Of a DNA stretch of 64,000 nt, positions 1 to 64,000 are shown piece after piece. Origin of the DNA: Methylocapsa aurea (GTDB lineage Bacteria > Pseudomonadota > Alphaproteobacteria > Rhizobiales > Beijerinckiaceae). Made by a program: the position numbers and the translations under genes. The notes below the pieces were generated by a model. The model ran no database searches, was not told the DNA's origin, and was given only the letters and a program-made list of their open reading frames with translations. The number at the start of each line of letters is the position of its first letter. Positions within the stretch are counted from its first letter, which is position 1. The DNA lies in NCBI RefSeq assembly GCF_000746085.1, contig NZ_JQKO01000009.1, positions 1 through 64,000 on the forward strand. The letters are read 5' to 3'.

Positions 1-3000
1 ACATAGGCGAGATTGTCCGCGCCGGCGAGCGGCGGCGGATCGGAGGCCGGCTGTCCCGCCCAAAGCAAGGCGTCGCGGTCAAGCCGCAAAATCGACACCC
101 CGCCCTTGCCCGCGCCGGACGCCAAACCGCCAAGCCCGCCCTCCACGCTTTGGTTGATTACGCTTTCCTGCGTCAGCAGCAGCGCGATCCCGGCGTCCTC
201 AATCATGAAGCCGAGCCGCTCGCCCGGATAGGCCGGATCCAGCGGCAGATAGGCGCCCCCCGCCTTCAGGATCGCCAGAACCCCGACCAGCATCTCAAGC
301 GAGCGCTCGACGCAAAGGCCGACCAAGACCTCCGGCCCCACCCCAAGAGCGCGCAGATGATGCGCCAGGCGGTTCGCCCGAAGATTCAGCTCGCCATAGC
401 TCAGAAACGCGCCCTCATGCGCGACCGCGACAGCCTCCGGCGCAAGCCGCGCCCGCGCCTCGAACAGCGCATGGATGCAGGCCTCGCCCGAAGACCCCTC
501 GGCCGAAGACCCCTCGGCCGAAACCCCTGCGCCAGAATGCTCCGCCGCCGCCCCGCTCCACCTCCCCAGAACCAGATCAAGCTCCGACCCCCGAAGCAAT
601 GGCAAATCACCAAGCCGCGCGCGCGGAGAAGCGATAATGCCCGCAAGCAGCGTCTCGAAGTGTCCAAGCAGCCGGGCCATCGCGCCCGGTTCGAAACGGT
701 CGCTGTCGTAGGAGACCTTCACGCTGAGTTGGGGGCCTGGAAAAACGACGATGGTCAGCGGATAATGCGTCTGTTCGGCAAAGCGAACGTCCTGCGCCGA
801 AATCTTTCCCTCCTGCTCGCGCAATGCGGCGTCCATGGGATAATTTTCGAAGGCGAGCAGGCTCTCGAACAGCGGAGCGCCGCGCGGCGCATCGCTCCAG
901 CCCTGGACCTCGGCGAGCGGCGCGTAGTCATATTCGCGCAGCTCCATATTCTGCGCGAGCAGCTCGCGCAGCCAATCCGCGACTCGAGCTTGCGGCGGAA
1001 CCTTCACGCGCAGCGGTGTGGCGTTGATGAACAATCCCACCATGTCCTCGACGCCGGCAAGTTCGGCCGGACGCCCCGACACCGTCACCCCGAAGAGGAT
1101 GTCCTGTTCTCCGCTGATCCGGCTGAGAAGAAGGGCCCACGCGCCTTGCGCCAAGGTGTTCACGGTAAGCTGATGCTGGCGGGCGAAAGCTTCCAGGGCA
1201 GCCGTCATCGCCGCCGAAAGAGTAAGGCGGGCATCCCCATAGTGGCCGCCTGAATGCAGCGGATCTGCTCCGGGGGAAGCATCGCCCGGCAGCGGCGTCG
1301 GCGCGAGGAAACCGGCCAGCGAGCGGCGCCAATAGGCTTCCGCCGCCTTCGGGTCCTGTCCCGCCAGCCATTCGAGATAGTCCCGGTATGGCCGGCGCGG
1401 CGCGAAAGGGGCGCACTCGCCCTGGGTCAAGGATCGATAGGCGGCGAAGGCGTCCTTGAGGACCAGCGGACCGCTCCAGCCATCGAGCAGAATGTGATGA
1501 TGGCTCCACAGGAACAACCATTCGTCTTCGCCGCAGCGCATCAAGGCGAGCCGCATCAACGGCGCCATCGCAAAGTCGAACCCCGCCCGCCGGTCCGCCG
1601 CCTTATAGGCTTCCCAGCGTCGCCCCTGCTCGGCCTCGGTCAGGCCGCGCCAGTCCTCCTCGACGAGCGGCGGCTCCGCCCTTGCATGGACCGCCTGCAA
1701 CGGCGCTTCGAGCCCTTCCCATAGAAAAGAGCTGCGCAAGATCGGATGGGCCGCCGCGACCCGCCGCCACGCCGCCGCGAAAGCGGCCGGCTCGAGTGGT
1801 CCCCGCAGCGCGCAGCTCAGCTGCACGACATACACGCCCGATCGCGGCGCATAAAGCGCGTGGAACAGGATGCCCTGCTGCAACGGCGTCAAAGGATAGA
1901 GATCTTCGACGCCATGGGCCGCTCCCAGCAGCCGATCGAGTTGCGCTTGGGTCAAACGCGCAAGCGGAAAATCAGAGGGCGTATAGCCGCCTGCTCCCGG
2001 CGACAGGCAATGGGCGATCAGCGCCCGCAGGGTTTCAAGGCACTCCTCCGCAATGCGTTCGACCGCGCCGCGCCCGATGCGGGCCGCGCTAAAGTCCCAA
2101 GCCATGCGCAATCGTCCGTCGAGGACATCGGCGTTGATGGCGAGTTCGTAAGGCCGGATCCATTGCGGATCGGCGCCGCTGCGCACCTGCCCATCGACAA
2201 GGGAAAACAGCGCGCCCGCGCCGAAGGACGCATCCAGCTGTCCCATGTAGTTGAAGAGAATTTCGGCCTGCGGCGCGCGCCGCGGGGCTTCGGCGCTTTC
2301 GCCCGATGCCGCAAGATAGCGGAGCAATCCATAGTGCAGCCCGCGATGGGGGGCCTGCCGCAGCTCCTCCTTGACCGATTTCAGGCTATCGGCCAAAGGC
2401 GCCGCGGGATCGACGCTGAAGAGACAGGGGGCGACGCTGGTGAACCAGCCGAGGGTCCGCGTCAGATCAACGTCCGAGAACAGCTCCTCGCGGCCGTGCC
2501 GATCGAGATCGATGAGCACATTTCCGCCGCCGCTCCAGCGGCTCAGCGTCAGGACCAGCGCGGTCAGCAGCAAGTCCTCGACGCCAGCCCGGTAGACGGA
2601 AGGGGCGCGTTGCAACAGCGCCAGCGTCGCGGCTTCATCCAACACGCACTGATGCGCGGCGCTCATCTCGACGCGCCGGTCACCCGCCGGATCGTCGAGC
2701 GGCAGCGCCGACCGCGGCGCTTCAAGCAGCGCTTTCCAATAGCCGGCCTCGGCCAGAACCGGCCCGGTTTGGGCATAGGCGCACAGGCGCTCCGACCATT
2801 GCGCGAAGGAGCCGGCCGGCGGCAGATCAGCTGGCGATCCGGCGAGCGCCTGGCGATAGGCATGGGTCAGATCCTCGAGCAGGATGCGCCAGGAAAGGCC
2901 GTCGGCGATGAGATGATGCATGACGACCAGGAGATAGCCGGGTTCTTCGCCTCGGCTCGCCGCGGAGGCGATGTTCAGCATCCGCCCCGATTGAAGGTCG

Positions 3001-6000
3001 ATCTCCATGCGCTCGGAGGCGATGCGCCTGACCTCGGCCAGCGCCTCGGCTTCCGGCAAATCGGGGAGCAAGATCCGCTCTATCGCCGCGCCTTGGACCT
3101 CTTCCGCGACCCGCTGGCGCCAGTCCTTGTTCTCCAACAAAAATTGCATCCGCAGCGCGTCATGATGGCGCAGGACGGCGCCATAGGCGCGATCCATCGC
3201 CGCCGGATCCAACGGTTCGCGCAGGGCCAGCACAAGAGCGTGGGTCCAGCGCTCGGGATGGGCGTAATCGAGCTCGAAGAACCAGTGCTGGATCGGCGTC
3301 AGCGGAATATCGGCCCCGGCCGCTGGGCGAGACTGCGCGACCGGCTCCACGGCGAGCGTCACGGCGGCGAGAGCGGCGATCGTCTGGCGGTCGAAGAGCT
3401 GGCGCGCGCTCACGAGAAGGCCCCGCTGGCGCGCCCGTCCGACCATCTGAATGCTCAGGATGGAATCGCCGCCAAGTTCGAAGAAATTGTCTTCGACGCC
3501 GAGCGCCTCGACCGGCAGCAATTCCCGCCAGATCTCGACAAGGGTCCGCTCCACCTCGTTGCGCGGCGCCATTGTCTCGCGCCGCTTCGCCGCACCCTGC
3601 TCCGGCGTCGGGAGGCGGGCGCGGTCCTGCTTGCCATTGGCGTTTTTCGGCAAGGCGTCGAGGCCCACCCAGACTGTCGGAACCATGAATTCCGGCAAGG
3701 TCTGGCGCAGCTTCGTCCGCAGTTGCGCGGGATCCAGTTCCTGGGTTTGTCCGACCACATAGGCGACGAGGCGCTTGTCGCCAGGATTGTCTTCTCGCGC
3801 CATGACGGCGCAGTCACGCACTTCCGGGAGGGCCAATAGAGCAGCCTCGATCTCGCCAAGCTCAATGCGATAGCCGCGAATTTTGGCTTGATGATCAGCC
3901 CGGCCAAGGAATTCGAGTTCGCCATCGAGGCGCCAGCGGGCGAGATCCCCGGTGCGGTAGAGGCGGGCGCCCGAAGGCCCATAAGGATCGGGAAGAAAAC
4001 GCTCGGCGGTGAGATCCGGCCGGGCAAAATAGCCGCGCGCCAAGCCTGGCCCGCCAATAAAAACCTCGCCGGCGACGCCGCGCGGAGTTGGCTCCCCGCG
4101 TGTATCCAGCACTAGGATGCGAGCGCCCTCGATCGGCCGGCCAAGGCTCACCGGCTGGCGCGTTTGGCGCGGGGCGACCTCCAACACCGTGCTCCAAACC
4201 GTGGCTTCGGTCGGACCATATTCGTTGTAGAGGCGCGCGTCAGGCAGACGCTCATGATGCAGCGGCGGCAGGCTTGGCGGACAGCTTTCGCCGGCGACGA
4301 TCGCCGCCTCGAGGCGGCGCAGGCGGGCGCTATCCTGCTCGAGCAGCACGGCGTAGAGCGAGGGCAAGCAAAGCAGATGGGATAGATCGTGGCGCTCGAT
4401 CAGCTGCGCCAGCGCGGCGGGATCCTGAACTTCCTCGGCCAGCGGCAGGCAGAGGCAGCCGCCCTGGCTCAGGGTCCAGAACAATCCGGCGACCGAGCTG
4501 TCGAAACTGAATGAGGAGAGCAGCAGGAATCCGCGAACCGGCGCAAGATAATGCCGGTGGCGGGCGAGCGTCGAATGCAGCGCGGCGCCATGGCTGACGG
4601 CGACTCCTTTCGGACGCCCGGTCGAACCGGACGTATAGATCAAATAGGCGAGTTGGTCCGGCCGGCAGGCAATCGCAAGATCGTCGATCGGCCCGCTCGG
4701 CCCCTCTTGCGGTGCGGCATCGAGGCGCATGGTCGGCAGCATGAAAGCATCTGCCCGGCCGGCGCAGGACACTTCGGTCAAAACGAGCGCGAGCGCCGCG
4801 TCCCGCGCGATCCAATCCAGACGCTCGCTTGGGTAGCCGGGGTCCAGCGGGACATAGGCGCCGCCCGCTTTCAAGACGGCGAAGATCGCGGCGATCATCA
4901 AGGGCGGTTGCTCGATCAGGAGGCCGACCCGGTCTTCGGCGCGCAAGCCCTGCGCCACCAGGCGGGCGGCCAAAATATTGGCGCGGCTGTTCAGCTCCGC
5001 ATAGGTCCAGGCGGTCTCCCCGCGCCGGAGCGCGAGACCCCGCGGCGTGCGTTCGGCCTGCCGCTCAAGCAATTCATGGAGGCCGGCAGCCTCGAGTCCC
5101 GCCGAAGGCGCAGCAGGATTGCCGCAGCCGATCACCCGCTCGCGCTCCGCGGCGCTCAACAAGTCGAGGCGCTCCACCGGCGCATCGGGCGTGCGTAAGA
5201 CATGCGCAAGCAAGGTCAAGAATTGCCCCGCCAAGCATTCGATGGCGGCCGAAGAAAGCCGGGCGCGGTCGTAGTGGATCTCGAGCCCGAGTCCATCCGG
5301 CGTCGCCAGACATTGCAGATGCAGCCGGAACGTCTCCACAGGCGCGCCATCCGGCTCGAATGACATTGCGATGGCGCCCGCCTGTTGCGGCGGCGGAAGG
5401 GAGGCATAGCCAAAACCGAAGGGCGAAGCCGGTTCTCCGGCGCCGGCGCCGGCGAAATCTTGCCAGTCCCGGCAGGCGTCGAGCTGCGTTTGAAGGCGGC
5501 CCAGGAAATCACTGAAGGTCTCGCCGGCGCGAAAGCCGCAATGCAGCGGCAAAGGCCGAAGATAGGCCCCTATCGCCGTTGCTATGGGTTCGCTCCGGCC
5601 GTCGCATGAATAGGCGAGTTCGAGTTCCGGCAGGCCGGCGTGACGATGAAGAAAGGCCGCCCATGCGGCGAGCAAAATGGTTTCTGGCTCGGTTCGATGC
5701 GCCGCTGCAAGGCCGGTTGCGGCGCGCGCGAGATCGGCCGGCGGCGAAAGGATCATGCGGGCGGGGCCGAAGCGCGGATCCTCATCAAGCCAGGTCTCGA
5801 CAGGCAGGCGGAGCGAATGCGCGTCAAGCCGCGGCCGCTCGCGCCAGAAACGCGCGCCCTCTCCCGGGTCATTGGCGGGAACATCTTCCTGCCAAGCGGC
5901 GTAGTCCGCATATTGCAGCGGCTCATTCTCAAGCGTGGCGGCGGGCCGCGCATAGAAGGCGGCAAGGTCGCCGAAGAGGTTTTGCAAACTAACCGGGTCG

Positions 6001-6437
6001 ACGCAAAGCGGCGAGGCGGCGATCAGCAGGCAATGCAAATTGGGAGAAAGACAGACCAGCTCCACGCGGAGCGCGGCGCCGCAAGGATCCTGGAATCCGG
6101 CTTCGGCTTCGATGGCGGCGAGGGCGGCCAAGCGTTTCTCCGGCGGCTCCCCGCTCAAATCATGGAGCGTGAGGAGCGCCGCTTCGCCAACCGCTTCATC
6201 GATCACTTGAATCGGCAGGATCATGCTGGGCAGGCGGTCAAATCGCGTGCGCAGAGCCTCGTGGCGCAAGACCACCTTGCGCAGACTTTCCTGCAGAAGC
6301 GCGGCGTCAAGCGGTCCCTCGAGGCGCAGCCGCCCGCGCAGCGGCGCCAATCGCGCTCCCGCATCCTGGCGCAGGCGCCACAAGCGCTCCTGCTGCTGCG
6401 ACAGGGCGAACCCGACCGTCTCTCGCGTCGACGTCAT
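1..6437 (-). CDS. Nonribosomal peptide synthetase, second synthetase of the lipopeptide locus (3' part missing)
   Basis: This reading frame starts with ATG at 6437, overlapping the stop of the dioxygenase gene (ATGA), and stays open to the left edge, giving about 2146 residues. The visible domains are: a condensation-like domain (about 1-420), an adenylation domain (about 450-940), a carrier domain with GGDSI (about 985), an epimerisation domain (about 1037-1480; HHLIADGLSWR, RTLGWFTS and FNYMGQ), a second condensation domain (about 1487-1933; HHHILLDGWS), and the start of another adenylation domain. The first condensation-like domain has ASPLCVDPVS where HHxxxDG is expected, so it is probably not catalytic. 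The specificity residues of the first A domain read D S A L I A E V W. That shares six positions with the His code DSELTAEVC as I recall it, so I infer histidine. The E domain predicts a D-residue. The ATGA overlap suggests translation coupled to the hydroxylase. Confidence 0.93.
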   Translation of the reverse strand, partial: MTSTRETVGFALSQQQERLWRLRQDAGARLAPLRGRLRLEGPLDAALLQESLRKVVLRHEALRTRFDRLPSMILPIQVIDEAVGEAALLTLHDLSGEPPEKRLAALAAIEAEAGFQDPCGAALRVELVCLSPNLHCLLIAASPLCVDPVSLQNLFGDLAAFYARPAATLENEPLQYADYAAWQEDVPANDPGEGARFWRERPRLDAHSLRLPVETWLDEDPRFGPARMILSPPADLARAATGLAAAHRTEPETILLAAWAAFLHRHAGLPELELAYSCDGRSEPIATAIGAYLRPLPLHCGFRAGETFSDFLGRLQTQLDACRDWQDFAGAGAGEPASPFGFGYASLPPPQQAGAIAMSFEPDGAPVETFRLHLQCLATPDGLGLEIHYDRARLSSAAIECLAGQFLTLLAHVLRTPDAPVERLDLLSAAERERVIGCGNPAAPSAGLEAAGLHELLERQAERTPRGLALRRGETAWTYAELNSRANILAARLVAQGLRAEDRVGLLIEQPPLMIAAIFAVLKAGGAYVPLDPGYPSERLDWIARDAALALVLTEVSCAGRADAFMLPTMRLDAAPQEGPSGPIDDLAIACRPDQLAYLIYTSGSTGRPKGVAVSHGAALHSTLARHRHYLAPVRGFLLLSSFSFDSSVAGLFWTLSQGGCLCLPLAEEVQDPAALAQLIERHDLSHLLCLPSLYAVLLEQDSARLRRLEAAIVAGESCPPSLPPLHHERLPDARLYNEYGPTEATVWSTVLEVAPRQTRQPVSLGRPIEGARILVLDTRGEPTPRGVAGEVFIGGPGLARGYFARPDLTAERFLPDPYGPSGARLYRTGDLARWRLDGELEFLGRADHQAKIRGYRIELGEIEAALLALPEVRDCAVMAREDNPGDKRLVAYVVGQTQELDPAQLRTKLRQTLPEFMVPTVWVGLDALPKNANGKQDRARLPTPEQGAAKRRETMAPRNEVERTLVEIWRELLPVEALGVEDNFFELGGDSILSIQMVGRARQRGLLVSARQLFDRQTIAALAAVTLAVEPVAQSRPAAGADIPLTPIQHWFFELDYAHPERWTHALVLALREPLDPAAMDRAYGAVLRHHDALRMQFLLENKDWRQRVAEEVQGAAIERILLPDLPEAEALAEVRRIASERMEIDLQSGRMLNIASAASRGEEPGYLLVVMHHLIADGLSWRILLEDLTHAYRQALAGSPADLPPAGSFAQWSERLCAYAQTGPVLAEAGYWKALLEAPRSALPLDDPAGDRRVEMSAAHQCVLDEAATLALLQRAPSVYRAGVEDLLLTALVLTLSRWSGGGNVLIDLDRHGREELFSDVDLTRTLGWFTSVAPCLFSVDPAAPLADSLKSVKEELRQAPHRGLHYGLLRYLAASGESAEAPRRAPQAEILFNYMGQLDASFGAGALFSLVDGQVRSGADPQWIRPYELAINADVLDGRLRMAWDFSAARIGRGAVERIAEECLETLRALIAHCLSPGAGGYTPSDFPLARLTQAQLDRLLGAAHGVEDLYPLTPLQQGILFHALYAPRSGVYVVQLSCALRGPLEPAAFAAAWRRVAAAHPILRSSFLWEGLEAPLQAVHARAEPPLVEEDWRGLTEAEQGRRWEAYKAADRRAGFDFAMAPLMRLALMRCGEDEWLFLWSHHHILLDGWSGPLVLKDAFAAYRSLTQGECAPFAPRRPYRDYLEWLAGQDPKAAEAYWRRSLAGFLAPTPLPGDASPGADPLHSGGHYGDARLTLSAAMTAALEAFARQHQLTVNTLAQGAWALLLSRISGEQDILFGVTVSGRPAELAGVEDMVGLFINATPLRVKVPPQARVADWLRELLAQNMELREYDYAPLAEVQGWSDAPRGAPLFESLLAFENYPMDAALREQEGKISAQDVRFAEQTHYPLTIVVFPGPQLSVKVSYDSDRFEPGAMARLLGHFETLLAGIIASPRARLGDLPLLRGSELDLVLGRWSGAAAEHSGAGVSAEGSSAEGSSGEACIHALFEARARLAPEAVAVAHEGAFLSYGELNLRANRLAHHLRALGVGPEVLVGLCVERSLEMLVGVLAILKAGGAYLPLDPAYPGERLGFMIEDAGIALLLTQESVINQSVEGGLGGLASGAGKGGVSILRLDRDALLWAGQPASDPPPLAGADNLAY
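488..530. repeat. 15-base tandem repeat in an interdomain linker
   Basis: About two and a half copies of a unit reading gaagacccctcggcc lie inside the synthetase frame. On the coding strand they encode an AEGSS-type repeat just before the last visible adenylation domain. The position is a linker, so copy-number change would be tolerated. Confidence 0.6.
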
Positions 6438-7495
6438 CTCAATTCTCCGGCGCCGACGGCCAAGTCCTTCGGTTGAAAGGTCTGCGCCATGGCGACAAGA
6501 ATCCTGCGAAAGCCGGAATACGGATTTCTGCCATGAACGGTCAGAACATTATCGACCAGCAGGACGTCATTCGTCCGCCAAGCAAATGCGCGGAGCGCTT
6601 GGCGATAAAGCGCGCGCAGATGCTCCAGGGTTGCGGCCTCCATCGGCGCGCCGTCGCCGTAATAGGGCTGGGGGGGCAAATCCTCCTCGCCGAACTCGGC
6701 GAGCAAGGCCTGCCTCAGCGGCGCCGGCAAAGTGGTCACGTGGAAGAAAGTCGCGTGATTGAACCAGATGTCCTCGCCGCTGCGCGGGTGGCGGATCATC
6801 GCCGGGCCGATCTGGCGAGTGCATAGCCGGCCATTCGATTTCCATTCGAAATCGATGCCGAGGCTGGCGCAATAGCGCTCGACCTCGGCGCGATCGGAGG
6901 TCTGAAACACGGTCTGCCATGGCAGGCCGAAACCGGCACCGTAATTGCGCACATACAGGACGCCGCGGCGCAAGAAACGCTCCTTGACGGCGGGATCGAT
7001 GCGCTGGGTGATCTCGCGATTGTCGCCGATCGGCGTCTCGCCTCCCTCGCCAGCGGGAGTCTCGGCGTAGAAGATGAGATATTGCGGACAGACCGGCGAA
7101 TAGGAATGCTCATTATGCGGAAAGATGACCTGATCGGCCGGATAGTCGGTGGCGGTATAGACGTGGCGGCCGACTTCGGTGCGCGGCGAGGCGCGAAAGC
7201 GATATTCCAGCGCCCCGCCGCTCATGCCCTCCACGCAGCGCTCGAAATCGGACGCGCCCGCCACCGCGAAGCCGCGCAGCAAGACGGCGCCATGCCGGGT
7301 CGCCAGTTCCTCAAGCTCGGCGCGCCGTCCCGCGGCCCAGGCCGACAGCGCCAGCCCGCCGACTTGCGCCGCGATCACCAGCGGAAACGCGCCGCAATCC
7401 GGCAGGGAGCTGAAGCTCACGGGCTCACCTGAAGGGAGGGCTACGGGACGGCGACGCGCCGCTCCGAGCGGGGGCGCATTGAGCGGCGCCTTCAT
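6434..7495 (-). CDS. TauD/SyrP-like Fe(II)/2-oxoglutarate dioxygenase, candidate amino-acid beta-hydroxylase of the NRPS line
   Basis: The protein has 353 residues from ATG 7495; a longer frame would need a TTG at 7525. It belongs to the TauD/TfdA family of non-haem iron, 2-oxoglutarate-dependent oxygenases. The iron-binding HxE is H127 and E129 (PHNEHSY). The distal His is H321, and the oxoglutarate Arg lies in the following GRNPYSGFRR. Enzymes of this kind (SyrP and the siderophore beta-hydroxylases) act on amino acids held on a carrier domain. The gene sits between the two synthetase genes and overlaps the second by ATGA. Together with the His-like A domain and the degenerate condensation domain next to it, this suggests hydroxylation of carrier-bound His. 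Dab or a later residue remain possible substrates. Confidence 0.85.
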   Translation of the reverse strand: MKAPLNAPPLGAARRRPVALPSGEPVSFSSLPDCGAFPLVIAAQVGGLALSAWAAGRRAELEELATRHGAVLLRGFAVAGASDFERCVEGMSGGALEYRFRASPRTEVGRHVYTATDYPADQVIFPHNEHSYSPVCPQYLIFYAETPAGEGGETPIGDNREITQRIDPAVKERFLRRGVLYVRNYGAGFGLPWQTVFQTSDRAEVERYCASLGIDFEWKSNGRLCTRQIGPAMIRHPRSGEDIWFNHATFFHVTTLPAPLRQALLAEFGEEDLPPQPYYGDGAPMEAATLEHLRALYRQALRAFAWRTNDVLLVDNVLTVHGRNPYSGFRRILVAMAQTFQPKDLAVGAGELR

Positions 7496-7544
7496 GGCCT
7501 GCCCTGCTTGCGAGGATTTGGGCAAAACGGCACTGTCGATCCGG

Positions 7545-10500
7545 TCATTCTCCAGCCGCTCCTATGATTCTGCGCTTGGCCGAGTGCAGCATGTCGCGGC
7601 GGACGGCAAGCTGGCTCGCCCGGGCGGCGCTGCGGATCGCCTGATCATTCTCCATCACAAAACCCGCCAAATCGCTCAAGGACATGCCCGGCTCCGCCAT
7701 TACGCGCCGCAACAGCCGCGCGAACATTTCTGCGAATCGCGCGATGGTCGCGGCGTCGAACAGCCCGGTCCGATATTCGAAAACAGCGCGAAGCCCGCGC
7801 CGCCCCTCATAGATATGAAGCACCAGATCGAGTTCGGTGCGGGGGGCCGCGAGTGGGATCTCCTCGAAGGACAGATCCTTCAGATCCAGCTCGGTCAGCG
7901 GCGCGTTGTGGAACACCAGCTTGACCTGGAAGATTGGGGCGTGAAGGGCGCTGCGCTCGGGCCGGAGCGCCTCGACGAGCTTTTCGAAGGGGAGCTCTTG
8001 ATGCTCATAGGCGGCGAGCGTGAGTTCGCGAAGGCGGGCCAGGAAAGCGCTGACGCTTAGATCGCCTTCCAGCTTTATGCGCAAGGCGACTAGATTGATG
8101 AAGAACCCGATCAAGGGCTCAAATTCGGCGCGCCGCCGGTTCGCCACATCGGCGCCGACGACAAGATCGGACGCGCCGCCGAGCCCATGCAGCAATCCGC
8201 AGAAGGCCGCCAGCATAGTCATGAAGGGCGTGACGGCATGGGCGCGGTTGAACTCGTCAAGCTCCGTCCCAAGCGCGCTGAGATCGAGTTCGTGGGTCGC
8301 GGCCGCGTCCCCGGTCTCAAGCGTCCTTTGCCGGTCCAGCGGCAATGCCAGCACAGGCGGCGCGCCCCGCAGCTGCGCGGTCCAATAATCCAGCAGCCGC
8401 GCCAGCCTTTCGCCTTTCAACAGGTCGCGCTGCACGATCGCATAGTCGGCATATTGGAGAGGAAGCGGCGCCAGCGCCGGCTCGCGTCCCTCCAAGATGG
8501 CGGGATAGAGCGCCGAAAATTCCTTCAAGAACGCGCCAAACGACCAGCCGTCGAAAACGATATGGTGAAAACAGAGGAGGACCGCGCAGACCGGGGGAGC
8601 CGCGCCTTGCGTTGGCCGTGGCCAGTAGAGCCGGGCTCTTGCGAGTGGGCCGCGCTCCAGGTCGAAAGGCGCCGCGACGTCCTCCCGCAGTCGTCGATCT
8701 AGCGCGGCTTCGAAGCTTTCCCCCGCGCCCGTCTCGATCTCCTCGCGATCGAGCGTCAGGCGCAGCGCTGGAAGGATTTGCTGGGCAAGTTGACCGGCAT
8801 CCTCCCGGAACAGCGTGCGAAGCGATTCATGGCGCCGCACGATGGCGTTCAGGCTCGCTTCCAAGGCGTCGGCGTCAAATGGCCCAGCGATCCTGACCGC
8901 CGCCGCGAAATGGTAAAGCGGATTGCCGGGGTTGAGCTGCTGCATGAACCAAAGCCGCTGCTGCGCATGGGACAGCGGCAGCGGCTTGTCGCGCGGCGCG
9001 GCGGCTAACAGCGGCAAAGGGAGCGCGGCGAAGCTTGTTCGGGCGGCGTCGATGCAAACCGCGAGCTCAGCAACGGTTGGGGCCTCGAACAAGGCGCGGA
9101 GCGGCGCCTCGATGCCGAACGTCTGGTTGACGCGGGCGATCGCCTGCGTCGCGAGCAGGGAATGGCCGCCGAGTTCAAAAAAATTGTCCCGCCTGCCGAC
9201 GCGATCGCGGCCGAGCAACCCCGCCCAGATCGCGGCCAGGATCGCCTCCGCCGGCGTCTTTGGCGCCTCGAAACCAGCGGAGAGATCCGGCTCGGCCGGA
9301 GCCGCCAGCGCGTTGCGGTCCAGCTTGCCATTTGCGTTCAGCGGCAAGGCGGGCAGTTCGATCCAGACCGTCGGAATCATATAGTCCGGCAGCCAGTCGC
9401 GCAGGAACCGGCTCAAGGCTTCGGGCTTCACAACACCGCCTGACGTTCGCGGCGTGAAATAGCCAACAAGCCGGAGTCCGAGACGGCCATCCGGCCAGGC
9501 CATGACGGCGGCTTCCTTGAGATCGGGGCAGCGCCCCAGCCGCGCCTCGATCTCGCCGATTTCGATCCGATGGCCGCGGATCTTCACCTGATGGTCGATG
9601 CGGCCGAGGAATTCCAGAGTTCCATCGTCGAGGCGGCGGGCCAGATCACCGGTCCGGTAGAGCCGCTCGCCGGGAGGCCCGAAAGGGTCCGGCGCGAAGG
9701 CGGCCGCCGTCAGATCGGGACGGTTGACATAGCCTCGGCCGACCCCCATCCCGGCGACGCAGATTTCGCCTGGGACGCCGATGGGCGCCGGCTCCAGGAG
9801 CCGGTCGAGGACATAGAGCCGGAGATTGGCCACCGGCCGGCCGATCGGCGTCGCCAGCGCCGACGCGCAAGGCGCCGCTTCGATCCGATGATAAGCGACG
9901 TCATCGGCGCATTCAGCCGGGCCATAGGCGTTCAGCATCGGAATCTGCGGATAGCGCTCGAACCAACGGCGGCAGAGGTCCGGCGGCAGCGCCTCGCCCG
10001 TCGGCAGCAGCCAGCGCAAGCTCTCCAACGGCGCCGCCTGCCCCGCACAATCGAGCATGGCGGCGATCATCGAAGGAACGGCTTCAAGAATGGTGACGCC
10101 GCGCTCGCGCAAGGCTTTGAGCAGCGCCGCCGGATCCTGCGCAACAGCGTCGGGCAGAATATCGACGCAGGCGCCGCAGAGAGAGGCGGTGAGAAACTGC
10201 CAGACGGAAATATCGAAGGCTTGCGAAGCGGTCTGGGCGATGACGTCGCCCGGCCCAAGATCGAGCGCCGGGATTTTCGTCATCAGATTGTTGAACATCC
10301 CGAGACGATCGACCATCGCGCCCTTTGGCGCTCCCGTCGAACCCGAGGTGTGGATGATATAGGCGAGATTGCGCGGCAAAGCGCGGCGAAGCGGGTTGGA
10401 ATCCGGCCCGAATTCCTCGATCTCCTCAAGCGTCGCGACCAACGCCCGACATTCGTCCTGCGCCTTGAATGCGTCACGCCAGGCGGCGCCGGCAACTGCC

Positions 10501-13500
10501 AAGTGAACGCCGCTCTCCTTCAGAATCGTCAGATGGCGCAGTCTTGGATGGCGCGGGTCGAGGGGCAGATAGACGCCGCCCGCTTTGAGTACCGCAATGA
10601 TCGTCGCCAGATAATCGACGCGGCGTTCGTCGATGACCGCGACGATGGATTCCGGCCCGACGCCGCGAGCGATAAGGCCGTGCGCAATTCTATTGGCGCG
10701 GCGGTTCAATTCGGCATAGCTGAGCTGGACGTCGCCGCAACGCGCCGCCGGGGAATGTGGGCTCTCTTGCGCCCGCGCCTCGAAAGCCGCCGCGAAATCG
10801 GCCGGCGGGCGGTAGGGCTGGCAGGTGTCGTTCCAATCGAGCAAAGCTTGGCGCCGCTCGGCCGGAGAAAGCAGGCTGAGGTCGCCAAGGCGCGCCTCCG
10901 GCCGCGCGGCCATGCTCTCCAACAAGCCTAGAAAGTGAGAAAGCAAGCGGTCGATCGCCAAAGGATCGAAGCGCTCCGCCTGATAGGTGATCCTGACCGC
11001 GAGCTGCTCGCCAGGAATGACCGTCGCCGTGATCGGGTAATTGGTGTGAACGCGATTGCCGACGAAGCGCATATCGAGGACGGAGCGGTCAGTCAGCAGG
11101 CTTTGATCGATCGGGGCGTTCTCATAGACGAGAAGATGCTGGATCAGATCGGCGCCGCGCGGGAGCTCGCTCCACGCCTGGATCTGGACCAATGGCGTAT
11201 GCTCGAACTCGCGCAGCGCGAGATTGGCCGCCTGGATTTCTCCCGACCAGTCGCAAACCCGTCCACCCTCGGGCGGGCTCAGGCGAAGCGGCAAGGTATT
11301 GATGAAAAGCCCGAGCGTTTCTTCGATGCCGGGAAGCTCGGCCGGCCGTCCCGAGACCGTGATCCCGAAGACGACGTCGCGCCGATTGGCGTAGCGTCCG
11401 ATGAGCAGCGCGAAGGCCGCCTGGATCAGGGTGTTGGGCGTGAGCCCATATTGCTTGGCGGTCCTATGGAGCGCCAGGGTCGATTCGCGGCTAAGCGCCG
11501 CATGTCCGTCGCGCACCTCGCCGGCGCTCGGATCGCGAAGGCGGCGGTCGACGGTCAGGGGAGTCGGTTCGCGAAAGCCGCCGAGATAGGTCCGCCAGAA
11601 CGCCTCTTGAGCGCTAAGGTCCTGGCGCTTCAGCCAGGCGAGATAATCGCGGAAACGGTGCGCGGGACGCTCGTTCGAAGGCTGGCCGGCGCGCAGCGCC
11701 GCATAGGCTTCCCGGAACTCGAGCAAGAGCGGAGACACGCACCATTCGTCGGTGAGGATGTGGTGATGGCTGCGGACGCAGCGCCAGCGATCCTCGCCTA
11801 GCCGGAACAGGCGTATCCGCATCAAGGGCGGCTGTTCGAGATCGATACCGTCCCGCTGCTCGGCGGCCAGGATTTCGGCCAGCCCCGCCTCCTGGGCGGC
11901 TCCCGAAAGGGAGCGCCAATCCTCGAAGGCGAAGGGCAAGACCGCTTGGCGCTGAACCCGCTGATGCGGCTTTTCAACCTGCCGCCACAGCATCGCCGTG
12001 CGCAGAACCTCCTGCCGGTCGACGCTGCTTTGCCAGGCGGCTTGGAAGGCGCCGATGTCCACGTCGCCGCGGATCTCATATTGATCCTGCATCACATAGA
12101 CCCCCGCGCCGGGATTGAGGAGGCAATGAAACAGCATTCCCTCCTGCATCGGCGTCAAGGGATAGAGGTCGACGAGGTCGGCGAATTCCTCCTTCAGCCG
12201 TTCGATCCGCTCGGACGGCAATTCGGCCAGCGCAAAGGCTTCACTGGCCCCCGCCGGGGGGCGAGCGTCCTCGACGATCGGGCGCAAAAGCGGGGCAAGC
12301 GCGCCAATCGTCGGATACAGAAATAGCTGCCGAGGCGCGAGTTCATATCCAGCGGCGCGGAGGCGGCTGGCGACCTGAATGCTCAAAATCGAATCGCCGC
12401 CAAGCGCAAAGAAATTGTCGCCGGCTCCGACCCGAGCGACGCCCAAGACCTCGCTCCACAGGGCGGCGAGCAGTTCCTCTTCGCGATTTTTCGGAGGCTC
12501 ATAATCCGGCGCCTGCGCGCCAATCGAGGGCGCAGGCAGCGCCCTGCGGTCGATCTTCCCATTGACGGTCAGCGGCAGAGCCTCCAGCCGAACAATGGCC
12601 GAGGGAGCCATGAAGTCCGGCAGGCTGCGGCGCAAGCTTTCGTTCAATGCGTCGATCGCCGCCTCGCCGGTGAAATAAGCAACGAGCCGCTTGCGCGAAG
12701 GCGCATCCTCCCGCATGGCGACGACCGCTTGCCGGACCCCATCCAAGGCGGTCATGGCCGCCTCGATCTCGCCGAGTTCGATGCGGTGGCCGCGCAGCTT
12801 CACCTGATGATCGATGCGCCCGAGATATTCGATCGCGCCATCGGGCCGCCAGCGCGCAAGGTCGCCGGTCCGGTACAGCCGACCGCCCTCCTCGCCCGAA
12901 AACTTGGCGAAGGGATTTGGAATGAACCGCTCGGCGGTGAGATCGGGACGCCCGAGATAGCCCCGCGCCAGACCGACGCCGCCAATATAGAGTTCGCCCG
13001 GAACGCCAACCGGGACGAGGTTGCGCTCCCTATCGAGGAGATAGATCACCGTGTTCCAGATCGGACGCCCGATCGGGACGCTCGGCTCCGCGTCCCGCCG
13101 GGCGCAGGCATATTCGGCGACGTCGATCGAGGCCTCGGTCGGTCCGTAGAGATTATGCAATTCCGCCGGCTGGCTGGCGTAAAACCGATCGCGCAAGGAC
13201 GCGGCAAGCGCCTCGCCGCTGCATATCACGCAGCGCAGGCTCGTCAGCGCGGGGAGATCAGGAACATCGAGGAACGCCTGCAGCATCGAGGGCACGAAAT
13301 GTATAATCGTCACCCGCTCGCGGGCGATGATCTCGACGAGACGGGCCGGGTCGCCATGGTCTCCCGGCCGCGCCATCACGAGGCGCGCGCCCGACAGCAG
13401 CGGCAGGAAAAACTCCCAGACCGATACGTCGAAGCCATAGGGGGTCTTTTGCAGCACCGCATCGGCGGCGGTCAGCTCGTATCTCGCCTGCATCCAGGCC

Positions 13501-16500
13501 AACCGGTTCACCACCCCGCCATGGGCGAGCGCGACGCCCTTGGGCCGCCCCGTCGAGCCCGACGTGTAAATGACATAGGCGAGATTGAGGGGCGAGGCCG
13601 CCTCCCGGGGGGTTGCCTCGCTCGCCTCGGAAACCCTGTCCCATTCCGCATCGAGACAAAAGCAGCGGACGCCTTCGGGCAAGAAGGGGATGAGGCGCTT
13701 TTGCGTCAATATCAGCAAGACCCCGGCATCCGCCGCCATGTAGGCCAGCCGCTCCATGGGATAGTCCGGGTCGAGCGGCAGATAGGCCGCGCCGGCTTTC
13801 AATATGCCGAGAATTGCGACGACCATTTCGATCGAGCGCTCGAGGCAAAGGCCAACCAGCCGGTCGGGGCCGGCGCCTTCGTCGCGCAGGAAATGCGCGA
13901 GCTGGTTCGACCGCCGATTGAGCGCGTCGTAACTGAGGCTCTCGCCGCCGAAGCAAACCGCTATGGCGTCTGGCGTGCGCGCCGCCTGCGCCGCGAAAAG
14001 ATCATGGAGAGTGGAGCGGCGTGGATAGTCAGCCGCCGTGGCGCTCCACTCCCCCAGCGCCTTCGTCCGTTCTCCCGCAGTCAGCAGGGGCAGGTCGCCG
14101 ATGCGCGCCTCCGGCGTAGCGACGACGCCTTCCAGCAGAACTGCGAAATGTTCGGCCATGCGGGCGATTGTCACCGGCCAGAAAAGCTCGGTCCGGTATT
14201 GGAAGGAGAGGGCAAGCCCCACCTCCAAATCCGCCGCCATCAGCTTCAGATCGAAATTCTCGACCCGCTCGCGCAGCGGGTGCGTCTTGGCGGCGGCGCC
14301 GCACCAGTCGAACGGATCGCCCTTCTCCCCCAGGGCGAGCAGCGCCAGATTCGGCGGAAGGTCCGATTGCGCCTGTTGCAGAACGAAGGAGGTCTGGTAG
14401 ATCGGCCATTGGTCGCCCTGGCGCTCCGGCCGCAGCCGCTCGACCAGAATTGGAAAAGGGAAATTCTGATGGGCCAAATCGTTGCGCAGGTCTTCGCCAA
14501 GATCGCGCAGGAAGTCGACGAAAGGAAGCGCCGCATTGAGACGGCCGACAATCGGCAATGGATTGACGCAATTGCCGACTAGTTCCGCGAAGCGGCCTTG
14601 CAGCCGGCCGCTGGTCGGAACGCCAACGACGATCTCCTCCTGTCCGCCATAGCGATGCAACAGAGCCTGATAGCAGGCGAGCAGCAGGGCAAAAAGGCTC
14701 ACTCCCTGGCGCGCCGCCAGGGCCTTCAAGGCTTTCGCGAGATCGGCATCTAGCCGGAGCATATGAGCGCCGCCGCGATAATCGGACGTCAGCGGGCGCG
14801 GGAAGTCGAGCGGCAGCGCCAGGACGGGAAGCGGTCGCCCGAGCCTCCGGCGCCAATAGTCCCAATCGCGGGCGGCAAGCGATGATTGCAGATAATCCTG
14901 CTGCCAGAGGACGAAATCGCCATAGCCCGGACCCCGAGGCGGCGCGCAAGCCGGATCAGAGGCTAGAGCATGTTCGCAAAAAGTTGACCGACTTTTTCGA
15001 TCGGAACTTGCTCCAACCATCTGGAGTCTGAGCGATTCCTGTTCGATCGGATGATGCCGTCCGATCGGGAAGCGCTTTAGCGCGCGATAGGTCCTATCGA
15101 GATCGCGGACGAGAAGCAAAAGCGCCCAGAAATCGACCGCGATATGATGCGCGCAAAACAGCAGCGTGCAGCGCGCTAGCCCCTGCCGATAGACGGCGAG
15201 CCGCAAGGGCGGGCCGCGCTCGAGATCGAAGGGCCGCCGCGCCTGCCGTCCCATCTCGGACCGCAAGGACTCTTCGTCCCATCCGCTTGCATCGACGAGC
15301 GAAAACCAGCCGGTCAGCTTCGCGAGCGGCTCGGCGAGCTGGCTAAGCCGATCTCCCTCGATGCGAAAGACGGTGCGCAGCTGTTCATGGCGCTCCATGA
15401 CGTCAATGAGCGCAAGTCTCAAACGTTCGGCGTCAAAATCGCCCGCAATGTCGAGCGCCAGATGCAAATTGTAAGAGATGCTGCCGTGATCGAGGCGATG
15501 CACCGTCGCAAGCGCCCGCTGCGTATAAGAGAGGTCCGCCGCAGCCGCCAGGGACGGATCGGGCGCGGGAAGGCGCGCTTCCCGATCCCTCGCAGGCAGC
15601 GCCGCGATCTCGCCCGCCAGGGCGGCGAGACTTTGCTCAAACAAGAGACTTTCAAGCGGAAGATCGACGCTAAGAAAAGCATCCGCCGCATGTTTCAATT
15701 CCAGCGTCCGCAGCGAATCAAACCCCAATTCGATGAGGGACTTCGCCGCTGAAATCTCGGTTGGCGCGCAACGCAGGATTCGCGCGGCCTCCTTGCGCAG
15801 GAAGCCTTCGATGTCGGCTCTTTCCGCCGAAATTCGAGCGCCTGGCAGAGCCCCGGGGCCTTCGGCGACGCCCTGCGAGACATCCGCGGCTTCCGCGCCG
15901 CTTCGGGCGAGCATGCGCAGAGAGCCGTCGAGGTAGGCGCGACGGCAGGCATGCCTTTGAACCTTGCCGCTGGTGGTTTTGGGAATGGCTCCCGGGCGCA
16001 GAAGAACGATTTCGCCGATGGCGAGGCCGCCCTCGCGGGCGATCGCCTCCCGGATCGCCGCGAACATCGCCGCCGGACCCTGCGCGCGCAGATCGTCGCG
16101 CTGCGCTTCGGCGACGAGGATGAGGGTCTCCGCTTCATCGCGCAAAACTGAAAAGGCGGCGCTGCAGCCGGGCCGAAGGCCCGCGACTTGATCGAGCGCG
16201 CGTTCGAAATCGGAGGCGTAGTAATTCTCGCCCCGGATGATGATCAGATCCTTGATCCGTCCGGCGATGAAAAGCGCGCCGCCCTCCATGAAGCCGAGAT
16301 CGCCGGTCCGAAGATAGGGGCCGGCGCCCTCCGCGGTTCGCGCGCGGAAAACCTGCTCGCTCAGCTGGCCCTGATTCCAATAGCCTCGCGCGACGCTTGG
16401 ACCCGCGAACCAGATTTCTCCAATCCGCCCATCTGCGCAGGCGCCAAGCGTTTCCGGATCGACGATCGCCACCTCGTGGCCCGGCCAGGCGGCGCCGCAG

Positions 16501-17711
16501 CCGACGGCCCCCTCCATCTCGCCAAGCGGATCAGTCGCGGCGATTGCGGCGCCTTGCGATAGCGCGCCCTTGTCGAAGGTTTGGATGCGCGGCGCGCGCC
16601 CCCGAGCCGGCCCGCTGACGAACAAAGTAGCTTCGGCCAGCCCGTAGCAAGGATAGAAGGCCTCGCGCCGAAATCCGCATTCGGCGAAGGCGGCGGCGAA
16701 ACGCTCGACCGTCGAGGCCCGCACCGTCTCCGATCCGTTGAAGGCGAGAGTCCAGCCGCTGAGATCGAGGCCTTTCTTGTCGGCCTCGCCGATATGGCGC
16801 ACGCAGGCCTCATAGGCGAAATTCGGTCCGCCGCTGGTGCGCGCCCGATATTTGGCGATCGCCTTCAGCCAGCGCAGCGGCTTTTCGAGAAAGGCGAGCG
16901 GCGGCATGAGAATCGCGCTGGAGCCGATGTGCAAAGGCTGAAGAACGTTCCCGATCAGCCCCATGTCGTGGTAGAGCGGCAGCCAGCCGACCACATTGGC
17001 GTCCGCGCCATGGCCGAAGGCCGCTTGGATCGCCGCCTCATTCGCCAGCAGATTCCTATGGCTGACCATGACGCCCTTGGGCGCACCGGTCGAACCCGAG
17101 GTATATTGAAGAAAGGCGAGACTGTCCGGGCCGATGATGGGCGCGCGCCAGCGCCGCGCGGCCTCGAGATCGAGCCCATCGGTTGCGAGCCAAGCGAGGT
17201 CGCCCCGGCCAAGGGATTGCGCCGATTGCGGCTCCAACGCGTCGCGCAAGTCCGTTGTCGTCAGGATGACGGCCGGCGCGGCGTCTCCAACGATGGAGCG
17301 CAGACGGTGGAGGCGATGACGCGAGGGCGGATAGGCGGGGACCGCTGCAACGCCGGCATAAAGGCAGCCGAAAAAGGCCTTGATGAAGTCAAGACCCGGC
17401 GGAAACAGGAGAAGCGCGCGCGCCCGCGCGTCCGCCGCCTGCAGCAAGCGAACCGCGATCGCCTGCGCGCAGCAATCGAGTTCGGCGAATGTCAGGCGGG
17501 CGGATTCCGTTTCGCCATCGTTCAGAAAGACATAGGCGGGCCGAGCTTCCGCGAGCGCCTCGTCTGTGGCCGCCCGCGCCTGCAGCAATCCGATCAGAGT
17601 GTCGTGCTCGTTTCCCTGTGGCTCAAGAGCCACGGGTCCGTCCCGCTCACACGTCACGAGAGGGCTCTCGCGGGTCGCGCGCTTTCGGTGCGCGGCCGGC
17701 GCGCAAAGCAC
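7545..17711 (-). CDS. Nonribosomal peptide synthetase with fatty acyl-AMP ligase loading module: FAAL-ACP-C-A(Ser)-PCP-C-A(Dab)-PCP-C
   Basis: The protein has 3388 residues from a GTG at 17711; a GTG at 17633 is an alternative because no good ribosome site precedes the first. Domains: FAAL (1-610; YTSGSTG, PLYHDMGL), ACP (FDSL, about 660), C (about 720-1220; HHIAVD), A (about 1235-1720), PCP (GGDSI, about 1770), C (about 1850-2280), A (about 2300-2790), PCP (GGHSL, about 2845) and a terminal C (about 2905-3345; HHIVFDGWS). Codes read by alignment to GrsA are DVWHISLID (Ser) and DIWELTADD (which I recall as the Dab code of pyoverdine synthetases). The product should begin fatty acid-Ser-Dab. 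The adjacent diaminobutyrate aminotransferase supports Dab. The first C domain carries an in-frame repeat-derived insertion near residues 877-918. The terminal C domain probably joins Dab to the residue loaded by the next synthetase. Confidence 0.94.
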   Translation of the reverse strand: MLCAPAAHRKRATRESPLVTCERDGPVALEPQGNEHDTLIGLLQARAATDEALAEARPAYVFLNDGETESARLTFAELDCCAQAIAVRLLQAADARARALLLFPPGLDFIKAFFGCLYAGVAAVPAYPPSRHRLHRLRSIVGDAAPAVILTTTDLRDALEPQSAQSLGRGDLAWLATDGLDLEAARRWRAPIIGPDSLAFLQYTSGSTGAPKGVMVSHRNLLANEAAIQAAFGHGADANVVGWLPLYHDMGLIGNVLQPLHIGSSAILMPPLAFLEKPLRWLKAIAKYRARTSGGPNFAYEACVRHIGEADKKGLDLSGWTLAFNGSETVRASTVERFAAAFAECGFRREAFYPCYGLAEATLFVSGPARGRAPRIQTFDKGALSQGAAIAATDPLGEMEGAVGCGAAWPGHEVAIVDPETLGACADGRIGEIWFAGPSVARGYWNQGQLSEQVFRARTAEGAGPYLRTGDLGFMEGGALFIAGRIKDLIIIRGENYYASDFERALDQVAGLRPGCSAAFSVLRDEAETLILVAEAQRDDLRAQGPAAMFAAIREAIAREGGLAIGEIVLLRPGAIPKTTSGKVQRHACRRAYLDGSLRMLARSGAEAADVSQGVAEGPGALPGARISAERADIEGFLRKEAARILRCAPTEISAAKSLIELGFDSLRTLELKHAADAFLSVDLPLESLLFEQSLAALAGEIAALPARDREARLPAPDPSLAAAADLSYTQRALATVHRLDHGSISYNLHLALDIAGDFDAERLRLALIDVMERHEQLRTVFRIEGDRLSQLAEPLAKLTGWFSLVDASGWDEESLRSEMGRQARRPFDLERGPPLRLAVYRQGLARCTLLFCAHHIAVDFWALLLLVRDLDRTYRALKRFPIGRHHPIEQESLRLQMVGASSDRKSRSTFCEHALASDPACAPPRGPGYGDFVLWQQDYLQSSLAARDWDYWRRRLGRPLPVLALPLDFPRPLTSDYRGGAHMLRLDADLAKALKALAARQGVSLFALLLACYQALLHRYGGQEEIVVGVPTSGRLQGRFAELVGNCVNPLPIVGRLNAALPFVDFLRDLGEDLRNDLAHQNFPFPILVERLRPERQGDQWPIYQTSFVLQQAQSDLPPNLALLALGEKGDPFDWCGAAAKTHPLRERVENFDLKLMAADLEVGLALSFQYRTELFWPVTIARMAEHFAVLLEGVVATPEARIGDLPLLTAGERTKALGEWSATAADYPRRSTLHDLFAAQAARTPDAIAVCFGGESLSYDALNRRSNQLAHFLRDEGAGPDRLVGLCLERSIEMVVAILGILKAGAAYLPLDPDYPMERLAYMAADAGVLLILTQKRLIPFLPEGVRCFCLDAEWDRVSEASEATPREAASPLNLAYVIYTSGSTGRPKGVALAHGGVVNRLAWMQARYELTAADAVLQKTPYGFDVSVWEFFLPLLSGARLVMARPGDHGDPARLVEIIARERVTIIHFVPSMLQAFLDVPDLPALTSLRCVICSGEALAASLRDRFYASQPAELHNLYGPTEASIDVAEYACARRDAEPSVPIGRPIWNTVIYLLDRERNLVPVGVPGELYIGGVGLARGYLGRPDLTAERFIPNPFAKFSGEEGGRLYRTGDLARWRPDGAIEYLGRIDHQVKLRGHRIELGEIEAAMTALDGVRQAVVAMREDAPSRKRLVAYFTGEAAIDALNESLRRSLPDFMAPSAIVRLEALPLTVNGKIDRRALPAPSIGAQAPDYEPPKNREEELLAALWSEVLGVARVGAGDNFFALGGDSILSIQVASRLRAAGYELAPRQLFLYPTIGALAPLLRPIVEDARPPAGASEAFALAELPSERIERLKEEFADLVDLYPLTPMQEGMLFHCLLNPGAGVYVMQDQYEIRGDVDIGAFQAAWQSSVDRQEVLRTAMLWRQVEKPHQRVQRQAVLPFAFEDWRSLSGAAQEAGLAEILAAEQRDGIDLEQPPLMRIRLFRLGEDRWRCVRSHHHILTDEWCVSPLLLEFREAYAALRAGQPSNERPAHRFRDYLAWLKRQDLSAQEAFWRTYLGGFREPTPLTVDRRLRDPSAGEVRDGHAALSRESTLALHRTAKQYGLTPNTLIQAAFALLIGRYANRRDVVFGITVSGRPAELPGIEETLGLFINTLPLRLSPPEGGRVCDWSGEIQAANLALREFEHTPLVQIQAWSELPRGADLIQHLLVYENAPIDQSLLTDRSVLDMRFVGNRVHTNYPITATVIPGEQLAVRITYQAERFDPLAIDRLLSHFLGLLESMAARPEARLGDLSLLSPAERRQALLDWNDTCQPYRPPADFAAAFEARAQESPHSPAARCGDVQLSYAELNRRANRIAHGLIARGVGPESIVAVIDERRVDYLATIIAVLKAGGVYLPLDPRHPRLRHLTILKESGVHLAVAGAAWRDAFKAQDECRALVATLEEIEEFGPDSNPLRRALPRNLAYIIHTSGSTGAPKGAMVDRLGMFNNLMTKIPALDLGPGDVIAQTASQAFDISVWQFLTASLCGACVDILPDAVAQDPAALLKALRERGVTILEAVPSMIAAMLDCAGQAAPLESLRWLLPTGEALPPDLCRRWFERYPQIPMLNAYGPAECADDVAYHRIEAAPCASALATPIGRPVANLRLYVLDRLLEPAPIGVPGEICVAGMGVGRGYVNRPDLTAAAFAPDPFGPPGERLYRTGDLARRLDDGTLEFLGRIDHQVKIRGHRIEIGEIEARLGRCPDLKEAAVMAWPDGRLGLRLVGYFTPRTSGGVVKPEALSRFLRDWLPDYMIPTVWIELPALPLNANGKLDRNALAAPAEPDLSAGFEAPKTPAEAILAAIWAGLLGRDRVGRRDNFFELGGHSLLATQAIARVNQTFGIEAPLRALFEAPTVAELAVCIDAARTSFAALPLPLLAAAPRDKPLPLSHAQQRLWFMQQLNPGNPLYHFAAAVRIAGPFDADALEASLNAIVRRHESLRTLFREDAGQLAQQILPALRLTLDREEIETGAGESFEAALDRRLREDVAAPFDLERGPLARARLYWPRPTQGAAPPVCAVLLCFHHIVFDGWSFGAFLKEFSALYPAILEGREPALAPLPLQYADYAIVQRDLLKGERLARLLDYWTAQLRGAPPVLALPLDRQRTLETGDAAATHELDLSALGTELDEFNRAHAVTPFMTMLAAFCGLLHGLGGASDLVVGADVANRRRAEFEPLIGFFINLVALRIKLEGDLSVSAFLARLRELTLAAYEHQELPFEKLVEALRPERSALHAPIFQVKLVFHNAPLTELDLKDLSFEEIPLAAPRTELDLVLHIYEGRRGLRAVFEYRTGLFDAATIARFAEMFARLLRRVMAEPGMSLSDLAGFVMENDQAIRSAARASQLAVRRDMLHSAKRRIIGAAGE
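14958..15083. repeat. Palindromic repeat element inserted in frame in an NRPS condensation domain
   Basis: Two hairpins interrupt a GC-rich coding region. The first pairs 14966-14975 with 15004-15013 (9 of 10 bases) around an inner perfect stem AAAAAGT/ACTTTTT (14978-14984, 14991-14997). The second is a perfect 8-base stem CGATCGGA/TCCGATCG (15044-15051, 15060-15067). The block resembles intergenic palindromic repeats of Hyphomicrobiales but is translated here. It adds about 40 residues of unusual composition between the HHIAVD region and the conserved GPGYGDFVLW segment. No stop or frameshift results. Confidence 0.75.
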
Positions 17712-18106
17712 ATAATGTATCGAAATAGGACAATGGCCCCGTCATCCATTTAGCGCCGCAGCGGGCGTCAGACTCCAATCGCCCATCTGACTGAAACGGA
17801 TGAGGCCGACGAAACCCGCCAATTATTTTTCAAGAAATTGAACGGGGCGTTCGTTGCGATTTTTGGCGGCGCGGAGGCGCTTTGCGTTGGGGGACGATTC
17901 TCCGGTCGCCCCCCGAAAAAATCATGACGCATTCTCGCGGCCCGCGCGTTAAAGGCATAGGGTTCCTTCAGAAAGGCGCCCGTCTGGGGAGCGGACAGGA
18001 TGCTTGGTCCAATGCGGGCTTTATCGAATCGCATCTCGCGCCATCTGACTCTGTCGCCATGCCGCAAGGCCGGGCTCGGAAGCCAAATGAGCCGAGGGCG
18101 AGGGTA
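17712..18106. promoter_or_regulatory. Divergent region between the NRPS and aminotransferase genes
   Basis: This stretch separates the leftward synthetase from the rightward aminotransferase, so it must hold both promoters if neither start is further upstream. It contains a short AT-rich patch around 17820-17835. I see no convincing operator or promoter consensus. The aminotransferase frame is open from 17882, but that extension does not look like the family. Confidence 0.4.
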
Positions 18107-19558
18107 ATGGTTGCGTCGAGGTTTCTGGCGCAATCGCCGCCCCAAGTGGAAGCCGAAATCGAGGCCAGACTCGACGACCAATCGGTGTGCGAGGGAGCAA
18201 GGCGAGGGCCAACTCCCTTCTATGCCTCCTTCGGCAACGCCTTCCTGGCGCGCCAGGACGCGATCGAATCCAATGCAAGAGCCTACCCCCGACGGCTGCC
18301 GGTCGCCTTGAAATCCGGTGCCGGCGCGCGGGTCATCGATACCGACGGCCGGGAATATTTCGATTGCCTCGCCGGCGCCGGCGCGCTCGCGCTCGGGCAC
18401 AACCATCCTGTCGTCGTCGAGGCGATTCGCGCCGCGCTGGATGAAGGAGCGCCGCTGCAAACGCTCGACTTTCCAACTCCGCTCAAAGAGCGCTTCATCG
18501 AGGAATTGTTTGAAACCCTTCCCGCCGATTTCGCCGCGGAGGCGAGGATCCATTTCTGCGGCCCGTCAGGCGCCGACGCCGTCGAGGCGGCCCTCAAACT
18601 CGTCAAGACCGCCACCGGACGGCGCAGCCTCCTCTGCTTCCACGGCTCCTATCACGGAATGACCTCCGGAGCGCTCGGCCTGACCGGCGCCATCGCCGCG
18701 AAAGCCGCCATCGCAGGATTGTCCCCAGAGGTCCAGTTCCTTCCCTACCCTTCCGATTACCGCTGCCCTTTTGGCGTCGGCGGCCGGGCGGGACAGGATG
18801 TCGGCGCGACTTATATCGAGACCCTGCTCGACGATCCCAACAGCGGGATCTGCGCTCCCGCAGCAATGATTCTCGAAGTGGTTCAGGGCGAGGGCGGCAT
18901 CAACCCCGCCCCTGACGAGTGGCTGCGGAAAATCCGCGACATCACCCGTCGGCGGGGCATCCCCTTGATCGTCGACGAAGTGCAAACCGGGGTCGGCCGC
19001 ACCGGCCGCTTGTTCGCATTCGAACAGGCCGGGATAACGCCGGACGTCGTCGTCCTCTCCAAAGCGATCGGCGGAGGCTTGCCGCTAGCCGTCATCGTCT
19101 ATCATCGCGACCTCGACCTATGGAAATCGGGGGCGCATGCCGGCACGTTTCGCGGCGACCAATTGGGATTCGCCGCGGGCGCGGCGACGCTTCGACATAT
19201 TCGCGTCAATCGGTTGGATCATCATGCGCGGGAAATGGGCCAGCGCCTTATGCGCGAACTGCGGCGCGAGAAAGCGGCTGCGATCGGGGACGTGCGCGGG
19301 CGCGGCCTCATGATCGGAGTCGAAATCATTGATCCGGAGGGCGAGGTCCGCGGATCTGGACCGCCACCCTGCGACCCTGTCCTGGCGCGCGAGATCCAGC
19401 TAAATTGCTTGCGGCGCGGCCTGATCGTCGAGTTGGGCGGCAGGTCCGGCAGCGTCGTCCGGTTTCTGCCGCCGCTGATTATCGAGGCCGGTGAGATCGA
19501 TGAAATCGCCGCCCGCTTCCATGAGGCGGTCGAGGCTTCGCGATCGCCAAATAAATGA
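18107..19558 (+). CDS. dat: Diaminobutyrate-2-oxoglutarate aminotransferase (Dat/PvdH type)
   Basis: A class III PLP-dependent aminotransferase that would convert aspartate semialdehyde plus glutamate to L-2,4-diaminobutyrate. The frame is open from 17882, but I place the start at ATG 18107 (483 residues), which is close to the usual length and follows a GAGGG. Visible family motifs are FCGPSGADAVEAALKL, the HGSYHGMT segment, the IVDEVQTGVGRTG cofactor motif, SKAIGGGLPL with the PLP lysine, and the AGTFRGDQL segment. Its role follows from the neighbour: the second adenylation domain of the synthetase has a Dab-type code. EctB of ectoine synthesis is a close relative, but no ectA or ectC is present, which favours the siderophore role. 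Confidence 0.88.
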   Translation: MVASRFLAQSPPQVEAEIEARLDDQSVCEGARRGPTPFYASFGNAFLARQDAIESNARAYPRRLPVALKSGAGARVIDTDGREYFDCLAGAGALALGHNHPVVVEAIRAALDEGAPLQTLDFPTPLKERFIEELFETLPADFAAEARIHFCGPSGADAVEAALKLVKTATGRRSLLCFHGSYHGMTSGALGLTGAIAAKAAIAGLSPEVQFLPYPSDYRCPFGVGGRAGQDVGATYIETLLDDPNSGICAPAAMILEVVQGEGGINPAPDEWLRKIRDITRRRGIPLIVDEVQTGVGRTGRLFAFEQAGITPDVVVLSKAIGGGLPLAVIVYHRDLDLWKSGAHAGTFRGDQLGFAAGAATLRHIRVNRLDHHAREMGQRLMRELRREKAAAIGDVRGRGLMIGVEIIDPEGEVRGSGPPPCDPVLAREIQLNCLRRGLIVELGGRSGSVVRFLPPLIIEAGEIDEIAARFHEAVEASRSPNK

Positions 19559-19635
19559 ACGAAAGAACGGGCACGATAGACGATGCTCTTGTCACATGCT
19601 GAAATCATCCGCCGCGAAGGGAAGGAAACCGGACC

Positions 19636-19872
19636 ATGGCCTGGGAAGAAGACGAATCAGCGATCTACACTGTCGTCGTCAATAACGAGGAACAATATTC
19701 GATCTGGCCCGACTATAAGGAGATCCCGGCCGGCTGGCGCGCGGCTGGAAAGACCGGCCCAAGGGCGGAGTGCCTTACCTTCATCAACGAGGTCTGGACC
19801 GACATGCGGCCCTTGAGCCTTCGGCGGCAGATGGAGGAAGCGGCGCGGACGACGCCTTCGAACGACGCGTGA
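19636..19872 (+). CDS. mbtH: MbtH-like protein, NRPS adenylation partner
   Basis: A 78-residue protein with the MbtH-family hallmarks [15 protein letters not shown] and [10 protein letters not shown]. Members bind adenylation domains and help them fold and activate substrate. It lies 77 bases after the aminotransferase in the same direction, so the two are probably co-transcribed and serve the divergent synthetases. Confidence 0.95.
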
Positions 19873-19951
19873 TGGAGCGTCCGTTCCGTGTCGTTTGAGG
19901 AAGGCGATCTCCGACGGCGCTTGGCCGCTTTTTCTCCCGGGATCGAGCAAG

Positions 19952-20491
19952 ATGAGTTTAGGACTGTTGACGTCATCCCGGCCTTGCGCTCCAAGGCTGG
20001 CAGCCCGCATTCTTCCGGTCCTGCTTTCGGTCCTGGCCGCGATGCTCATTCATGGGCATGCCGGGTCGGCCCGGTCCGAAACCCTTGTCGCCGGCGAGCC
20101 GGATGCGGTTCGGCTGGAAGCGCGCGAGGCTTCGGTCGAGGAAGCGCTGAACGCGCTCGGCGAAACATTTGATCTGCGCTACCGGACTTCGGCCGATCTC
20201 AAGCGGGGGATCTCTGGCGCTTATACCGGATCGATTCAACATGTGGTCGCGCGCTTGCTGCGAGGATATGATTTCGCGATGGAAACATCGGAGACGGGGA
20301 TCACCCTCTCCGTGTACGGGTCTCCAGCCGGCGGCTCCGGGATCGTCAATCCGTCCATGGGGAAATTCCTTTCGGCGACGCGCCTTCATTCGCCGCCGCA
20401 CAAAAGTCGCGGACACGGACGGCGCGACGCAATGTCAGGATCGAGGATGAAGGCGGCCGCATTTGGCGGACGGCGGCGCCCAATCGAATAG
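19952..20491 (+). CDS. Exported protein with STN-like (secretin/TonB short N-terminal) domain
   Basis: The frame is open from a TTG at 19895. ATG 19952 gives 179 residues beginning with a good signal peptide (basic RLAAR, then a leucine-rich stretch, cleavage near GSARSE). Residues about 45-115 resemble an STN domain (LEAREASVEEALNAL, then GAYTGSIQHVVARLL). STN domains usually form the N-terminus of siderophore receptors or secretins that signal to an anti-sigma factor. Here the domain stands alone and is followed by a basic, low-complexity tail. A role in sensing or handling the siderophore is inference from position only. The rest of a receptor is not present downstream. Confidence 0.6.
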   Translation: MSLGLLTSSRPCAPRLAARILPVLLSVLAAMLIHGHAGSARSETLVAGEPDAVRLEAREASVEEALNALGETFDLRYRTSADLKRGISGAYTGSIQHVVARLLRGYDFAMETSETGITLSVYGSPAGGSGIVNPSMGKFLSATRLHSPPHKSRGHGRRDAMSGSRMKAAAFGGRRRPIE

Positions 20492-20826
20492 CGCCGTAGC
20501 GGACGCGCTCCATCGATGCCCAATCCACAAACTCTCCAAGCTCTCCACCACATGAATTTTTGGAAATGACCACCATGAATTTATACAATGCCGCGACCCA
20601 TTGAGCTTGCCTGATGGAGAGCATTCGCAAAGGCTCGAGATCAAAGCGCATCGCGATTTATGCGTGCTTGCTGCAGGCCTTCCTAGTCGCCGCTCTACCG
20701 GCCGCCGGCTTGGCTTTGCAGCGCGTTTGAGCATATCCAGCCCGGCGGCTCACAATTCTTTAACGGGCGCCAGAACGATGGCGGATTTCCGTCGCCCAAA
20801 TCTCTACAATCGCGGACAGATTATCC
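20492..20826. promoter_or_regulatory. Intergenic region before the ABC transporter operon
   Basis: There is no supported gene here. A near-direct repeat, ACCACATGAATTT (20547-20559) and ACCACCATGAATTT (20569-20582), lies in a locally AT-rich patch and could be a regulator site for the transporter operon. Only short, non-family open frames cross the region. Confidence 0.35.
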
Positions 20827-21555
20827 ATGCTTCAGGCGATCAATCTCACCAAACGCTACGATGCAACGCTGGCGCTTGATGCGCTCAACCTGGAGGTTCA
20901 AGCCGGCGAAGTCTTCTGTCTGCTGGGGGCCAATGGCGCCGGCAAAACGACAACCCTGAACCTCTTTTTGAACTTCATCGCGCCGACATCCGGCGTCGCC
21001 CTCGTCGACAATATAGATGTCGCGGAGAACCCGATGCAGGCGCGCCGCCTGGTCGCTTATCTGCCTGAGCAGGTCATGCTCTATCCCAAGCTGACGGCGG
21101 CGGAAAATCTGGACTATTTCAGCCGCCTCGCCGGCCATCGCTATAGCGCGCCAAAATTGCGAACGTTCCTGCAACAATGCGGCTTGCAGTCCGCCGCGAT
21201 CGACAATCGCCTGTCGAGCTTTTCGAAGGGCATGCGCCAGAAGGTTGGCCTTGCGACCGCCCTCGCCAAGCAGGCCAAGGCGCTTCTCCTCGACGAGCCA
21301 ACCTCCGGGCTCGATCCCCAGGCCTCGCATGAATTCTCCGGGATATTGACCGATCTCGCAGGCTCCGGGATGGCGGTCCTGATGGCGACGCATGATCTCT
21401 TTCGCGTCAAGGAATCAGGGACGCGGGCCGGAATCATGCGCCAAGGCCGGCTCGTCGCCGCAGTCAACACTGCGGACCTGCACGCGGCGGATCTGGAGCG
21501 GCTTTATCTCGAGCATATGGCGGCGCAGGCCGGGGCGTCGGAGATCGCGGCATGA
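20827..21555 (+). CDS. ABC transporter ATP-binding protein
   Basis: A 242-residue ATPase of the ABC-2 exporter type (CcmA/NosF-like). It shows Walker A GANGAGKTT, the signature SFSKGMRQKVGLA, Walker B LLLDEPTSGLD and the switch His in ATHD. It overlaps the next gene by ATGA, so the ATPase and first permease are translationally coupled. The substrate is unknown. Its position after the siderophore genes suggests export or handling of the lipopeptide, which is inference. Confidence 0.92.
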   Translation: MLQAINLTKRYDATLALDALNLEVQAGEVFCLLGANGAGKTTTLNLFLNFIAPTSGVALVDNIDVAENPMQARRLVAYLPEQVMLYPKLTAAENLDYFSRLAGHRYSAPKLRTFLQQCGLQSAAIDNRLSSFSKGMRQKVGLATALAKQAKALLLDEPTSGLDPQASHEFSGILTDLAGSGMAVLMATHDLFRVKESGTRAGIMRQGRLVAAVNTADLHAADLERLYLEHMAAQAGASEIAA

Positions 21556-22964
21556 TCGGCGTCATCGCCCGCAAGGAACTACTGGAGCTTTGGCGCGACC
21601 ATCGTTTTCGCATCGCCGCCCTTATCCTGTCTTTGACGCTGCTGGTCGGCGGCGCCTTTGGCTGGGCCAATTTCCTCGACCTGCGGCGCCAAGCCCAGAC
21701 GGCCGGCCAGGACGAGCGCGAACGCTGGCTCAGCCAGGGCGACAAATATCCCCATGCGGCGGCCCATTACGGCGTCTTTGCATTCAAATCGCCGCGGCCG
21801 CTCGCGATTATGGACAGCGGCATTCAACCCTATGTCGGCGCCCTCGTCTGGCTGGAGGCGCATAAGCAGAACGAGATGCTGTATCGCCCGGCCGAGGACG
21901 CAACCGCGCTTCAGCGCTTTGGCGATCTCACCCCGGCGGCGGTGGGCCAGAGCCTCATCCCGCTGCTGATCATTTTCGTCGCCTATGGCGCCTTCACCCG
22001 CGAACGCGAACAGGGAACCTTGCCGCAATTGGCGAGTCTTGGAGTGCGTCCGTCCGATCTGCTGCTGGGAAAGGCGGCGGGCATCGCATGCGCCTTCTTG
22101 CCGATCCTGCTGCCGGCCTTCCTTCTTTTGATTGTCGCGATCGCGGCGCTGACTCCCACGGGGCTGCTCTTCGACGAGTTGGCCCGCGCCGGCCTCCTCG
22201 CCCTGATCTACGCCGCCTATTTCGCCCTCTTCCTATTCCTGTCCCTGGCCGTTTCGGCCTGGCGCAGGTCCTCGGCGACGGCGCTCGCCATCCTGTTGAG
22301 TTTTTGGGCCTTGAGCGTGCTCGCGGCGCCGCGCGCCTTATCCGATTGGGCGAAAATTCTCTACCCGACCGCTTCCTCAATCGAGCTTAAGCATGGGCTC
22401 GATCGCTCGCTTGGCCAGGCTCAGACGCAAAGCTGGGAAAAGACCCGCGCGGAGTTGCTCGAACAATTTCACGCCGACAAGGTGGAGGATCTGCCCTTCG
22501 CTTTCGACGGAGCCGCGCTCCAGGCGGACGAAGAATCGGCCTACGCCCTATTCCAACAGCACTATGGCCGCTTCTTCGCGACCTTGCGCCAACAGAACGC
22601 ATTCTTCCAACTTGGCGCGCTGCTCTCGCCACTGGCCGGCGTCCAGCTCAGTTCGATGGCGCTGGCCGGCAATGATCTCGGCCAGCATCAAGATTTTATC
22701 CTCCAGGCTGAGGCGAACCGGCGGGTCATCCATACCATGATCAATGAATATATCGTTCGCCACAGCGCCAAGAATGACGCGGGCGAGTGGCGGTCGCAGG
22801 CCGGGCGCGACTTGTGGGAGCGCATACCCGCCTTCGACTACCAGCCGCCGCGCTGGCCAAGCGCCCTGCCGGACTATGGGCTCGGCCTTGGCCTGCTCGC
22901 GGCATGGCTGCTCGGCTCGATCGCCGCCGCCTTCCAGGCGGTCGCCCGGATGAAAATAGCGTAA
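21552..22964 (+). CDS. ABC-2 type permease with DUF3526-like architecture (first of two)
   Basis: A 470-residue membrane protein starting MIGVIARKELLELWRD. It has an N-terminal membrane segment, a long soluble loop (about 40-130), a block of membrane segments (about 135-260), a second soluble region (about 280-430) and a C-terminal segment. The motif FTREREQGTLPQL matches the matching motif FSREREQGTLPLL of the next gene, so the two permeases are diverged paralogues that probably form a heterodimer. The coupled ATPase lies immediately upstream. Confidence 0.85.
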   Translation: MIGVIARKELLELWRDHRFRIAALILSLTLLVGGAFGWANFLDLRRQAQTAGQDERERWLSQGDKYPHAAAHYGVFAFKSPRPLAIMDSGIQPYVGALVWLEAHKQNEMLYRPAEDATALQRFGDLTPAAVGQSLIPLLIIFVAYGAFTREREQGTLPQLASLGVRPSDLLLGKAAGIACAFLPILLPAFLLLIVAIAALTPTGLLFDELARAGLLALIYAAYFALFLFLSLAVSAWRRSSATALAILLSFWALSVLAAPRALSDWAKILYPTASSIELKHGLDRSLGQAQTQSWEKTRAELLEQFHADKVEDLPFAFDGAALQADEESAYALFQQHYGRFFATLRQQNAFFQLGALLSPLAGVQLSSMALAGNDLGQHQDFILQAEANRRVIHTMINEYIVRHSAKNDAGEWRSQAGRDLWERIPAFDYQPPRWPSALPDYGLGLGLLAAWLLGSIAAAFQAVARMKIA

Positions 22965-22980
22965 GCGGACAAGACCAAAG

Positions 22981-24417
22981 ATGCCGAATCTGATTGCCCT
23001 GGAATGGCGCCGGCTGCGCCGCGAAACCTTATACTGGATCGCGCTCTGCCTTTGCGTCGGCGGGCTTTGGTATGGGCTGAGCAACGGCCTCGCCTGGCGG
23101 CAGTTTCAACAGGACGGCATAAGACGCGCCGCCGCCATTGGTGCCGAGGGGATCGCCACGGCCAAAGCCAAGGCCGCCGAGCTTAACGCCGATGCTTCGA
23201 AGCAGATCGATTTCTGGGGCGACCCGCGCTCTGGGATCGGGTTTGAAGGCGCCTATCTGCGGCTCTACGATTGTTTATCTCCGGCTCCCCTTGCCGCGCT
23301 CGCAGTTGGTCAAAGCGATCTTCTGCCCTATTGCGTCCAGGTGAAAACCGGACCCTGGCCCAATTTCGATCAAAGCGACGAATGGGAAAACCCGGTCCGG
23401 CTCCTGCTTGGACGCTTCGACTGCGCCTTCGCGATCATCTATTTGCTTCCCCTGCTGGCCTTGCTTGTCTCGTTCAATCTCTTCTCGCGGGAGCGCGAAC
23501 AGGGGACGCTTCCCTTGCTGCTCTCTTATCCCGTCTCGGCGCGGCTTTGGCTCGCCGTGTGTTTTCTGCTGCGCGCGACGGTCTTTCTTGGCGTCGTGCT
23601 CGCGGCGCTGACGGCGGAGCTGTTCATCGCCGGGTTCGCCGCCTCCGCCCCTGGCGCGACGAGCGATTTGCTGTTCTGGCTGGCCATCATCCTCGCCTAT
23701 GGCGGATTTTGGTTCGCGCTCGCCTTTGCCGTCAACGCCGGCGGCCGGAGCTCGGAAACAAATGCTCTGATTCTGGTCGGTTGCTGGCTTGCGCTGGTGA
23801 TTCTCCTTCCGGCCGGCCTCAATCTCGCGCTGAAGCAGATTTATCCGCTGCCCTCTCGCGTCGAATTCATCGATACCTTGCGCGCCGCCTCCGCGCAGGC
23901 CGAGAAAATGGGGAGCAGCCTGCTTCAGAAATATCTGCACGACCATCCCGATCTTGCCCCCGGCGACAAGAAAGAGAATGAAAATCAATTCATCGAGACG
24001 CTGATCGCCGTCAATGCGGAGACCGAGCGACTCCTCGACCCCGCGAAGCGCCGATTTCGGGACCAGAACAATCGGCAGGTGGAGGCGATCGAGCGGCTGA
24101 GCGCCCTGTCGCCCGCCATCGTCTTTCAACGAGCGGCCAATGCCCTGAGCGGAAATGATCAGACCCGCCACATGCGCTTCATCGACGCGGTCGAGGCGCA
24201 TCGGGATGAGGTCAAGCGCTTTCTCGATCCGAGTTTTGCGAGCGAGGCGCCGTTCACAGACTATGACGGCGTCCCGGCTTTTGCATACGAGCAACGGACC
24301 AACTTGCAGAATAATGCGCAGGGCGCGCTCGGGGCGCTTCTTCTCTTGCTAACGCCAAGCGCCCTTCTCGCCGCCTGGGGCTGGCGGCGCTTGCGACGGC
24401 CTTTATTGGAGCGCTGA
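22981..24417 (+). CDS. ABC-2 type permease with DUF3526-like architecture (second of two)
   Basis: A 478-residue membrane protein, 16 bases after its paralogue. It has the same layout: an N-terminal segment, a soluble loop, a block of membrane helices around 145-290, a charged soluble part around 300-440, and a C-terminal helix. It shares the REREQGTLP motif. It completes an ATPase-permease-permease operon of 3.6 kb. No periplasmic binding protein or adaptor is present, as expected for an ABC-2 exporter. Confidence 0.85.
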   Translation: MPNLIALEWRRLRRETLYWIALCLCVGGLWYGLSNGLAWRQFQQDGIRRAAAIGAEGIATAKAKAAELNADASKQIDFWGDPRSGIGFEGAYLRLYDCLSPAPLAALAVGQSDLLPYCVQVKTGPWPNFDQSDEWENPVRLLLGRFDCAFAIIYLLPLLALLVSFNLFSREREQGTLPLLLSYPVSARLWLAVCFLLRATVFLGVVLAALTAELFIAGFAASAPGATSDLLFWLAIILAYGGFWFALAFAVNAGGRSSETNALILVGCWLALVILLPAGLNLALKQIYPLPSRVEFIDTLRAASAQAEKMGSSLLQKYLHDHPDLAPGDKKENENQFIETLIAVNAETERLLDPAKRRFRDQNNRQVEAIERLSALSPAIVFQRAANALSGNDQTRHMRFIDAVEAHRDEVKRFLDPSFASEAPFTDYDGVPAFAYEQRTNLQNNAQGALGALLLLLTPSALLAAWGWRRLRRPLLER

Positions 24418-24612
24418 GCGCAGCCCAACCCGGAGCTCAAGAATTGCGAATAGCGCGGCGCGAAATTCGGCCCACGCATTTTTGTCCATGAAGCCAGATT
24501 CCCTTCTCATCGCGCCGGATAGAATTAAAGTTCTAAAGCAAAAGCCACACTTACGGGATAAGTTGCCGTTCGAGGCGACTCAAGCGTAGGATGGCGCATC
24601 GGAGAAAAATCC

Positions 24613-25191
24613 ATGGGCGAAACTCTTGAGCGTCCGCAACGACCCGCGCGCCATAGGCTCGATGTCGACGCCTATTATAAGATGGCCGAGGCTGGCATCC
24701 TCAACCGCGAGGAGCGCGTCGAGCTGATCGACGGGGAAATCATCGACATGAACCCGATCGGCAGCCCACATGCCGCAATCGTGAAGCGGCTAAACCGGCT
24801 CGTCGCCCGCGCTGCCGCCGACGGAATCGTCCTCGTCAGCGTGCAGGACCCGCTGCGGCTCGACGCCTATAACGAACCTCAACCCGATCTCATGCTGCTG
24901 CGGCCGCGCGCCGACGATTATCGGGCGAGCCATCCAAGTGCGGCCGATGTCCTCCTTCTGGTGGAAATCTCCGACAGTTCGCTGACCTATGACCGCGGCC
25001 GCAAGCTCGCGCTCTACGCACAATTTGGCGTGCCCGAGGTCTGGATCGTCGATCTTGCCGGCGCGGCGGTCGAGGTTTTCCGCCAGCTGAAGGAGGGCGC
25101 CTATTCTTCGCGCGAGCGGCGGTCTGGCGGGGCGCTGGCGCCGCTGCTCGTCCCCAGCGTCGCGATCGACGTCGCCGCGCTGCTCGCGTGA
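24613..25191 (+). CDS. Uma2 family putative restriction-type endonuclease
   Basis: A 192-residue protein of the Uma2/DUF820 family, which has a PD-(D/E)XK nuclease fold. Typical pieces are the N-terminal YYKMAEAGIL, EERVELIDGEI, PQPDLMLLRPR, LLVEISDSS, YDRGRKLALYA and VPEVWIVDL. Family members are common as single genes in cyanobacteria and proteobacteria, and their physiological target is mostly unknown. It has its own gap upstream (24418-24612) and is not obviously part of the transporter operon. Confidence 0.88.
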   Translation: MGETLERPQRPARHRLDVDAYYKMAEAGILNREERVELIDGEIIDMNPIGSPHAAIVKRLNRLVARAAADGIVLVSVQDPLRLDAYNEPQPDLMLLRPRADDYRASHPSAADVLLLVEISDSSLTYDRGRKLALYAQFGVPEVWIVDLAGAAVEVFRQLKEGAYSSRERRSGGALAPLLVPSVAIDVAALLA

Positions 25192-25329
25192 GACCCGACC
25201 CAGCTTACCTTGGGACTATACACCTAGCGCCGCGGCCGCGGCTCTCATAGGCAGGCAATTCGCCGTCTTCATCGTCCGGATGGCGACGACGGCGATCAGG
25301 CTCGCCCTCGTCGACAGCCGCCGGATCGC

Positions 25330-25488
25330 CTAGGAGAGGCCCGCCGCGCCCTGGTCCTCCGGCAGCGCGAGGGCGTCGACCTTCAGCTTCGCGGCGGCGC
25401 CCTGGGCGGAGGCCGCTTCAGCGGCCGACAGTGCGCCGAGAACGATGATCGAGGCGAGCCGCAACAGGCGGCGGCGTATTTTCATCAT
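25330..25488 (-). CDS. Small exported protein, possibly frameshifted
   Basis: Two in-frame ATGs (25488, 25485) follow a strong AAAGGA site. They open a 52-residue frame with a clear signal peptide (basic MKIRRRLL, hydrophobic IIVLGAL, cleavage after AASAQ). The mature part is only about 22 residues and ends at TAG 25330. In the +2 frame an acidic stretch ending in DGELPAYESRGRGAR continues to about 25200. The original protein may therefore have been longer and lost its frame. I do not recognise a family. Confidence 0.4.
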   Translation of the reverse strand: MMKIRRRLLRLASIIVLGALSAAEAASAQGAAAKLKVDALALPEDQGAAGLS

Positions 25489-25589
25489 GACCGTCCTTTG
25501 AGCGAGGACGCGGACATAATTGGCGATGATGCATGGTCGGCCCGGCCGGCTCCGCGTCGCTGCAATCCTGCAACGCCGACGCGGTTCAA

Positions 25590-26921
25590 TCAGCGGCTTG
25601 TTCGAAGTTGACCCTTGTGGGCGTAGCCTAACAGCAGCACCGAGATCGCCGCCAGCAATGTCACCCCTCCCGCAAGGAACAGGACGGCCCTCGGCGTAAA
25701 CTCCCAGGCCAGCAACAGGCCGGCGAGCGCCGGGCCGACGATGGCGCCAACGCGCCCTACAGCCATCGTCCATCCGAGCCCCGAGGCGCGCAGAGCGCTC
25801 GGATAATAGTACGCGACCAGGGGCGGCAAGCACATCTGCGCTCCTATGCAGAAGAACCCCGCCAGAAAGATCACGCCGGTCACCACAGCTCCGGACGGCG
25901 GCGCGACGCCGATCAGCCCAACGGAAACCGCGGCGATGACATAGGCTGGCGCGAGCACCTTGTAGATGTCGAATTTATCCGTCAGCGACGAGAACAGCAG
26001 AGCGCCGAGCATGCCGCCGCCGCTCAACACCACGCCACCCATGACGGCCATGCTGATGGTGACTCCAGCCTGATTGAGGATCAGCGGCAGCCAGCTCGTA
26101 AGGAATATGGACGTGACCAGACTGAGAAAGCTGATGAGCCACAACAGGATCGTGCCCGCCGTGCGCCCCTCCGCAAACAGCTGTCCCACCGAAAGGCCTA
26201 TGATTCCACGATCGCGCCGCTTGAAGTCATAGGTCTCGACCGAAGGGGCTTCGATGTTGATCTGGGACAGGTTTCTGCCGACCCGCGCGCCCGACGACGG
26301 CCGGGTCACGAGATAGGAGAAGGACTCCGGCACAAACGCCCAGGCGATCGGTAGGACGACGAGAGGCAGCAGGCCGCCGAGGTAAAAGATCGTGCGCCAG
26401 CCATAATGTGGCAGCAGTTGCGCCGTCGCCATGCCGCCGAGGACCGAACCAAGCGGCACGCCGCAAAACATCGCCGTCACAAAGGTCGAGCGCCGGCGTT
26501 TGGGCATATATTCGGAGACGATCGCGAAGAGATTCGGCAAGGCCGCCCCAAGACCCACGCCCGCGACGAACCGCAGCACGATCAGCTGGTTTAGCGTTCC
26601 GGAGGCGATGGTGAGGAGAGAGGCGGCGCTCACCACGGCGAAAGCGCCGAGCATGACCGTCTTGCGACCGTAAAGATCGCCGAGCGGGCCTTGCAGGAGG
26701 ACGCCGGCCAGCGAGCCAAACGACCCCGCGCCGAAGACGACGCCGAACTGCGCGATCGGAATGCCGAATTCGCGCGCGACGTCGGGAGCGGCAAAAGCCA
26801 TCATCTGACTGTCGAAGCCGTCGATCATTGCGAGGAAGCCGCAAATGGCGACGATGAAATATTGGCGAACGCCTATACGGCTGCGGTCGATCAGACTCTC
26901 GATGGCGACAGTCACGTTCAT
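25590..26921 (-). CDS. MFS transporter of the aromatic acid:H+ symporter family
   Basis: A 443-residue, 12-helix major facilitator. It starts with the AAHS-type segment IDGFDSQMMAFAAP, has GPLGDLYGRKTVM between helices 2 and 3, and SEYMPKRRRST near the middle. The family (PcaK, BenK, MhpT) moves aromatic acids with protons. It is the last gene of the leftward aromatic cluster, 83 bases after the GST gene. It could take up a precursor or pass out an aromatic product; the sequence does not decide the direction. Confidence 0.88.
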   Translation of the reverse strand: MNVTVAIESLIDRSRIGVRQYFIVAICGFLAMIDGFDSQMMAFAAPDVAREFGIPIAQFGVVFGAGSFGSLAGVLLQGPLGDLYGRKTVMLGAFAVVSAASLLTIASGTLNQLIVLRFVAGVGLGAALPNLFAIVSEYMPKRRRSTFVTAMFCGVPLGSVLGGMATAQLLPHYGWRTIFYLGGLLPLVVLPIAWAFVPESFSYLVTRPSSGARVGRNLSQINIEAPSVETYDFKRRDRGIIGLSVGQLFAEGRTAGTILLWLISFLSLVTSIFLTSWLPLILNQAGVTISMAVMGGVVLSGGGMLGALLFSSLTDKFDIYKVLAPAYVIAAVSVGLIGVAPPSGAVVTGVIFLAGFFCIGAQMCLPPLVAYYYPSALRASGLGWTMAVGRVGAIVGPALAGLLLAWEFTPRAVLFLAGGVTLLAAISVLLLGYAHKGQLRTSR

Positions 26922-27004
26922 TGGCTCTCCTTGCCTGGCGTTCTATGAAGCGCGCGTTCTTCGCACGGAAGATGCGATGGCGCGTCGCTCCGAGGCTGTG
27001 AAAT

Positions 27005-28069
27005 TCACGCCGAGGCGCCAGCCAGGGGCTCGCGCCCGGACGGCTCGCTCCAATCCACGATTGGGCCAATCGGGACAATCCCCGACGGCGTCAGCTCGGG
27101 AAAATTGCGGATGTAGTCGAGCTTGTGCTGCGCGAAGTCAGTGGAATCGCGAAAGGCTGGAATCTGGTACAGATCGCGCGCATAGCCCCATAGATGCGGA
27201 TAGTCCACGAGGCGCTTCAAATTGGCTCTGAAGATGGGATTGTAGGCGACGTCGAAGCGCGCCAGCGTCACCCATAGGCGGATATCGCTCTGCGTCAGAT
27301 CGGCGCCGAAAAGGAAACGCCGGCTCGCCAGGCGTTCGTCCAGAAACGCCAGCCTGTCGAACAGCCGCGTCGCGGCCGACTCATATTCCGCCTGACTTTT
27401 CGAAAGACCCACAGCGTAGACGCCGAAATTGACGTCTGCGTGAAGGCTGGCGTCGAGATCTTCGATCTCCTCGCGCAGCGACGCGGGATAGAGGTCGAAC
27501 CGCGAATTCGCGTGGGCGCGAAACTGTGTCGCAACGTCGACGAGTATGTCGCCGGAATTATTGCTGACAATCGTCCCTGTCCGGCGGTCCCATAGAACCG
27601 GGACGCTGACATGTCCGTCAAAATCGGCGTCCGTCGCTTCGTAGGCCTCACGCAGCAGCAGAAATCCATTCACCGGATCGGCGCCGCGCCTTGCGCGAAA
27701 CGCCCAGCCGCGTCCGTCGCGCTCGTCGTCGACGAATGAAAAGGTGATGATTTTCGCAAGGTCGAGGACATTCAAAGCGATTAGAACGCGGTGGCAAAAG
27801 GGGCAGCCTTTGCCGAGATAGAGATGATACCGCCCGGGCTCCGGCGCAAACGCCGCCGAGTCAGCTGAGCCGATTCTGTTTCTGAAACTAGTCAGCGAAT
27901 TGAACGCCGCGACGGCGTCCTGCGAATTCGCGCGCTGCATCTTTTTGAGCTTGTCGGCGCTTGCATAGCGGCCGAAGACCTCGTAATCGACCGCGCTCGC
28001 ATAGGCGCCGCGCTCGCCATTCGCGTCGATGAGCTCCAACCGGGAAGCCGCCGATCCTTCCGCGCTCAC
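27005..28069 (-). CDS. Glutathione transferase of the glutathionyl-hydroquinone reductase (Xi/ECM4) type
   Basis: A 354-residue protein starting with a GTG at 28069 that overlaps the methyltransferase stop (GTGA). The thioredoxin-fold N-terminus holds the catalytic cysteine in CPFC (89-92), where the family usually has CPWA. The all-alpha C-terminal domain ends with the family-like segment HLWGYARDLYQIPAF. These enzymes reduce glutathionyl-hydroquinones and so recycle quinones. That fits a cluster predicted to make a quinone. The second cysteine at position 92 is unusual and could alter the chemistry. Confidence 0.82.
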   Translation of the reverse strand: MSAEGSAASRLELIDANGERGAYASAVDYEVFGRYASADKLKKMQRANSQDAVAAFNSLTSFRNRIGSADSAAFAPEPGRYHLYLGKGCPFCHRVLIALNVLDLAKIITFSFVDDERDGRGWAFRARRGADPVNGFLLLREAYEATDADFDGHVSVPVLWDRRTGTIVSNNSGDILVDVATQFRAHANSRFDLYPASLREEIEDLDASLHADVNFGVYAVGLSKSQAEYESAATRLFDRLAFLDERLASRRFLFGADLTQSDIRLWVTLARFDVAYNPIFRANLKRLVDYPHLWGYARDLYQIPAFRDSTDFAQHKLDYIRNFPELTPSGIVPIGPIVDWSEPSGREPLAGASA

Positions 28070-29112
28070 GGCTTGACGCCTTCGATGATGCTTTGCACGG
28101 CTTTCGTCGGATAGACGTTGGAGATTTTGAGCCCGGCCGCGGCGTAGAGGCGCTCATAGTCCTCAAGGGTGCGCTCGCGGCCTCCTTGGCTCATCACCAG
28201 CATTTCCAGATCGAGCAGCTTGGCGAAATGAGGAACGTTGGGCGGCGTCAGCACAGCCTCGATCAGCAACAGTTTCCCGCCCGAAGGCAGCGCCGCCGCC
28301 GCGTTCCTGATGAACCGGATGGATCGCTCGTCGTCCCAGTCATGAATGATATGCTTCAGAATATAGACGTCGCCGCCCGGGACCACCGACTCAAGGCCGT
28401 CGCCGGCGACGACTTCCGTTCGCTGGAGAATGCCTGTGTCGGCAAGCAGCTGCCTCGCCCCCTCGATGGCGTGGGGAAGTTCGAACAGAACGCCTTTCGC
28501 GTCCGGATTGGCTTTCAAGATGGCGCTCAGCAACAGGCCATGGCCGCCGCCGACGTCGACGATCGTCCGCGCGCCGGAGAAATCATAAGCGTCGACCACC
28601 GCCTGCGCCGCAAGCTCGCTCAGGCTCGTCATCGCCTCATTGACGACCTCGGCCTCGAACGAGCGCGTGCTGATATATTCGAACGCCGTCTCTCCCGCGA
28701 CATGTTCGAACGCGCTTTGGCCGGTTCTTACGCTGTGGACGATGTCGCCCCAGGCCCGCCACGAGATGTCGACGCCCATCAGACGCGCGAAGCCGCGGAT
28801 CGAGCCCGGCTCGTTGCGGCGCAGGGTCTCGCTATAGGCGTTATTGCGGAATCGCCGCCCCTCGCCTTCCACGAATATGCCGACGCTGGTCAGGCCTCGC
28901 AGCAGCCTGTAAAGCGAATCGGGATCCGCGTTGACTTCTCTCGCCAGTTCATCGACCGTCCGCTCTCGCTCTCCGACATAATCCGCGACGCCGAGTTCAG
29001 CGGCGGCGTAGATCGCCTGGGACACCCATTTGCCTGTCAACAACTGAAATACAGCGACCGCCGGCGGCGAGCCGGACTCGATTATTTTCGCTTCGGCGTT
29101 TGCTTCGCTCAT
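28066..29112 (-). CDS. SAM-dependent O-methyltransferase, aromatic type
   Basis: The frame is open from 29223, but ATG 29112 follows GAGGGA at good spacing and gives 348 residues. It has a winged-helix dimerisation part (about 20-100), then a Rossmann domain with the SAM motif DVGGGHG (186-192) and the catalytic-type histidine H257 in KHIIHDWDD. This is the plant-COMT/hydroxyneurosporene-methyltransferase family, which methylates phenolic hydroxyls. It would tailor the aromatic product of this cluster. The stop overlaps the start of the GST gene. Confidence 0.9.
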   Translation of the reverse strand: MSEANAEAKIIESGSPPAVAVFQLLTGKWVSQAIYAAAELGVADYVGERERTVDELAREVNADPDSLYRLLRGLTSVGIFVEGEGRRFRNNAYSETLRRNEPGSIRGFARLMGVDISWRAWGDIVHSVRTGQSAFEHVAGETAFEYISTRSFEAEVVNEAMTSLSELAAQAVVDAYDFSGARTIVDVGGGHGLLLSAILKANPDAKGVLFELPHAIEGARQLLADTGILQRTEVVAGDGLESVVPGGDVYILKHIIHDWDDERSIRFIRNAAAALPSGGKLLLIEAVLTPPNVPHFAKLLDLEMLVMSQGGRERTLEDYERLYAAAGLKISNVYPTKAVQSIIEGVKP

Positions 29113-29158
29113 CAGATCCCTCGTCGTCTTCATTCGTGGCGTTGCGCGCAAGGCGTCG

Positions 29159-29998
29159 TCACGGCCCGCGCGGATAGCTGCCGAGAAAGCGCACCGCTCG
29201 GCAATGCAGCGCGAGGCTGACAAGCGCGTCCCTCACCTGCGGATCGACGGCATGGCCCTCGCAATCGATCAGGAAATGATAGCGCCCGAGGCCCTCCCCG
29301 CTCGGCCGCGATTCGACTCGCGTCACCGGCACTTCGCGGCTGGCGAATTCGTCAAGGACATGGACGAGCCAGCCCGGACGATCGCCGCTGGCCATGGCGA
29401 CGATCGAGGTCCGATCCGCGCCGGTGCGCGGCGCCAACGGCCCTGGACGCCGCAAAAGAACGAAGCGCGTCACCACATTGGCGCGATCGCCGATGTCGGA
29501 GGCGAGCACCTCGAGGCCGTAGCGCTCCGCGGCGACCACGGCGGCGATCGCGGCGATGTCGCGGCCGCCCCTTTGCGCGATCTCGAGCGCCGCCGCCGCC
29601 GTGGAGGGAGTACTCTCGAACTGGGCCGCCGGCAGCCATTCCCGCTGCCAGCGCCGGCATTGCCCATGGGCATGGGAATGGGTGAAGACCTGTTTGATGG
29701 TGTGGACGCGCGCGCCGGGGTTGCCCATGAGCGCGAACTCCACCTTCAGATTGGCTTCCGCCACGATTTGCAGGGGATCGTCCGAGACGAACTCCCGCAG
29801 GGTCGCAGGCACGCCGCCCTCAACCGAGTTTTCAAGCGGCAGCATCGCGGCGTCGACGGCGCCGCTGCGGACGGCTCCGAGCGCGGCGGACGCGCTCGGA
29901 TAAGCTACGTATTCCGCGCCCGCCGTCTCCGGAAGGCTGCGTAAGGCAGCTTCCGTGAATGTGGCTTCGGGGCCAAGATAGCCATAGCGCGGGCGCAT
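29159..29998 (-). CDS. pheA: Prephenate dehydratase with ACT domain
   Basis: A 279-residue monofunctional enzyme turning prephenate into phenylpyruvate. It starts YGYLGPEATFTEAAL, has PLENSVEGGV (54-63), the catalytic TRF (177-179), and a C-terminal ACT domain with the phenylalanine-binding ESRP (229-232). The form resembles actinobacterial PheA more than typical alphaproteobacterial ones. It sits inside a secondary-metabolite operon, overlapping the SnoaL-like gene by ATGA. It is therefore probably a dedicated supply of phenylpyruvate to the A-T-TE synthetase, not the housekeeping copy. The intact ACT motif suggests it may still respond to phenylalanine. Confidence 0.93.
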   Translation of the reverse strand: MRPRYGYLGPEATFTEAALRSLPETAGAEYVAYPSASAALGAVRSGAVDAAMLPLENSVEGGVPATLREFVSDDPLQIVAEANLKVEFALMGNPGARVHTIKQVFTHSHAHGQCRRWQREWLPAAQFESTPSTAAAALEIAQRGGRDIAAIAAVVAAERYGLEVLASDIGDRANVVTRFVLLRRPGPLAPRTGADRTSIVAMASGDRPGWLVHVLDEFASREVPVTRVESRPSGEGLGRYHFLIDCEGHAVDPQVRDALVSLALHCRAVRFLGSYPRGP

Positions 29999-30399
29999 CA
30001 GCCATCCCCCGTGACGAGACGGATCATTTCAACAGTGTCGAAATAATCCTCGAACGTCGCAGCCTTGCCGCCGGAGAACGTCCAGGAATGCACGAAGCGC
30101 AGGACCGCGCTAGCGCCACTGACCCCCGTGACCCTGCGCGAGCCGAAGACGACGATGCGGTCCCCGGATTCTATGAACTCCTCCGGACTAAGCCTTATCT
30201 CGGCGTAGTGCGTCGGCACATGCCGGATAAAGGCGACGACTTCGTCATGACCTCTCTTGGTCCCGCCGAGGCCCAACACATTCATTCCGTCCGGATGAGT
30301 CCAGGCCACGTCATCGGCAAGCGCGGCGAGAACCCCAGGGAGGTCGCGCCGGTGGAACGCTTCATACGACGCGCGTACGGTTTCGATATTCGTCGGCAT
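29998..30399 (-). CDS. SnoaL-like / NTF2-fold protein
   Basis: A 133-residue protein of the SnoaL-like polyketide cyclase and NTF2 superfamily. Typical features are the N-terminal VRASYEAFHRRD, the DDVAWTHP strand and the FVHSWTFSGGKA segment. Some members are cyclases or isomerases in aromatic product pathways and others are binding proteins, so the fold alone does not give the reaction. It is translationally coupled to prephenate dehydratase, which argues for a step in the same pathway. Confidence 0.8.
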   Translation of the reverse strand: MPTNIETVRASYEAFHRRDLPGVLAALADDVAWTHPDGMNVLGLGGTKRGHDEVVAFIRHVPTHYAEIRLSPEEFIESGDRIVVFGSRRVTGVSGASAVLRFVHSWTFSGGKAATFEDYFDTVEMIRLVTGDG

Positions 30400-30442
30400 G
30401 CGATGAGCGCTCCTTCGATAGGTTTTCCGGCAAATTTACGTC

Positions 30443-31384
30443 CTAGGCGGCGGAGGATTGCAGGACGGCTCCTGGAAAATGAGCCTCGATCGTCCGCCGT
30501 ACGCCATCCTTCCAGCCAACCGCGCAATCGCCGATCAGGGCCCGACGCTTGGCGTTGTCGAAGGCGTAGGTCTCGCGCGTGACGGCGCTCCGATCGAAGC
30601 GCGCCTCAACCCCGGTGATTTCCGAGATATATTCCAGACATTCCTTGATGCTGACAGCCTCGTCGCCACCCCAGTTCACGATGAGCGCCGGCGTCGAGGC
30701 GACGTCCCAGAGCAGCGGAACCTGACGCGCCAGATCGTCCGTGTGGATCAGCGAAGCCCAGTTCTGCCCCTCCAGCGGGATAGGAATCGCCTTGCCCGCA
30801 AGAAGCTGGCGGTAGAGAAGGACCGGTACGCCGCCATGCCCGTAGGGTCCGTAGGCGACGTTGAGGCGGGCGATGACGGTCGGCAGGCCGAGCGTCGCCG
30901 CGAAGGCCCGCACGGCGCCCTCCGCGGAGATCTTGACGATCGGATAGGCTGGCAGCCATTGCGCGACGCCGTCGATCGGATCCGACTCGGTATAGGCGTG
31001 ATCCAGCGTCTGCCGGGCGTAAAGAGCGCCCGTCGAGACATAGATAAACGCCTCGGCTCGCCTGCAGTGAGTCGCGATCTGGCCGACGGCGACCGTGTTG
31101 ATCTCGATCGCTTTGTTGAAGTCGCCATCCTCTCCGCGATGCACGGCGGAATGCAGCACATGGGTGAAATCATCCGGCAGGCCGTCGAGGCTGTCGTGGC
31201 CCATGCTCCAGCGCCAGGTCCTGACGCCTTTGGCGCGAAGCTCCTCCTCCGCGCGAGCGTCGCCGAAGCGGCCGATGGCCCACACCTCGTTGTCAGCCGC
31301 CAGCACTTCGGCGATCGGCCGCGCAACCTGCCCCGTCGCGCCGGTTATCAGTATTTTCCTCGGCTTCGCGCCAGTTCCGGTCAT
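30443..31384 (-). CDS. NAD(P)-dependent epimerase/dehydratase (extended SDR)
   Basis: A 313-residue extended short-chain dehydrogenase. It has the nucleotide motif GATGQVA near the N-terminus, the YVSTGALYA strand, and the catalytic YxxxK in YPIVK. The C-terminal substrate domain is typical of nucleoside-sugar or small-molecule epimerases and reductases. The substrate cannot be read from sequence. Within the cluster a ketoreduction or dehydration of the dimeric arylpyruvate product is plausible. Confidence 0.85.
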
Positions 31385-31423
31385 AGCATTGTCTTCCGGT
31401 TACGATTCTGATTGATCGCGCGT

Positions 31424-34222
31424 CTATTTCCCGCCGAGCGCGCGGTCGAGTTCGGCGCGCAGGAGAGCCTGGAAGGAGGCTACGTGGTTTGAGCCCATGA
31501 GTGTGTAGTGCTCGCCCGCCGTCTCAACGTAGCGATTGGGCGAGCGCGAAAAATCGTCCCAGCGCCGAAGCTCGTTGTTCAGCCAGTCCTCCTTGGTTCC
31601 CCGCAGCGGAATCGCGTAGAAAACGACAAGCGACTCCACCGCGCCGGAGGGAACGTAGGAGCGGCCCATGGTTAACAGCGACTGCGCGAGCCCCGCCCAT
31701 GCGCGAAACTTGGCGACGTCGATATCGAGTTCGATCAACCGCGCCGGGGGCGCGACGCCGACGAGATATTCGCTGACGTCCCGCTGCGGCGACTCGGCGC
31801 GCAGCTTTGCGGGCAGCTCCTCCGACTGCTTCTTGTCGATCAGCGAGAGAAAGAAGGCGAGATTTACGGCGCCCTCGATCGGATCGAGTTCGTCCATCCG
31901 ATATTTGATATGAGGCGGGAGGTTGAAGACGCCGATGAAATCGACGCGCTCGCCCTGCGCCTCCAGAACCTTGGCGATCTCGAAAGCGACCGCGCCGCCA
32001 TAGGAATACCCCGCGATCGCATAGGGTCCGTTGGGCTGACGCCGGCGAATCGCTTCGACGTAGACGCCCACCATTTCGTCGAAGCGCGTGAAGAACGCCT
32101 CCCCCTCATTGAAGCCCCTCGCGCGCAGGGCGTAGAACGGCCGCTCGTTGACGAAATATTTGGCCAGATTGACGAAAACTAGAACCTCGCCGACGCCCGG
32201 ATGCACGCAGAACAGTGGCGTCTTGTCGCCCGCGAGCTGTAGGGGCACGATTGGATCATAGGCGCCCTCCGCGCCGTCGCCCGACGCGATCCGGGCGGCG
32301 AGCGCGCGGACGGATGGATTTTGCAGGATGGCGACGATCGGCAGGCCGGCAACGCGCAGGCGCTGTTCGAGATGACGCTTGAGCTTTAAAATATCGAGCG
32401 ATGTGCCGCCGAGATCGAAGAAGCTCGCCGTGGCGCTGATGCTCTCGGGCGCGGCGTTGAACATCTCCGCATAGATTTCGGCGATGACGATCTCGGTCTC
32501 TGTTTCGGCTGGAGAAAATCCACCGAGCTGCCGGCTTGTCGCCTCGGCCGCGTGGGCTTCATGCGCGGCAAGTTCGCCTGCCTCCAGACGCTTGCGCAGG
32601 ACGGAGCGCTGGATCTTGCCAAGACTGGTCTTCGGAAAAGCATCCTTCGGCAAGGGCAGAATCAGCGTCGGGCGAAAGCCCCAAAGCGCAATTGCGGTGT
32701 TGCGAATCGCGATGATCAAACGATGCAGCTCCGGCTCGTCGCTCAGCGGGAAGGCCGGCGCGAAAGCGACCGCGAGTTGCTCCGTGTCGGCGCCGGGGGG
32801 ACGCGTCGGAAAGGCTGCCGCAAAGGAGCGTTCGACGCCGTCGAGTTGCTCCAGCGCGGTCTCGAGCTCATGACTGAAATAGTTGACGCCGCTGACGATG
32901 ATGCTGTCCTTGCTTCGTCCAACGAGGCTCAGCCGGCCATTCTCGAGGCGGCCAAGATCGCCGCTGCGGAACCATCCGTCGCTCGTGAAAGCGGCGCGGG
33001 TCGCCTCCTCGTTGTTGTAATAGCCGCGGAAAATCATTGGCCCGCGCAGCTGCAATTCGCCGGGCTCGCCGGCGCGCGCGGGGACGTCCTGATCGTCGGC
33101 GATCCGGATCTCGAGTCCCGTGATCGGCAAGCCAAGAGAGGCGAATTCCCGCCCCGCGTCCGCGTCCGGGAATTCGCGGGAATAGACGGAGCCGGCGCAG
33201 GTCTCGGTCATTCCGAAAGCGGGCCAGATCGCCGTGCGAGCGAGCCCATAGGGCGCAAGCAAGCTGAGAAAACGCCGGGCGGTTTCGGTCACCACGGCCT
33301 CGCCGCCGGAGACGATATGCCGGAGGCTGGACAAATCGAGCGACAAGGGTTTGGCGCGCGGCGATTCCAGCGCCGCGACGATCTGCCCCAAGAGAAAATT
33401 CGGCGTGAAGGTCATGGTGACGCGGCGACGATCGATGAGCCGCAGAAACGAGGTCGGGTCGGCGAGGATCGTTGCGGCGTCGGCGTGAAGCTGCGTCGCG
33501 CCGACATAGAGGGGCAGCAGATGCGCCTCCAGAAGCGCGGCCACGTGATCGAAAGAGATCCAGTTGAGCGTGACGTCGGCCGCAGTGAGGTTCTGGCGTT
33601 CCGTCTTGCCGGCCAGCGACGCCAGAATATTGGCGTGGGTCAGTCCGACCGCCTTTGAATTGCCGGTGGAGCCGGAGGTCAGCATGAGGACCGCAATATC
33701 CTCCGGCTCGGCCTTGTGCGCGCGCTCCTCCGCGGCGGATGCCCGCAGGGAGTCGAGTTCGGCGACCTCAAGGCCGGCGATATCCGGCAGGCCTTCGCGG
33801 AGCCTCTCGCTCACGACGACAAGCGGACCCGCGAGCAGGCTCTGAATATGTGAAAGCTGCGTCGCCCAACGCCCCGGGTCTCCGTGGATTGGCGCAAGCG
33901 GACAAGGTATGTAGCCGCCAAGGATCGACGCCCAGAAGGCCGGGATGAAATCGCCCGCGCCTTCGAGTAGAAGAACGATCCGGTCGCCGGGACGGCGGCC
34001 CAGCGCCGACAGGCCCGCAGAGATGCGCTGCGCCTCGTCGAGCAGCTCGGGATATGAGCGGGCGACGTCGGCGCCCTCGATATCCGCGGAGATCAGCCGC
34101 AGGCCTGACTCCGGGCGCCATTGCGCCGCGCGCAACAAAAGCTGCGCCAGCGTGGCCGGCCGTCCAGCGCGGGCCTCCAGCTCGGACAACGCAAGCGGGG
34201 GATGAGCGAGAGCTATTGTCAT
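31424..34222 (-). CDS. A-T-TE arylpyruvate-dimerising synthetase (atromentin/ralfuranone synthetase family)
   Basis: This 932-residue protein has three domains: adenylation (about 20-550; LTSGSTGNSK at 181-190, A10 lysine in LGKIQR), carrier (PPant serine S608 in LGGTSLD) and thioesterase (about 660-932; nucleophile S740 in GYSYGG). The length, the order and segments such as VFNLPPHIKYRMDELD match fungal atromentin synthetases and bacterial RalA. These activate two arylpyruvates and join them to a terphenylquinone or furanone without a condensation domain. The operon contains prephenate dehydratase, so phenylpyruvate is the likely substrate (polyporic acid or a ralfuranone-type product). The serine nucleophile is reported as the quinone-type state in some studies, but I cannot verify that here. 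Confidence 0.88.
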   Translation of the reverse strand: MTIALAHPPLALSELEARAGRPATLAQLLLRAAQWRPESGLRLISADIEGADVARSYPELLDEAQRISAGLSALGRRPGDRIVLLLEGAGDFIPAFWASILGGYIPCPLAPIHGDPGRWATQLSHIQSLLAGPLVVVSERLREGLPDIAGLEVAELDSLRASAAEERAHKAEPEDIAVLMLTSGSTGNSKAVGLTHANILASLAGKTERQNLTAADVTLNWISFDHVAALLEAHLLPLYVGATQLHADAATILADPTSFLRLIDRRRVTMTFTPNFLLGQIVAALESPRAKPLSLDLSSLRHIVSGGEAVVTETARRFLSLLAPYGLARTAIWPAFGMTETCAGSVYSREFPDADAGREFASLGLPITGLEIRIADDQDVPARAGEPGELQLRGPMIFRGYYNNEEATRAAFTSDGWFRSGDLGRLENGRLSLVGRSKDSIIVSGVNYFSHELETALEQLDGVERSFAAAFPTRPPGADTEQLAVAFAPAFPLSDEPELHRLIIAIRNTAIALWGFRPTLILPLPKDAFPKTSLGKIQRSVLRKRLEAGELAAHEAHAAEATSRQLGGFSPAETETEIVIAEIYAEMFNAAPESISATASFFDLGGTSLDILKLKRHLEQRLRVAGLPIVAILQNPSVRALAARIASGDGAEGAYDPIVPLQLAGDKTPLFCVHPGVGEVLVFVNLAKYFVNERPFYALRARGFNEGEAFFTRFDEMVGVYVEAIRRRQPNGPYAIAGYSYGGAVAFEIAKVLEAQGERVDFIGVFNLPPHIKYRMDELDPIEGAVNLAFFLSLIDKKQSEELPAKLRAESPQRDVSEYLVGVAPPARLIELDIDVAKFRAWAGLAQSLLTMGRSYVPSGAVESLVVFYAIPLRGTKEDWLNNELRRWDDFSRSPNRYVETAGEHYTLMGSNHVASFQALLRAELDRALGGK

Positions 34223-34424
34223 TCCGGACCCTCAGACAGGTGACAGCGCGCGTTCATGGCAAGCATCAACAGCGCTTTCGGCATGTGTTTTGGCTATACA
34301 TAACTACCTTATTGCGTATATAAATAATATTATACGACAGTTTTTATAGTAATTGTTGCTTTTTATCGCCTTTTATAAAGTATAACTTTCCTTTTTCGCG
34401 GCTCGCTCTTCAAAACCTTGAACT
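34223..34424. promoter_or_regulatory. AT-rich intergenic island with an inverted repeat
   Basis: About 110 bases (34285-34395) are very AT-rich in a GC-rich region. An inverted repeat CGTATA (34315-34320) and TATACG (34331-34336) lies about 95 bases upstream of the A-T-TE start. A separate promoter for the lower operon is likely. The LysR protein encoded beside the cluster could bind here. Confidence 0.5.
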
Positions 34425-36209
34425 TCATCCGGCATGGGCCAGGCGGCCATGACCAGAGGCGCGGACGCCGAGCAGCGCCTCCAGCGCGTCCTGCAGTGCG
34501 CGCGCCGCATCGGCGACAGACGTTTTTGACCGGAACGCCACATGGCCGTCGGGCCGCACCAGCACGGCCCCGTCCGGAGCGAGGCCATAGAGCGCGATCA
34601 ACGTCTTCTCCTCGGAACGTTCGATGAAATCCCCGCCGAGCCCAACCGTGTAGCCCGTGAGCGGAATAGCTCCGCCTTCTCCGATGGACCTCGCCGCATC
34701 GCGCCAGGCTCGCCCCTCCCGACCCGCCAAGACGACGAAGCCGTCGCCAAAGAGATCCAACGTCGAAAGCTCGCCGCCGCCGGGAGACGTCAGCCACAGA
34801 TGCGGCGCTCGCGCGCCAGGGTGCGCCGTCATATAATAATCGCTGATGGTGGAGCGTTCCGGTTCGGTTCCATCGGGGATGACCGCCGCCGACTCATAGA
34901 TTGAGCCGAATTGTTGGCCATGCGAATAGAACTGCTCCCGCTGGCGCGGAATGGCCGCGGCGACGCGGTCGCGTGCGGCCTGTCCTTCCAGCCCCGGCTT
35001 TTCGATGTCCGCGAGGCTGCCTGGATCGCGCAGCAGCCATCCGGTTTCCTCCATGCGATGCGTGTTCTCGAGACACTGCCGGCCGTTAAACTCCGCCACC
35101 GGCTTGCGCTCGGCCTCATAGGTGTCGAGCAAGGCGTCGCCGGCCTGCCCGCGCAGCACCAGAACAAGCTTCCACACGAGGTTGACGCTGTCCTGCACGC
35201 CCGAATTCATTCCGAATCCGCCGTGCGGCGGAAAGCGGTGGGCGGCGTCACCCGCCAGAAATACTCGCCCCGCGCGCCAAGCGTCGGAAACCGCCTGGTC
35301 ATGCTTCCAGGGCAAAATGCTTTCGATCTCGATGCCGACGTCGCTGTCGCCGACGGCTTTGCGGATGATGTCGCGGCAGCGGTCGGCGGTATAGCTTTCC
35401 GCGTCCTCCCCCGGCTTGGGGTCGAAATTATACAGCCAGCTGTCCGAGCGCCGGCGCCAGGTGAAGGCGCCCTGCGTGTCGGGGTTGGCCACCCAGAAGA
35501 GCCCAAAATTGCGGCCGCGTCGATGCTTTTCAAGGTCGGCGCGGAACTGCACGCTGATCGAATCGCCGAACGCGCCATATCCGCTCTCGCCGATCCCGAG
35601 CGCGCCTCGCGTCGGGCTGCGCACGCCGTCGCAGGCGATCACATAGCGGGCGCGAACCAATTCGCTGCGGCCCGACGCTTCATCCTCGATGACGATCGAA
35701 ACCCCCTCGTCATCCTGGCCGACGACGCTGGCGCGCCGCGCCAATTCGACGCGGACGCTCGGATATCGCGAGACCTCCCGAAAAAGAATCGGCTCATAGA
35801 GATCCTGACCGCAGAAGCCTGGCGGCTCGGGCGAATATGACGCCCATTTCTTTTGGTCTTCCGGCGACAACCCGAACTCGATCCGACCAAGTTCGATCCC
35901 GCTCAGCCGCGTCACCCAGGCGAAGCCGGACGGGCCAACGCCTGGCGGAAGGTCGCCTCGACCGACAGAGCGGATCTCATCGGATATGTCCCACCGCCGG
36001 AATATCTCCATGGTGCGGGCGTGAATGCCGCCGGCCTTGGGATGACGCGACAGACCCCCGCGCCTTTCGACAAGCAACGTGTTGACGCCGAGACGGCCGA
36101 GTTGGAGCGCCGACGAAAGCCCGACCGGACCGGCGCCGATAATTAACACCTCAAAGTCTCCAGTTTGCGGCGGCGTCTCTACAGGCGCTTCATGTGTCAT
36201 GCGTTTCAT
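34425..36209 (-). CDS. FAD-dependent aromatic hydroxylase (PheA/TfdB family)
   Basis: A 594-residue flavoprotein monooxygenase. It has the dinucleotide motif GAGPVGLSSA near residue 25, the CDGVRSPTR middle motif, and the GDAAHRFPPHGGFGMN segment that binds FAD ribityl. The extra C-terminal thioredoxin-like domain is that of phenol 2-monooxygenase relatives. It would hydroxylate an aromatic ring of the cluster product, using NAD(P)H and oxygen. It lies between the TonB receptor and the A-T-TE gene in the same direction. Confidence 0.9.
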   Translation of the reverse strand: MKRMTHEAPVETPPQTGDFEVLIIGAGPVGLSSALQLGRLGVNTLLVERRGGLSRHPKAGGIHARTMEIFRRWDISDEIRSVGRGDLPPGVGPSGFAWVTRLSGIELGRIEFGLSPEDQKKWASYSPEPPGFCGQDLYEPILFREVSRYPSVRVELARRASVVGQDDEGVSIVIEDEASGRSELVRARYVIACDGVRSPTRGALGIGESGYGAFGDSISVQFRADLEKHRRGRNFGLFWVANPDTQGAFTWRRRSDSWLYNFDPKPGEDAESYTADRCRDIIRKAVGDSDVGIEIESILPWKHDQAVSDAWRAGRVFLAGDAAHRFPPHGGFGMNSGVQDSVNLVWKLVLVLRGQAGDALLDTYEAERKPVAEFNGRQCLENTHRMEETGWLLRDPGSLADIEKPGLEGQAARDRVAAAIPRQREQFYSHGQQFGSIYESAAVIPDGTEPERSTISDYYMTAHPGARAPHLWLTSPGGGELSTLDLFGDGFVVLAGREGRAWRDAARSIGEGGAIPLTGYTVGLGGDFIERSEEKTLIALYGLAPDGAVLVRPDGHVAFRSKTSVADAARALQDALEALLGVRASGHGRLAHAG

Positions 36210-36246
36210 CCTTTACGCCGACTGGCGGCGATAGTTGTCGACGATC

Positions 36247-36266
36247 CCGGCCGCGCCCGCGGCCGG
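36247..36266. other. Hairpin between the TonB receptor and hydroxylase genes
   Basis: A perfect 8-base stem CCGGCCGC/GCGGCCGG with a 4-base loop lies in the 115-base gap after the receptor gene. It lacks a T-run, so it may slow transcription or stabilise mRNA ends, not terminate outright. Confidence 0.45.
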
Positions 36267-36324
36267 TCGGGTGAAAGAGCGGAGCGAAGCGGTCCCGTCG
36301 TGAACTTCGCCTCGCCTACGCCGG

Positions 36325-38493
36325 TCAGAAGCGGTACGAGGCCCCGCCATACACGCCGACGCCATCGCCCGGATAGAAGACGGCGGCGTCCCTCCCCCGA
36401 GCGTTGAAGATCGGCGTCACAGCCGATGTATATTTCACATTCGCCAGGTTGCGGGCCTCCACATAGGCTTCCCACCCCTGCTTGGGTTGAGCGAAGCCGA
36501 TCTTCGCGCCCACAATGGCGTAGGGCTTCGCGTAGAACGAATTCGCGTAGTCGATCGGATAGGCGTTGAAGACGGACTCTACATTGACGCCGGCATAGAA
36601 GCCTTCGGCGTTCCTGTATTGCAGCTCCGCGCGATACAGGTGCTCAGGCAGACCCGGCAGCCTGTTTGCGCCGAATGTCGGGTCGCCGGCAAAATGGAAA
36701 TCGTTCCAGGTGTAGACCTGCCGCAGGATAAGCTGGTGCTGCGGATCTTCGAGCGTGCGCTGCACTAAATTGTCGCCGCCTAAATCCGCCCCGAAAAATG
36801 TCTGCCTCCCTGCCGCCGACTGCCACAAGACTGTGTCCAGGCCGAGCTCGACGCCTTGATGGCGCGTCGGCGACGCGTTGGAGGTCGCCGTCAGGGTCGA
36901 TCCCGGAAGCGCGACGGTCAGCAGCTCATTGTTGACCCATGAATAATAGTAAGACGCGCTCCACCGAAAAATGCCCGCCTTGCCGCGCGTTCCAACCTCG
37001 GCCGTCGTCGCGGTCTGCTCTTCAAGATCAAGGCTTCGCAGCGAACTTGCCGGCAGCAGCAGCAGCGGATAGGACCAGTTCGTCGCCGGCTCGACGGTCC
37101 GGGTCACATTGGCGTAGACCTGCGCCTCGGGATTGATGTTGTAGCGCAACCCGACGCGCGGCGCATAATTGAGGTAGGTGCGGCCAAAATTGTTCTGCAC
37201 CGGGTAAATGATATTGCTCTGGCGATCCACATAGCTCAGGGCTAATCCAGTCGTCAGCCAGAGGTCCTTGATGGTCTCAAGGTCGTCGGTCGCAAGCAGG
37301 ACGGTGTCGCCGCCGCCGAGCTTGACGTTCTGGAGGAGAACGCCCTTGTTCACCGCGGCGGAGTGGCTGAACAGCTGAAAGCTCGGATTGAGGGCCGTCG
37401 AATTAAGCAGCGAGATCGCCAAATTGCTCTGATGTCCGAGGATCGCGTCGCTGCGAGAATATTTGACCGACGTGCTGATGTCGCTCGCCTCCCATTGCAC
37501 ATAGGGGCCGCCCGGGCCGTGATTTGGAAAGCTCTTGAACGCGGCGCCGAATTCGACCTTTGAATTTTGGTCGATCGTGAGCGTCGTCTTGTTGCCAATA
37601 AACGCGCTCCCCGGAATGACCTTGTACCAGTTGAAAGCCACAGCGGCGGCGTTCGCCTGTTGTGGATTCCGCTGAAGCTGGGCCTGCGTGATGGTCGAGG
37701 GAACCTGAAAGACGTCATGCGCGTAGCGGAAGTAGAAGCGCGTCTCCAGATCGGGGTTGATCTTATATCCGAAATTCGCGACGACCTTCTCGCTGCTCGC
37801 CTGCGACTGCACGCGGAAGCCGTCCTGCTGGAAGCCGGTCGCGCTGATATAATAGTCGAATGGTCCGGCGACGAGCCCCGAACTCACCTGCTCCCTCAGA
37901 TAACCGAAACTGCCCGCTTCGAACCGCGCCTGCGCCGGCGACGCGTTATATCCGGTGTAGGAAATGTAGTTAATGGCGCCGCCCAGCGTCAGGGCGCCTA
38001 GGTCGAAGGCGTTCCCGCCGCGAAAGACCTCGACGGACCGCGCGGCGAGCGGCTCGATCAATTCGACGGGCAGGCCCGTCGATGTCAGCAGCGGCAATCC
38101 GTCGAGCTGGATGAGAACGCCGGCGCCGAAGTTGTTCGGGCTTCTTTGCAGGCCTGAGCCGCGAATCGAAAATTTTACGGTGGCGTCGCTGCCCGACGTC
38201 GATTGGGCGTAGACCCCCGGCTCGAATGCGAACACATCGGATATGGTCGAGACGCGGCCCTGTTCGTAACTTTCCGCCGTGATGAGGCCGGCGCCGCCGG
38301 GCGTATTGGCGACGACCGTCGCTTCAGCCGGCGCCGCGGAAACCACGACATCCGCGATCGTCGTGGTGACCGTAGCCGGCTGGTCCGGCTCAGGAGGAGC
38401 GGTTTGCGCGCTCGCCGAGGCCGTCGCGAAGGCGCCGACCAGAAAAGGCGCCGCCCGTCCGAGCGCCCAAGATCTTGAATTTCGTGCTCGCAT
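36325..38493 (-). CDS. TonB-dependent outer-membrane receptor
   Basis: A 722-residue receptor. It has a signal peptide (cleavage near ASASAQ), a TonB-box-like TTIADVVVSA stretch, a plug domain (about 55-180; ISDVFAFEPGVY, EVFRGGNAFDLG), and a C-terminal beta-barrel ending ..GVGVYGGASYRF with the terminal aromatic residue. It is closest in style to FecA/FpvA-like ferric-chelate receptors but lacks an STN domain. It is the first gene of the leftward aromatic cluster and is divergent from a LysR gene. Its likely ligand is the metal complex of the cluster product, which is inference. It could also import an unrelated aromatic compound. Confidence 0.9.
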   Translation of the reverse strand: MRARNSRSWALGRAAPFLVGAFATASASAQTAPPEPDQPATVTTTIADVVVSAAPAEATVVANTPGGAGLITAESYEQGRVSTISDVFAFEPGVYAQSTSGSDATVKFSIRGSGLQRSPNNFGAGVLIQLDGLPLLTSTGLPVELIEPLAARSVEVFRGGNAFDLGALTLGGAINYISYTGYNASPAQARFEAGSFGYLREQVSSGLVAGPFDYYISATGFQQDGFRVQSQASSEKVVANFGYKINPDLETRFYFRYAHDVFQVPSTITQAQLQRNPQQANAAAVAFNWYKVIPGSAFIGNKTTLTIDQNSKVEFGAAFKSFPNHGPGGPYVQWEASDISTSVKYSRSDAILGHQSNLAISLLNSTALNPSFQLFSHSAAVNKGVLLQNVKLGGGDTVLLATDDLETIKDLWLTTGLALSYVDRQSNIIYPVQNNFGRTYLNYAPRVGLRYNINPEAQVYANVTRTVEPATNWSYPLLLLPASSLRSLDLEEQTATTAEVGTRGKAGIFRWSASYYYSWVNNELLTVALPGSTLTATSNASPTRHQGVELGLDTVLWQSAAGRQTFFGADLGGDNLVQRTLEDPQHQLILRQVYTWNDFHFAGDPTFGANRLPGLPEHLYRAELQYRNAEGFYAGVNVESVFNAYPIDYANSFYAKPYAIVGAKIGFAQPKQGWEAYVEARNLANVKYTSAVTPIFNARGRDAAVFYPGDGVGVYGGASYRF

Positions 38494-38847
38494 GTGACTG
38501 TCCCCGCTCGCTTGCTCTACGGATCCGAACGCGTCGGATCCGCGCTGTCTGTCCCGGCTCCGGCCATCCGCGCCCGACCATGTGGATGTTTTCCGGCGCG
38601 AAATAGGAGACTGAATTCTCTTTGAAATTTTTATTGTCTATACAGTCGACAGATTTTATGACTTATTGTAAAGATCTCGCACTGCAACGCTGCGTTGCGT
38701 TATGCGTCGGTTGTTGAGGGTCCGTCAGGAAATGGCGCCTTTTCCCGAGACGATAGGCGGCCGCGCGAGTTCACAACCTCCGGCGCATTGAAGCAACGTC
38801 ACGAGCGTTGCAATGCAGCAACAGATGCGCCGCCAGGAGCCACCCGC
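38494..38847. promoter_or_regulatory. Divergent TonB receptor/LysR control region with paired palindromes
   Basis: Two inverted repeats share the same half-sites: GCAACG-N3-CGTTGC at 38684-38698 and GCAACG-N7-CGTTGC at 38793-38811. Near the receptor start, the palindrome CGGATCCG occurs twice (38520-38527, 38535-38542). An AT-rich stretch at 38610-38680 fits promoters. The repeats are good candidates for the operator of the LysR protein encoded next door. Confidence 0.6.
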
Positions 38848-39816
38848 TTGCCCGCATTGAGCATTGACGATCTCTCCGACTTCTACATCTTTGCGGCGAT
38901 CGTGGAGCGGGGGGGCGTGGCGCCCGCGGGCCGGGCGCTTGGACTCACCAAAAGCCGTCTCAGCCGCAGGCTTGCGGCGCTTGAGAAGCGCTACGGCGTG
39001 CAACTCGCACACCGGTCGCCCCGCCGCTTCGCACTGACGAGTCTCGGCCAGTCCTTTTACGATCGCTGCCGCGAGATGATCGATGTATCCGAAGATGCGC
39101 TGGCCTTTATCGCTCAGGCGCAGGGACAGCCGACGGGCATGCTTCGAATCAGCGCGCCGTCCCCGGTCGCAAACCTCTGGCTTGCGCCTCTCATTCCAAG
39201 TTTTCTCGAGCTCCACCCCGATATTCAGATCGAGGTCGACGCGCGCGACCGCTCACTTGACGTCATGGCCGACCGCATCGATCTAGCGATCCGGGTGCGG
39301 CCGATGCCACTGGACGATACCGATCTGATCAAACGGCGCCTCAGCCTCAGCCACAATATTCTGGTCGCCGCGCCTTCGTTTTTCGACAGGCACGGCCCCG
39401 TCGCGACGCCCGAGGATCTCAAGCGCGTTCCGTTGGTCGCTCTGCCGGCAGGGAATGGCAAAGCGACATGGCTGCTGCATCATCGGCGCGGGCAGACCTT
39501 CACGCTCACATTCACCCCGCGCCTCGCCACCTTCGAACTGGCCATCCTGCGGTCGGCCGCCGCGGCGGGCTCAGGCGTCGCCCTGCTGCCGACCCATTTT
39601 TGCAGAGCGCAGCTGGAAGAAGGTTCCCTCGCCGTCGTTCTTCCCGAATGGGAAGGGCCGGTCGCGGATATTCATGCCGCCTATCTTTCGCGTCGTGGCC
39701 TGTCATCGGGCGCGCGCGCGTTTCTGGATTTCCTGGTGGCCGAACTTCCGCGCGCCGATCCCACAGCAGAGCTGGCGCTCATCGAAGGCGGCGCGCGGGA
39801 GGCGCAGGATCCGTGA
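38848..39816 (+). CDS. LysR family transcriptional regulator
   Basis: The frame is open from 38695, but I prefer the TTG at 38848. It follows AGGAG at 8 bases, gives a normal 322 residues, and leaves the paired palindromes outside the gene. The helix-turn-helix lies in DLSDFYIFAAIVERGGVAPAGRALGL-type sequence (LTKSRLSRRLAALE), followed by the usual effector domain. It is divergent from the TonB receptor, so it probably controls the aromatic cluster. Its 3' end overlaps the convergent AraC gene by 38 bases. Confidence 0.9.
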   Translation: MPALSIDDLSDFYIFAAIVERGGVAPAGRALGLTKSRLSRRLAALEKRYGVQLAHRSPRRFALTSLGQSFYDRCREMIDVSEDALAFIAQAQGQPTGMLRISAPSPVANLWLAPLIPSFLELHPDIQIEVDARDRSLDVMADRIDLAIRVRPMPLDDTDLIKRRLSLSHNILVAAPSFFDRHGPVATPEDLKRVPLVALPAGNGKATWLLHHRRGQTFTLTFTPRLATFELAILRSAAAAGSGVALLPTHFCRAQLEEGSLAVVLPEWEGPVADIHAAYLSRRGLSSGARAFLDFLVAELPRADPTAELALIEGGAREAQDP

Positions 39817-40768
39817 CCGCCGCGGCCTCGGCCTCGGCCTGTGTAAGCGCCGCGCGCCGGTATGCGCCGGGGGTGATGCCGAACCGGCGCTTGAATACGC
39901 GGCCGAATGCGATGTCCGAACCATAGCCGGTCTCGGACGCGATCTGCGTGATGCCGACGGTGGGGCTTTTCAGTAATTCGGCCGCACGCAGCATTCTCTG
40001 ATCGGCCACATATCGCATCGGCGGCTGGCCCATCGCCTCGGAGAATGCGGCGGCGAAGCCCGAGCGCGACATCCCCACCCGCCGGGCGAGACCGCCGACC
40101 GTCCATTGGGCCGCCGGGTCATGGCCGATGAGGCGGAGCGCCGCCACGACCTGAGGCGACCCTGGGATCCGGTCGTATGCCTCTGCGCTGTCGGAGCCTT
40201 CCGAAAAATGTCCCCGCACGGCGCGGATGAAAAACAATTCGGACAACCGGTTCAGCACGGCGACCGATCCGGGCGCGGCGGATTCGATCTCAGCGGCGCC
40301 CTCAGCCAGAATGCCGCCAATCTCGCGATGACGCGCGGAGGAGCCGGCGCGAAGGTGCAACAAGGGGGGTAGAATATCCAACAATTGCTTCCCGCGGAGA
40401 CGATCGATCCGCAAATAGCCGCTGATGAAGGCGGTCGCGCGGCCGCCGCCGCCGAAGCGAAGCGTTTGACGCCGATCGCCCTCGGACCGGGCAAAACTGG
40501 CGTCGAATGGCGCGATGCGGCTCAACGCGGAGTCCTGCAGAATATGCGCAGCTCCATGCGGCAACATCACATAATCTCCGGGGCCGATCGCCACAGCTTC
40601 AGCGCGGTCGCCGAGAAGAATCGCGGCCGCGCCTTCGAGAAACACATAAAATCGCGCATCGGCCGAACCCGGATGCCGGAAGCTCCATGGCGCGGTGAGC
40701 TCCGCGCGGCCGCAGAAGCTGCTTTCGATGCGTATCGCCTGCAACATCTCGGAAAGGTGATCGAGCAT
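39779..40768 (-). CDS. AraC family transcriptional regulator with cupin sensor domain
   Basis: ATG 40768 with an upstream AGGGA gives 330 residues; the longer frame to 41050 lacks family similarity. The N-terminal part is a cupin-type ligand domain (AVAIGPGDYVMLPHG). The C-terminal part holds two helix-turn-helix motifs (VGMSRSGFAAAFSEAMG and the segment ending FGRVFKRRFGITPGAYR). It is divergent from the azoreductase gene and probably controls it. AraC/cupin_6 proteins in this arrangement often respond to quinone or electrophile stress, but the signal here is unknown. Confidence 0.9.
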   Translation of the reverse strand: MLDHLSEMLQAIRIESSFCGRAELTAPWSFRHPGSADARFYVFLEGAAAILLGDRAEAVAIGPGDYVMLPHGAAHILQDSALSRIAPFDASFARSEGDRRQTLRFGGGGRATAFISGYLRIDRLRGKQLLDILPPLLHLRAGSSARHREIGGILAEGAAEIESAAPGSVAVLNRLSELFFIRAVRGHFSEGSDSAEAYDRIPGSPQVVAALRLIGHDPAAQWTVGGLARRVGMSRSGFAAAFSEAMGQPPMRYVADQRMLRAAELLKSPTVGITQIASETGYGSDIAFGRVFKRRFGITPGAYRRAALTQAEAEAAAVTDPAPPARRLR

Positions 40769-40946
40769 GAAATGTCCCTGGCGCCTTGGCAGTTGATCGT
40801 CCGTCCTTCGGCCGAGAGAAGCAAGAGGCCGCGCCACTGTTGGACGATCGGTTGATTGCTGTGGACGCGGCCTGATTGTGGAGGAGGTCTCTCGGCGGTT
40901 AGGGTTGCAGCTGCTTTTGTCCAACAGGCAGCCGGAGCACGCAACA

Positions 40947-41576
40947 ATGTCTCGTCTTCTCGTCATTGAATCAAGCCCGCGGACGGCTGACTCCTTCAGT
41001 CGGAAGCTGACCCGCACGGCCGTCGATCTCGCTCTTTCGGCCGATCCCAACCTGCAGATCGTGCGCCGGGATCTTGCGGCGGAGCCGATCCCTCATCTCA
41101 GCGAGGCTACCATCGTCGCCATGCGAACGCCGCGGCCTCATCTGACCGAGGCCCAACGGGCCGCGCTCGATCTGTCCGATTTTTTGACCGACGAAGTGCT
41201 CGGCGCGGATCGGTTGCTCGTTGGCGCGCCGATGCATAATTTCGGCGTGCCGTCGGCGCTGAAGGCCTATATCGATCACATTGCGCGGGCGGGCCTCACC
41301 TTCAGCTATTCCGCGGAGGGACGTCCGCAAGGTTTGCTCACCGGCAAATCCGCATTGATCCTGACCTCCGCCGGAGGCGTCTACAGCGAAGGCCATGCGG
41401 CCTCGCTCGATTTCGTGTCGCCCTACCTTCGCAGCGTTTTCGGGGTGCTCGGCGTCGCGACCGAATTCATCCACATCGAGGGCGTAGCCTTCGGCCCGGA
41501 TGCGGCGGCGGCGGCGGTTGCGCAGGCCGAGACGGCGCTGGCGAAGAGCGGCTGGGCCGGCGCGCTCGCCGCGTGA
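40947..41576 (+). CDS. azoR: FMN-dependent NADH:quinone/azo oxidoreductase (AzoR)
   Basis: A 209-residue flavodoxin-fold enzyme. Visible motifs are SSPRTADSFS near the N-terminus (phosphate binding), GAPMHNFGVPSALKAYIDHI for FMN, and the TSAGGVY segment. These enzymes reduce quinones by two electrons and also azo dyes. The start is ATG 40947, not 40878. It is divergent from an AraC-type regulator. Its position beside a predicted quinone-producing cluster suggests a possible link to self-protection. Confidence 0.9.
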   Translation: MSRLLVIESSPRTADSFSRKLTRTAVDLALSADPNLQIVRRDLAAEPIPHLSEATIVAMRTPRPHLTEAQRAALDLSDFLTDEVLGADRLLVGAPMHNFGVPSALKAYIDHIARAGLTFSYSAEGRPQGLLTGKSALILTSAGGVYSEGHAASLDFVSPYLRSVFGVLGVATEFIHIEGVAFGPDAAAAAVAQAETALAKSGWAGALAA

Positions 41577-41783
41577 GCCCCTTCCGACGCAACGCGCAAG
41601 AAGCTTGAAATCGTCTGCCTATCAATGGCCTGCGTCCGGAGACTTCCGACCGGAAGGGCGCAAAACTCCACGCAAAAGAATCACCGGCCGCAACCTCGAA
41701 GACCGACTCAAATCCCGGGTTTCGCCGCCAAGCGAATACTTCGCTTAAAGCCGGAAAAAACCAGCGCGGGAGACGCGATCAGG

Positions 41784-42974
41784 TCAGGACGCAGCGGCGC
41801 GGCGATCGTCTGGCGCGAAAGCGTTGCCGACCATTTCGCCGAATGGGCCGCGGTGGGACGCCGCGCCGCGAGGAGCGAGCGTGGTCGAAGCGAGCGGAAG
41901 ACGAGGCAGCACGAGCTCGGCGAAACGATAGGCCTCTTCGAGATGCGGATAGCCGGACAGGATAAAGGTGTCGATCCCGGCTTCCATATATTCCCGCATC
42001 CGCTCCGCCACCGTGTCGGGATCGCCGACGAGCGCGGTGCCCGCGCCGCCGCGCACCAGGCCGACGCCGGCCCAGAGATTTGGGCTGATCTCGAGTTTGT
42101 CGCGCCGCCCCTGATGCAGAGCGGACATGCGCTGCTGGCCAACGGAATCCATGCGCGCAAACGCCTTTTGCGCCGCCGCTATGGTCGCGTCATCGACATG
42201 CGCGATCAGCCTCTCAGCCGCGGCCCAGGCCTCGGCGGCGGTTTCGCGGACGATGACATGGAGACGTATCCCAAAGCTCAAAGTCCGTCCGAAATCGGCG
42301 GCTCGGGCGCGCATCGCGGCGACCTTTTCGGCCACCTGCGCCGGCGGCTCTCCCCATGTCAGATATTTCTGAACAATTTGGGCGGCGACCGTCTGGCCGG
42401 CTGTCGATGAGCCGCCGAAATAAAGCGGCGGGCCGCCTTGCTGCACTGGTGGAAAAAGCAGTTGGCCATCCTCGACATGCAAGTGCGCGCCCTTGAAGGT
42501 CACCGTCTCGCCTGCCAGGAGGCGCGTATAGATCCGCAGAAACTCGTCCGTAACCGCGTAGCGTTCATCATGATCAAGAAAGACTCCGTCGCCTTTGTTC
42601 TCGATCGGATCGCCGCCGGTGACGACATTGATGAGCAACCTGCCATCCGAAATGCGATCGAGCGTCGCCGTCATGCGCGCCGCGAGGGTCGGCGATTGAA
42701 GGCCGGGCCGCACCGCGACCAGAAAGCGCAGGCGCCGGGTCAATGGGGCCAGGGCGGAGGCGACGACCCATGAATCCTCGCAGGATCGTCCCGTCGGCAG
42801 CAGGACGCCGAAATAGCCGAGTTCATCCGCCGCTTGCGCAATTTGTGCGAGATACCGCAGCGAGACGTCGCGGGCGCCATGCGCGGTGCCGAGATAGCGG
42901 CCATCGCCATGGGTCGGCAAAAACCACAAGACATTGGCGGCTTTGTCAAGCTTGGCTTCCTTGATCTCGGTCAT
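41784..42974 (-). CDS. ssuD: FMNH2-dependent alkanesulfonate monooxygenase
   Basis: A 396-residue bacterial luciferase-fold enzyme that releases sulfite from alkanesulfonates. It matches Ssu[14 protein letters not shown] at the N-terminus, [38 protein letters not shown] and [16 protein letters not shown] partner flavin reductase (SsuE) is not seen nearby; the FMN enzyme AzoR next door is not its known equivalent. It is the last gene of the operon. Confidence 0.95.
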
Positions 42975-42992
42975 GGGCGTCTTTCTCCAAAT

Positions 42993-43850
42993 TCATCGTC
43001 GAGGCGAGCGCGCGCTACCGCAGCTTTCAAATTGTTCATCACCGAGCAGGCGGTCGAGGATGCCTTCCTCGAGTTGCGCCAGTTCCGCCGACCCACGCCG
43101 TCGCGGGCGTGGCAGATCGACGGCGAGGTCCAGCGTCACGCGGCCAGACTCGATCAACAGGACGCGATCGGCCAGCGTCAAAGCTTCCATGACGTCATGC
43201 GTGACAAGGATGGCGGTGAATCGGTCGCGAAGCCAAATCCGCTCCAGGAGGCGCTGCATTTCGATTCGGGTGAGAGCGTCGAGCGCGCCGAGAGGCTCGT
43301 CGAACGCAAGGAGTTGCGGACGGCTGATCAAGGCGCGCGCCAACGCCACACGCTGTTTCTGGCCGCCTGAAAGGACGAAGGGCCATTCCCCGGCGCGTTC
43401 CGCGAGCCCGACGGCTTCGAGCGCCTCGATCACCCGCTGGCGTGTCTGCGGCGAGCTCTCGACCGCGCCAAGGCCGATTTCGACATTCGCCATGACGCGC
43501 GCCCAGGGCAGCAGCCGGGGCTCCTGAAACATGACGCGCACGAGGCTATGGCCGGCGAGGTTGGGGCCGCCGAAGCTTGGGCCAGATCGCGCCAAAGCCT
43601 TGCCGGCGAAGCGCAGACGTCCCTCGGTCGGCTCGTCGAGCCCGGCAATGAGCCGCAGCAGGGTGCTCTTGCCGCAGCCGCTGCGCCCAACGATGGCGAC
43701 AAACTGACCAGTGGGCACATCGAGGTCGAGCCCGCTCAGCACCTTGGTCGATCCAAAAGATCGCGCCAGCCCTCGGATGGTCAGGGAGACGCCATCGCTA
43801 AATGGGTCCGCGTTTTTCTCGAACGCGGGACAAAGGTCAACAAAGGACAT
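42993..43850 (-). CDS. ssuB: Sulfonate ABC transporter ATP-binding protein
   Basis: A 285-residue importer ATPase with Walker [11 protein letters not shown]-loop [10 protein letters not shown], signature [15 protein letters not shown], Walker [13 protein letters not shown] and switch ILVTHD. It lies 9 bases after ssuC and 18 before ssuD. The N-terminus carries about 25 extra residues before the ATPase core. Confidence 0.94.
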
Positions 43851-43859
43851 GCCGCCTCG

Positions 43860-44696
43860 TCACCTCTTGTAGGCCGGATGCCAGGCCAATGTGGTCTTTT
43901 CGATCAATCGAGCTGTCGCATCGGCAACTTTGCCCAATGCGGCATAGATAAGGATCGAAAAAACCACGATATCCGTCTGCATGAATTCACGCGCCTGCAT
44001 CGCCATGTAGCCGATGCCCGATTGCGCCGCGATCGTTTCGGCGACGATAAGGGTCAGCCACATGATGCCCAGCGCGTAGCGCAGGCCAACCAGGATCGAA
44101 GGCAATGCGCCAGGGAAAATGACGCGGCGCAGAAGTTCGCGCGGCGTTAAACCGTAACTGCGGCCCATTTCGACAAGTTGCGGATCGATATTGCGTATGC
44201 CGTGCAACGTATTCAGATAGATTGGAAAAAAGACCCCGAGCGCGACCAGGAAAAGCTTGGCGCCTTCGTCGATGCCAAACCAGAGGATGACGAGCGGAAT
44301 CAGCGCCAGATGCGGGATATTGCGCGCCATCTGCAAAGTGGTGTCGGTCAGCTTTTCGCTGAGATCGGAAAGGCCGTTGGCGAAGCCGAAAGCGAAGCCG
44401 ATCGCGCCGCCAATGATGAGGCCCGCCATCGCGCGCAAGAAACTGACCCAGACATTGGCCACGAGCGCGCCGGAGAGCGCAAGCTTCCATCCGGCGAGCG
44501 CAACCGCCGCGGGGGACGGCAGAATATTATTGGTCAAATAGCCGAACGAGGAACAGGCTTGCCAAACGACAAGGAGCAAAATGGGGAGGGACCAGTTCAA
44601 GACGCCGACGCGCCGAAGCTTCTTGAAAAGTTTGCCTGCAAGCAGCGAAACCCGCCGAGGGCGCGGCGCCGCCAGCGTCGAGGTCGGGGTGCTCAT
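43860..44696 (-). CDS. ssuC: Sulfonate ABC transporter permease
   Basis: A 278-residue inner-membrane permease of the BPD_transp_1 family with about six helices. The cytoplasmic coupling motif reads EMGRSYGLTPRELLRRVIFPGALP. It pairs with the adjacent ATPase and binding protein for alkanesulfonate uptake. Confidence 0.94.
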   Translation of the reverse strand: MSTPTSTLAAPRPRRVSLLAGKLFKKLRRVGVLNWSLPILLLVVWQACSSFGYLTNNILPSPAAVALAGWKLALSGALVANVWVSFLRAMAGLIIGGAIGFAFGFANGLSDLSEKLTDTTLQMARNIPHLALIPLVILWFGIDEGAKLFLVALGVFFPIYLNTLHGIRNIDPQLVEMGRSYGLTPRELLRRVIFPGALPSILVGLRYALGIMWLTLIVAETIAAQSGIGYMAMQAREFMQTDIVVFSILIYAALGKVADATARLIEKTTLAWHPAYKR

Positions 44697-44727
44697 CGGT
44701 TGCGGCCTTTCCGAGTAGGCGCGCCGC

Positions 44728-44782
44728 CTCGCCCTGGCAAGGCGAGAGGCGTCTCGAGGCCAAGCTTCCTCAAGCGAGACGC
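44728..44782. other. Two hairpins between ssuA and ssuC
   Basis: Stems CTCGCC/GGCGAG (44728-44733, 44741-44746) and GCGTCTCG/CGAGACGC (44749-44756, 44775-44782) lie in the 136-base gap after ssuA. They could protect the ssuA message and raise binding-protein output relative to permease. There is no T-run. Confidence 0.45.
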
Positions 44783-44832
44783 GATCCTCGGATGATTCAT
44801 CTCCAGGATGAGGGCGCGGCTCGCGACGCCAT

Positions 44833-45780
44833 TCAAGAACTCGGCGTCCATTTCCAGACGATGTCGCGGACGGCGATCTGCTTTGGGATGAGCCCGAGCT
44901 TGTAAAACCGATCGGCGATCAATTGCTGATCGGCGATAGTCTCGTCATTCAGCGGCGCGACGGTCAGATCGGAGCGTTGCACCGCCTTGAGCACGGCTTC
45001 GTAATCGACGCCGCTCGACTGATGCAGCGCTTGCGCCAATTCGGGCCGATTGCCGCGCGCCCAAGCTAGTTCCTTCGCCAATGTGTCATTGAGCTTCGTC
45101 ACATGATCAGGATGGTCCTGGGCAAAGCTTTTCGCCGCCAGGAAAAAGCCGTGCGGCCTTTCGACCTCGGTATTCAACGCTATGACGCGGGCTTTGTTCT
45201 TCTCAGCAAGGGCGAAATAAGGATCCCAGACAACCCATGCGTCAATGCTGCCGCGCGAGAAGGCCGCGACTCCGTCGGCTGGCGGAAGATAGACCGCTTT
45301 GATGTCATTGAAGCTCAGGCCCGCCTTTTCCAAGGCGGCGACAGCCGTGGCGTGAGCGCTCGAGGCCTTTGCGAGACCGACCGTCTTGCCCTTGAGGTCG
45401 GCGATTGTCCGGATCGGCGAGTCCTCATGGACGAGGATGCCTTCGCTCGAATGGTTAGGAAGCGCAGCTACGTAAAGAAGATTGGCGCCGGCTGCCTGAG
45501 CGAAAATCGGCGGGGCGTCGCCGGTATAACCAAAATCGACATTGCCGGTGGCGATGGCCTCCAGGATCGGCGGCCCAAACTGGAATTCAACCCATCTGAT
45601 GCCGATATTCTGCGCTCTGAACGCGGACTCCAGCGTCTTGCGTTGCTTGACGGCGAAAAGGACGCCCGATTTTTGAAAGCCGACCCTAATCTCCGTCGGC
45701 TCGGCCGCCTTCGCCCCTGGCGTCAAAACGCTGGCGACGGCCGCGCTCAGCATGGCGCTCAGCAATGTTCTGCGGTGCAT
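44833..45780 (-). CDS. ssuA: Aliphatic sulfonate substrate-binding protein
   Basis: ATG 45780 follows AGGAG at 7 bases and gives 315 residues with a signal peptide (MHRRTLLSAML, cleavage after AKA). Family segments include RVGFQKSGVLFAVKQR, FGPPILEAIATGNVDFGYTG, AFSRGSIDAWVVWDPY and the DLKGKTVGLAKASSAH lobe. It delivers alkanesulfonates to SsuBC. It is the first gene of ssuA-C-B-D. Confidence 0.94.
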   Translation of the reverse strand: MHRRTLLSAMLSAAVASVLTPGAKAAEPTEIRVGFQKSGVLFAVKQRKTLESAFRAQNIGIRWVEFQFGPPILEAIATGNVDFGYTGDAPPIFAQAAGANLLYVAALPNHSSEGILVHEDSPIRTIADLKGKTVGLAKASSAHATAVAALEKAGLSFNDIKAVYLPPADGVAAFSRGSIDAWVVWDPYFALAEKNKARVIALNTEVERPHGFFLAAKSFAQDHPDHVTKLNDTLAKELAWARGNRPELAQALHQSSGVDYEAVLKAVQRSDLTVAPLNDETIADQQLIADRFYKLGLIPKQIAVRDIVWKWTPSS

Positions 45781-45875
45781 GTGAGAACTCCTGGGCATTT
45801 CCGCTGAGCTCCCGACGAAAATCAAGCCAGCATCGGGGCGCATCAAATTATATTCAGTCCATGGATTTAATCAAG

Positions 45876-46094
45876 TTATAACTCGGGTGCGTGCTTCAGT
45901 TCGCGCGCCAAATCCGCCCAGTCCGCCTCGACCCGCCACCTCTGGCCCGGCGCAATTCCGGCGCGGCCAAAAAGCTTGCGTTCAAAAGCGTCGTCGGAGA
46001 CGTCGTCCGGCAATGGCCGATATCCTGTCTTCCGGGCCGAGAATAACAATCGTTCTGCGCTGATCGCAGCCTGACGGACCCCACGATTTTGCAT
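45876..46094 (-). mobile_element. Decayed fragment of an IS21-type transposase (IstA)
   Basis: A 72-residue frame contains a stretch (YRPLPDDVSDDAFERKLF, then a gap and DWADLARELK) that resembles the part of IstA reading 'PLPEDLDDAALEARLF ... DWAAIHRELK'. The helix-turn-helix before it and the DDE domain after it are absent. It is a scrap, not a working gene. Confidence 0.6.
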
Positions 46095-46230
46095 GCTCTC
46101 TTTCCCGACAACCGAGCCTTCATTTGCCGCCAGGATTGACGCGCCGGTCGCAGAGCATCGTCTGCCGGATATGGCGCCGGCAGGCCTCCTCCAAAAGCCT
46201 GAGGGTCACTTTCCTCAAGCTATTCAAACC

Positions 46231-47145
46231 TTAAGCAGCCGCGAATTCCGTCGCGCGGTAACCTTGGGCGTAAAGAAGCGCGGTCAAATCGCAATAGTCG
46301 AGGCGGGTGCGAGCCCGTTCAGCAACTGCAGGTTTTGCGTGGAAGGCGACGCCAAGGCCGGCCGCCTCCAACATTGGCAGATCATTGGCGCCGTCGCCTA
46401 TGGCGAGCGTCAAACGCCTTGGAACGCCGTGCTCCGCGGCGAGACTGATCAACGCCGCCTCCTTTCCCTCCCGCGTCACGATCGGTTCGCGCACCGTTCC
46501 GGTCAGCCTGCCGCTTTCAATGATGAGTTCATTGGCGATCACGACGTCGAAATCAAGCATCCTCTGCACGTGGCGGGCAAAGACGCTGAATCCTCCGGTG
46601 ACGAGCGCGACACGAGCGCCATGGGCGTGTGACGTCGCAATGAGGACGGAAGCACCCGGCATAAGGCGGATCCGTGCGGCCGCCTCGCCCAGCGCCGCTT
46701 CCGGCAGGCCCTTGAAAAGCGCGACCCGGGTTTTGAGGGCTGTAGCGAAGTCGATCTCGCCGTTCATCGCCCGTCGCGTGATTTCCGCAACCTTGTCCCG
46801 AACGCCGATGAATTCGGCAAGCTCGTCGAGCATCTCGTTTTCGATGAGGGTCGATTCCAGATCGGCGACGACAAGGCGCTTGCGCCGATCGGCGGCCTCC
46901 TGAACCACAAGGTCCAGCTTCGCGCCGGGAAACCGTTTGGCGAGGAGCGCCCGCATCCCGACATCGGCTTGGTCGAGAGTGACGTCAGCAAAGAAAAGGT
47001 CAAGCGCTTTCCGTGGGGCCAGCCAGTCGGGCTGACCCACTCGCGCGCCGAGGTTGGTGAGCGCCTCGCGCGCGGCGGAGGCGGCGGTCTCGATCAGCGT
47101 TTCGCTGTCCGTTGCGGCGATCAGGGTCAAGGCGCAATCGAGCAT
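46231..47145 (-). CDS. serB: Phosphoserine phosphatase with altered catalytic motif
   Basis: ATG 47145 after GAAGG gives 304 residues; the frame to 47298 is longer than the family. An N-terminal regulatory part (1-90) precedes a HAD domain with the later motifs VTGGFSVFARHV and AIGDGANDLPML. The nucleophile motif reads VADLESTLI, so the second acid of DxDST is Glu (codon GAA). That residue is the general acid/base in phosphoserine phosphatases, so activity may be changed. Operon context (after serC and serA) supports the final step of serine synthesis. Confidence 0.85.
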   Translation of the reverse strand: MLDCALTLIAATDSETLIETAASAAREALTNLGARVGQPDWLAPRKALDLFFADVTLDQADVGMRALLAKRFPGAKLDLVVQEAADRRKRLVVADLESTLIENEMLDELAEFIGVRDKVAEITRRAMNGEIDFATALKTRVALFKGLPEAALGEAAARIRLMPGASVLIATSHAHGARVALVTGGFSVFARHVQRMLDFDVVIANELIIESGRLTGTVREPIVTREGKEAALISLAAEHGVPRRLTLAIGDGANDLPMLEAAGLGVAFHAKPAVAERARTRLDYCDLTALLYAQGYRATEFAAA

Positions 47146-47303
47146 CGCTTCGCCTTCAGGCGCCGGCGCGCGCTCGATAGAGCGCAAGTGGGGAAAAGCC
47201 AATAGACCCCATTTTTGGGGACACGCGCCATCACCCCGGAGATTGAGAGAGCGAGGGACGCAGCATGCTCGGCGCCGATGATCACGCATGACTCGCACTC
47301 ATA

Positions 47304-48491
47304 TCACTCGAAGCCGCCTGCCGATTTTGGAACGATGCGCGCGGACAGTACGCCATTGATGGCGCGGATGAGCTGCAGCGTTTCGGGAGGCGCTTCAGTA
47401 TTCAGGTCGATCAATGTATAGGCATATTTGTTGAGCGACTTGTTGAGCAAATTGTCGATGTTGAGATTGGCCGCTGCTAAAGCGGCAGAAATCTGGCTCA
47501 CCATGCCGGGCACGTTTTCGTTCGCAATCGCCAGCCGCGCGCGGCCGCTGCGCGGCATGACTACCTTCGGGAAATTCACCGAATTGCGGATCTCGCCGTT
47601 TTCGAGGAAATCGACGAGGGACTCGGCCGCCACCGTCGCGCAATTGACCTCGGCCTCGGCGGTGGAGGCGCCGAGATGGGGCAGCACAATAGCATGCGGA
47701 TGATCGAGGAAGGCGCGAGTCGCGAAATCAGTGACATAGGTGCGCAGCTTGCCTGAGTCGAGGGCGGCGCCCAACGCGGCCTCGTCAACCACCCCAGCCC
47801 GCGCAAAGTTGATCAGGATCGCTCCTTGTTTCATCAGTGCGAGATGCTTTTTGTCAATGACGTGATTGGTCTGATCGTTGAGCGGGATGTGGAGGCTGAT
47901 CAGATCCGCCTTTGCCAACAAATCGTCGATGCTCGGCACGCCGATGACGGATGACGAAAGTTGCCAGGCCCGGTTGACCGTCAGCGACGGATCAAAACCG
48001 TACACGTGCATCCCCAGACCGATCGCCGAATTAGCCACCTGCACCCCGATTGCGCCCAAACCCAGAACGCCGAGCGCCTTTCCCGCGAGCTCGAAGCCGT
48101 CGAAACGCTTCTTCTCCTTTTCCACCTGGTGCTGAATAGCCGTATCGTCGCCCTTGAGACTGCGGGCAAAATCCCAAGCCGCAGCAACGTTGCGAGCGGC
48201 GAGCAACATGCCGGCGAGAGTGAGCTCCTTTACCGCATTGGCGTTGGCGCCCGGCGCATTGAAAACGGGAATCCCGCGCTTCGAGCACGCCTCGACCGGG
48301 ATGTTGTTCACGCCGCTCCCCGAGCGCGCCACAGCCAGAACCGACTCGGGAATCGGCACGCTGTGCAAATCGAAGGACCGCAAGAGGATGGCGTCGGGAT
48401 GGGAGCATTCCGGCGCGATCGAATATTTGTCACGCGGCAGCCAGCTCAGGCCGTCCGCCGGAATTTTGTCGTAGGTCAGAACGTTGAACAT
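47304..48491 (-). CDS. serA: D-3-phosphoglycerate dehydrogenase
   Basis: A 395-residue enzyme that oxidises 3-phosphoglycerate in serine synthesis. It shows the substrate motif SGSGVNNIPVEAC, the NAD motif GLGAIGVQVAN, the catalytic region NFARAGVVDEAAL and the catalytic His in LPHLGAST, and a C-terminal ACT domain (NVPGMVSQISAALAAANLNI). It lies 4 bases after serC, in a tight operon. Confidence 0.95.
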   Translation of the reverse strand: MFNVLTYDKIPADGLSWLPRDKYSIAPECSHPDAILLRSFDLHSVPIPESVLAVARSGSGVNNIPVEACSKRGIPVFNAPGANANAVKELTLAGMLLAARNVAAAWDFARSLKGDDTAIQHQVEKEKKRFDGFELAGKALGVLGLGAIGVQVANSAIGLGMHVYGFDPSLTVNRAWQLSSSVIGVPSIDDLLAKADLISLHIPLNDQTNHVIDKKHLALMKQGAILINFARAGVVDEAALGAALDSGKLRTYVTDFATRAFLDHPHAIVLPHLGASTAEAEVNCATVAAESLVDFLENGEIRNSVNFPKVVMPRSGRARLAIANENVPGMVSQISAALAAANLNIDNLLNKSLNKYAYTLIDLNTEAPPETLQLIRAINGVLSARIVPKSAGGFE

Positions 48492-48495
48492 GGGA

Positions 48496-49578
48496 TTACC
48501 CCCGTTTTCTCTCGAATTCGCGCATGAAGGAGATCAAAGCGTCCACACCTTCTTCCGGCATGGCGTTGTAGATGCTGGCTCGCAATCCGCCGACGGAACG
48601 GTGCCCTTCGAGATACGCGAGCCCCGCCTCCTTCGCGGCCGCCAGGAACGGAGTCTCCAGGGCGGCGTCCGCCAAATGGAAGGGGACGTTCATGCGAGAG
48701 CGGACGGCGGGGTCCACAGGATTCGAATAGAACGGAAAGGCATCGATGGCCGAATATAGCTTTTCCGCCTTGCGTATATTGCGGGCTTCTATGGCTTTGA
48801 GCCCGCCTTGCTCTTTTAGCCAGTCCACCATAAGGCCGGCTACATACCAACTATAGGTCGGCGGAGTGTTGACCATCGACCCTTGGTCCGACTGTTGCCG
48901 GTAATTGAAGGTCGAGGGAGTCCCCGGCAGGGCCTGTCCAATCAAGTCGTCACGCACAATGACCACGGCCAAGCCGGGCAGGCCGATGTTCTTTTGAGCG
49001 CTGGCGTAGATGACCCCGAATCGACTGACGTCCACCGGACGGGACAGAATGTTCGACGACATGTCCGCGACCAGCGGCAATCCGCCCGCCTCGGGCGCAC
49101 TGTGGAACTCGACTCCGCCGATGGTTTCGTTGGCGGTGTAATGCAGGTAAGCCGCATTGGGATCGACACTCCACTGCGGCCGCGGCGGGATCGTGGTGAA
49201 ATTACTTTCCTTGCCGCTTGCCGCGACTTGCACCTCGCCAAAGAGCCTCGCCTCGGCAATCGCTTTCTCCGACCAATAACCGGTGCTGACGTAGGAAACC
49301 TTCGTCTTGCCGCGCCACAGGTTCAGCGGCACGGCCGCGAATTGCGCACTCGCTCCTCCCGCCAGGAATAGAACCTTGTAGTTTTGGGGGATCGCCAACA
49401 ATTCGCGGAGATCGGCAGTCGCCTTTTCGGCGATGCCGATGAAATCCTTGCCGCGATGACTCATCTCCATCACGGTGATCCCGGTGGAGCGCCACCCTCT
49501 CAAATCCTCACGCGCCCTCTCCAACACCGGAGCAGGAAGCATGGCGGGCCCCGGACTGAAATTATAGATTTGCGCCAT
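48496..49578 (-). CDS. serC: Phosphoserine aminotransferase
   Basis: A 360-residue class V PLP aminotransferase. It starts YNFSPGPAMLP, has MEMSHRGKDF, FLAGGASAQFAA, and the PLP lysine in ASAQKNIGLPGL. It forms phosphoserine from 3-phosphohydroxypyruvate. It is the first gene of serC-serA-serB, with an AAGGAGAAGTCG-type ribosome site before the ATG. Confidence 0.96.
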   Translation of the reverse strand: MAQIYNFSPGPAMLPAPVLERAREDLRGWRSTGITVMEMSHRGKDFIGIAEKATADLRELLAIPQNYKVLFLAGGASAQFAAVPLNLWRGKTKVSYVSTGYWSEKAIAEARLFGEVQVAASGKESNFTTIPPRPQWSVDPNAAYLHYTANETIGGVEFHSAPEAGGLPLVADMSSNILSRPVDVSRFGVIYASAQKNIGLPGLAVVIVRDDLIGQALPGTPSTFNYRQQSDQGSMVNTPPTYSWYVAGLMVDWLKEQGGLKAIEARNIRKAEKLYSAIDAFPFYSNPVDPAVRSRMNVPFHLADAALETPFLAAAKEAGLAYLEGHRSVGGLRASIYNAMPEEGVDALISFMREFERKRG

Positions 49579-49806
49579 CGACTTCTCCTTGATCAGGGCT
49601 GCGGACTATCTCCACCTCCGATAAGAGTTCGGTCTCCGTGGTCCGGAACTCCGTCGTGATGGAGCGCAGCAAACTATTCGAGGGCAGGCTCAGCGCCGCC
49701 GCGTCTGCATATGCTGCTAAGCAAGAGGCGGACAACGGTCTCTCCGCCGCGACGGCCGCCAATTGGCCAGATTCTGGTTGTGCGCCTGAGCGCGATGTTC
49801 TTTGAT

Positions 49807-50760
49807 TCAGATTCCCCCACCCTCATCGAAGGCCTCGCTGCGCAGCTTGGCCTGGGTGATATTGCTGCCCGGCGGCACGCTTTGAGTGAGCCAGACATTG
49901 CCGCCGATGGCCGAGCCGCGGCCGATGGTGATCCGGCCGAGGATTGTCGCGCCTGCATAAATCACGACGTCGTCCTCGACGATGGGATGCCGGGCGTAGT
50001 TCTTGATCAGGGCGCCGTGCTCATCCACTTCAAACCGTTTCGCCCCGAGCGTAACGGCCTGGTAAAGCCGCACATGCCGGCCGATGATCGACGTTTCGCC
50101 GATGACGACGCCAGTCCCGTGATCGATGAAGAAACTTTCGCCGATTTCAGCCCCGGGATGGATGTCTATGCCAGTCTCGGAATGCGCGATCTCGGAGACG
50201 ATGCGGGCGAGCAAAGGGGCGCCCAGGAGATACAACTCATGTGCGACCCGGTGGCGGATGATCGCGGTGACGCCAGGGTAGCAGAACACCACCTCGTCGA
50301 GGCTCTTGGCCGCGGGGTCCCCTTCGAAGGCCGCGCGAATGTCGCTCTCTAGCAGCGTCCGCACTTTCGGCAGCGCTGCGGCGAACCCGTTTCTGATCTC
50401 GCTCGCCCGCTGCGCCTGATCGGCGGCGCCCTTGTCAGCTTCCTCGGATTCCAGCTGAAGTTCGCGGCGCGCCTGTTCCTCTAGCGACTGCAGCGCCGCG
50501 TCCACAGCGTAACCCACGAAACCATCAGCGCCCTCGTCGGTCAGACCCGGCGGTCCGAAATGTCTTGGAAAAAGCGCCGCGACCAGCCCATCGATGATGC
50601 CGATCACCGCTTCCCGAGATGGGAGCAAAGGCCTCGGGCCGTAGCGGCGCCCGCTATGCTCCGAGGCGGCGCGCTGGCCGTTCAGATCGGCCACGATATG
50701 GCCGAGGTCCGAGCCGCGCGCTGCGATGACGTCATCGCTTTGCTTGACGAGCGTGGTCAT
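49807..50760 (-). CDS. cysE: Serine O-acetyltransferase (EpsC/CysE type)
   Basis: A 317-residue acetyltransferase with an alpha-helical N-terminal half and a C-terminal left-handed beta-helix. Active-site segments include [24 protein letters not shown] and [12 protein letters not shown]; the chain ends with the [13 protein letters not shown] turn. It makes O-acetylserine from serine. Its start overlaps the stop of the truncated cysK gene (ATGA), a remnant of a cysK-cysE operon. Confidence 0.93.
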
Positions 50761-51399
50761 GCCGCGAGGCCTTTCGCATCGAAGATTCCTTCGAAGAGCG
50801 CCGTGCTGAGGTAGCGCTCGCCGGAGTCCGGAAGAATGGCGACAATGGTCTTGCCGGCGTTCTCGGGCCGCTTAGCGATGCGCACGGCCGCAGCAACGGC
50901 AGCTCCGCTCGAAATGCCGGAGAGGATCCCTTCTTCGCGTGTCAAACGGTGGGCGTACTCGATCGACTCCTCGTTGGTGACTTGCTCGATCTCGTCCACT
51001 AGCGAGAGATCGAGAACGTCCGGCACAAATCCCGCGCCGATCCCTTGGATCTTGTGAGGACCGGGCTTCAGCGGCTGACCCGCCTGGCGCTGTGTAAGCA
51101 CGGGACTTGCGGATGGCTCAACGGCGACCGAGACGATTGACTTTCCTCGTGTAAGTTTGATGTAGCGCGAGACACCGGTGATGGTCCCGCCCGTACCCAC
51201 CCCGGCTACGAAGATGTCGACGGCGCCTTCGGTGTCGTTCCAGATTTCCGGACCGGTGGTCTCCTGATGAATTGCGGGATTTGCCGGGTTCTTGAATTGC
51301 TGAAGAAGAACATATCGGTCGGGGTCGGAGGCCGCGATTTCCTCGCTTTTCGCAACGGCTCCGCTCATCCCCGCCGGCCCCTCGGTGAGGACCGCTCCG
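50757..51399 (-). pseudogene. cysK: N-terminally truncated cysteine synthase
   Basis: The frame keeps about 203 residues of the C-terminal two thirds of CysK ([35 protein letters not shown]). Family similarity runs upstream of the first ATG as VLTEGPAG and then stops near 51399. About 115 residues are missing, including the PLP-binding lysine region, so it cannot work as a cysteine synthase. The break coincides with a transporter fragment on the other strand. Confidence 0.85.
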
Positions 51400-51630
51400 A
51401 TCGTCGTCGCGGCCCCGGGTTATTTCAGCGGCGATCTGTCTCTGGGCTCGCTGATGATGGCGGTCGGCGCCTTTAATCAGGTGCAGCAGGCGCTGCGCTG
51501 GTTCGTCGACAACTTCAGCGTCATCGCGGACTGGCGCGCTACGCTCTTACGTGTCGCAAGCTTCCGCCTGGCGCTCATCGAGATGGACGCGCTCAGCGAC
51601 GAGACGACCGGGAGCAGCTATTTTGTGTAA
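51385..51630 (+). pseudogene. Fragment of a BacA/SbmA-type ABC transporter membrane domain
   Basis: An 81-residue frame reads [19 protein letters not shown] and then RWFVDNFSVIADWRATLLRV. This is the end of the membrane domain of SbmA/BacA-like ABC transporters with fused ATPase. Both the earlier helices and the ATPase domain are missing. It abuts the broken end of cysK and marks a recombination junction. Confidence 0.75.
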
Positions 51631-51699
51631 GAAGTTTCCGTGAGCGGTTGGCCTCATCGAGCATCTGTAAGTCATCACGGAGTGCGCCCCAAGGCCAGC

Positions 51700-52635
51700 A
51701 TGACCAACATCGTCACCTTGACGCTCAACCCCGCGCTGGATCTCTCCACGTCGATAGACCGGCTGATCCCTGGCCACAAGCTGCGCTGCGGGGAACTCCG
51801 GCGCGATCCAGGCGGCGGGGGCGTGAACGTCGCCCGCGTGATCAGCCGCTTGGGGGGCGACGTGACCGCCGTCTTTCCTGCTGGAGGCCCCTCCGGCGCG
51901 ATGCTGCAGCACCTTCTGCGACACGAAAAGGTCGCGAGCCACGTCGTCCTCACCCGCCAGGACACGCGCGAAAATCTTCACGTGTTCGAAAAAGAAACGA
52001 AGCAGCAGTATCGGTTCGTGATGCCTGGGCCTTCGCTCAGCGAGTCGGCCTGGCGACGCTGCCGCGACGCCGTCATCCGGGGATCACCCCCGAGATATAT
52101 CGTCTGTAGCGGCAGTTTGCCGCCAGGCGCGCCTGAGAATGCCTATGCTCGCCTAGCCAAGCACGGGAAGCGAACGGGCGCCCAGCTTGTGGTGGACAGC
52201 TCGGGACCAGCCCTTCGCGCGGCGCTGGACGAAGGCGTGTATTTTGTCAAGCAAAGCCTAAGAGAGCTTCGTCAGTTGACCGGCCAAAAATTGAACACCG
52301 AGGCGTCCTGGATTGAGGTCTGCCAAAAGCTCGTCGCTGCGGACGCCGCGCGCATCATCGCCCTGACGCTCGGGGACCGCGGCGCTTTGCTGGTGACGCG
52401 CGAGATCACGCTGCGGGCCGAGGCGCCGCCGATCCACGAGGCGACCACCATCGGGGCCGGCGACAGCTTTCTCGCCGCGCTGGTTTGGAGCCTCGCGAAA
52501 AGCCTCTCAATTACTGAGGCTTTACGTATGGCCGTCGCCGCGGGCTCCAGTGCCCTTCTTGGCCCCGGAACAGGACTTTGCTTGCGAAAAGATATCGAAC
52601 GCCTGATGGCTCAAGTGCGCATAGAGGAGCGCTGA
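51700..52635 (+). CDS. pfkB: PfkB family sugar-phosphate kinase (6-phosphofructokinase II type)
   Basis: ATG 51700 gives 311 residues. The start TLTLNPALDLSTSIDRL, the sugar-binding DPGGGGVNVARVISRLGG and the catalytic GAGDSFLAAL are those of PfkB/FruK/LacC kinases. The opening resembles E. coli PfkB more than FruK. The exact phosphosugar cannot be fixed from sequence. Confidence 0.87.
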   Translation: MTNIVTLTLNPALDLSTSIDRLIPGHKLRCGELRRDPGGGGVNVARVISRLGGDVTAVFPAGGPSGAMLQHLLRHEKVASHVVLTRQDTRENLHVFEKETKQQYRFVMPGPSLSESAWRRCRDAVIRGSPPRYIVCSGSLPPGAPENAYARLAKHGKRTGAQLVVDSSGPALRAALDEGVYFVKQSLRELRQLTGQKLNTEASWIEVCQKLVAADAARIIALTLGDRGALLVTREITLRAEAPPIHEATTIGAGDSFLAALVWSLAKSLSITEALRMAVAAGSSALLGPGTGLCLRKDIERLMAQVRIEER

Positions 52636-53009
52636 AGGCGCTCCATGAATGCAGCCGCCTGCGCCGCGCTTCGCGAAAAAAGCTTCCCATCCCCCGCGTT
52701 TGATCTCGGTCACGGAAACCCCAGATCACACCATACCGCCGCAAGTTGGTCCTTGGAGCTGATCACGCCTGCATAATGCGCGGCAACGCCGATCGCAGCC
52801 GCGCCAGTCAATACGGTACTACACGATAAACCAAGCGAATACGGATCCAGCGAGTAAGTAGGCCGATTGCGCCATAAGCCAACAAATACGTTCGGGTGCC
52901 GGCGCCTCTGGGAAACCCAGCCGGAGTTCTGTTATTTTGAGGAAGGTCGGCGGCCGGTTATCAAGGATGCTTTTGAGCGCTTCGGCACGATAGCAAAATG
53001 GAGGATCCG
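52636..53009. other. Intergenic stretch without a supported gene
   Basis: Only short frames are present. A 65-residue minus frame (52819-53016) ends in a hydrophobic segment, but it has no convincing ribosome site or family, so I do not call it. Confidence 0.5.
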
Positions 53010-53327
53010 ATGACAACTATCATCTCTGCTTCACCCGGTTGGTGGCTTGTGCGGTTTTTGGATAATGGGACTGGTTTTGATCTAGAGTCTGCATTTTGCC
53101 GAGAGTTGATTATTGGATGGCGGATTACTCACACCGAGTCGACAGCTATATGTCTGGGTGACGGTATTGAGCCGATTACGGTAGGGGGCGCTTATTGGGA
53201 CGAATCGACTGCTGTTGAATCGCCAGATGGACACGTTCAAGGCGTTTCGAGTTCTTTTAACAATTATGACGCTTGGAAGGCAGTCCAACTAAAGCAGGCG
53301 AAGGAAAAATACCGCAGTGAGGGGTGA
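53010..53327 (+). CDS. Hypothetical protein, phage/island style
   Basis: A 105-residue protein from ATG 53010, which follows GGAGG at 5 bases; the earlier ATG at 52998 overlaps that site. No family is recognised. The base composition is clearly lower in GC than its neighbours. The protein is acidic and aromatic (GWWLVRFLDNG, GGAYWDES), without a signal or membrane segment. It probably came in by transfer. Confidence 0.6.
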   Translation: MTTIISASPGWWLVRFLDNGTGFDLESAFCRELIIGWRITHTESTAICLGDGIEPITVGGAYWDESTAVESPDGHVQGVSSSFNNYDAWKAVQLKQAKEKYRSEG

Positions 53328-53924
53328 TTGTCTCGAAAGACTCATGCGGCGCCACAGGTTGATGGCGGGGACGATGGCCTCGTCGATTCGCAACATTGCA
53401 GCGACGCGGTGTTGCTACGCCAGCTGGAGTTCTGGTCATGAATACGGGATCCCGCAGATCGTCGGGATGTATTCGCGCGGAGCCGGTGTGGACCACATAC
53501 GACCCCAATAGAAGATCACGCCCAGACACGCGAATGTCGCGATCGCTTCGCGGCGCCCGCCTCAATGCCAGCATGCATCGCGAATCGGTATTTGGCGATA
53601 AGACCGTCTCAAACCTGCGGGTGAAATGGATTTTGGGTCGTTATTAGCCCGGGGCATGAGATGAAGCGGCGCGATTTGCTGGAGCTGACAGAGCCCGACT
53701 CGAGCGGGCGGACGAACGAAGCCGCCCCGGGGCGCCTCGATCTCGTCCCGCATGAACGGGCGTGTCGTGTCATCCAAATGATGGAATAAAAGGCCCACCG
53801 CAAACTCCTAAGGTTATCAACAATACTGACAACCTGCCCGATTCGCATGGTTCACAAAGGACATAATCGCCTTAAAATCGACTTCGGGAGGTACGCACGC
53901 CCGAGAAAAACTTCGACCGACGCA
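53328..53924. other. Gene-poor stretch
   Basis: Several short overlapping frames exist on both strands, none with a family, signal or good ribosome site. The mixed composition suggests decayed accessory DNA. Confidence 0.5.
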
Positions 53925-54350
53925 TCAGGCAAGGTGCGACGGCGGTTGCGGATTATTTGCCGGGTTGGTGTCGTGTTTGGACAAGTTCAAGACCAGGCCA
54001 CGGCTGATAAGAGGCCGTAGGTCTTCTTCAAGAGCGTCGGCGATCGCCTTGGCATAGACTTCACTGCCATCGACGTATACCGCAAAGGAGGCAATGTGCT
54101 TTGCCTTCTTGGCCGGGTCCTCGATCGTCGCCTTGGTCCATTTGTAGAGCGGAAAATGCTCTACGCCTTGTTTCTCGGCCTCGGAAACATAGTCCGCAAA
54201 AGCGTCGTATTGGCTTTTCAACGCCGCGTTATGTTTGATCAATATTTCGACGATTGGCCTGATCGCCTCGTTGCCGGGATCGCTCCGCGCAATGTCCGCA
54301 TATTTGTCGCCGAGCTTGATCCGCAGTTGATACTCCCAATTATCGCTCAT
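53925..54350 (-). CDS. Hypothetical cytoplasmic protein
   Basis: ATG 54350 (141 residues) has GGAG at good spacing; an adjacent ATG at 54353 is an alternative. The chain is charged and helical (MSDNWEYQLRIKLGDKYADI, then IEILIKH-type segments) with no signal. I do not recognise the family. It is divergent from the arylsulfatase gene. Confidence 0.6.
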   Translation of the reverse strand: MSDNWEYQLRIKLGDKYADIARSDPGNEAIRPIVEILIKHNAALKSQYDAFADYVSEAEKQGVEHFPLYKWTKATIEDPAKKAKHIASFAVYVDGSEVYAKAIADALEEDLRPLISRGLVLNLSKHDTNPANNPQPPSHLA

Positions 54351-54682
54351 CATCGACTCCAGGGTTCGCATAGTGATTTGGGGGACGCGCGCTCTCTGCT
54401 TGGCGCCGCAGGAGCGCGCATCGAAAGGCAACAGACCGAGAGCGTCGGACTATTGCAATCCGACGCGGACGAGCGATCGCGGGCGCACAGATGGCAACAA
54501 GCTTAAGAAACATCTCCTTGCGACGCATTCGTGAGGCCGACCACGGCTCTGCGCCAAAAGTATATAACTTCTATAGACAAATGCGCAACGGGGTCATAGG
54601 CTCCGGATCTAAGGATTCGGTCGCGAGATCGCGAAACGCCTCAGGCGGCATCGTGAAATCTTGTCGTGGAGGTGGGCGGGAT
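54351..54682. promoter_or_regulatory. Divergent region before the arylsulfatase
   Basis: The sulfatase frame is open from 54491, but that extension does not look like a signal peptide. The stretch probably holds promoters for both genes. No operator is evident. Confidence 0.4.
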
Positions 54683-57058
54683 ATGCGGAAGATGTCACTA
54701 CCCGAAACCTTCCTTGCTCTTTGGATCGCGTCTCTCAGTGCTGGACCGGCGATCGCGGACGAATTGCCCAAGCCGACTGCGCCGTTTCGAGGCAAGATCG
54801 CCGACACGCGCGAGCAATCGGTCGCCGCGTTCCCAACGCCGCCACAGGCGCCCAAGGGTGCGCCGAACGTCGTGCTCATCCTGCTCGACGATGTCGGCTT
54901 CGCGGCGTCCGCGACCTTCGGTGGCCCGGCGTCGACGCCGCAACTCGACAGGCTCGCCGCAGATGGGCTGCGTTACAACCAGTTCCATACGACAGCCATC
55001 TGCTCACCGACGCGCGCGGCGTTGCTCACCGGCCGCAATCACCACCAGACCGGGTTCGGGAATCTCGCGGACGTCGCGACCGGCTATCCCGCCTATAATT
55101 CGGTCTGGCCCAAGGAAACGGCATCGATCGCGCAAATTTTGCGCCTCAATGGATACAGCACGGCCGCCTTCGGAAAATGGCACAATACGCCGTCCTGGGA
55201 GATTACCCCGGCCGGGCCGTTCGATCGTTGGCCGACGGGGCTAGGCTTCGAATATTATTACGGCTTCATGTTCGGCGAGACCAGCCAATGGGAGCCGCAA
55301 CTCTATCGCAACACCGTCGCCGTGGAGCCGCTCAAGAAGCCCGAACAAGGCTATCATCTGACGACCGACCTCGTCGACGACGCGATACATTGGCTGCATC
55401 AGCACGACGCGGTCGCTTCTGAAAAACCGTTCTTCCTGTATTTCGCGCCGGGAGCGACCCACGCCCCACTGCATGTGCCGAAGGATTGGATCGCTAAATA
55501 CGAGGGGAAGTTCGGTCAGGGCTGGGACAAGCTGCGGGAGGAATCCTTCCGGCGTCAGAAAGCGCTCGGCGTCGTGCCCGCCAACGCGGAACTCACGCCG
55601 CGCCCCGACGGACTGCCAGCTTGGGACTCGCTCAGCGCGGAACAAAAGAAGCTGTATGCGCGGCAGATGGAAGTCTACGCAGCCTTTCTTTCGCATACCG
55701 ACGATGAGATTGGGCGACTTCTGAAATCGATTCGGGACGCAGGCAAAGCGGAGAATACGCTGGTGCTCTACGTTGTAGGAGATAATGGAGGCAGTGCGGA
55801 AGGCGGCCTGACCGGATCCGAATCGAATTTCGCTACGCTCCAAGGCGCGAAGGATGACGTGCCGGAAATGTTATCGCATCTCTCGGACCTCGGCAGCCCG
55901 CTCTATGACAATCACTATGCCGCAGGCTGGTCCTGGGCGACGACGGCTCCCTTTCCGTGGATGAAGCAGGTCGCGTCGCATTTCGGCGGAACGCGCAACC
56001 CGCTCGTCGTCTCCTGGACGGGACATGTTCAGAAGCCCGAGTCCGTGCGCGCCCAGTTCAGCCATGTCAACGACATCGCGCCGACGATTTACGAAGCCGC
56101 CGGCATCGGCTTTCCCGAGAAGGTCGATGGCGTCGCTCAAACGCCGCTCGAGGGCAAGAGCCTGGTGGCGAGCTTCGCCGACCCTACGGTCAAGAGCCAG
56201 CACACGACGCAATATTTCGAGATTTTCGGCAATCGCGCGATCTACAAGGACGGCTGGGTCGCGGGCGCGCGCCGCTACGCGCCATGGGAGTTGTTTTCGG
56301 ACATAACCAAAGTGTTTCGCGGTGGATTTGAAGGCGATCGTTGGGAGCTCTACAACGTCGCCGATGATTTCAGCGAGGCGCATGATCTAGCCGGTAAACT
56401 CCCGGAGAAGCTGCAAGAGCTGAAAGGCGAGTTCGATAAGGAGGCGCGCCGCAACGGCGTCTATCCGCTCGTGCCGATCCCCGCGCCGGCCGCGACGCCG
56501 TCGCCGGTGGTGGGAAAGACGCATTTCGCCTATCTCTCCGGCGTCGAGCGACTGCCGGCCTACGCCATCCCGGAGGTCGGCGCGCGTTCGCACCGCCTTA
56601 CCGCAGATGTCGACACTTCCAACGGCTCCGCAGAAGGCGTGATCGTCGCCAGGGGCGGTCGTTACGGAGGTTACAGTCTCTTCGTCAAAGACGGAAAGCT
56701 TGTCTATGAGAGCAATACTTTCGGTAAAGTTCACGAGACTTTGGCATCGTCGAGGCCGCTGCCGAAAGGCAAGTCGCATATCGCTTTTGAATTCGACGTC
56801 GATCGGTCGTTGACAGAAAGCGCAAAGGGCTCGCTTTCCCCAGCTTTGGTGTCGAAGAGCCGGCCGGGGACCGCGACGCTGTCGATCGACGGCGTCGAAG
56901 TCGCGCGCGCGCATTTCAGCCAGTTCGGGAGTTTCGGCAGCTCAATCACAGAGCCGTTCGACCTCGGCAAGGACAGCGGGTCTCCCGTTTCCAATGCCTA
57001 TGAGAGCCCATTCGCATTCACAGGCAATGTCGAAAAAGTCGAGATCGATCTGAAGTGA
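54683..57058 (+). CDS. Exported arylsulfatase (formylglycine sulfatase)
   Basis: ATG 54683 gives 791 residues with a signal peptide (FLALWIASLSAGPAIA). The metal-binding LLDDVGF (67-73) and the sulfatase signature CSPTR (107-111), whose Cys is converted to formylglycine, are intact, followed by GKWHNTPSWE and YVVGDNGGSAEGG. After the catalytic domain a C-terminal beta-sandwich (about 600-791) resembles a lectin-like module. It would release sulfate from organic sulfate esters in the periplasm, in line with the sulfonate operon nearby. The activating enzyme is not in the window. Confidence 0.93.
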   Translation: MRKMSLPETFLALWIASLSAGPAIADELPKPTAPFRGKIADTREQSVAAFPTPPQAPKGAPNVVLILLDDVGFAASATFGGPASTPQLDRLAADGLRYNQFHTTAICSPTRAALLTGRNHHQTGFGNLADVATGYPAYNSVWPKETASIAQILRLNGYSTAAFGKWHNTPSWEITPAGPFDRWPTGLGFEYYYGFMFGETSQWEPQLYRNTVAVEPLKKPEQGYHLTTDLVDDAIHWLHQHDAVASEKPFFLYFAPGATHAPLHVPKDWIAKYEGKFGQGWDKLREESFRRQKALGVVPANAELTPRPDGLPAWDSLSAEQKKLYARQMEVYAAFLSHTDDEIGRLLKSIRDAGKAENTLVLYVVGDNGGSAEGGLTGSESNFATLQGAKDDVPEMLSHLSDLGSPLYDNHYAAGWSWATTAPFPWMKQVASHFGGTRNPLVVSWTGHVQKPESVRAQFSHVNDIAPTIYEAAGIGFPEKVDGVAQTPLEGKSLVASFADPTVKSQHTTQYFEIFGNRAIYKDGWVAGARRYAPWELFSDITKVFRGGFEGDRWELYNVADDFSEAHDLAGKLPEKLQELKGEFDKEARRNGVYPLVPIPAPAATPSPVVGKTHFAYLSGVERLPAYAIPEVGARSHRLTADVDTSNGSAEGVIVARGGRYGGYSLFVKDGKLVYESNTFGKVHETLASSRPLPKGKSHIAFEFDVDRSLTESAKGSLSPALVSKSRPGTATLSIDGVEVARAHFSQFGSFGSSITEPFDLGKDSGSPVSNAYESPFAFTGNVEKVEIDLK

Positions 57059-57167
57059 CCTGAATTGTGAGGGAGGCGCTCGGCCGAGGATCGGCTCGAT
57101 CGCCCAGAAGGCGTCGCCGGGTTCACTCGGCAGAGGTGGCGGCGCGTCGTTCAAACGGGAGTTCCAA

Positions 57168-58544
57168 GTGACGCAAGACCTGACCCAGCTCAGCGCCCGT
57201 GAACTTGTCGCGCTCTACCGTAGCAAAGCGGTTTCACCCGTTGAGGTAACCAAAGCGGTTCTGGCGCGCATAGAGCTCCTTCAACCGCACTTCAATGCAT
57301 ATAGAGTGGTGGACGCGCACTCCGCATTGGCTCAGGCGCGGGCCTCCGAGGCGCGGTGGTCTCGCGGCGCGCCACAGGGTCAGCTCGATGGGGTGCCGGT
57401 CGGGTTCAAGGACCTACTGAACGTACAAGGGTTCCCGACCCGCAAGGGCAGTCTGGCGACGCCGGACAAAGTCCTTGCGGAGGATTCGCCTCCCGCCGCT
57501 CGCCTGCGGGAGTCGGGGGCGATTATCGTTGGCAAGACTCAAACCGCCGAGTTCGGCCTGAAGGGGTTGACTGAAACAAGGTTGGCGGGGATTACGCCCA
57601 ACGCATGGGACCGCCAATACGCCAGCGGGGGGAGCAGTGGCGGCGCGGCGGTGGCGGCGGCACTCGGTCTTGGGCCGCTGCAGGTGGGCACTGACGGCGG
57701 AGGGTCGATCCGCAATCCCGCGTCGGTGAATGGCGTATTCGGGTTCAAGCCGACCTTTGGCCGGGTAGCCGGCTATCCGCACAATGGCGGCCTTTTCCAT
57801 ATTGGCCCCATCACCCGCACGGTGACAGACGCGGCTTTGCTGCTCAATGTGATCGCCGCGCCCGATGCGCGCGACTGGACCAGCATTCCGGGCGACGTTC
57901 GGGACTGGACCGCCAATCTCGATGGCGGCGTCAAGGGTCTTCGCATCGGCTACAGTCGAAGTTTGGGATATCTGACCGTCGATCCTGGAATCATCGCTGT
58001 CATCGACCGCGCTGTGTCCTGGTTGACCGATGCAGGGGCTATTGTCGAAGAGGTTGATCCTGGATTTCGCGACCCTTCGCCGATCATCGACGCGATCAAC
58101 GCCGAACGCGCCATCCGGCTGCGCCGTGAGATCGGCGACGCGGGACTAGAACTTGTCGATCCCACCATTCGGGCTCGCGTCGAAAGGCTGGAGCGGTATG
58201 CGCTTGCGGATGTGGTAGAGGCCAACGAGCGCCGCACTGAACTCGGAATTTTGATGCGACGCTTCCACCAGCAATACGACTTGCTGGTGACGCCCATTTC
58301 ATCGAATCCCGTTCCTCGCGTCGGAACGGCGCCAGAGACGCCCTTCGCATTCCCCTTCAACATCACGCAGCAGCCGGCTGCGTCGGTTCCTGCGGGATTC
58401 GACTTGAACGGGTTGCCCGTCGGGCTTCATATCGTCGGCCCACAATATGGCGACGCCGTCGTGCTGCGCGCTTCAAGGGCGTTGGAAACAGCGCATCCGT
58501 TTTTTCTCCCTCATCTGACGTCGCTCGGGCCCGTCGCGAAATAG
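57168..58544 (+). CDS. Amidase signature family amidase
   Basis: A 458-residue amidase starting with a GTG that has GGGAG upstream. The Ser-cisSer-Lys triad is visible: K81 in GFKDLL, the GGSSGG serines (156-157), and S180 in GTDGGGSIR. The family includes GatA and general amidases. No gatB or gatC is present, so it is not the tRNA amidotransferase. The substrate is unknown. Confidence 0.92.
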   Translation: MTQDLTQLSARELVALYRSKAVSPVEVTKAVLARIELLQPHFNAYRVVDAHSALAQARASEARWSRGAPQGQLDGVPVGFKDLLNVQGFPTRKGSLATPDKVLAEDSPPAARLRESGAIIVGKTQTAEFGLKGLTETRLAGITPNAWDRQYASGGSSGGAAVAAALGLGPLQVGTDGGGSIRNPASVNGVFGFKPTFGRVAGYPHNGGLFHIGPITRTVTDAALLLNVIAAPDARDWTSIPGDVRDWTANLDGGVKGLRIGYSRSLGYLTVDPGIIAVIDRAVSWLTDAGAIVEEVDPGFRDPSPIIDAINAERAIRLRREIGDAGLELVDPTIRARVERLERYALADVVEANERRTELGILMRRFHQQYDLLVTPISSNPVPRVGTAPETPFAFPFNITQQPAASVPAGFDLNGLPVGLHIVGPQYGDAVVLRASRALETAHPFFLPHLTSLGPVAK

Positions 58545-58816
58545 CCGGATCGCGTTTCGTCGAAGCGAAAGAGCGTCCCGTCGGGCAAACGGGCGCGCCG
58601 ACAGACTATTGGCCGGAATAGCGCTTGCCGAAGGCAAAGCGCCACAATACGATCGCGCTTTTCCGCAACGTTCTATGCGGCGAACGCCTGCGTGATCCGC
58701 CCCCATTGAACTGGTCCACCCTGAGGTATGTCTTTTGACATGAGAAGGAGGACTGCGGGAGTGGAAGAAATTCTGGTGTAACAATTTGGGCATAGCGGCG
58801 CGCCGCAGCGAAGGGG
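58545..58816. other. Intergenic region, probably insertion-sequence debris
   Basis: No gene is seen. The segment around 58690-58760 is followed directly by the ISKra4 fragment and may hold the end of an insertion element. I could not match it to a named one. Confidence 0.35.
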
Positions 58817-59905
58817 GTGCCGCAAACGGCTGGAATTGTTAAATGGACGGTGCGGCTGGAGGCGATCGACGCCGACGGCAAGCGATTGGAAGTATCCGAG
58901 CTCGTGACGATTGTTCGCGATCTTGACCGATCCGATGGCTCCAACTTCGGTTTGAAAATAGCCGAGGGCAAGGCTGTTCTCGAACAGCTTCAGACCCGGA
59001 TCGCCCAGGACCAATTCGATCAAACAGTCATGAAGCACCGCTCTTGCGTTGGATGCGGTGCTCGGCGGCCGATCCATGATTATCAGTCGCGGCGAATTCA
59101 GACCTTGTTCGGAAAAATCGTGATCAAAGCTCCGCGATTTCGTGCCTGCCGGTGCAACATTGGCCTGCAAGAAGGCCGTGCCGGCCCTGCGGTCACGGAG
59201 CTCGTGCCCGGTCGAACGACGCCAGAACCATGTGCTCGCTGAGCTCGGCGCCCGTCATCCGTTTCGCGATGCCGCTCGGATCATGAACATGTTCGTTCCG
59301 ACTACCAGGAAGCACAATCACACACGGGTCAGATCCCGCCTTGCTACGGTTGCCGATCAGATCGCAGGACGAGATCGCCAAGCTCCTTATCGCATGAGCC
59401 GCGCGGGCGATGACCCGATGTCGGTCTTCATCGACGGCGCCTACGTCCGCGCCGTTCCCGGGTACCAGACGAGACACTTCGAGGTGGTGATGGGTCGCGT
59501 CGAGGCGAAAGACCGGCCTCCATCACATTTCGCTACGATGCGGAATATTTCCGCCGCGCGGCATGAAATCGTTCGTAGTGCGATGAAGGCGCAGGGTTGG
59601 CTCCCGGGTCGAGAGGTCGTCGTTTTCAGCGACGGCGATCCGTCCCTCATCGACACTGTACGGCGCGCGACAAACCCTTCTGTGCGTCATATTCTGGATT
59701 GGTTTCATGCCTCGATGCGAATCCAGCATTTGAGCGTATCCTGTAAGTCACTTTTCGAGAACGACCGAACCGGAGAAATCGAATTCAAGTGCGCCGGGGG
59801 GACCATTTCGAAAATATACGGTCTCTGTTGCGCTGGTCTCCGCAGGGGGCGCAGCGTGTGCTTCAGGCCAGGGTCGCCGTGCTCGACAGACGACTACGTG
59901 ACGGG
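58817..59905 (+). mobile_element. Frameshifted ISKra4-family transposase remnant
   Basis: A first frame (58817-59242) encodes a cysteine-pair region (CVGCGARR, then CRCN). A second frame, shifted, continues with VFIDGAYVRAVPG, VVVFSDGDPSL and LDWFHASMRIQ, which are ISKra4-type segments. A further frame change is needed for RWSPQGAQRVLQARVAVLD (about 59833-59890). With at least two frameshifts it cannot be active. Confidence 0.75.
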
Positions 59906-59943
59906 AGACTGCAGCTCACCGCATGACGCCAATGTTTCTTCCA

Positions 59944-60370
59944 CTTTCGTCGACAAGCAAGGAAAGACGGTGGATTTCCTCCTCCGCGCCAAGCAGGATG
60001 TCGCAGCCGCCACGGCGTTTTTCCGTCGGGCGTTCAAGAGCCAGGGGCGGCTGCCGCGCGCCATCGCGCTTGATGGCTATCAGGCTTCGCATCGGACGGC
60101 CCGGGAAATCCTTGGCGAACATCATCGAGGCAAGCGAACCAAAATCAGGTCCTCGAAATATCTCAACAATATGATCGAGCAGGACCATCGATCGATCAAA
60201 CTTCGATTGGGTCCCATGCTTGGATTGAAGCGCTTTCGGAGCGCCTCAATCACCAGAGCCGGCATCGAACTGATGCATCGGATCAGAAAAGGTCAATTCA
60301 AACTCGGCAAGCTTCTCGTCAAAGGCAAAACCGCGCGCGAAATCTGGAATGCAGTTCTGACTCATGCTCC
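59944..60370 (+). mobile_element. 3' fragment of an IS6-family transposase
   Basis: The segment encodes KQGKTVDFLLRAKQD, then YLNNMIEQDHRSIK and AGIELMHRIRKGQF, typical of the C-terminal DDE half of IS6-family transposases. The N-terminal half is missing. It abuts the ISKra4 remnant, so one element probably inserted into the other and both decayed. Confidence 0.8.
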
Positions 60371-60470
60371 CCATCAATTCGTTGCGTTGATTCCGAAAGT
60401 TTGCACCAGAGCCCACAAGGCTCCTCTGGCCAATCATCGCGCGCTTGGCAAAGTCGGCGCTGCGCCCAGC

Positions 60471-61709
60471 CTAAATCTGCTCAGCGCAGCTCACGGCGGC
60501 GGCGGAATGGACCTCGACAAGCGCGTCATGGAAAAGGTCCACCGCCTGAAGGAGATCGGCTTCCTCGATGACGAGGGGCGGGGCGAATCGAATGACGGTC
60601 GCATGGGTCTCCTTGGTCAGGACGCCGCGCCGAGCCATGGAAAGGCACACATCCTTCGCGTTGACATGGGCCGGGTCGAGTTCGACGCCAACCCAAAGCC
60701 CTTTGCCGCGAATCTCGACGATCCCGGGATGATCGACGGCGCGAAGCGCTTCGAGCAAGACTTTGCCGAGAACGGCGCTGCGCCGGGACAGATTTTCTTC
60801 TCCGAGAACGCGAATTGCCTCGCGGCCAACCGCCGCCGCAATCGGATTGCCGCCAAAGGTCGAGCCGTGGCTGCCCGGATCGAACACATCCATGAGGCCG
60901 CGCCGCGCGACGAAGGCGGAAACCGGCATCAGGCCGCCGCCGAGGGCTTTGCCGACAATGAGGCCGTCGGGCCTCGCGTTCTCATGTTCGAAACAGAAAT
61001 TGCGCCCAGTGCGCCCAAGACCGGACTGGACCTCATCGAAAATCAACAAGACGCCATGCCGGTCGCAAATCCGGCGCAGACTAGCCAGATAGCCTTCAGG
61101 CGGAACGATGACGCCCGCCTCGCCTTGAATCGGCTCGACGAGGACGGCGGCGGTGCAGGGTCCGATCAGCGCCTCGAGCGCGGCCGCGTCGCCGTAGGGC
61201 GCCGTGACGAAACCGGGAGCGAAGGGGCCAAACCCGCGCCGGCAGGCGGGATCGGTCGAAAAGCCGATGATCGATGTCGTCCGGCCATGGAAATTTCCGG
61301 CGGCGACGATGATCTCCGCCTTGTCCTCCGGGATCGTCAGAACGTCATAACCATAGCGGCGCGCCGCCTTGATCGCAGTCTCGACCGCTTCCGCGCCGGT
61401 ATTCATCGGCAGGCAGGCGTCGAGACCCGCAAGCTTGGCGAGATCCTGGCAAAAGGCCCCGAGATTGTCGGAATGATAGGCGCGCGAGACGAGATCGAGC
61501 CGGTCGAGCTGGCGCTTCATCGCAGCGACGAGACGTGGATGGAGGTGGCCGAAGCTCGCCGCCGAATAGGCGCTCATCATATCGATATAGCGCTTGCCCT
61601 CTGTGTCGTAGAGATACGCGCCCTGCCCTGTCGCCAGGACAACCGGCAGCGGCGCATAGTTTTTAGCGCCAAAGCGGGATTCAAGGTCGATGATGCTTTG
61701 GAGAGACAT
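60471..61709 (-). CDS. rocD: Ornithine aminotransferase
   Basis: ATG 61709 with GGAG upstream gives 412 residues. This class III PLP enzyme matches RocD: DMMSAYSAASFGHLHP, MNTGAEAVETAIKAARR, FHGRTTSIIGFSTD, DEVQSGLGRTG and the PLP lysine in GKALGGGLMP. It converts ornithine and 2-oxoglutarate to glutamate semialdehyde and glutamate. A divergent Lrp regulator lies 200 bases away and probably controls it. Confidence 0.93.
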   Translation of the reverse strand: MSLQSIIDLESRFGAKNYAPLPVVLATGQGAYLYDTEGKRYIDMMSAYSAASFGHLHPRLVAAMKRQLDRLDLVSRAYHSDNLGAFCQDLAKLAGLDACLPMNTGAEAVETAIKAARRYGYDVLTIPEDKAEIIVAAGNFHGRTTSIIGFSTDPACRRGFGPFAPGFVTAPYGDAAALEALIGPCTAAVLVEPIQGEAGVIVPPEGYLASLRRICDRHGVLLIFDEVQSGLGRTGRNFCFEHENARPDGLIVGKALGGGLMPVSAFVARRGLMDVFDPGSHGSTFGGNPIAAAVGREAIRVLGEENLSRRSAVLGKVLLEALRAVDHPGIVEIRGKGLWVGVELDPAHVNAKDVCLSMARRGVLTKETHATVIRFAPPLVIEEADLLQAVDLFHDALVEVHSAAAVSCAEQI

Positions 61710-61912
61710 GGCGGCTGCTCCGGTCCAGGCTCGGAAGATTTCGCTCCTCAAGGAAAGGATTGCATGAATAGCGGCGTTTTTGGCCCGGAAATCAGCCGTT
61801 TCGGCGCAGAAAATCCGCGGCGAGGCGGCGCCTGCGCGGAAAAATTCGCCCGTCCCCCGTTTCAGAGGTTATCCTTTACGAATCAAGGCAGCAGCAACCC
61901 GGAAGCGCGCCC

Positions 61913-62413
61913 ATGCCGCGACGCCATATCGTCGATGAAATGGACCTCAAGATCATGCGGCGGCTGCAGCTCGACGCGCGGATCAGCAATGTCCGCCTCG
62001 CCGAGGAAGTGCATCTTTCGCCGAGCGCCTGTCTCGAGCGGGTCAAGGCGCTGGAGAAGGACGGGCTGATCCGCCGCTATGTCGCCGATTTCGATCTGGC
62101 GAAAATCTGCAGCACAGTGATGCTTCTCGTCGAGGTGATTTTGGAAAACCACCGGGAAGCCGATTTCGAGCGCTTTTTGGCGGCGATCCGCAAGCGCGAG
62201 GAAGTGCTGGAATGCTATAAGATCGGCGGCCGGATCGATTATCTGATGCGTGTGATCTGCCGCGACATCGATCATTACAACGAGCTCAGCGATTTCATGA
62301 GCCGGGGCGACCTTGGGATCGAGAAATTCCACGGCCACGTCGTGCTGGCGACGGACAAGATGTTTCAGGGCTATCCGCTGGAGGGGCTGATCGAACCGCA
62401 GGGGCGGGAGTGA
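61913..62413 (+). CDS. Lrp/AsnC family transcriptional regulator
   Basis: A 166-residue regulator with an N-terminal helix-turn-helix (LAEEVHLSPSACLERVKALEK) and a C-terminal ligand-binding RAM domain. It is divergent from rocD, the usual arrangement for an amino-acid-responsive control gene; ornithine or arginine is a likely effector. Confidence 0.93.
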   Translation: MPRRHIVDEMDLKIMRRLQLDARISNVRLAEEVHLSPSACLERVKALEKDGLIRRYVADFDLAKICSTVMLLVEVILENHREADFERFLAAIRKREEVLECYKIGGRIDYLMRVICRDIDHYNELSDFMSRGDLGIEKFHGHVVLATDKMFQGYPLEGLIEPQGRE

Positions 62414-62542
62414 GGCGGCGTGGGCGCAAAGCAAAGCCAGTCACACCAAGAAGCATAAACCTATTGTAGCTCGAGCTGTGGCAGACGTGCGCCCGGCTCA
62501 TATTGAAGTGCCAAAAGCCTTCTAGACACATGAGGTGAACAA

Positions 62543-63196
62543 TTGTTTGGCGGTATTCGCTTTGAAAACGGTTCGATAGTGCTCGATGGTTATCCAGCCG
62601 ACGCAACAGTTCATGGTGTTGACGGTAAGCTTTCCAACGAACTGAAGCGGCTTTCTGTCTTTGGAGCAGACCTTCTACGTGCCTTGAACTGGCTCGATCT
62701 AGCCACAAAAAGCAATTCTCCTAACCCTACTGAAGAAGCGTTGGACGAGTCCGCCTTATTGGCGTTTTGCAGATGCTTTGAGAGCACGAACGGCCACCGC
62801 CTCAAGCCACTCAAGTCCAAACAGGTCTTTAATCCTGACCAGCGAGCAAAATTCGAACGTCTCAAGCTAATCCGCAATCGAGTTGTCGCACACGACGAAC
62901 AGCTCTTTGGTGGAGTTTTCGTTCTCGTGGTCCGATCCGTTGGATTGACCGCTCTGGACGTCTTGTCGCTGAATCTGAGCACAAGTTTTACCGATTTTCC
63001 GGAAAAAGGCTTTCTCCGTGAGCTGGTGGGAGTGGCTTGCCATTGGGTAGAGCTGGAACGTACACGGGTAATGAATGAGCTTAAGAAGGAATTCGACGCC
63101 AAACCCGTTGAATTCCGAGCGGCCGCACCACCGTTCAAAATAACCCCAATTCCTGCGGATCCATTCTCTCGGCCTCAACGAGAAGGCAAGCGTTGA
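62543..63196 (+). CDS. Hypothetical protein with a HEPN-like RNxxxxH motif
   Basis: A 217-residue protein starting with TTG behind a GAGGTG site. It is mostly helical and contains KLIRNRVVAHDE at about 110-121. This fits the Rx4-6H motif of HEPN-domain proteins (AbiU2-like), many of which are RNases in toxin or phage-defence systems. No partner antitoxin is visible beside it. The composition is lower in GC than the flanking rocD and carB. The assignment rests on the motif alone. Confidence 0.55.
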   Translation: MFGGIRFENGSIVLDGYPADATVHGVDGKLSNELKRLSVFGADLLRALNWLDLATKSNSPNPTEEALDESALLAFCRCFESTNGHRLKPLKSKQVFNPDQRAKFERLKLIRNRVVAHDEQLFGGVFVLVVRSVGLTALDVLSLNLSTSFTDFPEKGFLRELVGVACHWVELERTRVMNELKKEFDAKPVEFRAAAPPFKITPIPADPFSRPQREGKR

Positions 63197-63317
63197 ACTA
63201 GCCTTAGATCATCTTATGGTCCGCTGGATGCTAGCCTCCGTAGCAAATCGGCTCGCCTGAAGTGTAAACTCCCTCGTCCTGCCGCCGCCCTCAGGGTTCA
63301 CACCGGCCCAATTCTGG

Positions 63318-63422
63318 TCTAGAGAGCATTTCCATCTTCACCGAGCCTTGCTCGAAGCCCGTACGCCCGAGCAATAGCCAAGCCAAAGCCAAGGGCGCTT
63401 CCACGCAAGCGGAAATCGCTCC
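63318..63422. repeat. Dispersed palindromic repeat
   Basis: Ends GAGCATTTCC and GGAAATCGCTC are imperfect inverted repeats of about 10 bases, enclosing further short inverted segments. It resembles an intergenic repeat family of Hyphomicrobiales. It lies between the HEPN-like gene and carB. Confidence 0.5.
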
Positions 63423-63437
63423 AGGGAGCCTCCGGCA

Positions 63438-63513
63438 CTCGAAACGACCCTGTTTCGAGCTTTTACCCAAGGACGCCCTCCGGCCGAAAAAGCCGACAGC
63501 GCGGCCTTTTTTT
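63438..63513 (+). terminator. Two hairpins in the carB leader
   Basis: A perfect stem CTCGAAAC/GTTTCGAG (63438-63445, 63452-63459) is followed by four T. A second stem GGCCG/CGGCC (63482-63486, 63502-63506) is followed by seven T (63507-63513). The second looks like an intrinsic terminator 47 bases before carB. With no gene just upstream ending here, it may act as an attenuator. Confidence 0.6.
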
Positions 63514-63559
63514 GTGCGCCCAAACCCTCAACCCCCGCCGCAACGGGGAAAAGGACGAA

Positions 63560-64000
63560 ATGCCGAAACGGACAGACATTGGGACGATTTTGATCATCGG
63601 CGCGGGGCCGATCATCATCGGCCAGGCTTGCGAATTCGACTATTCCGGAACCCAGGCCTGCAAGGCGCTGCGCCAGGAGGGCTATCGGATCGTCCTCGTC
63701 AATTCCAATCCGGCGACGATCATGACCGACCCGGACATGGCCGATCGCACCTATGTCGAGCCGATCACCCCGGAAATCGTCGCCAAGATCATCGCCAAGG
63801 AGCGCTATGCAAGCCCCGGCGGCTTTGCGCTCCTGCCGACGATGGGCGGCCAGACCGCCCTCAATTGCGCCCTCTCCTTGAAGAAAATGGGCGTCCTCGA
63901 CACATTCGACGTAGAGATGATCGGCGCCAGCGCCGATGCGATCGACATGGCCGAGGATCGCGAACGCTTCCGCGAGGCGATGACCCGGATCGGCCTTTCG
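63560..64000 (+). CDS. carB: Carbamoyl-phosphate synthase large subunit (5' part only)
   Basis: ATG 63560 follows AAAGGA. The 147 visible residues are the start of Car[21 protein letters not shown], then [23 protein letters not shown] and MGGQTALNC. The enzyme makes carbamoyl phosphate for arginine and pyrimidines. The rest lies beyond the right edge, and carA is not in the window. Confidence 0.97.

Follow-up and report, generated by a model that had tools for sequence, protein, structure and literature searches.

A run of nine genes in Methylocapsa aurea very probably directs p-terphenyl biosynthesis of the polyporic acid (ter/ech) type, acquired by what is likely to be an alphaproteobacterial methanotroph. 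The genes lie within the window (the 64,000 nucleotides analyzed, positions 1 to 64,000 of contig NZ_JQKO01000009.1), all on the minus strand between positions 25590 and 38493, and appear to combine the bacterial p-terphenyl recipe with extra genes for precursor supply, tailoring, and transport; it is these extra genes and the host that are unusual. A sequence-only reading of this DNA had judged the cluster probably undescribed, a description that cannot be kept, since its core is of the known ter/ech/dat/BTH_II0204-0207 type and the core chemistry is already known from Streptomyces and Burkholderia. What is new is that, in a genome with a pmoCAB-type operon, a ter core is joined by genes for an FAD hydroxylase, a GST of the hydroquinone reductase type, a TonB receptor, and a major facilitator (MFS) transporter.

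Layout of the operon

The open reading frame list and Pfam agreed with the earlier reading on every gene that it had named, in position and in family, and added a TonB-dependent receptor (Plug and beta-barrel domains; 36325-38493) that had gone unnamed and that is the most upstream gene of the run. Downstream of it come an FAD aromatic hydroxylase (FAD_binding_3 and Rng_hyd_C; 34425-36209), an A-T-TE synthetase of 932 residues (AMP-binding, PP-binding, and Thioesterase; 31424-34222), an NAD-dependent epimerase/SDR (30443-31384), a SnoaL_2 protein (29998-30399), a prephenate dehydratase (PDT) with an ACT domain (29159-29998), an O-methyltransferase (OMT; Methyltransf_2, E 1.5e-47; 28066-29223), a GST (27005-28069), and an MFS transporter (25590-26921). 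The family matches are far beyond chance (E 2.2e-135 for the TerB homologue, 4.4e-41 for the TerC homologue, and 3.5e-48 for the PDT). Counted from the listed starts, the spacing of successive genes runs from -65 to 202 bases; the ATG at 29133 is the likelier start of the OMT gene, and the 65-base overlap disappears as a consequence.

Divergent from the operon, on the plus strand, is a LysR regulator gene (HTH_1, and LysR_substrate at E 3.2e-40; 38695-39816), which may control the operon. Its HTH_1 domain begins at residue 61 of the open reading frame, and the true start is probably further in, near 38870. At 61-65%, the GC content of the operon is unremarkable throughout, so we rejected the idea of a compositional island; a repeat search of 24400-40000 returned weak repeats only.

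Probable polyporic acid core

The claim that the A-T-TE protein dimerizes arylpyruvates gained support from its domains and from 53-69% full-length identity to 39 relatives, in 38 of which a TerB gene adjoins. The phosphopantetheine serine (Ser608), the thioesterase residues Ser740 and His905, and the A10 lysine (Lys536) were unchanged in all 40 rows of the alignment. Position 5 of the specificity code, which we take to be Val304 by GrsA numbering, was Val in 23 rows and Ile in 17. In fungal enzymes, according to the available text of PMC10316625, Val or Ile at this position goes with phenylpyruvate use and Asn with hydroxyphenylpyruvate use, the position adding to specificity without strictly fixing it. 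The M. aurea residue is Val, which makes phenylpyruvate the probable substrate, as the sequence-only reading had proposed. In a quick tree the M. aurea enzyme paired with Burkholderia (SH-aLRT 99), and its nearest relatives found belong to TerB-linked loci or to Burkholderia; loci L043, L048, L064, and L076, whose best match covered less than 85% of the query, were left out of this tree. We predict a polyporic acid synthetase of the EchA/DatA/BTH_II0204 kind, placed with EchA, TerA, and DatA via TerB-linked relatives and not via the characterized sequences. EchA and DatA turn phenylpyruvate into polyporic acid (PMC9379647, available text).

The SDR and SnoaL-like families that had been assigned to the next two genes stood, and both proteins can now be named more closely. 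The SDR, 64% identical to TerB (6nd7), would be a TerB/EchB-type reductase; in the TerB tree it fell within the A-T-TE-linked clade (support 100/100) and paired with Burkholderia (100/99), and it was 80% identical over the aligned segment to its counterpart in Burkholderia ubonensis (locus L031). The SnoaL-like protein, a putative TerC/EchC-type dehydratase of the NTF2/SnoaL fold, was placed by sequence matches and not by a TerC tree (TerC structures 6d34 and 6wf4, at the value given above, and 3ebt, E 4.2e-65), and was 74% identical to its L031 counterpart. Our survey of relatives covered 80 of 165 confirmed ones. The order A-T-TE, TerB, TerC was common to 30 of the 42 relatives listed; no TerC was found near the A-T-TE gene in 11 of the 42, and in L033 TerC lies on the opposite strand. 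Two collaborating bacterial enzymes are described, in the available text of PMC12105029, as reducing and dehydrating polyporic acid to a trihydroxyterphenyl, which reoxidizes spontaneously.

Mycobacteria, Haliea, and sphingomonads have more distant TerB-like proteins (37-48% identity) that no A-T-TE gene accompanies. We set these aside (L068, L072-L075, L077-L110, and L112) as not being pathway relatives, there being no A-T-TE gene in the stretches examined. Of the 39 genome loci lacking an A-T-TE gene, eight went into the TerB tree together with L112, and all nine fell outside the A-T-TE-linked clade; the other 31, and L076, were left out. We attributed an edge match in L100 (31% over 148 aa) to a different AMP-binding enzyme, not to an A-T-TE protein.

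The earlier reading had offered either a hydroxylated, methylated terphenyl or a furanone as the product, and the two halves of that proposal fared differently. RalA, the ralfuranone synthetase of Ralstonia, has the same A-T-TE order and uses phenylpyruvate to make a furanone. In a ralfuranone- or xenofuranone-type cluster, the A-T-TE enzyme would make an aryl furanone from two phenylpyruvates, and A-T-TE products as a class include furanones, butyrolactones, and dioxolanones (PMC9047271, available text). However, homologues of TerB and TerC, which act on polyporic acid elsewhere, are encoded directly downstream, making a furanone unlikely, and the M. aurea enzyme groups with Burkholderia A-T-TE proteins and with those whose genes adjoin TerB genes, in a comparison that held no characterized furanone synthetase (none was recognized among 40 listed of 350 plasmid records). 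We therefore consider a furanone cluster highly improbable and retain the terphenyl.

The PDT, then, would convert prephenate to phenylpyruvate; by close homology to enzymes characterized elsewhere, the A-T-TE enzyme would adenylate it, load it on its carrier domain, and condense two molecules to polyporic acid; and the TerB/TerC pair would reduce and dehydrate this to 2',3',5'-trihydroxy-p-terphenyl.

Prephenate dehydratase and comparison with known clusters

The presence of a dedicated PDT was borne out: the operon protein carries Pfam PDT and ACT domains, scores above the cut-off of NF008865, and is 33-36% identical to a second copy encoded on another contig (C18) of the genome. It appears to be of the actinobacterial type, its nearest matches being actinobacterial PDTs (3mwb, E 7e-76). 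In a tree that left out L130 and L131 it joined the PDTs of three Streptomyces clusters weakly (79/74; 82% of 200 bootstrap trees), and its identity was 48-52% to actinobacterial housekeeping copies versus 43-47% to the cluster copies. Contrary to what had been implied, a linked PDT is not unique to M. aurea, because 3 of the 42 relatives listed have one, each besides another PDT in the genome. These are Streptomyces loci L032, L033, and L035, with the PDT gene near the core as in M. aurea and, in L032 and L035, directly after TerC. In PDTs under feedback control by phenylalanine, the ACT domain has its GALV and ESRP motifs intact. The M. aurea protein keeps ESRP and has GWL in place of GAL, whereas the three Streptomyces proteins have LSRP and SDL or GEL; the motifs vary outside clusters too (QSRP in L120 and L128). 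The pattern suggests that some terphenyl operons, the three Streptomyces loci included, use an additional PDT to provide phenylpyruvate of their own.

No aromatic aminotransferase was found among the 20 flanking proteins scanned, as had been claimed, the one aminotransferase there being SerC (phosphoserine; 48496-49578). This did not hold up as a special trait, since none is listed among datA-E (PMC9379647) or in the Burkholderia four-gene operon (PMC6481063) in the available text of either source. A literature search found no work joining terphenyl, polyporic acid, and prephenate dehydratase, and terphenyl with prephenate led to pinosylvin only.

B. ubonensis L031 has the same order of A-T-TE, TerB, TerC, and OMT genes, with products 69, 80, 74, and 59% identical to those of M. 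aurea (the OMT over 351 aa). A terphenyl operon of Burkholderia thailandensis, BTH_II0204-0207, was reportedly described by Biggins in 2011. Its annotation as NRPS, dehydratase, isomerase, and methyltransferase (PMC6481063, available text) corresponds to the gene content of L031. Compared with it by way of L031, M. aurea adds the PDT gene between TerC and OMT and, around the core, the genes for the FAD hydroxylase, GST, MFS transporter, TonB receptor, and LysR regulator. The terfestatin and echoside clusters of Streptomyces (TerA-C and EchA-C) likewise encode an A-T-TE enzyme, a TerB-type reductase, and a TerC-type dehydratase. Their products are glycosylated, and the echoside study is said to be titled on p-terphenyl O-glucuronides; no glycosyltransferase family was detected among the 20 proteins scanned in the M. 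aurea operon and its flanks. The daturamycin cluster of Streptomyces sp. KIB-H1544 shares the three-gene core (datA-C), with DatA shown to make polyporic acid, and has datD (bilirubin oxidase) and datE (oxidoreductase); the available text of PMC9379647 mentions neither a PDT nor an FAD aromatic hydroxylase.

Candidate tailoring and transport genes and the host

The FAD hydroxylase, GST, TonB receptor, and MFS transporter are tied to the pathway by position only. The hydroxylase is akin to 2-hydroxybiphenyl 3-monooxygenase, RebC, and RdmE (PDB matches, E 2.5e-77 to 1.8e-72), and such a gene lies near 2 of the 42 relatives listed, at 32% identity; the hydroxylase and the OMT may decorate the trihydroxy core in an order and at sites that we can only suppose. 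Glutathionyl-hydroquinone reductases have their catalytic Cys within a CPWA-type motif. The GST is assigned to this type by its matches (GHR 4uss, E 1.3e-61; YqjG 3r3e, E 6.7e-59) and has CPFC from Cys89, with CPWA in congeners L141 and L142 and CPYA in Nonomuraea L132; it might undo glutathione addition to quinones arising from the reoxidized core. The closest group to the transporter is that of the PcaK-like aromatic acid/H+ symporters (TIGR00895, E 1.1e-97, below the curated cut-off), and the TonB receptor matched PqqU and siderophore models far below cut-off only; both could move the product, in a direction left to conjecture. Near the 42 relatives listed we found no GST, no TonB receptor, and one MFS gene (partial).

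These genes could also be read as an aromatic uptake and degradation operon, with the TonB receptor and PcaK-like transporter importing a substrate that the hydroxylase, GST, and SDR catabolize, and the A-T-TE enzyme as a passenger. The affinity of the transporter fits such a scheme, as do the TerB-like proteins found without A-T-TE genes, and two plasmid-borne relatives of the hydroxylase (among the best listed of 181 records) adjoin annotated fumarylacetoacetate hydrolase and VOC proteins, neighbors that suggest degradation. Against it, the M. aurea TerB homologue falls within the A-T-TE-linked clade, the A-T-TE, TerB, TerC, PDT, and OMT genes form one tight run, and no ring-cleavage family was detected by Pfam among the ten operon-region proteins scanned. 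Degradation thus seems very unlikely, and p-terphenyl biosynthesis remains our reading of the operon.

On the pmo-type operon, AmoA, AmoB, and AmoC models outscore the CH4_NH3mon_ox models, so that the host can be called a likely methanotroph and no more; a search of plasmids with pmoA gave one record (Methylomagnum, 65%). The 16S rRNA model RF00177 found nothing in the assembly, but it can miss genes, having hit only 9 of 14 control genomes. An orthologue of the TerB homologue was found in the organism's own genome only, among 397 genomes of the family, 385 of the class, and 398 of the phylum (the samples overlap). In a literature search on terphenyls or biosynthetic gene clusters of methanotrophs or Methylocystis, the sole terphenyl match concerned fungi, and the string "terphen" is absent from PMC9040570 and PMC9958762.

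Methane oxidation needs copper. It is conceivable, if improbable, that the organism secretes a catechol-type p-terphenyl, further hydroxylated by the FAD enzyme, that binds or reduces iron or copper and is taken up again as a complex through the operon's TonB receptor; this would be the first metallophore of the terphenyl class, with precursor supplied by a feedback-relaxed PDT. On the preferred reading, p-terphenyl biosynthesis, the bacterial operons of this type would extend from actinobacteria and Burkholderia to a probable methanotroph, and the hydroxylase, methyltransferase, and quinone-repair GST would make up a testable candidate tailoring set for the polyporic acid scaffold.

Operon layout and core enzymes

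Nine genes run along the minus strand from 38493 down to 25590, separated by small gaps, in the order TonB receptor, FAD hydroxylase, adenylation-thiolation-thioesterase (A-T-TE) synthetase, SDR, SnoaL-like protein, prephenate dehydratase (PDT), O-methyltransferase (OMT), GST and MFS transporter, with a LysR gene divergent from the run. The gene run observed in the sequence-only reading is confirmed, and every gene named there is present; the TonB receptor had been left unnamed. We conclude that the operon is real. To its left, on the other strand (20827-24417), lie an ABC transporter ATPase gene and two permease genes with DUF3526.

The SDR and the terfestatin reductase TerB share 64% identity, and the SnoaL-like protein matches the dehydratase TerC (E 4.4e-41). 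TerB/TerC and the echoside enzymes EchB/EchC are described, in an excerpt of PMC12105029 and in titles cited there, as a coupled reductase and dehydratase converting polyporic acid to a 2',3',5'-trihydroxy core. The A-T-TE protein shares 53-69% identity with 39 relatives, and the Ppant serine, the thioesterase Ser and His and the adenylation lysine are invariant in all 40 rows. Position 5 of the specificity code, located via GrsA numbering, holds Val or Ile in every one of these 40 rows. In fungal enzymes, phenylpyruvate use is associated with Val/Ile at this position and 4-hydroxyphenylpyruvate use with Asn, the residue contributing to specificity without strictly fixing it (excerpt of PMC10316625).

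In the proposed pathway, phenylpyruvate would be formed from prephenate, the A-T-TE enzyme would convert it to polyporic acid, and the TerB and TerC homologues would carry this to a trihydroxyterphenyl, which would then be methylated and hydroxylated. The A-T-TE query also matches a large NRPS gene (7545-17711, minus strand; 3388 aa; four condensation, three AMP-binding and two PP-binding stretches) and a second long open frame (3-6437, minus strand; 2145 aa) that runs off the contig start.

Accessory genes and the second prephenate dehydratase

The FAD enzyme matches 2-hydroxybiphenyl 3-monooxygenase (E 1.8e-72) and, slightly better, a 2,4-dichlorophenol 6-monooxygenase entry, RebC, RdmE and GrhO5; because it is kin to several enzymes, its substrate is not readable from homology. 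The GST carries a CPFC motif, replaced by CPWA in congeners. A role for it in quinone repair is plausible, because the trihydroxy core reportedly reoxidises spontaneously (excerpt of PMC12105029) and, on chemical grounds, glutathione could add at an unoccupied ring position of the quinone so formed.

The cluster PDT is a second copy, 33-36% identical to the other PDT of the genome on contig C18. It is nearest to actinobacterial PDTs (E 7e-76 to 3mwb, which we take to be one) and 43-52% identical to actinobacterial-type copies. Among 12 genomes searched, seven gave one PDT match and five gave two. Three of these five are Streptomyces with a cluster PDT, in one of which the other match (L130) is partial (E 1.1e-21); of the remaining two, one has a weak fragment and the other two complete copies, both located outside the cluster. 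The ESRP and GAL motifs of PDT have roles in Phe feedback. In the three Streptomyces cluster PDTs, LSRP replaces ESRP and SDL or GEL replaces GAL; the window PDT has GWL in place of GAL, with ESRP intact. Such changes may relax Phe feedback. Copies outside clusters also vary (QSRP in L120 and L128, ESY in L001 and L127). A PDT tree joins the window and Streptomyces cluster PDTs weakly (79/74; 82% of 200 bootstrap trees); sequence identity speaks slightly against this grouping.

Relatives of the locus

We confirmed 165 TerB relatives in named genomes, and the figures rest on the 80 listed. An A-T-TE gene lies beside TerB in 41 of these 80 and also at a Streptomyces plasmid locus (L111), giving at least 42 such loci. 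Neighbours were counted within 10-12 kb a side, some stretches being ended by contig ends, so that gene counts are lower bounds: TerC is near the core in at least 31 of the 42, an OMT-like protein in at least 8, a PDT in at least 3 (L032, L033 and L035), an FAD hydroxylase in at least 2 (32% identity) and an MFS protein in at least 1 (a match of 125 aa). Within the same flanks, none of the 42 gave a GST or TonB receptor match.

The closest locus among the matches listed, L031 of B. ubonensis, has the gene content described for the Burkholderia thailandensis terphenyl operon BTH_II0204-0207 (excerpt of PMC6481063). As excerpted, other papers report that the B. thailandensis terphenyl is bactericidal to Bacillus subtilis (PMC10272358, citing Biggins 2011) and that its cluster is among those most induced by low-dose 'Tmp' (PMC7042699). 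On a Burkholderia stagnalis plasmid (L114), the A-T-TE gene is followed by a methyltransferase gene, and the annotated stretch contains neither a TerB nor a TerC gene.

A distinct Streptomyces A-T-TE/TerB subfamily (L050, L054, L056, L060-L063 and L065; A-T-TE 53-55% identical to that of the window) shows no TerC match within flanks of 10-12 kb and may make a different product. TerC homologues occur in ORFs of 467-600 aa at L037, L038, L040, L053, L064 and L071. At L037, the OMT query hits an ORF of 471 aa, the same length as the ORF with the TerC homologue, and this equality suggests a TerC-methyltransferase fusion. PDB entry 22ow is matched by both TerC and OMT. TerB-like proteins (37-48% identity) with no A-T-TE gene in the stretch examined were found at L068, L072-L075, L077-L110 and L112; the one nearest to the terphenyl clade is L068, from Mycobacterium numidiamassiliense.

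Host and origin of the operon

A pmoCAB-type operon (L113; C18, 1-3194), on the contig that carries the housekeeping PDT, suggests a methanotrophic host, probably an alphaproteobacterial, Methylocystis-like one; Amo models outscore CH4_NH3mon_ox models on this operon. Megablast of window positions 39000-63000 against plasmids gave 33 records, most from Pantoea (18), with 2 from Methylocella and 1 from Methylocapsa.

In a TerB tree rooted on distant TerB-like proteins, the window's TerB pairs with Burkholderia (100/99), and this pair forms a clade of 27 with 25 Streptomyces rows (99/97), with further actinobacteria outside. A quick, midpoint-rooted A-T-TE tree agrees, placing the window with two Burkholderia rows (SH-aLRT 99). 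At E 1e-60, a TerB orthologue was found in the window's own genome only, in overlapping samples of 397 genomes from the family, 385 from the class and 398 from the phylum. The best matches in 14 other genomes of the genus are 39% (TonB receptor), 36% (FAD hydroxylase) and 42% (GST) identical. The operon looks horizontally acquired, an actinobacterial source being the likeliest reading. Its core chemistry is already known; its setting and extra genes are new.
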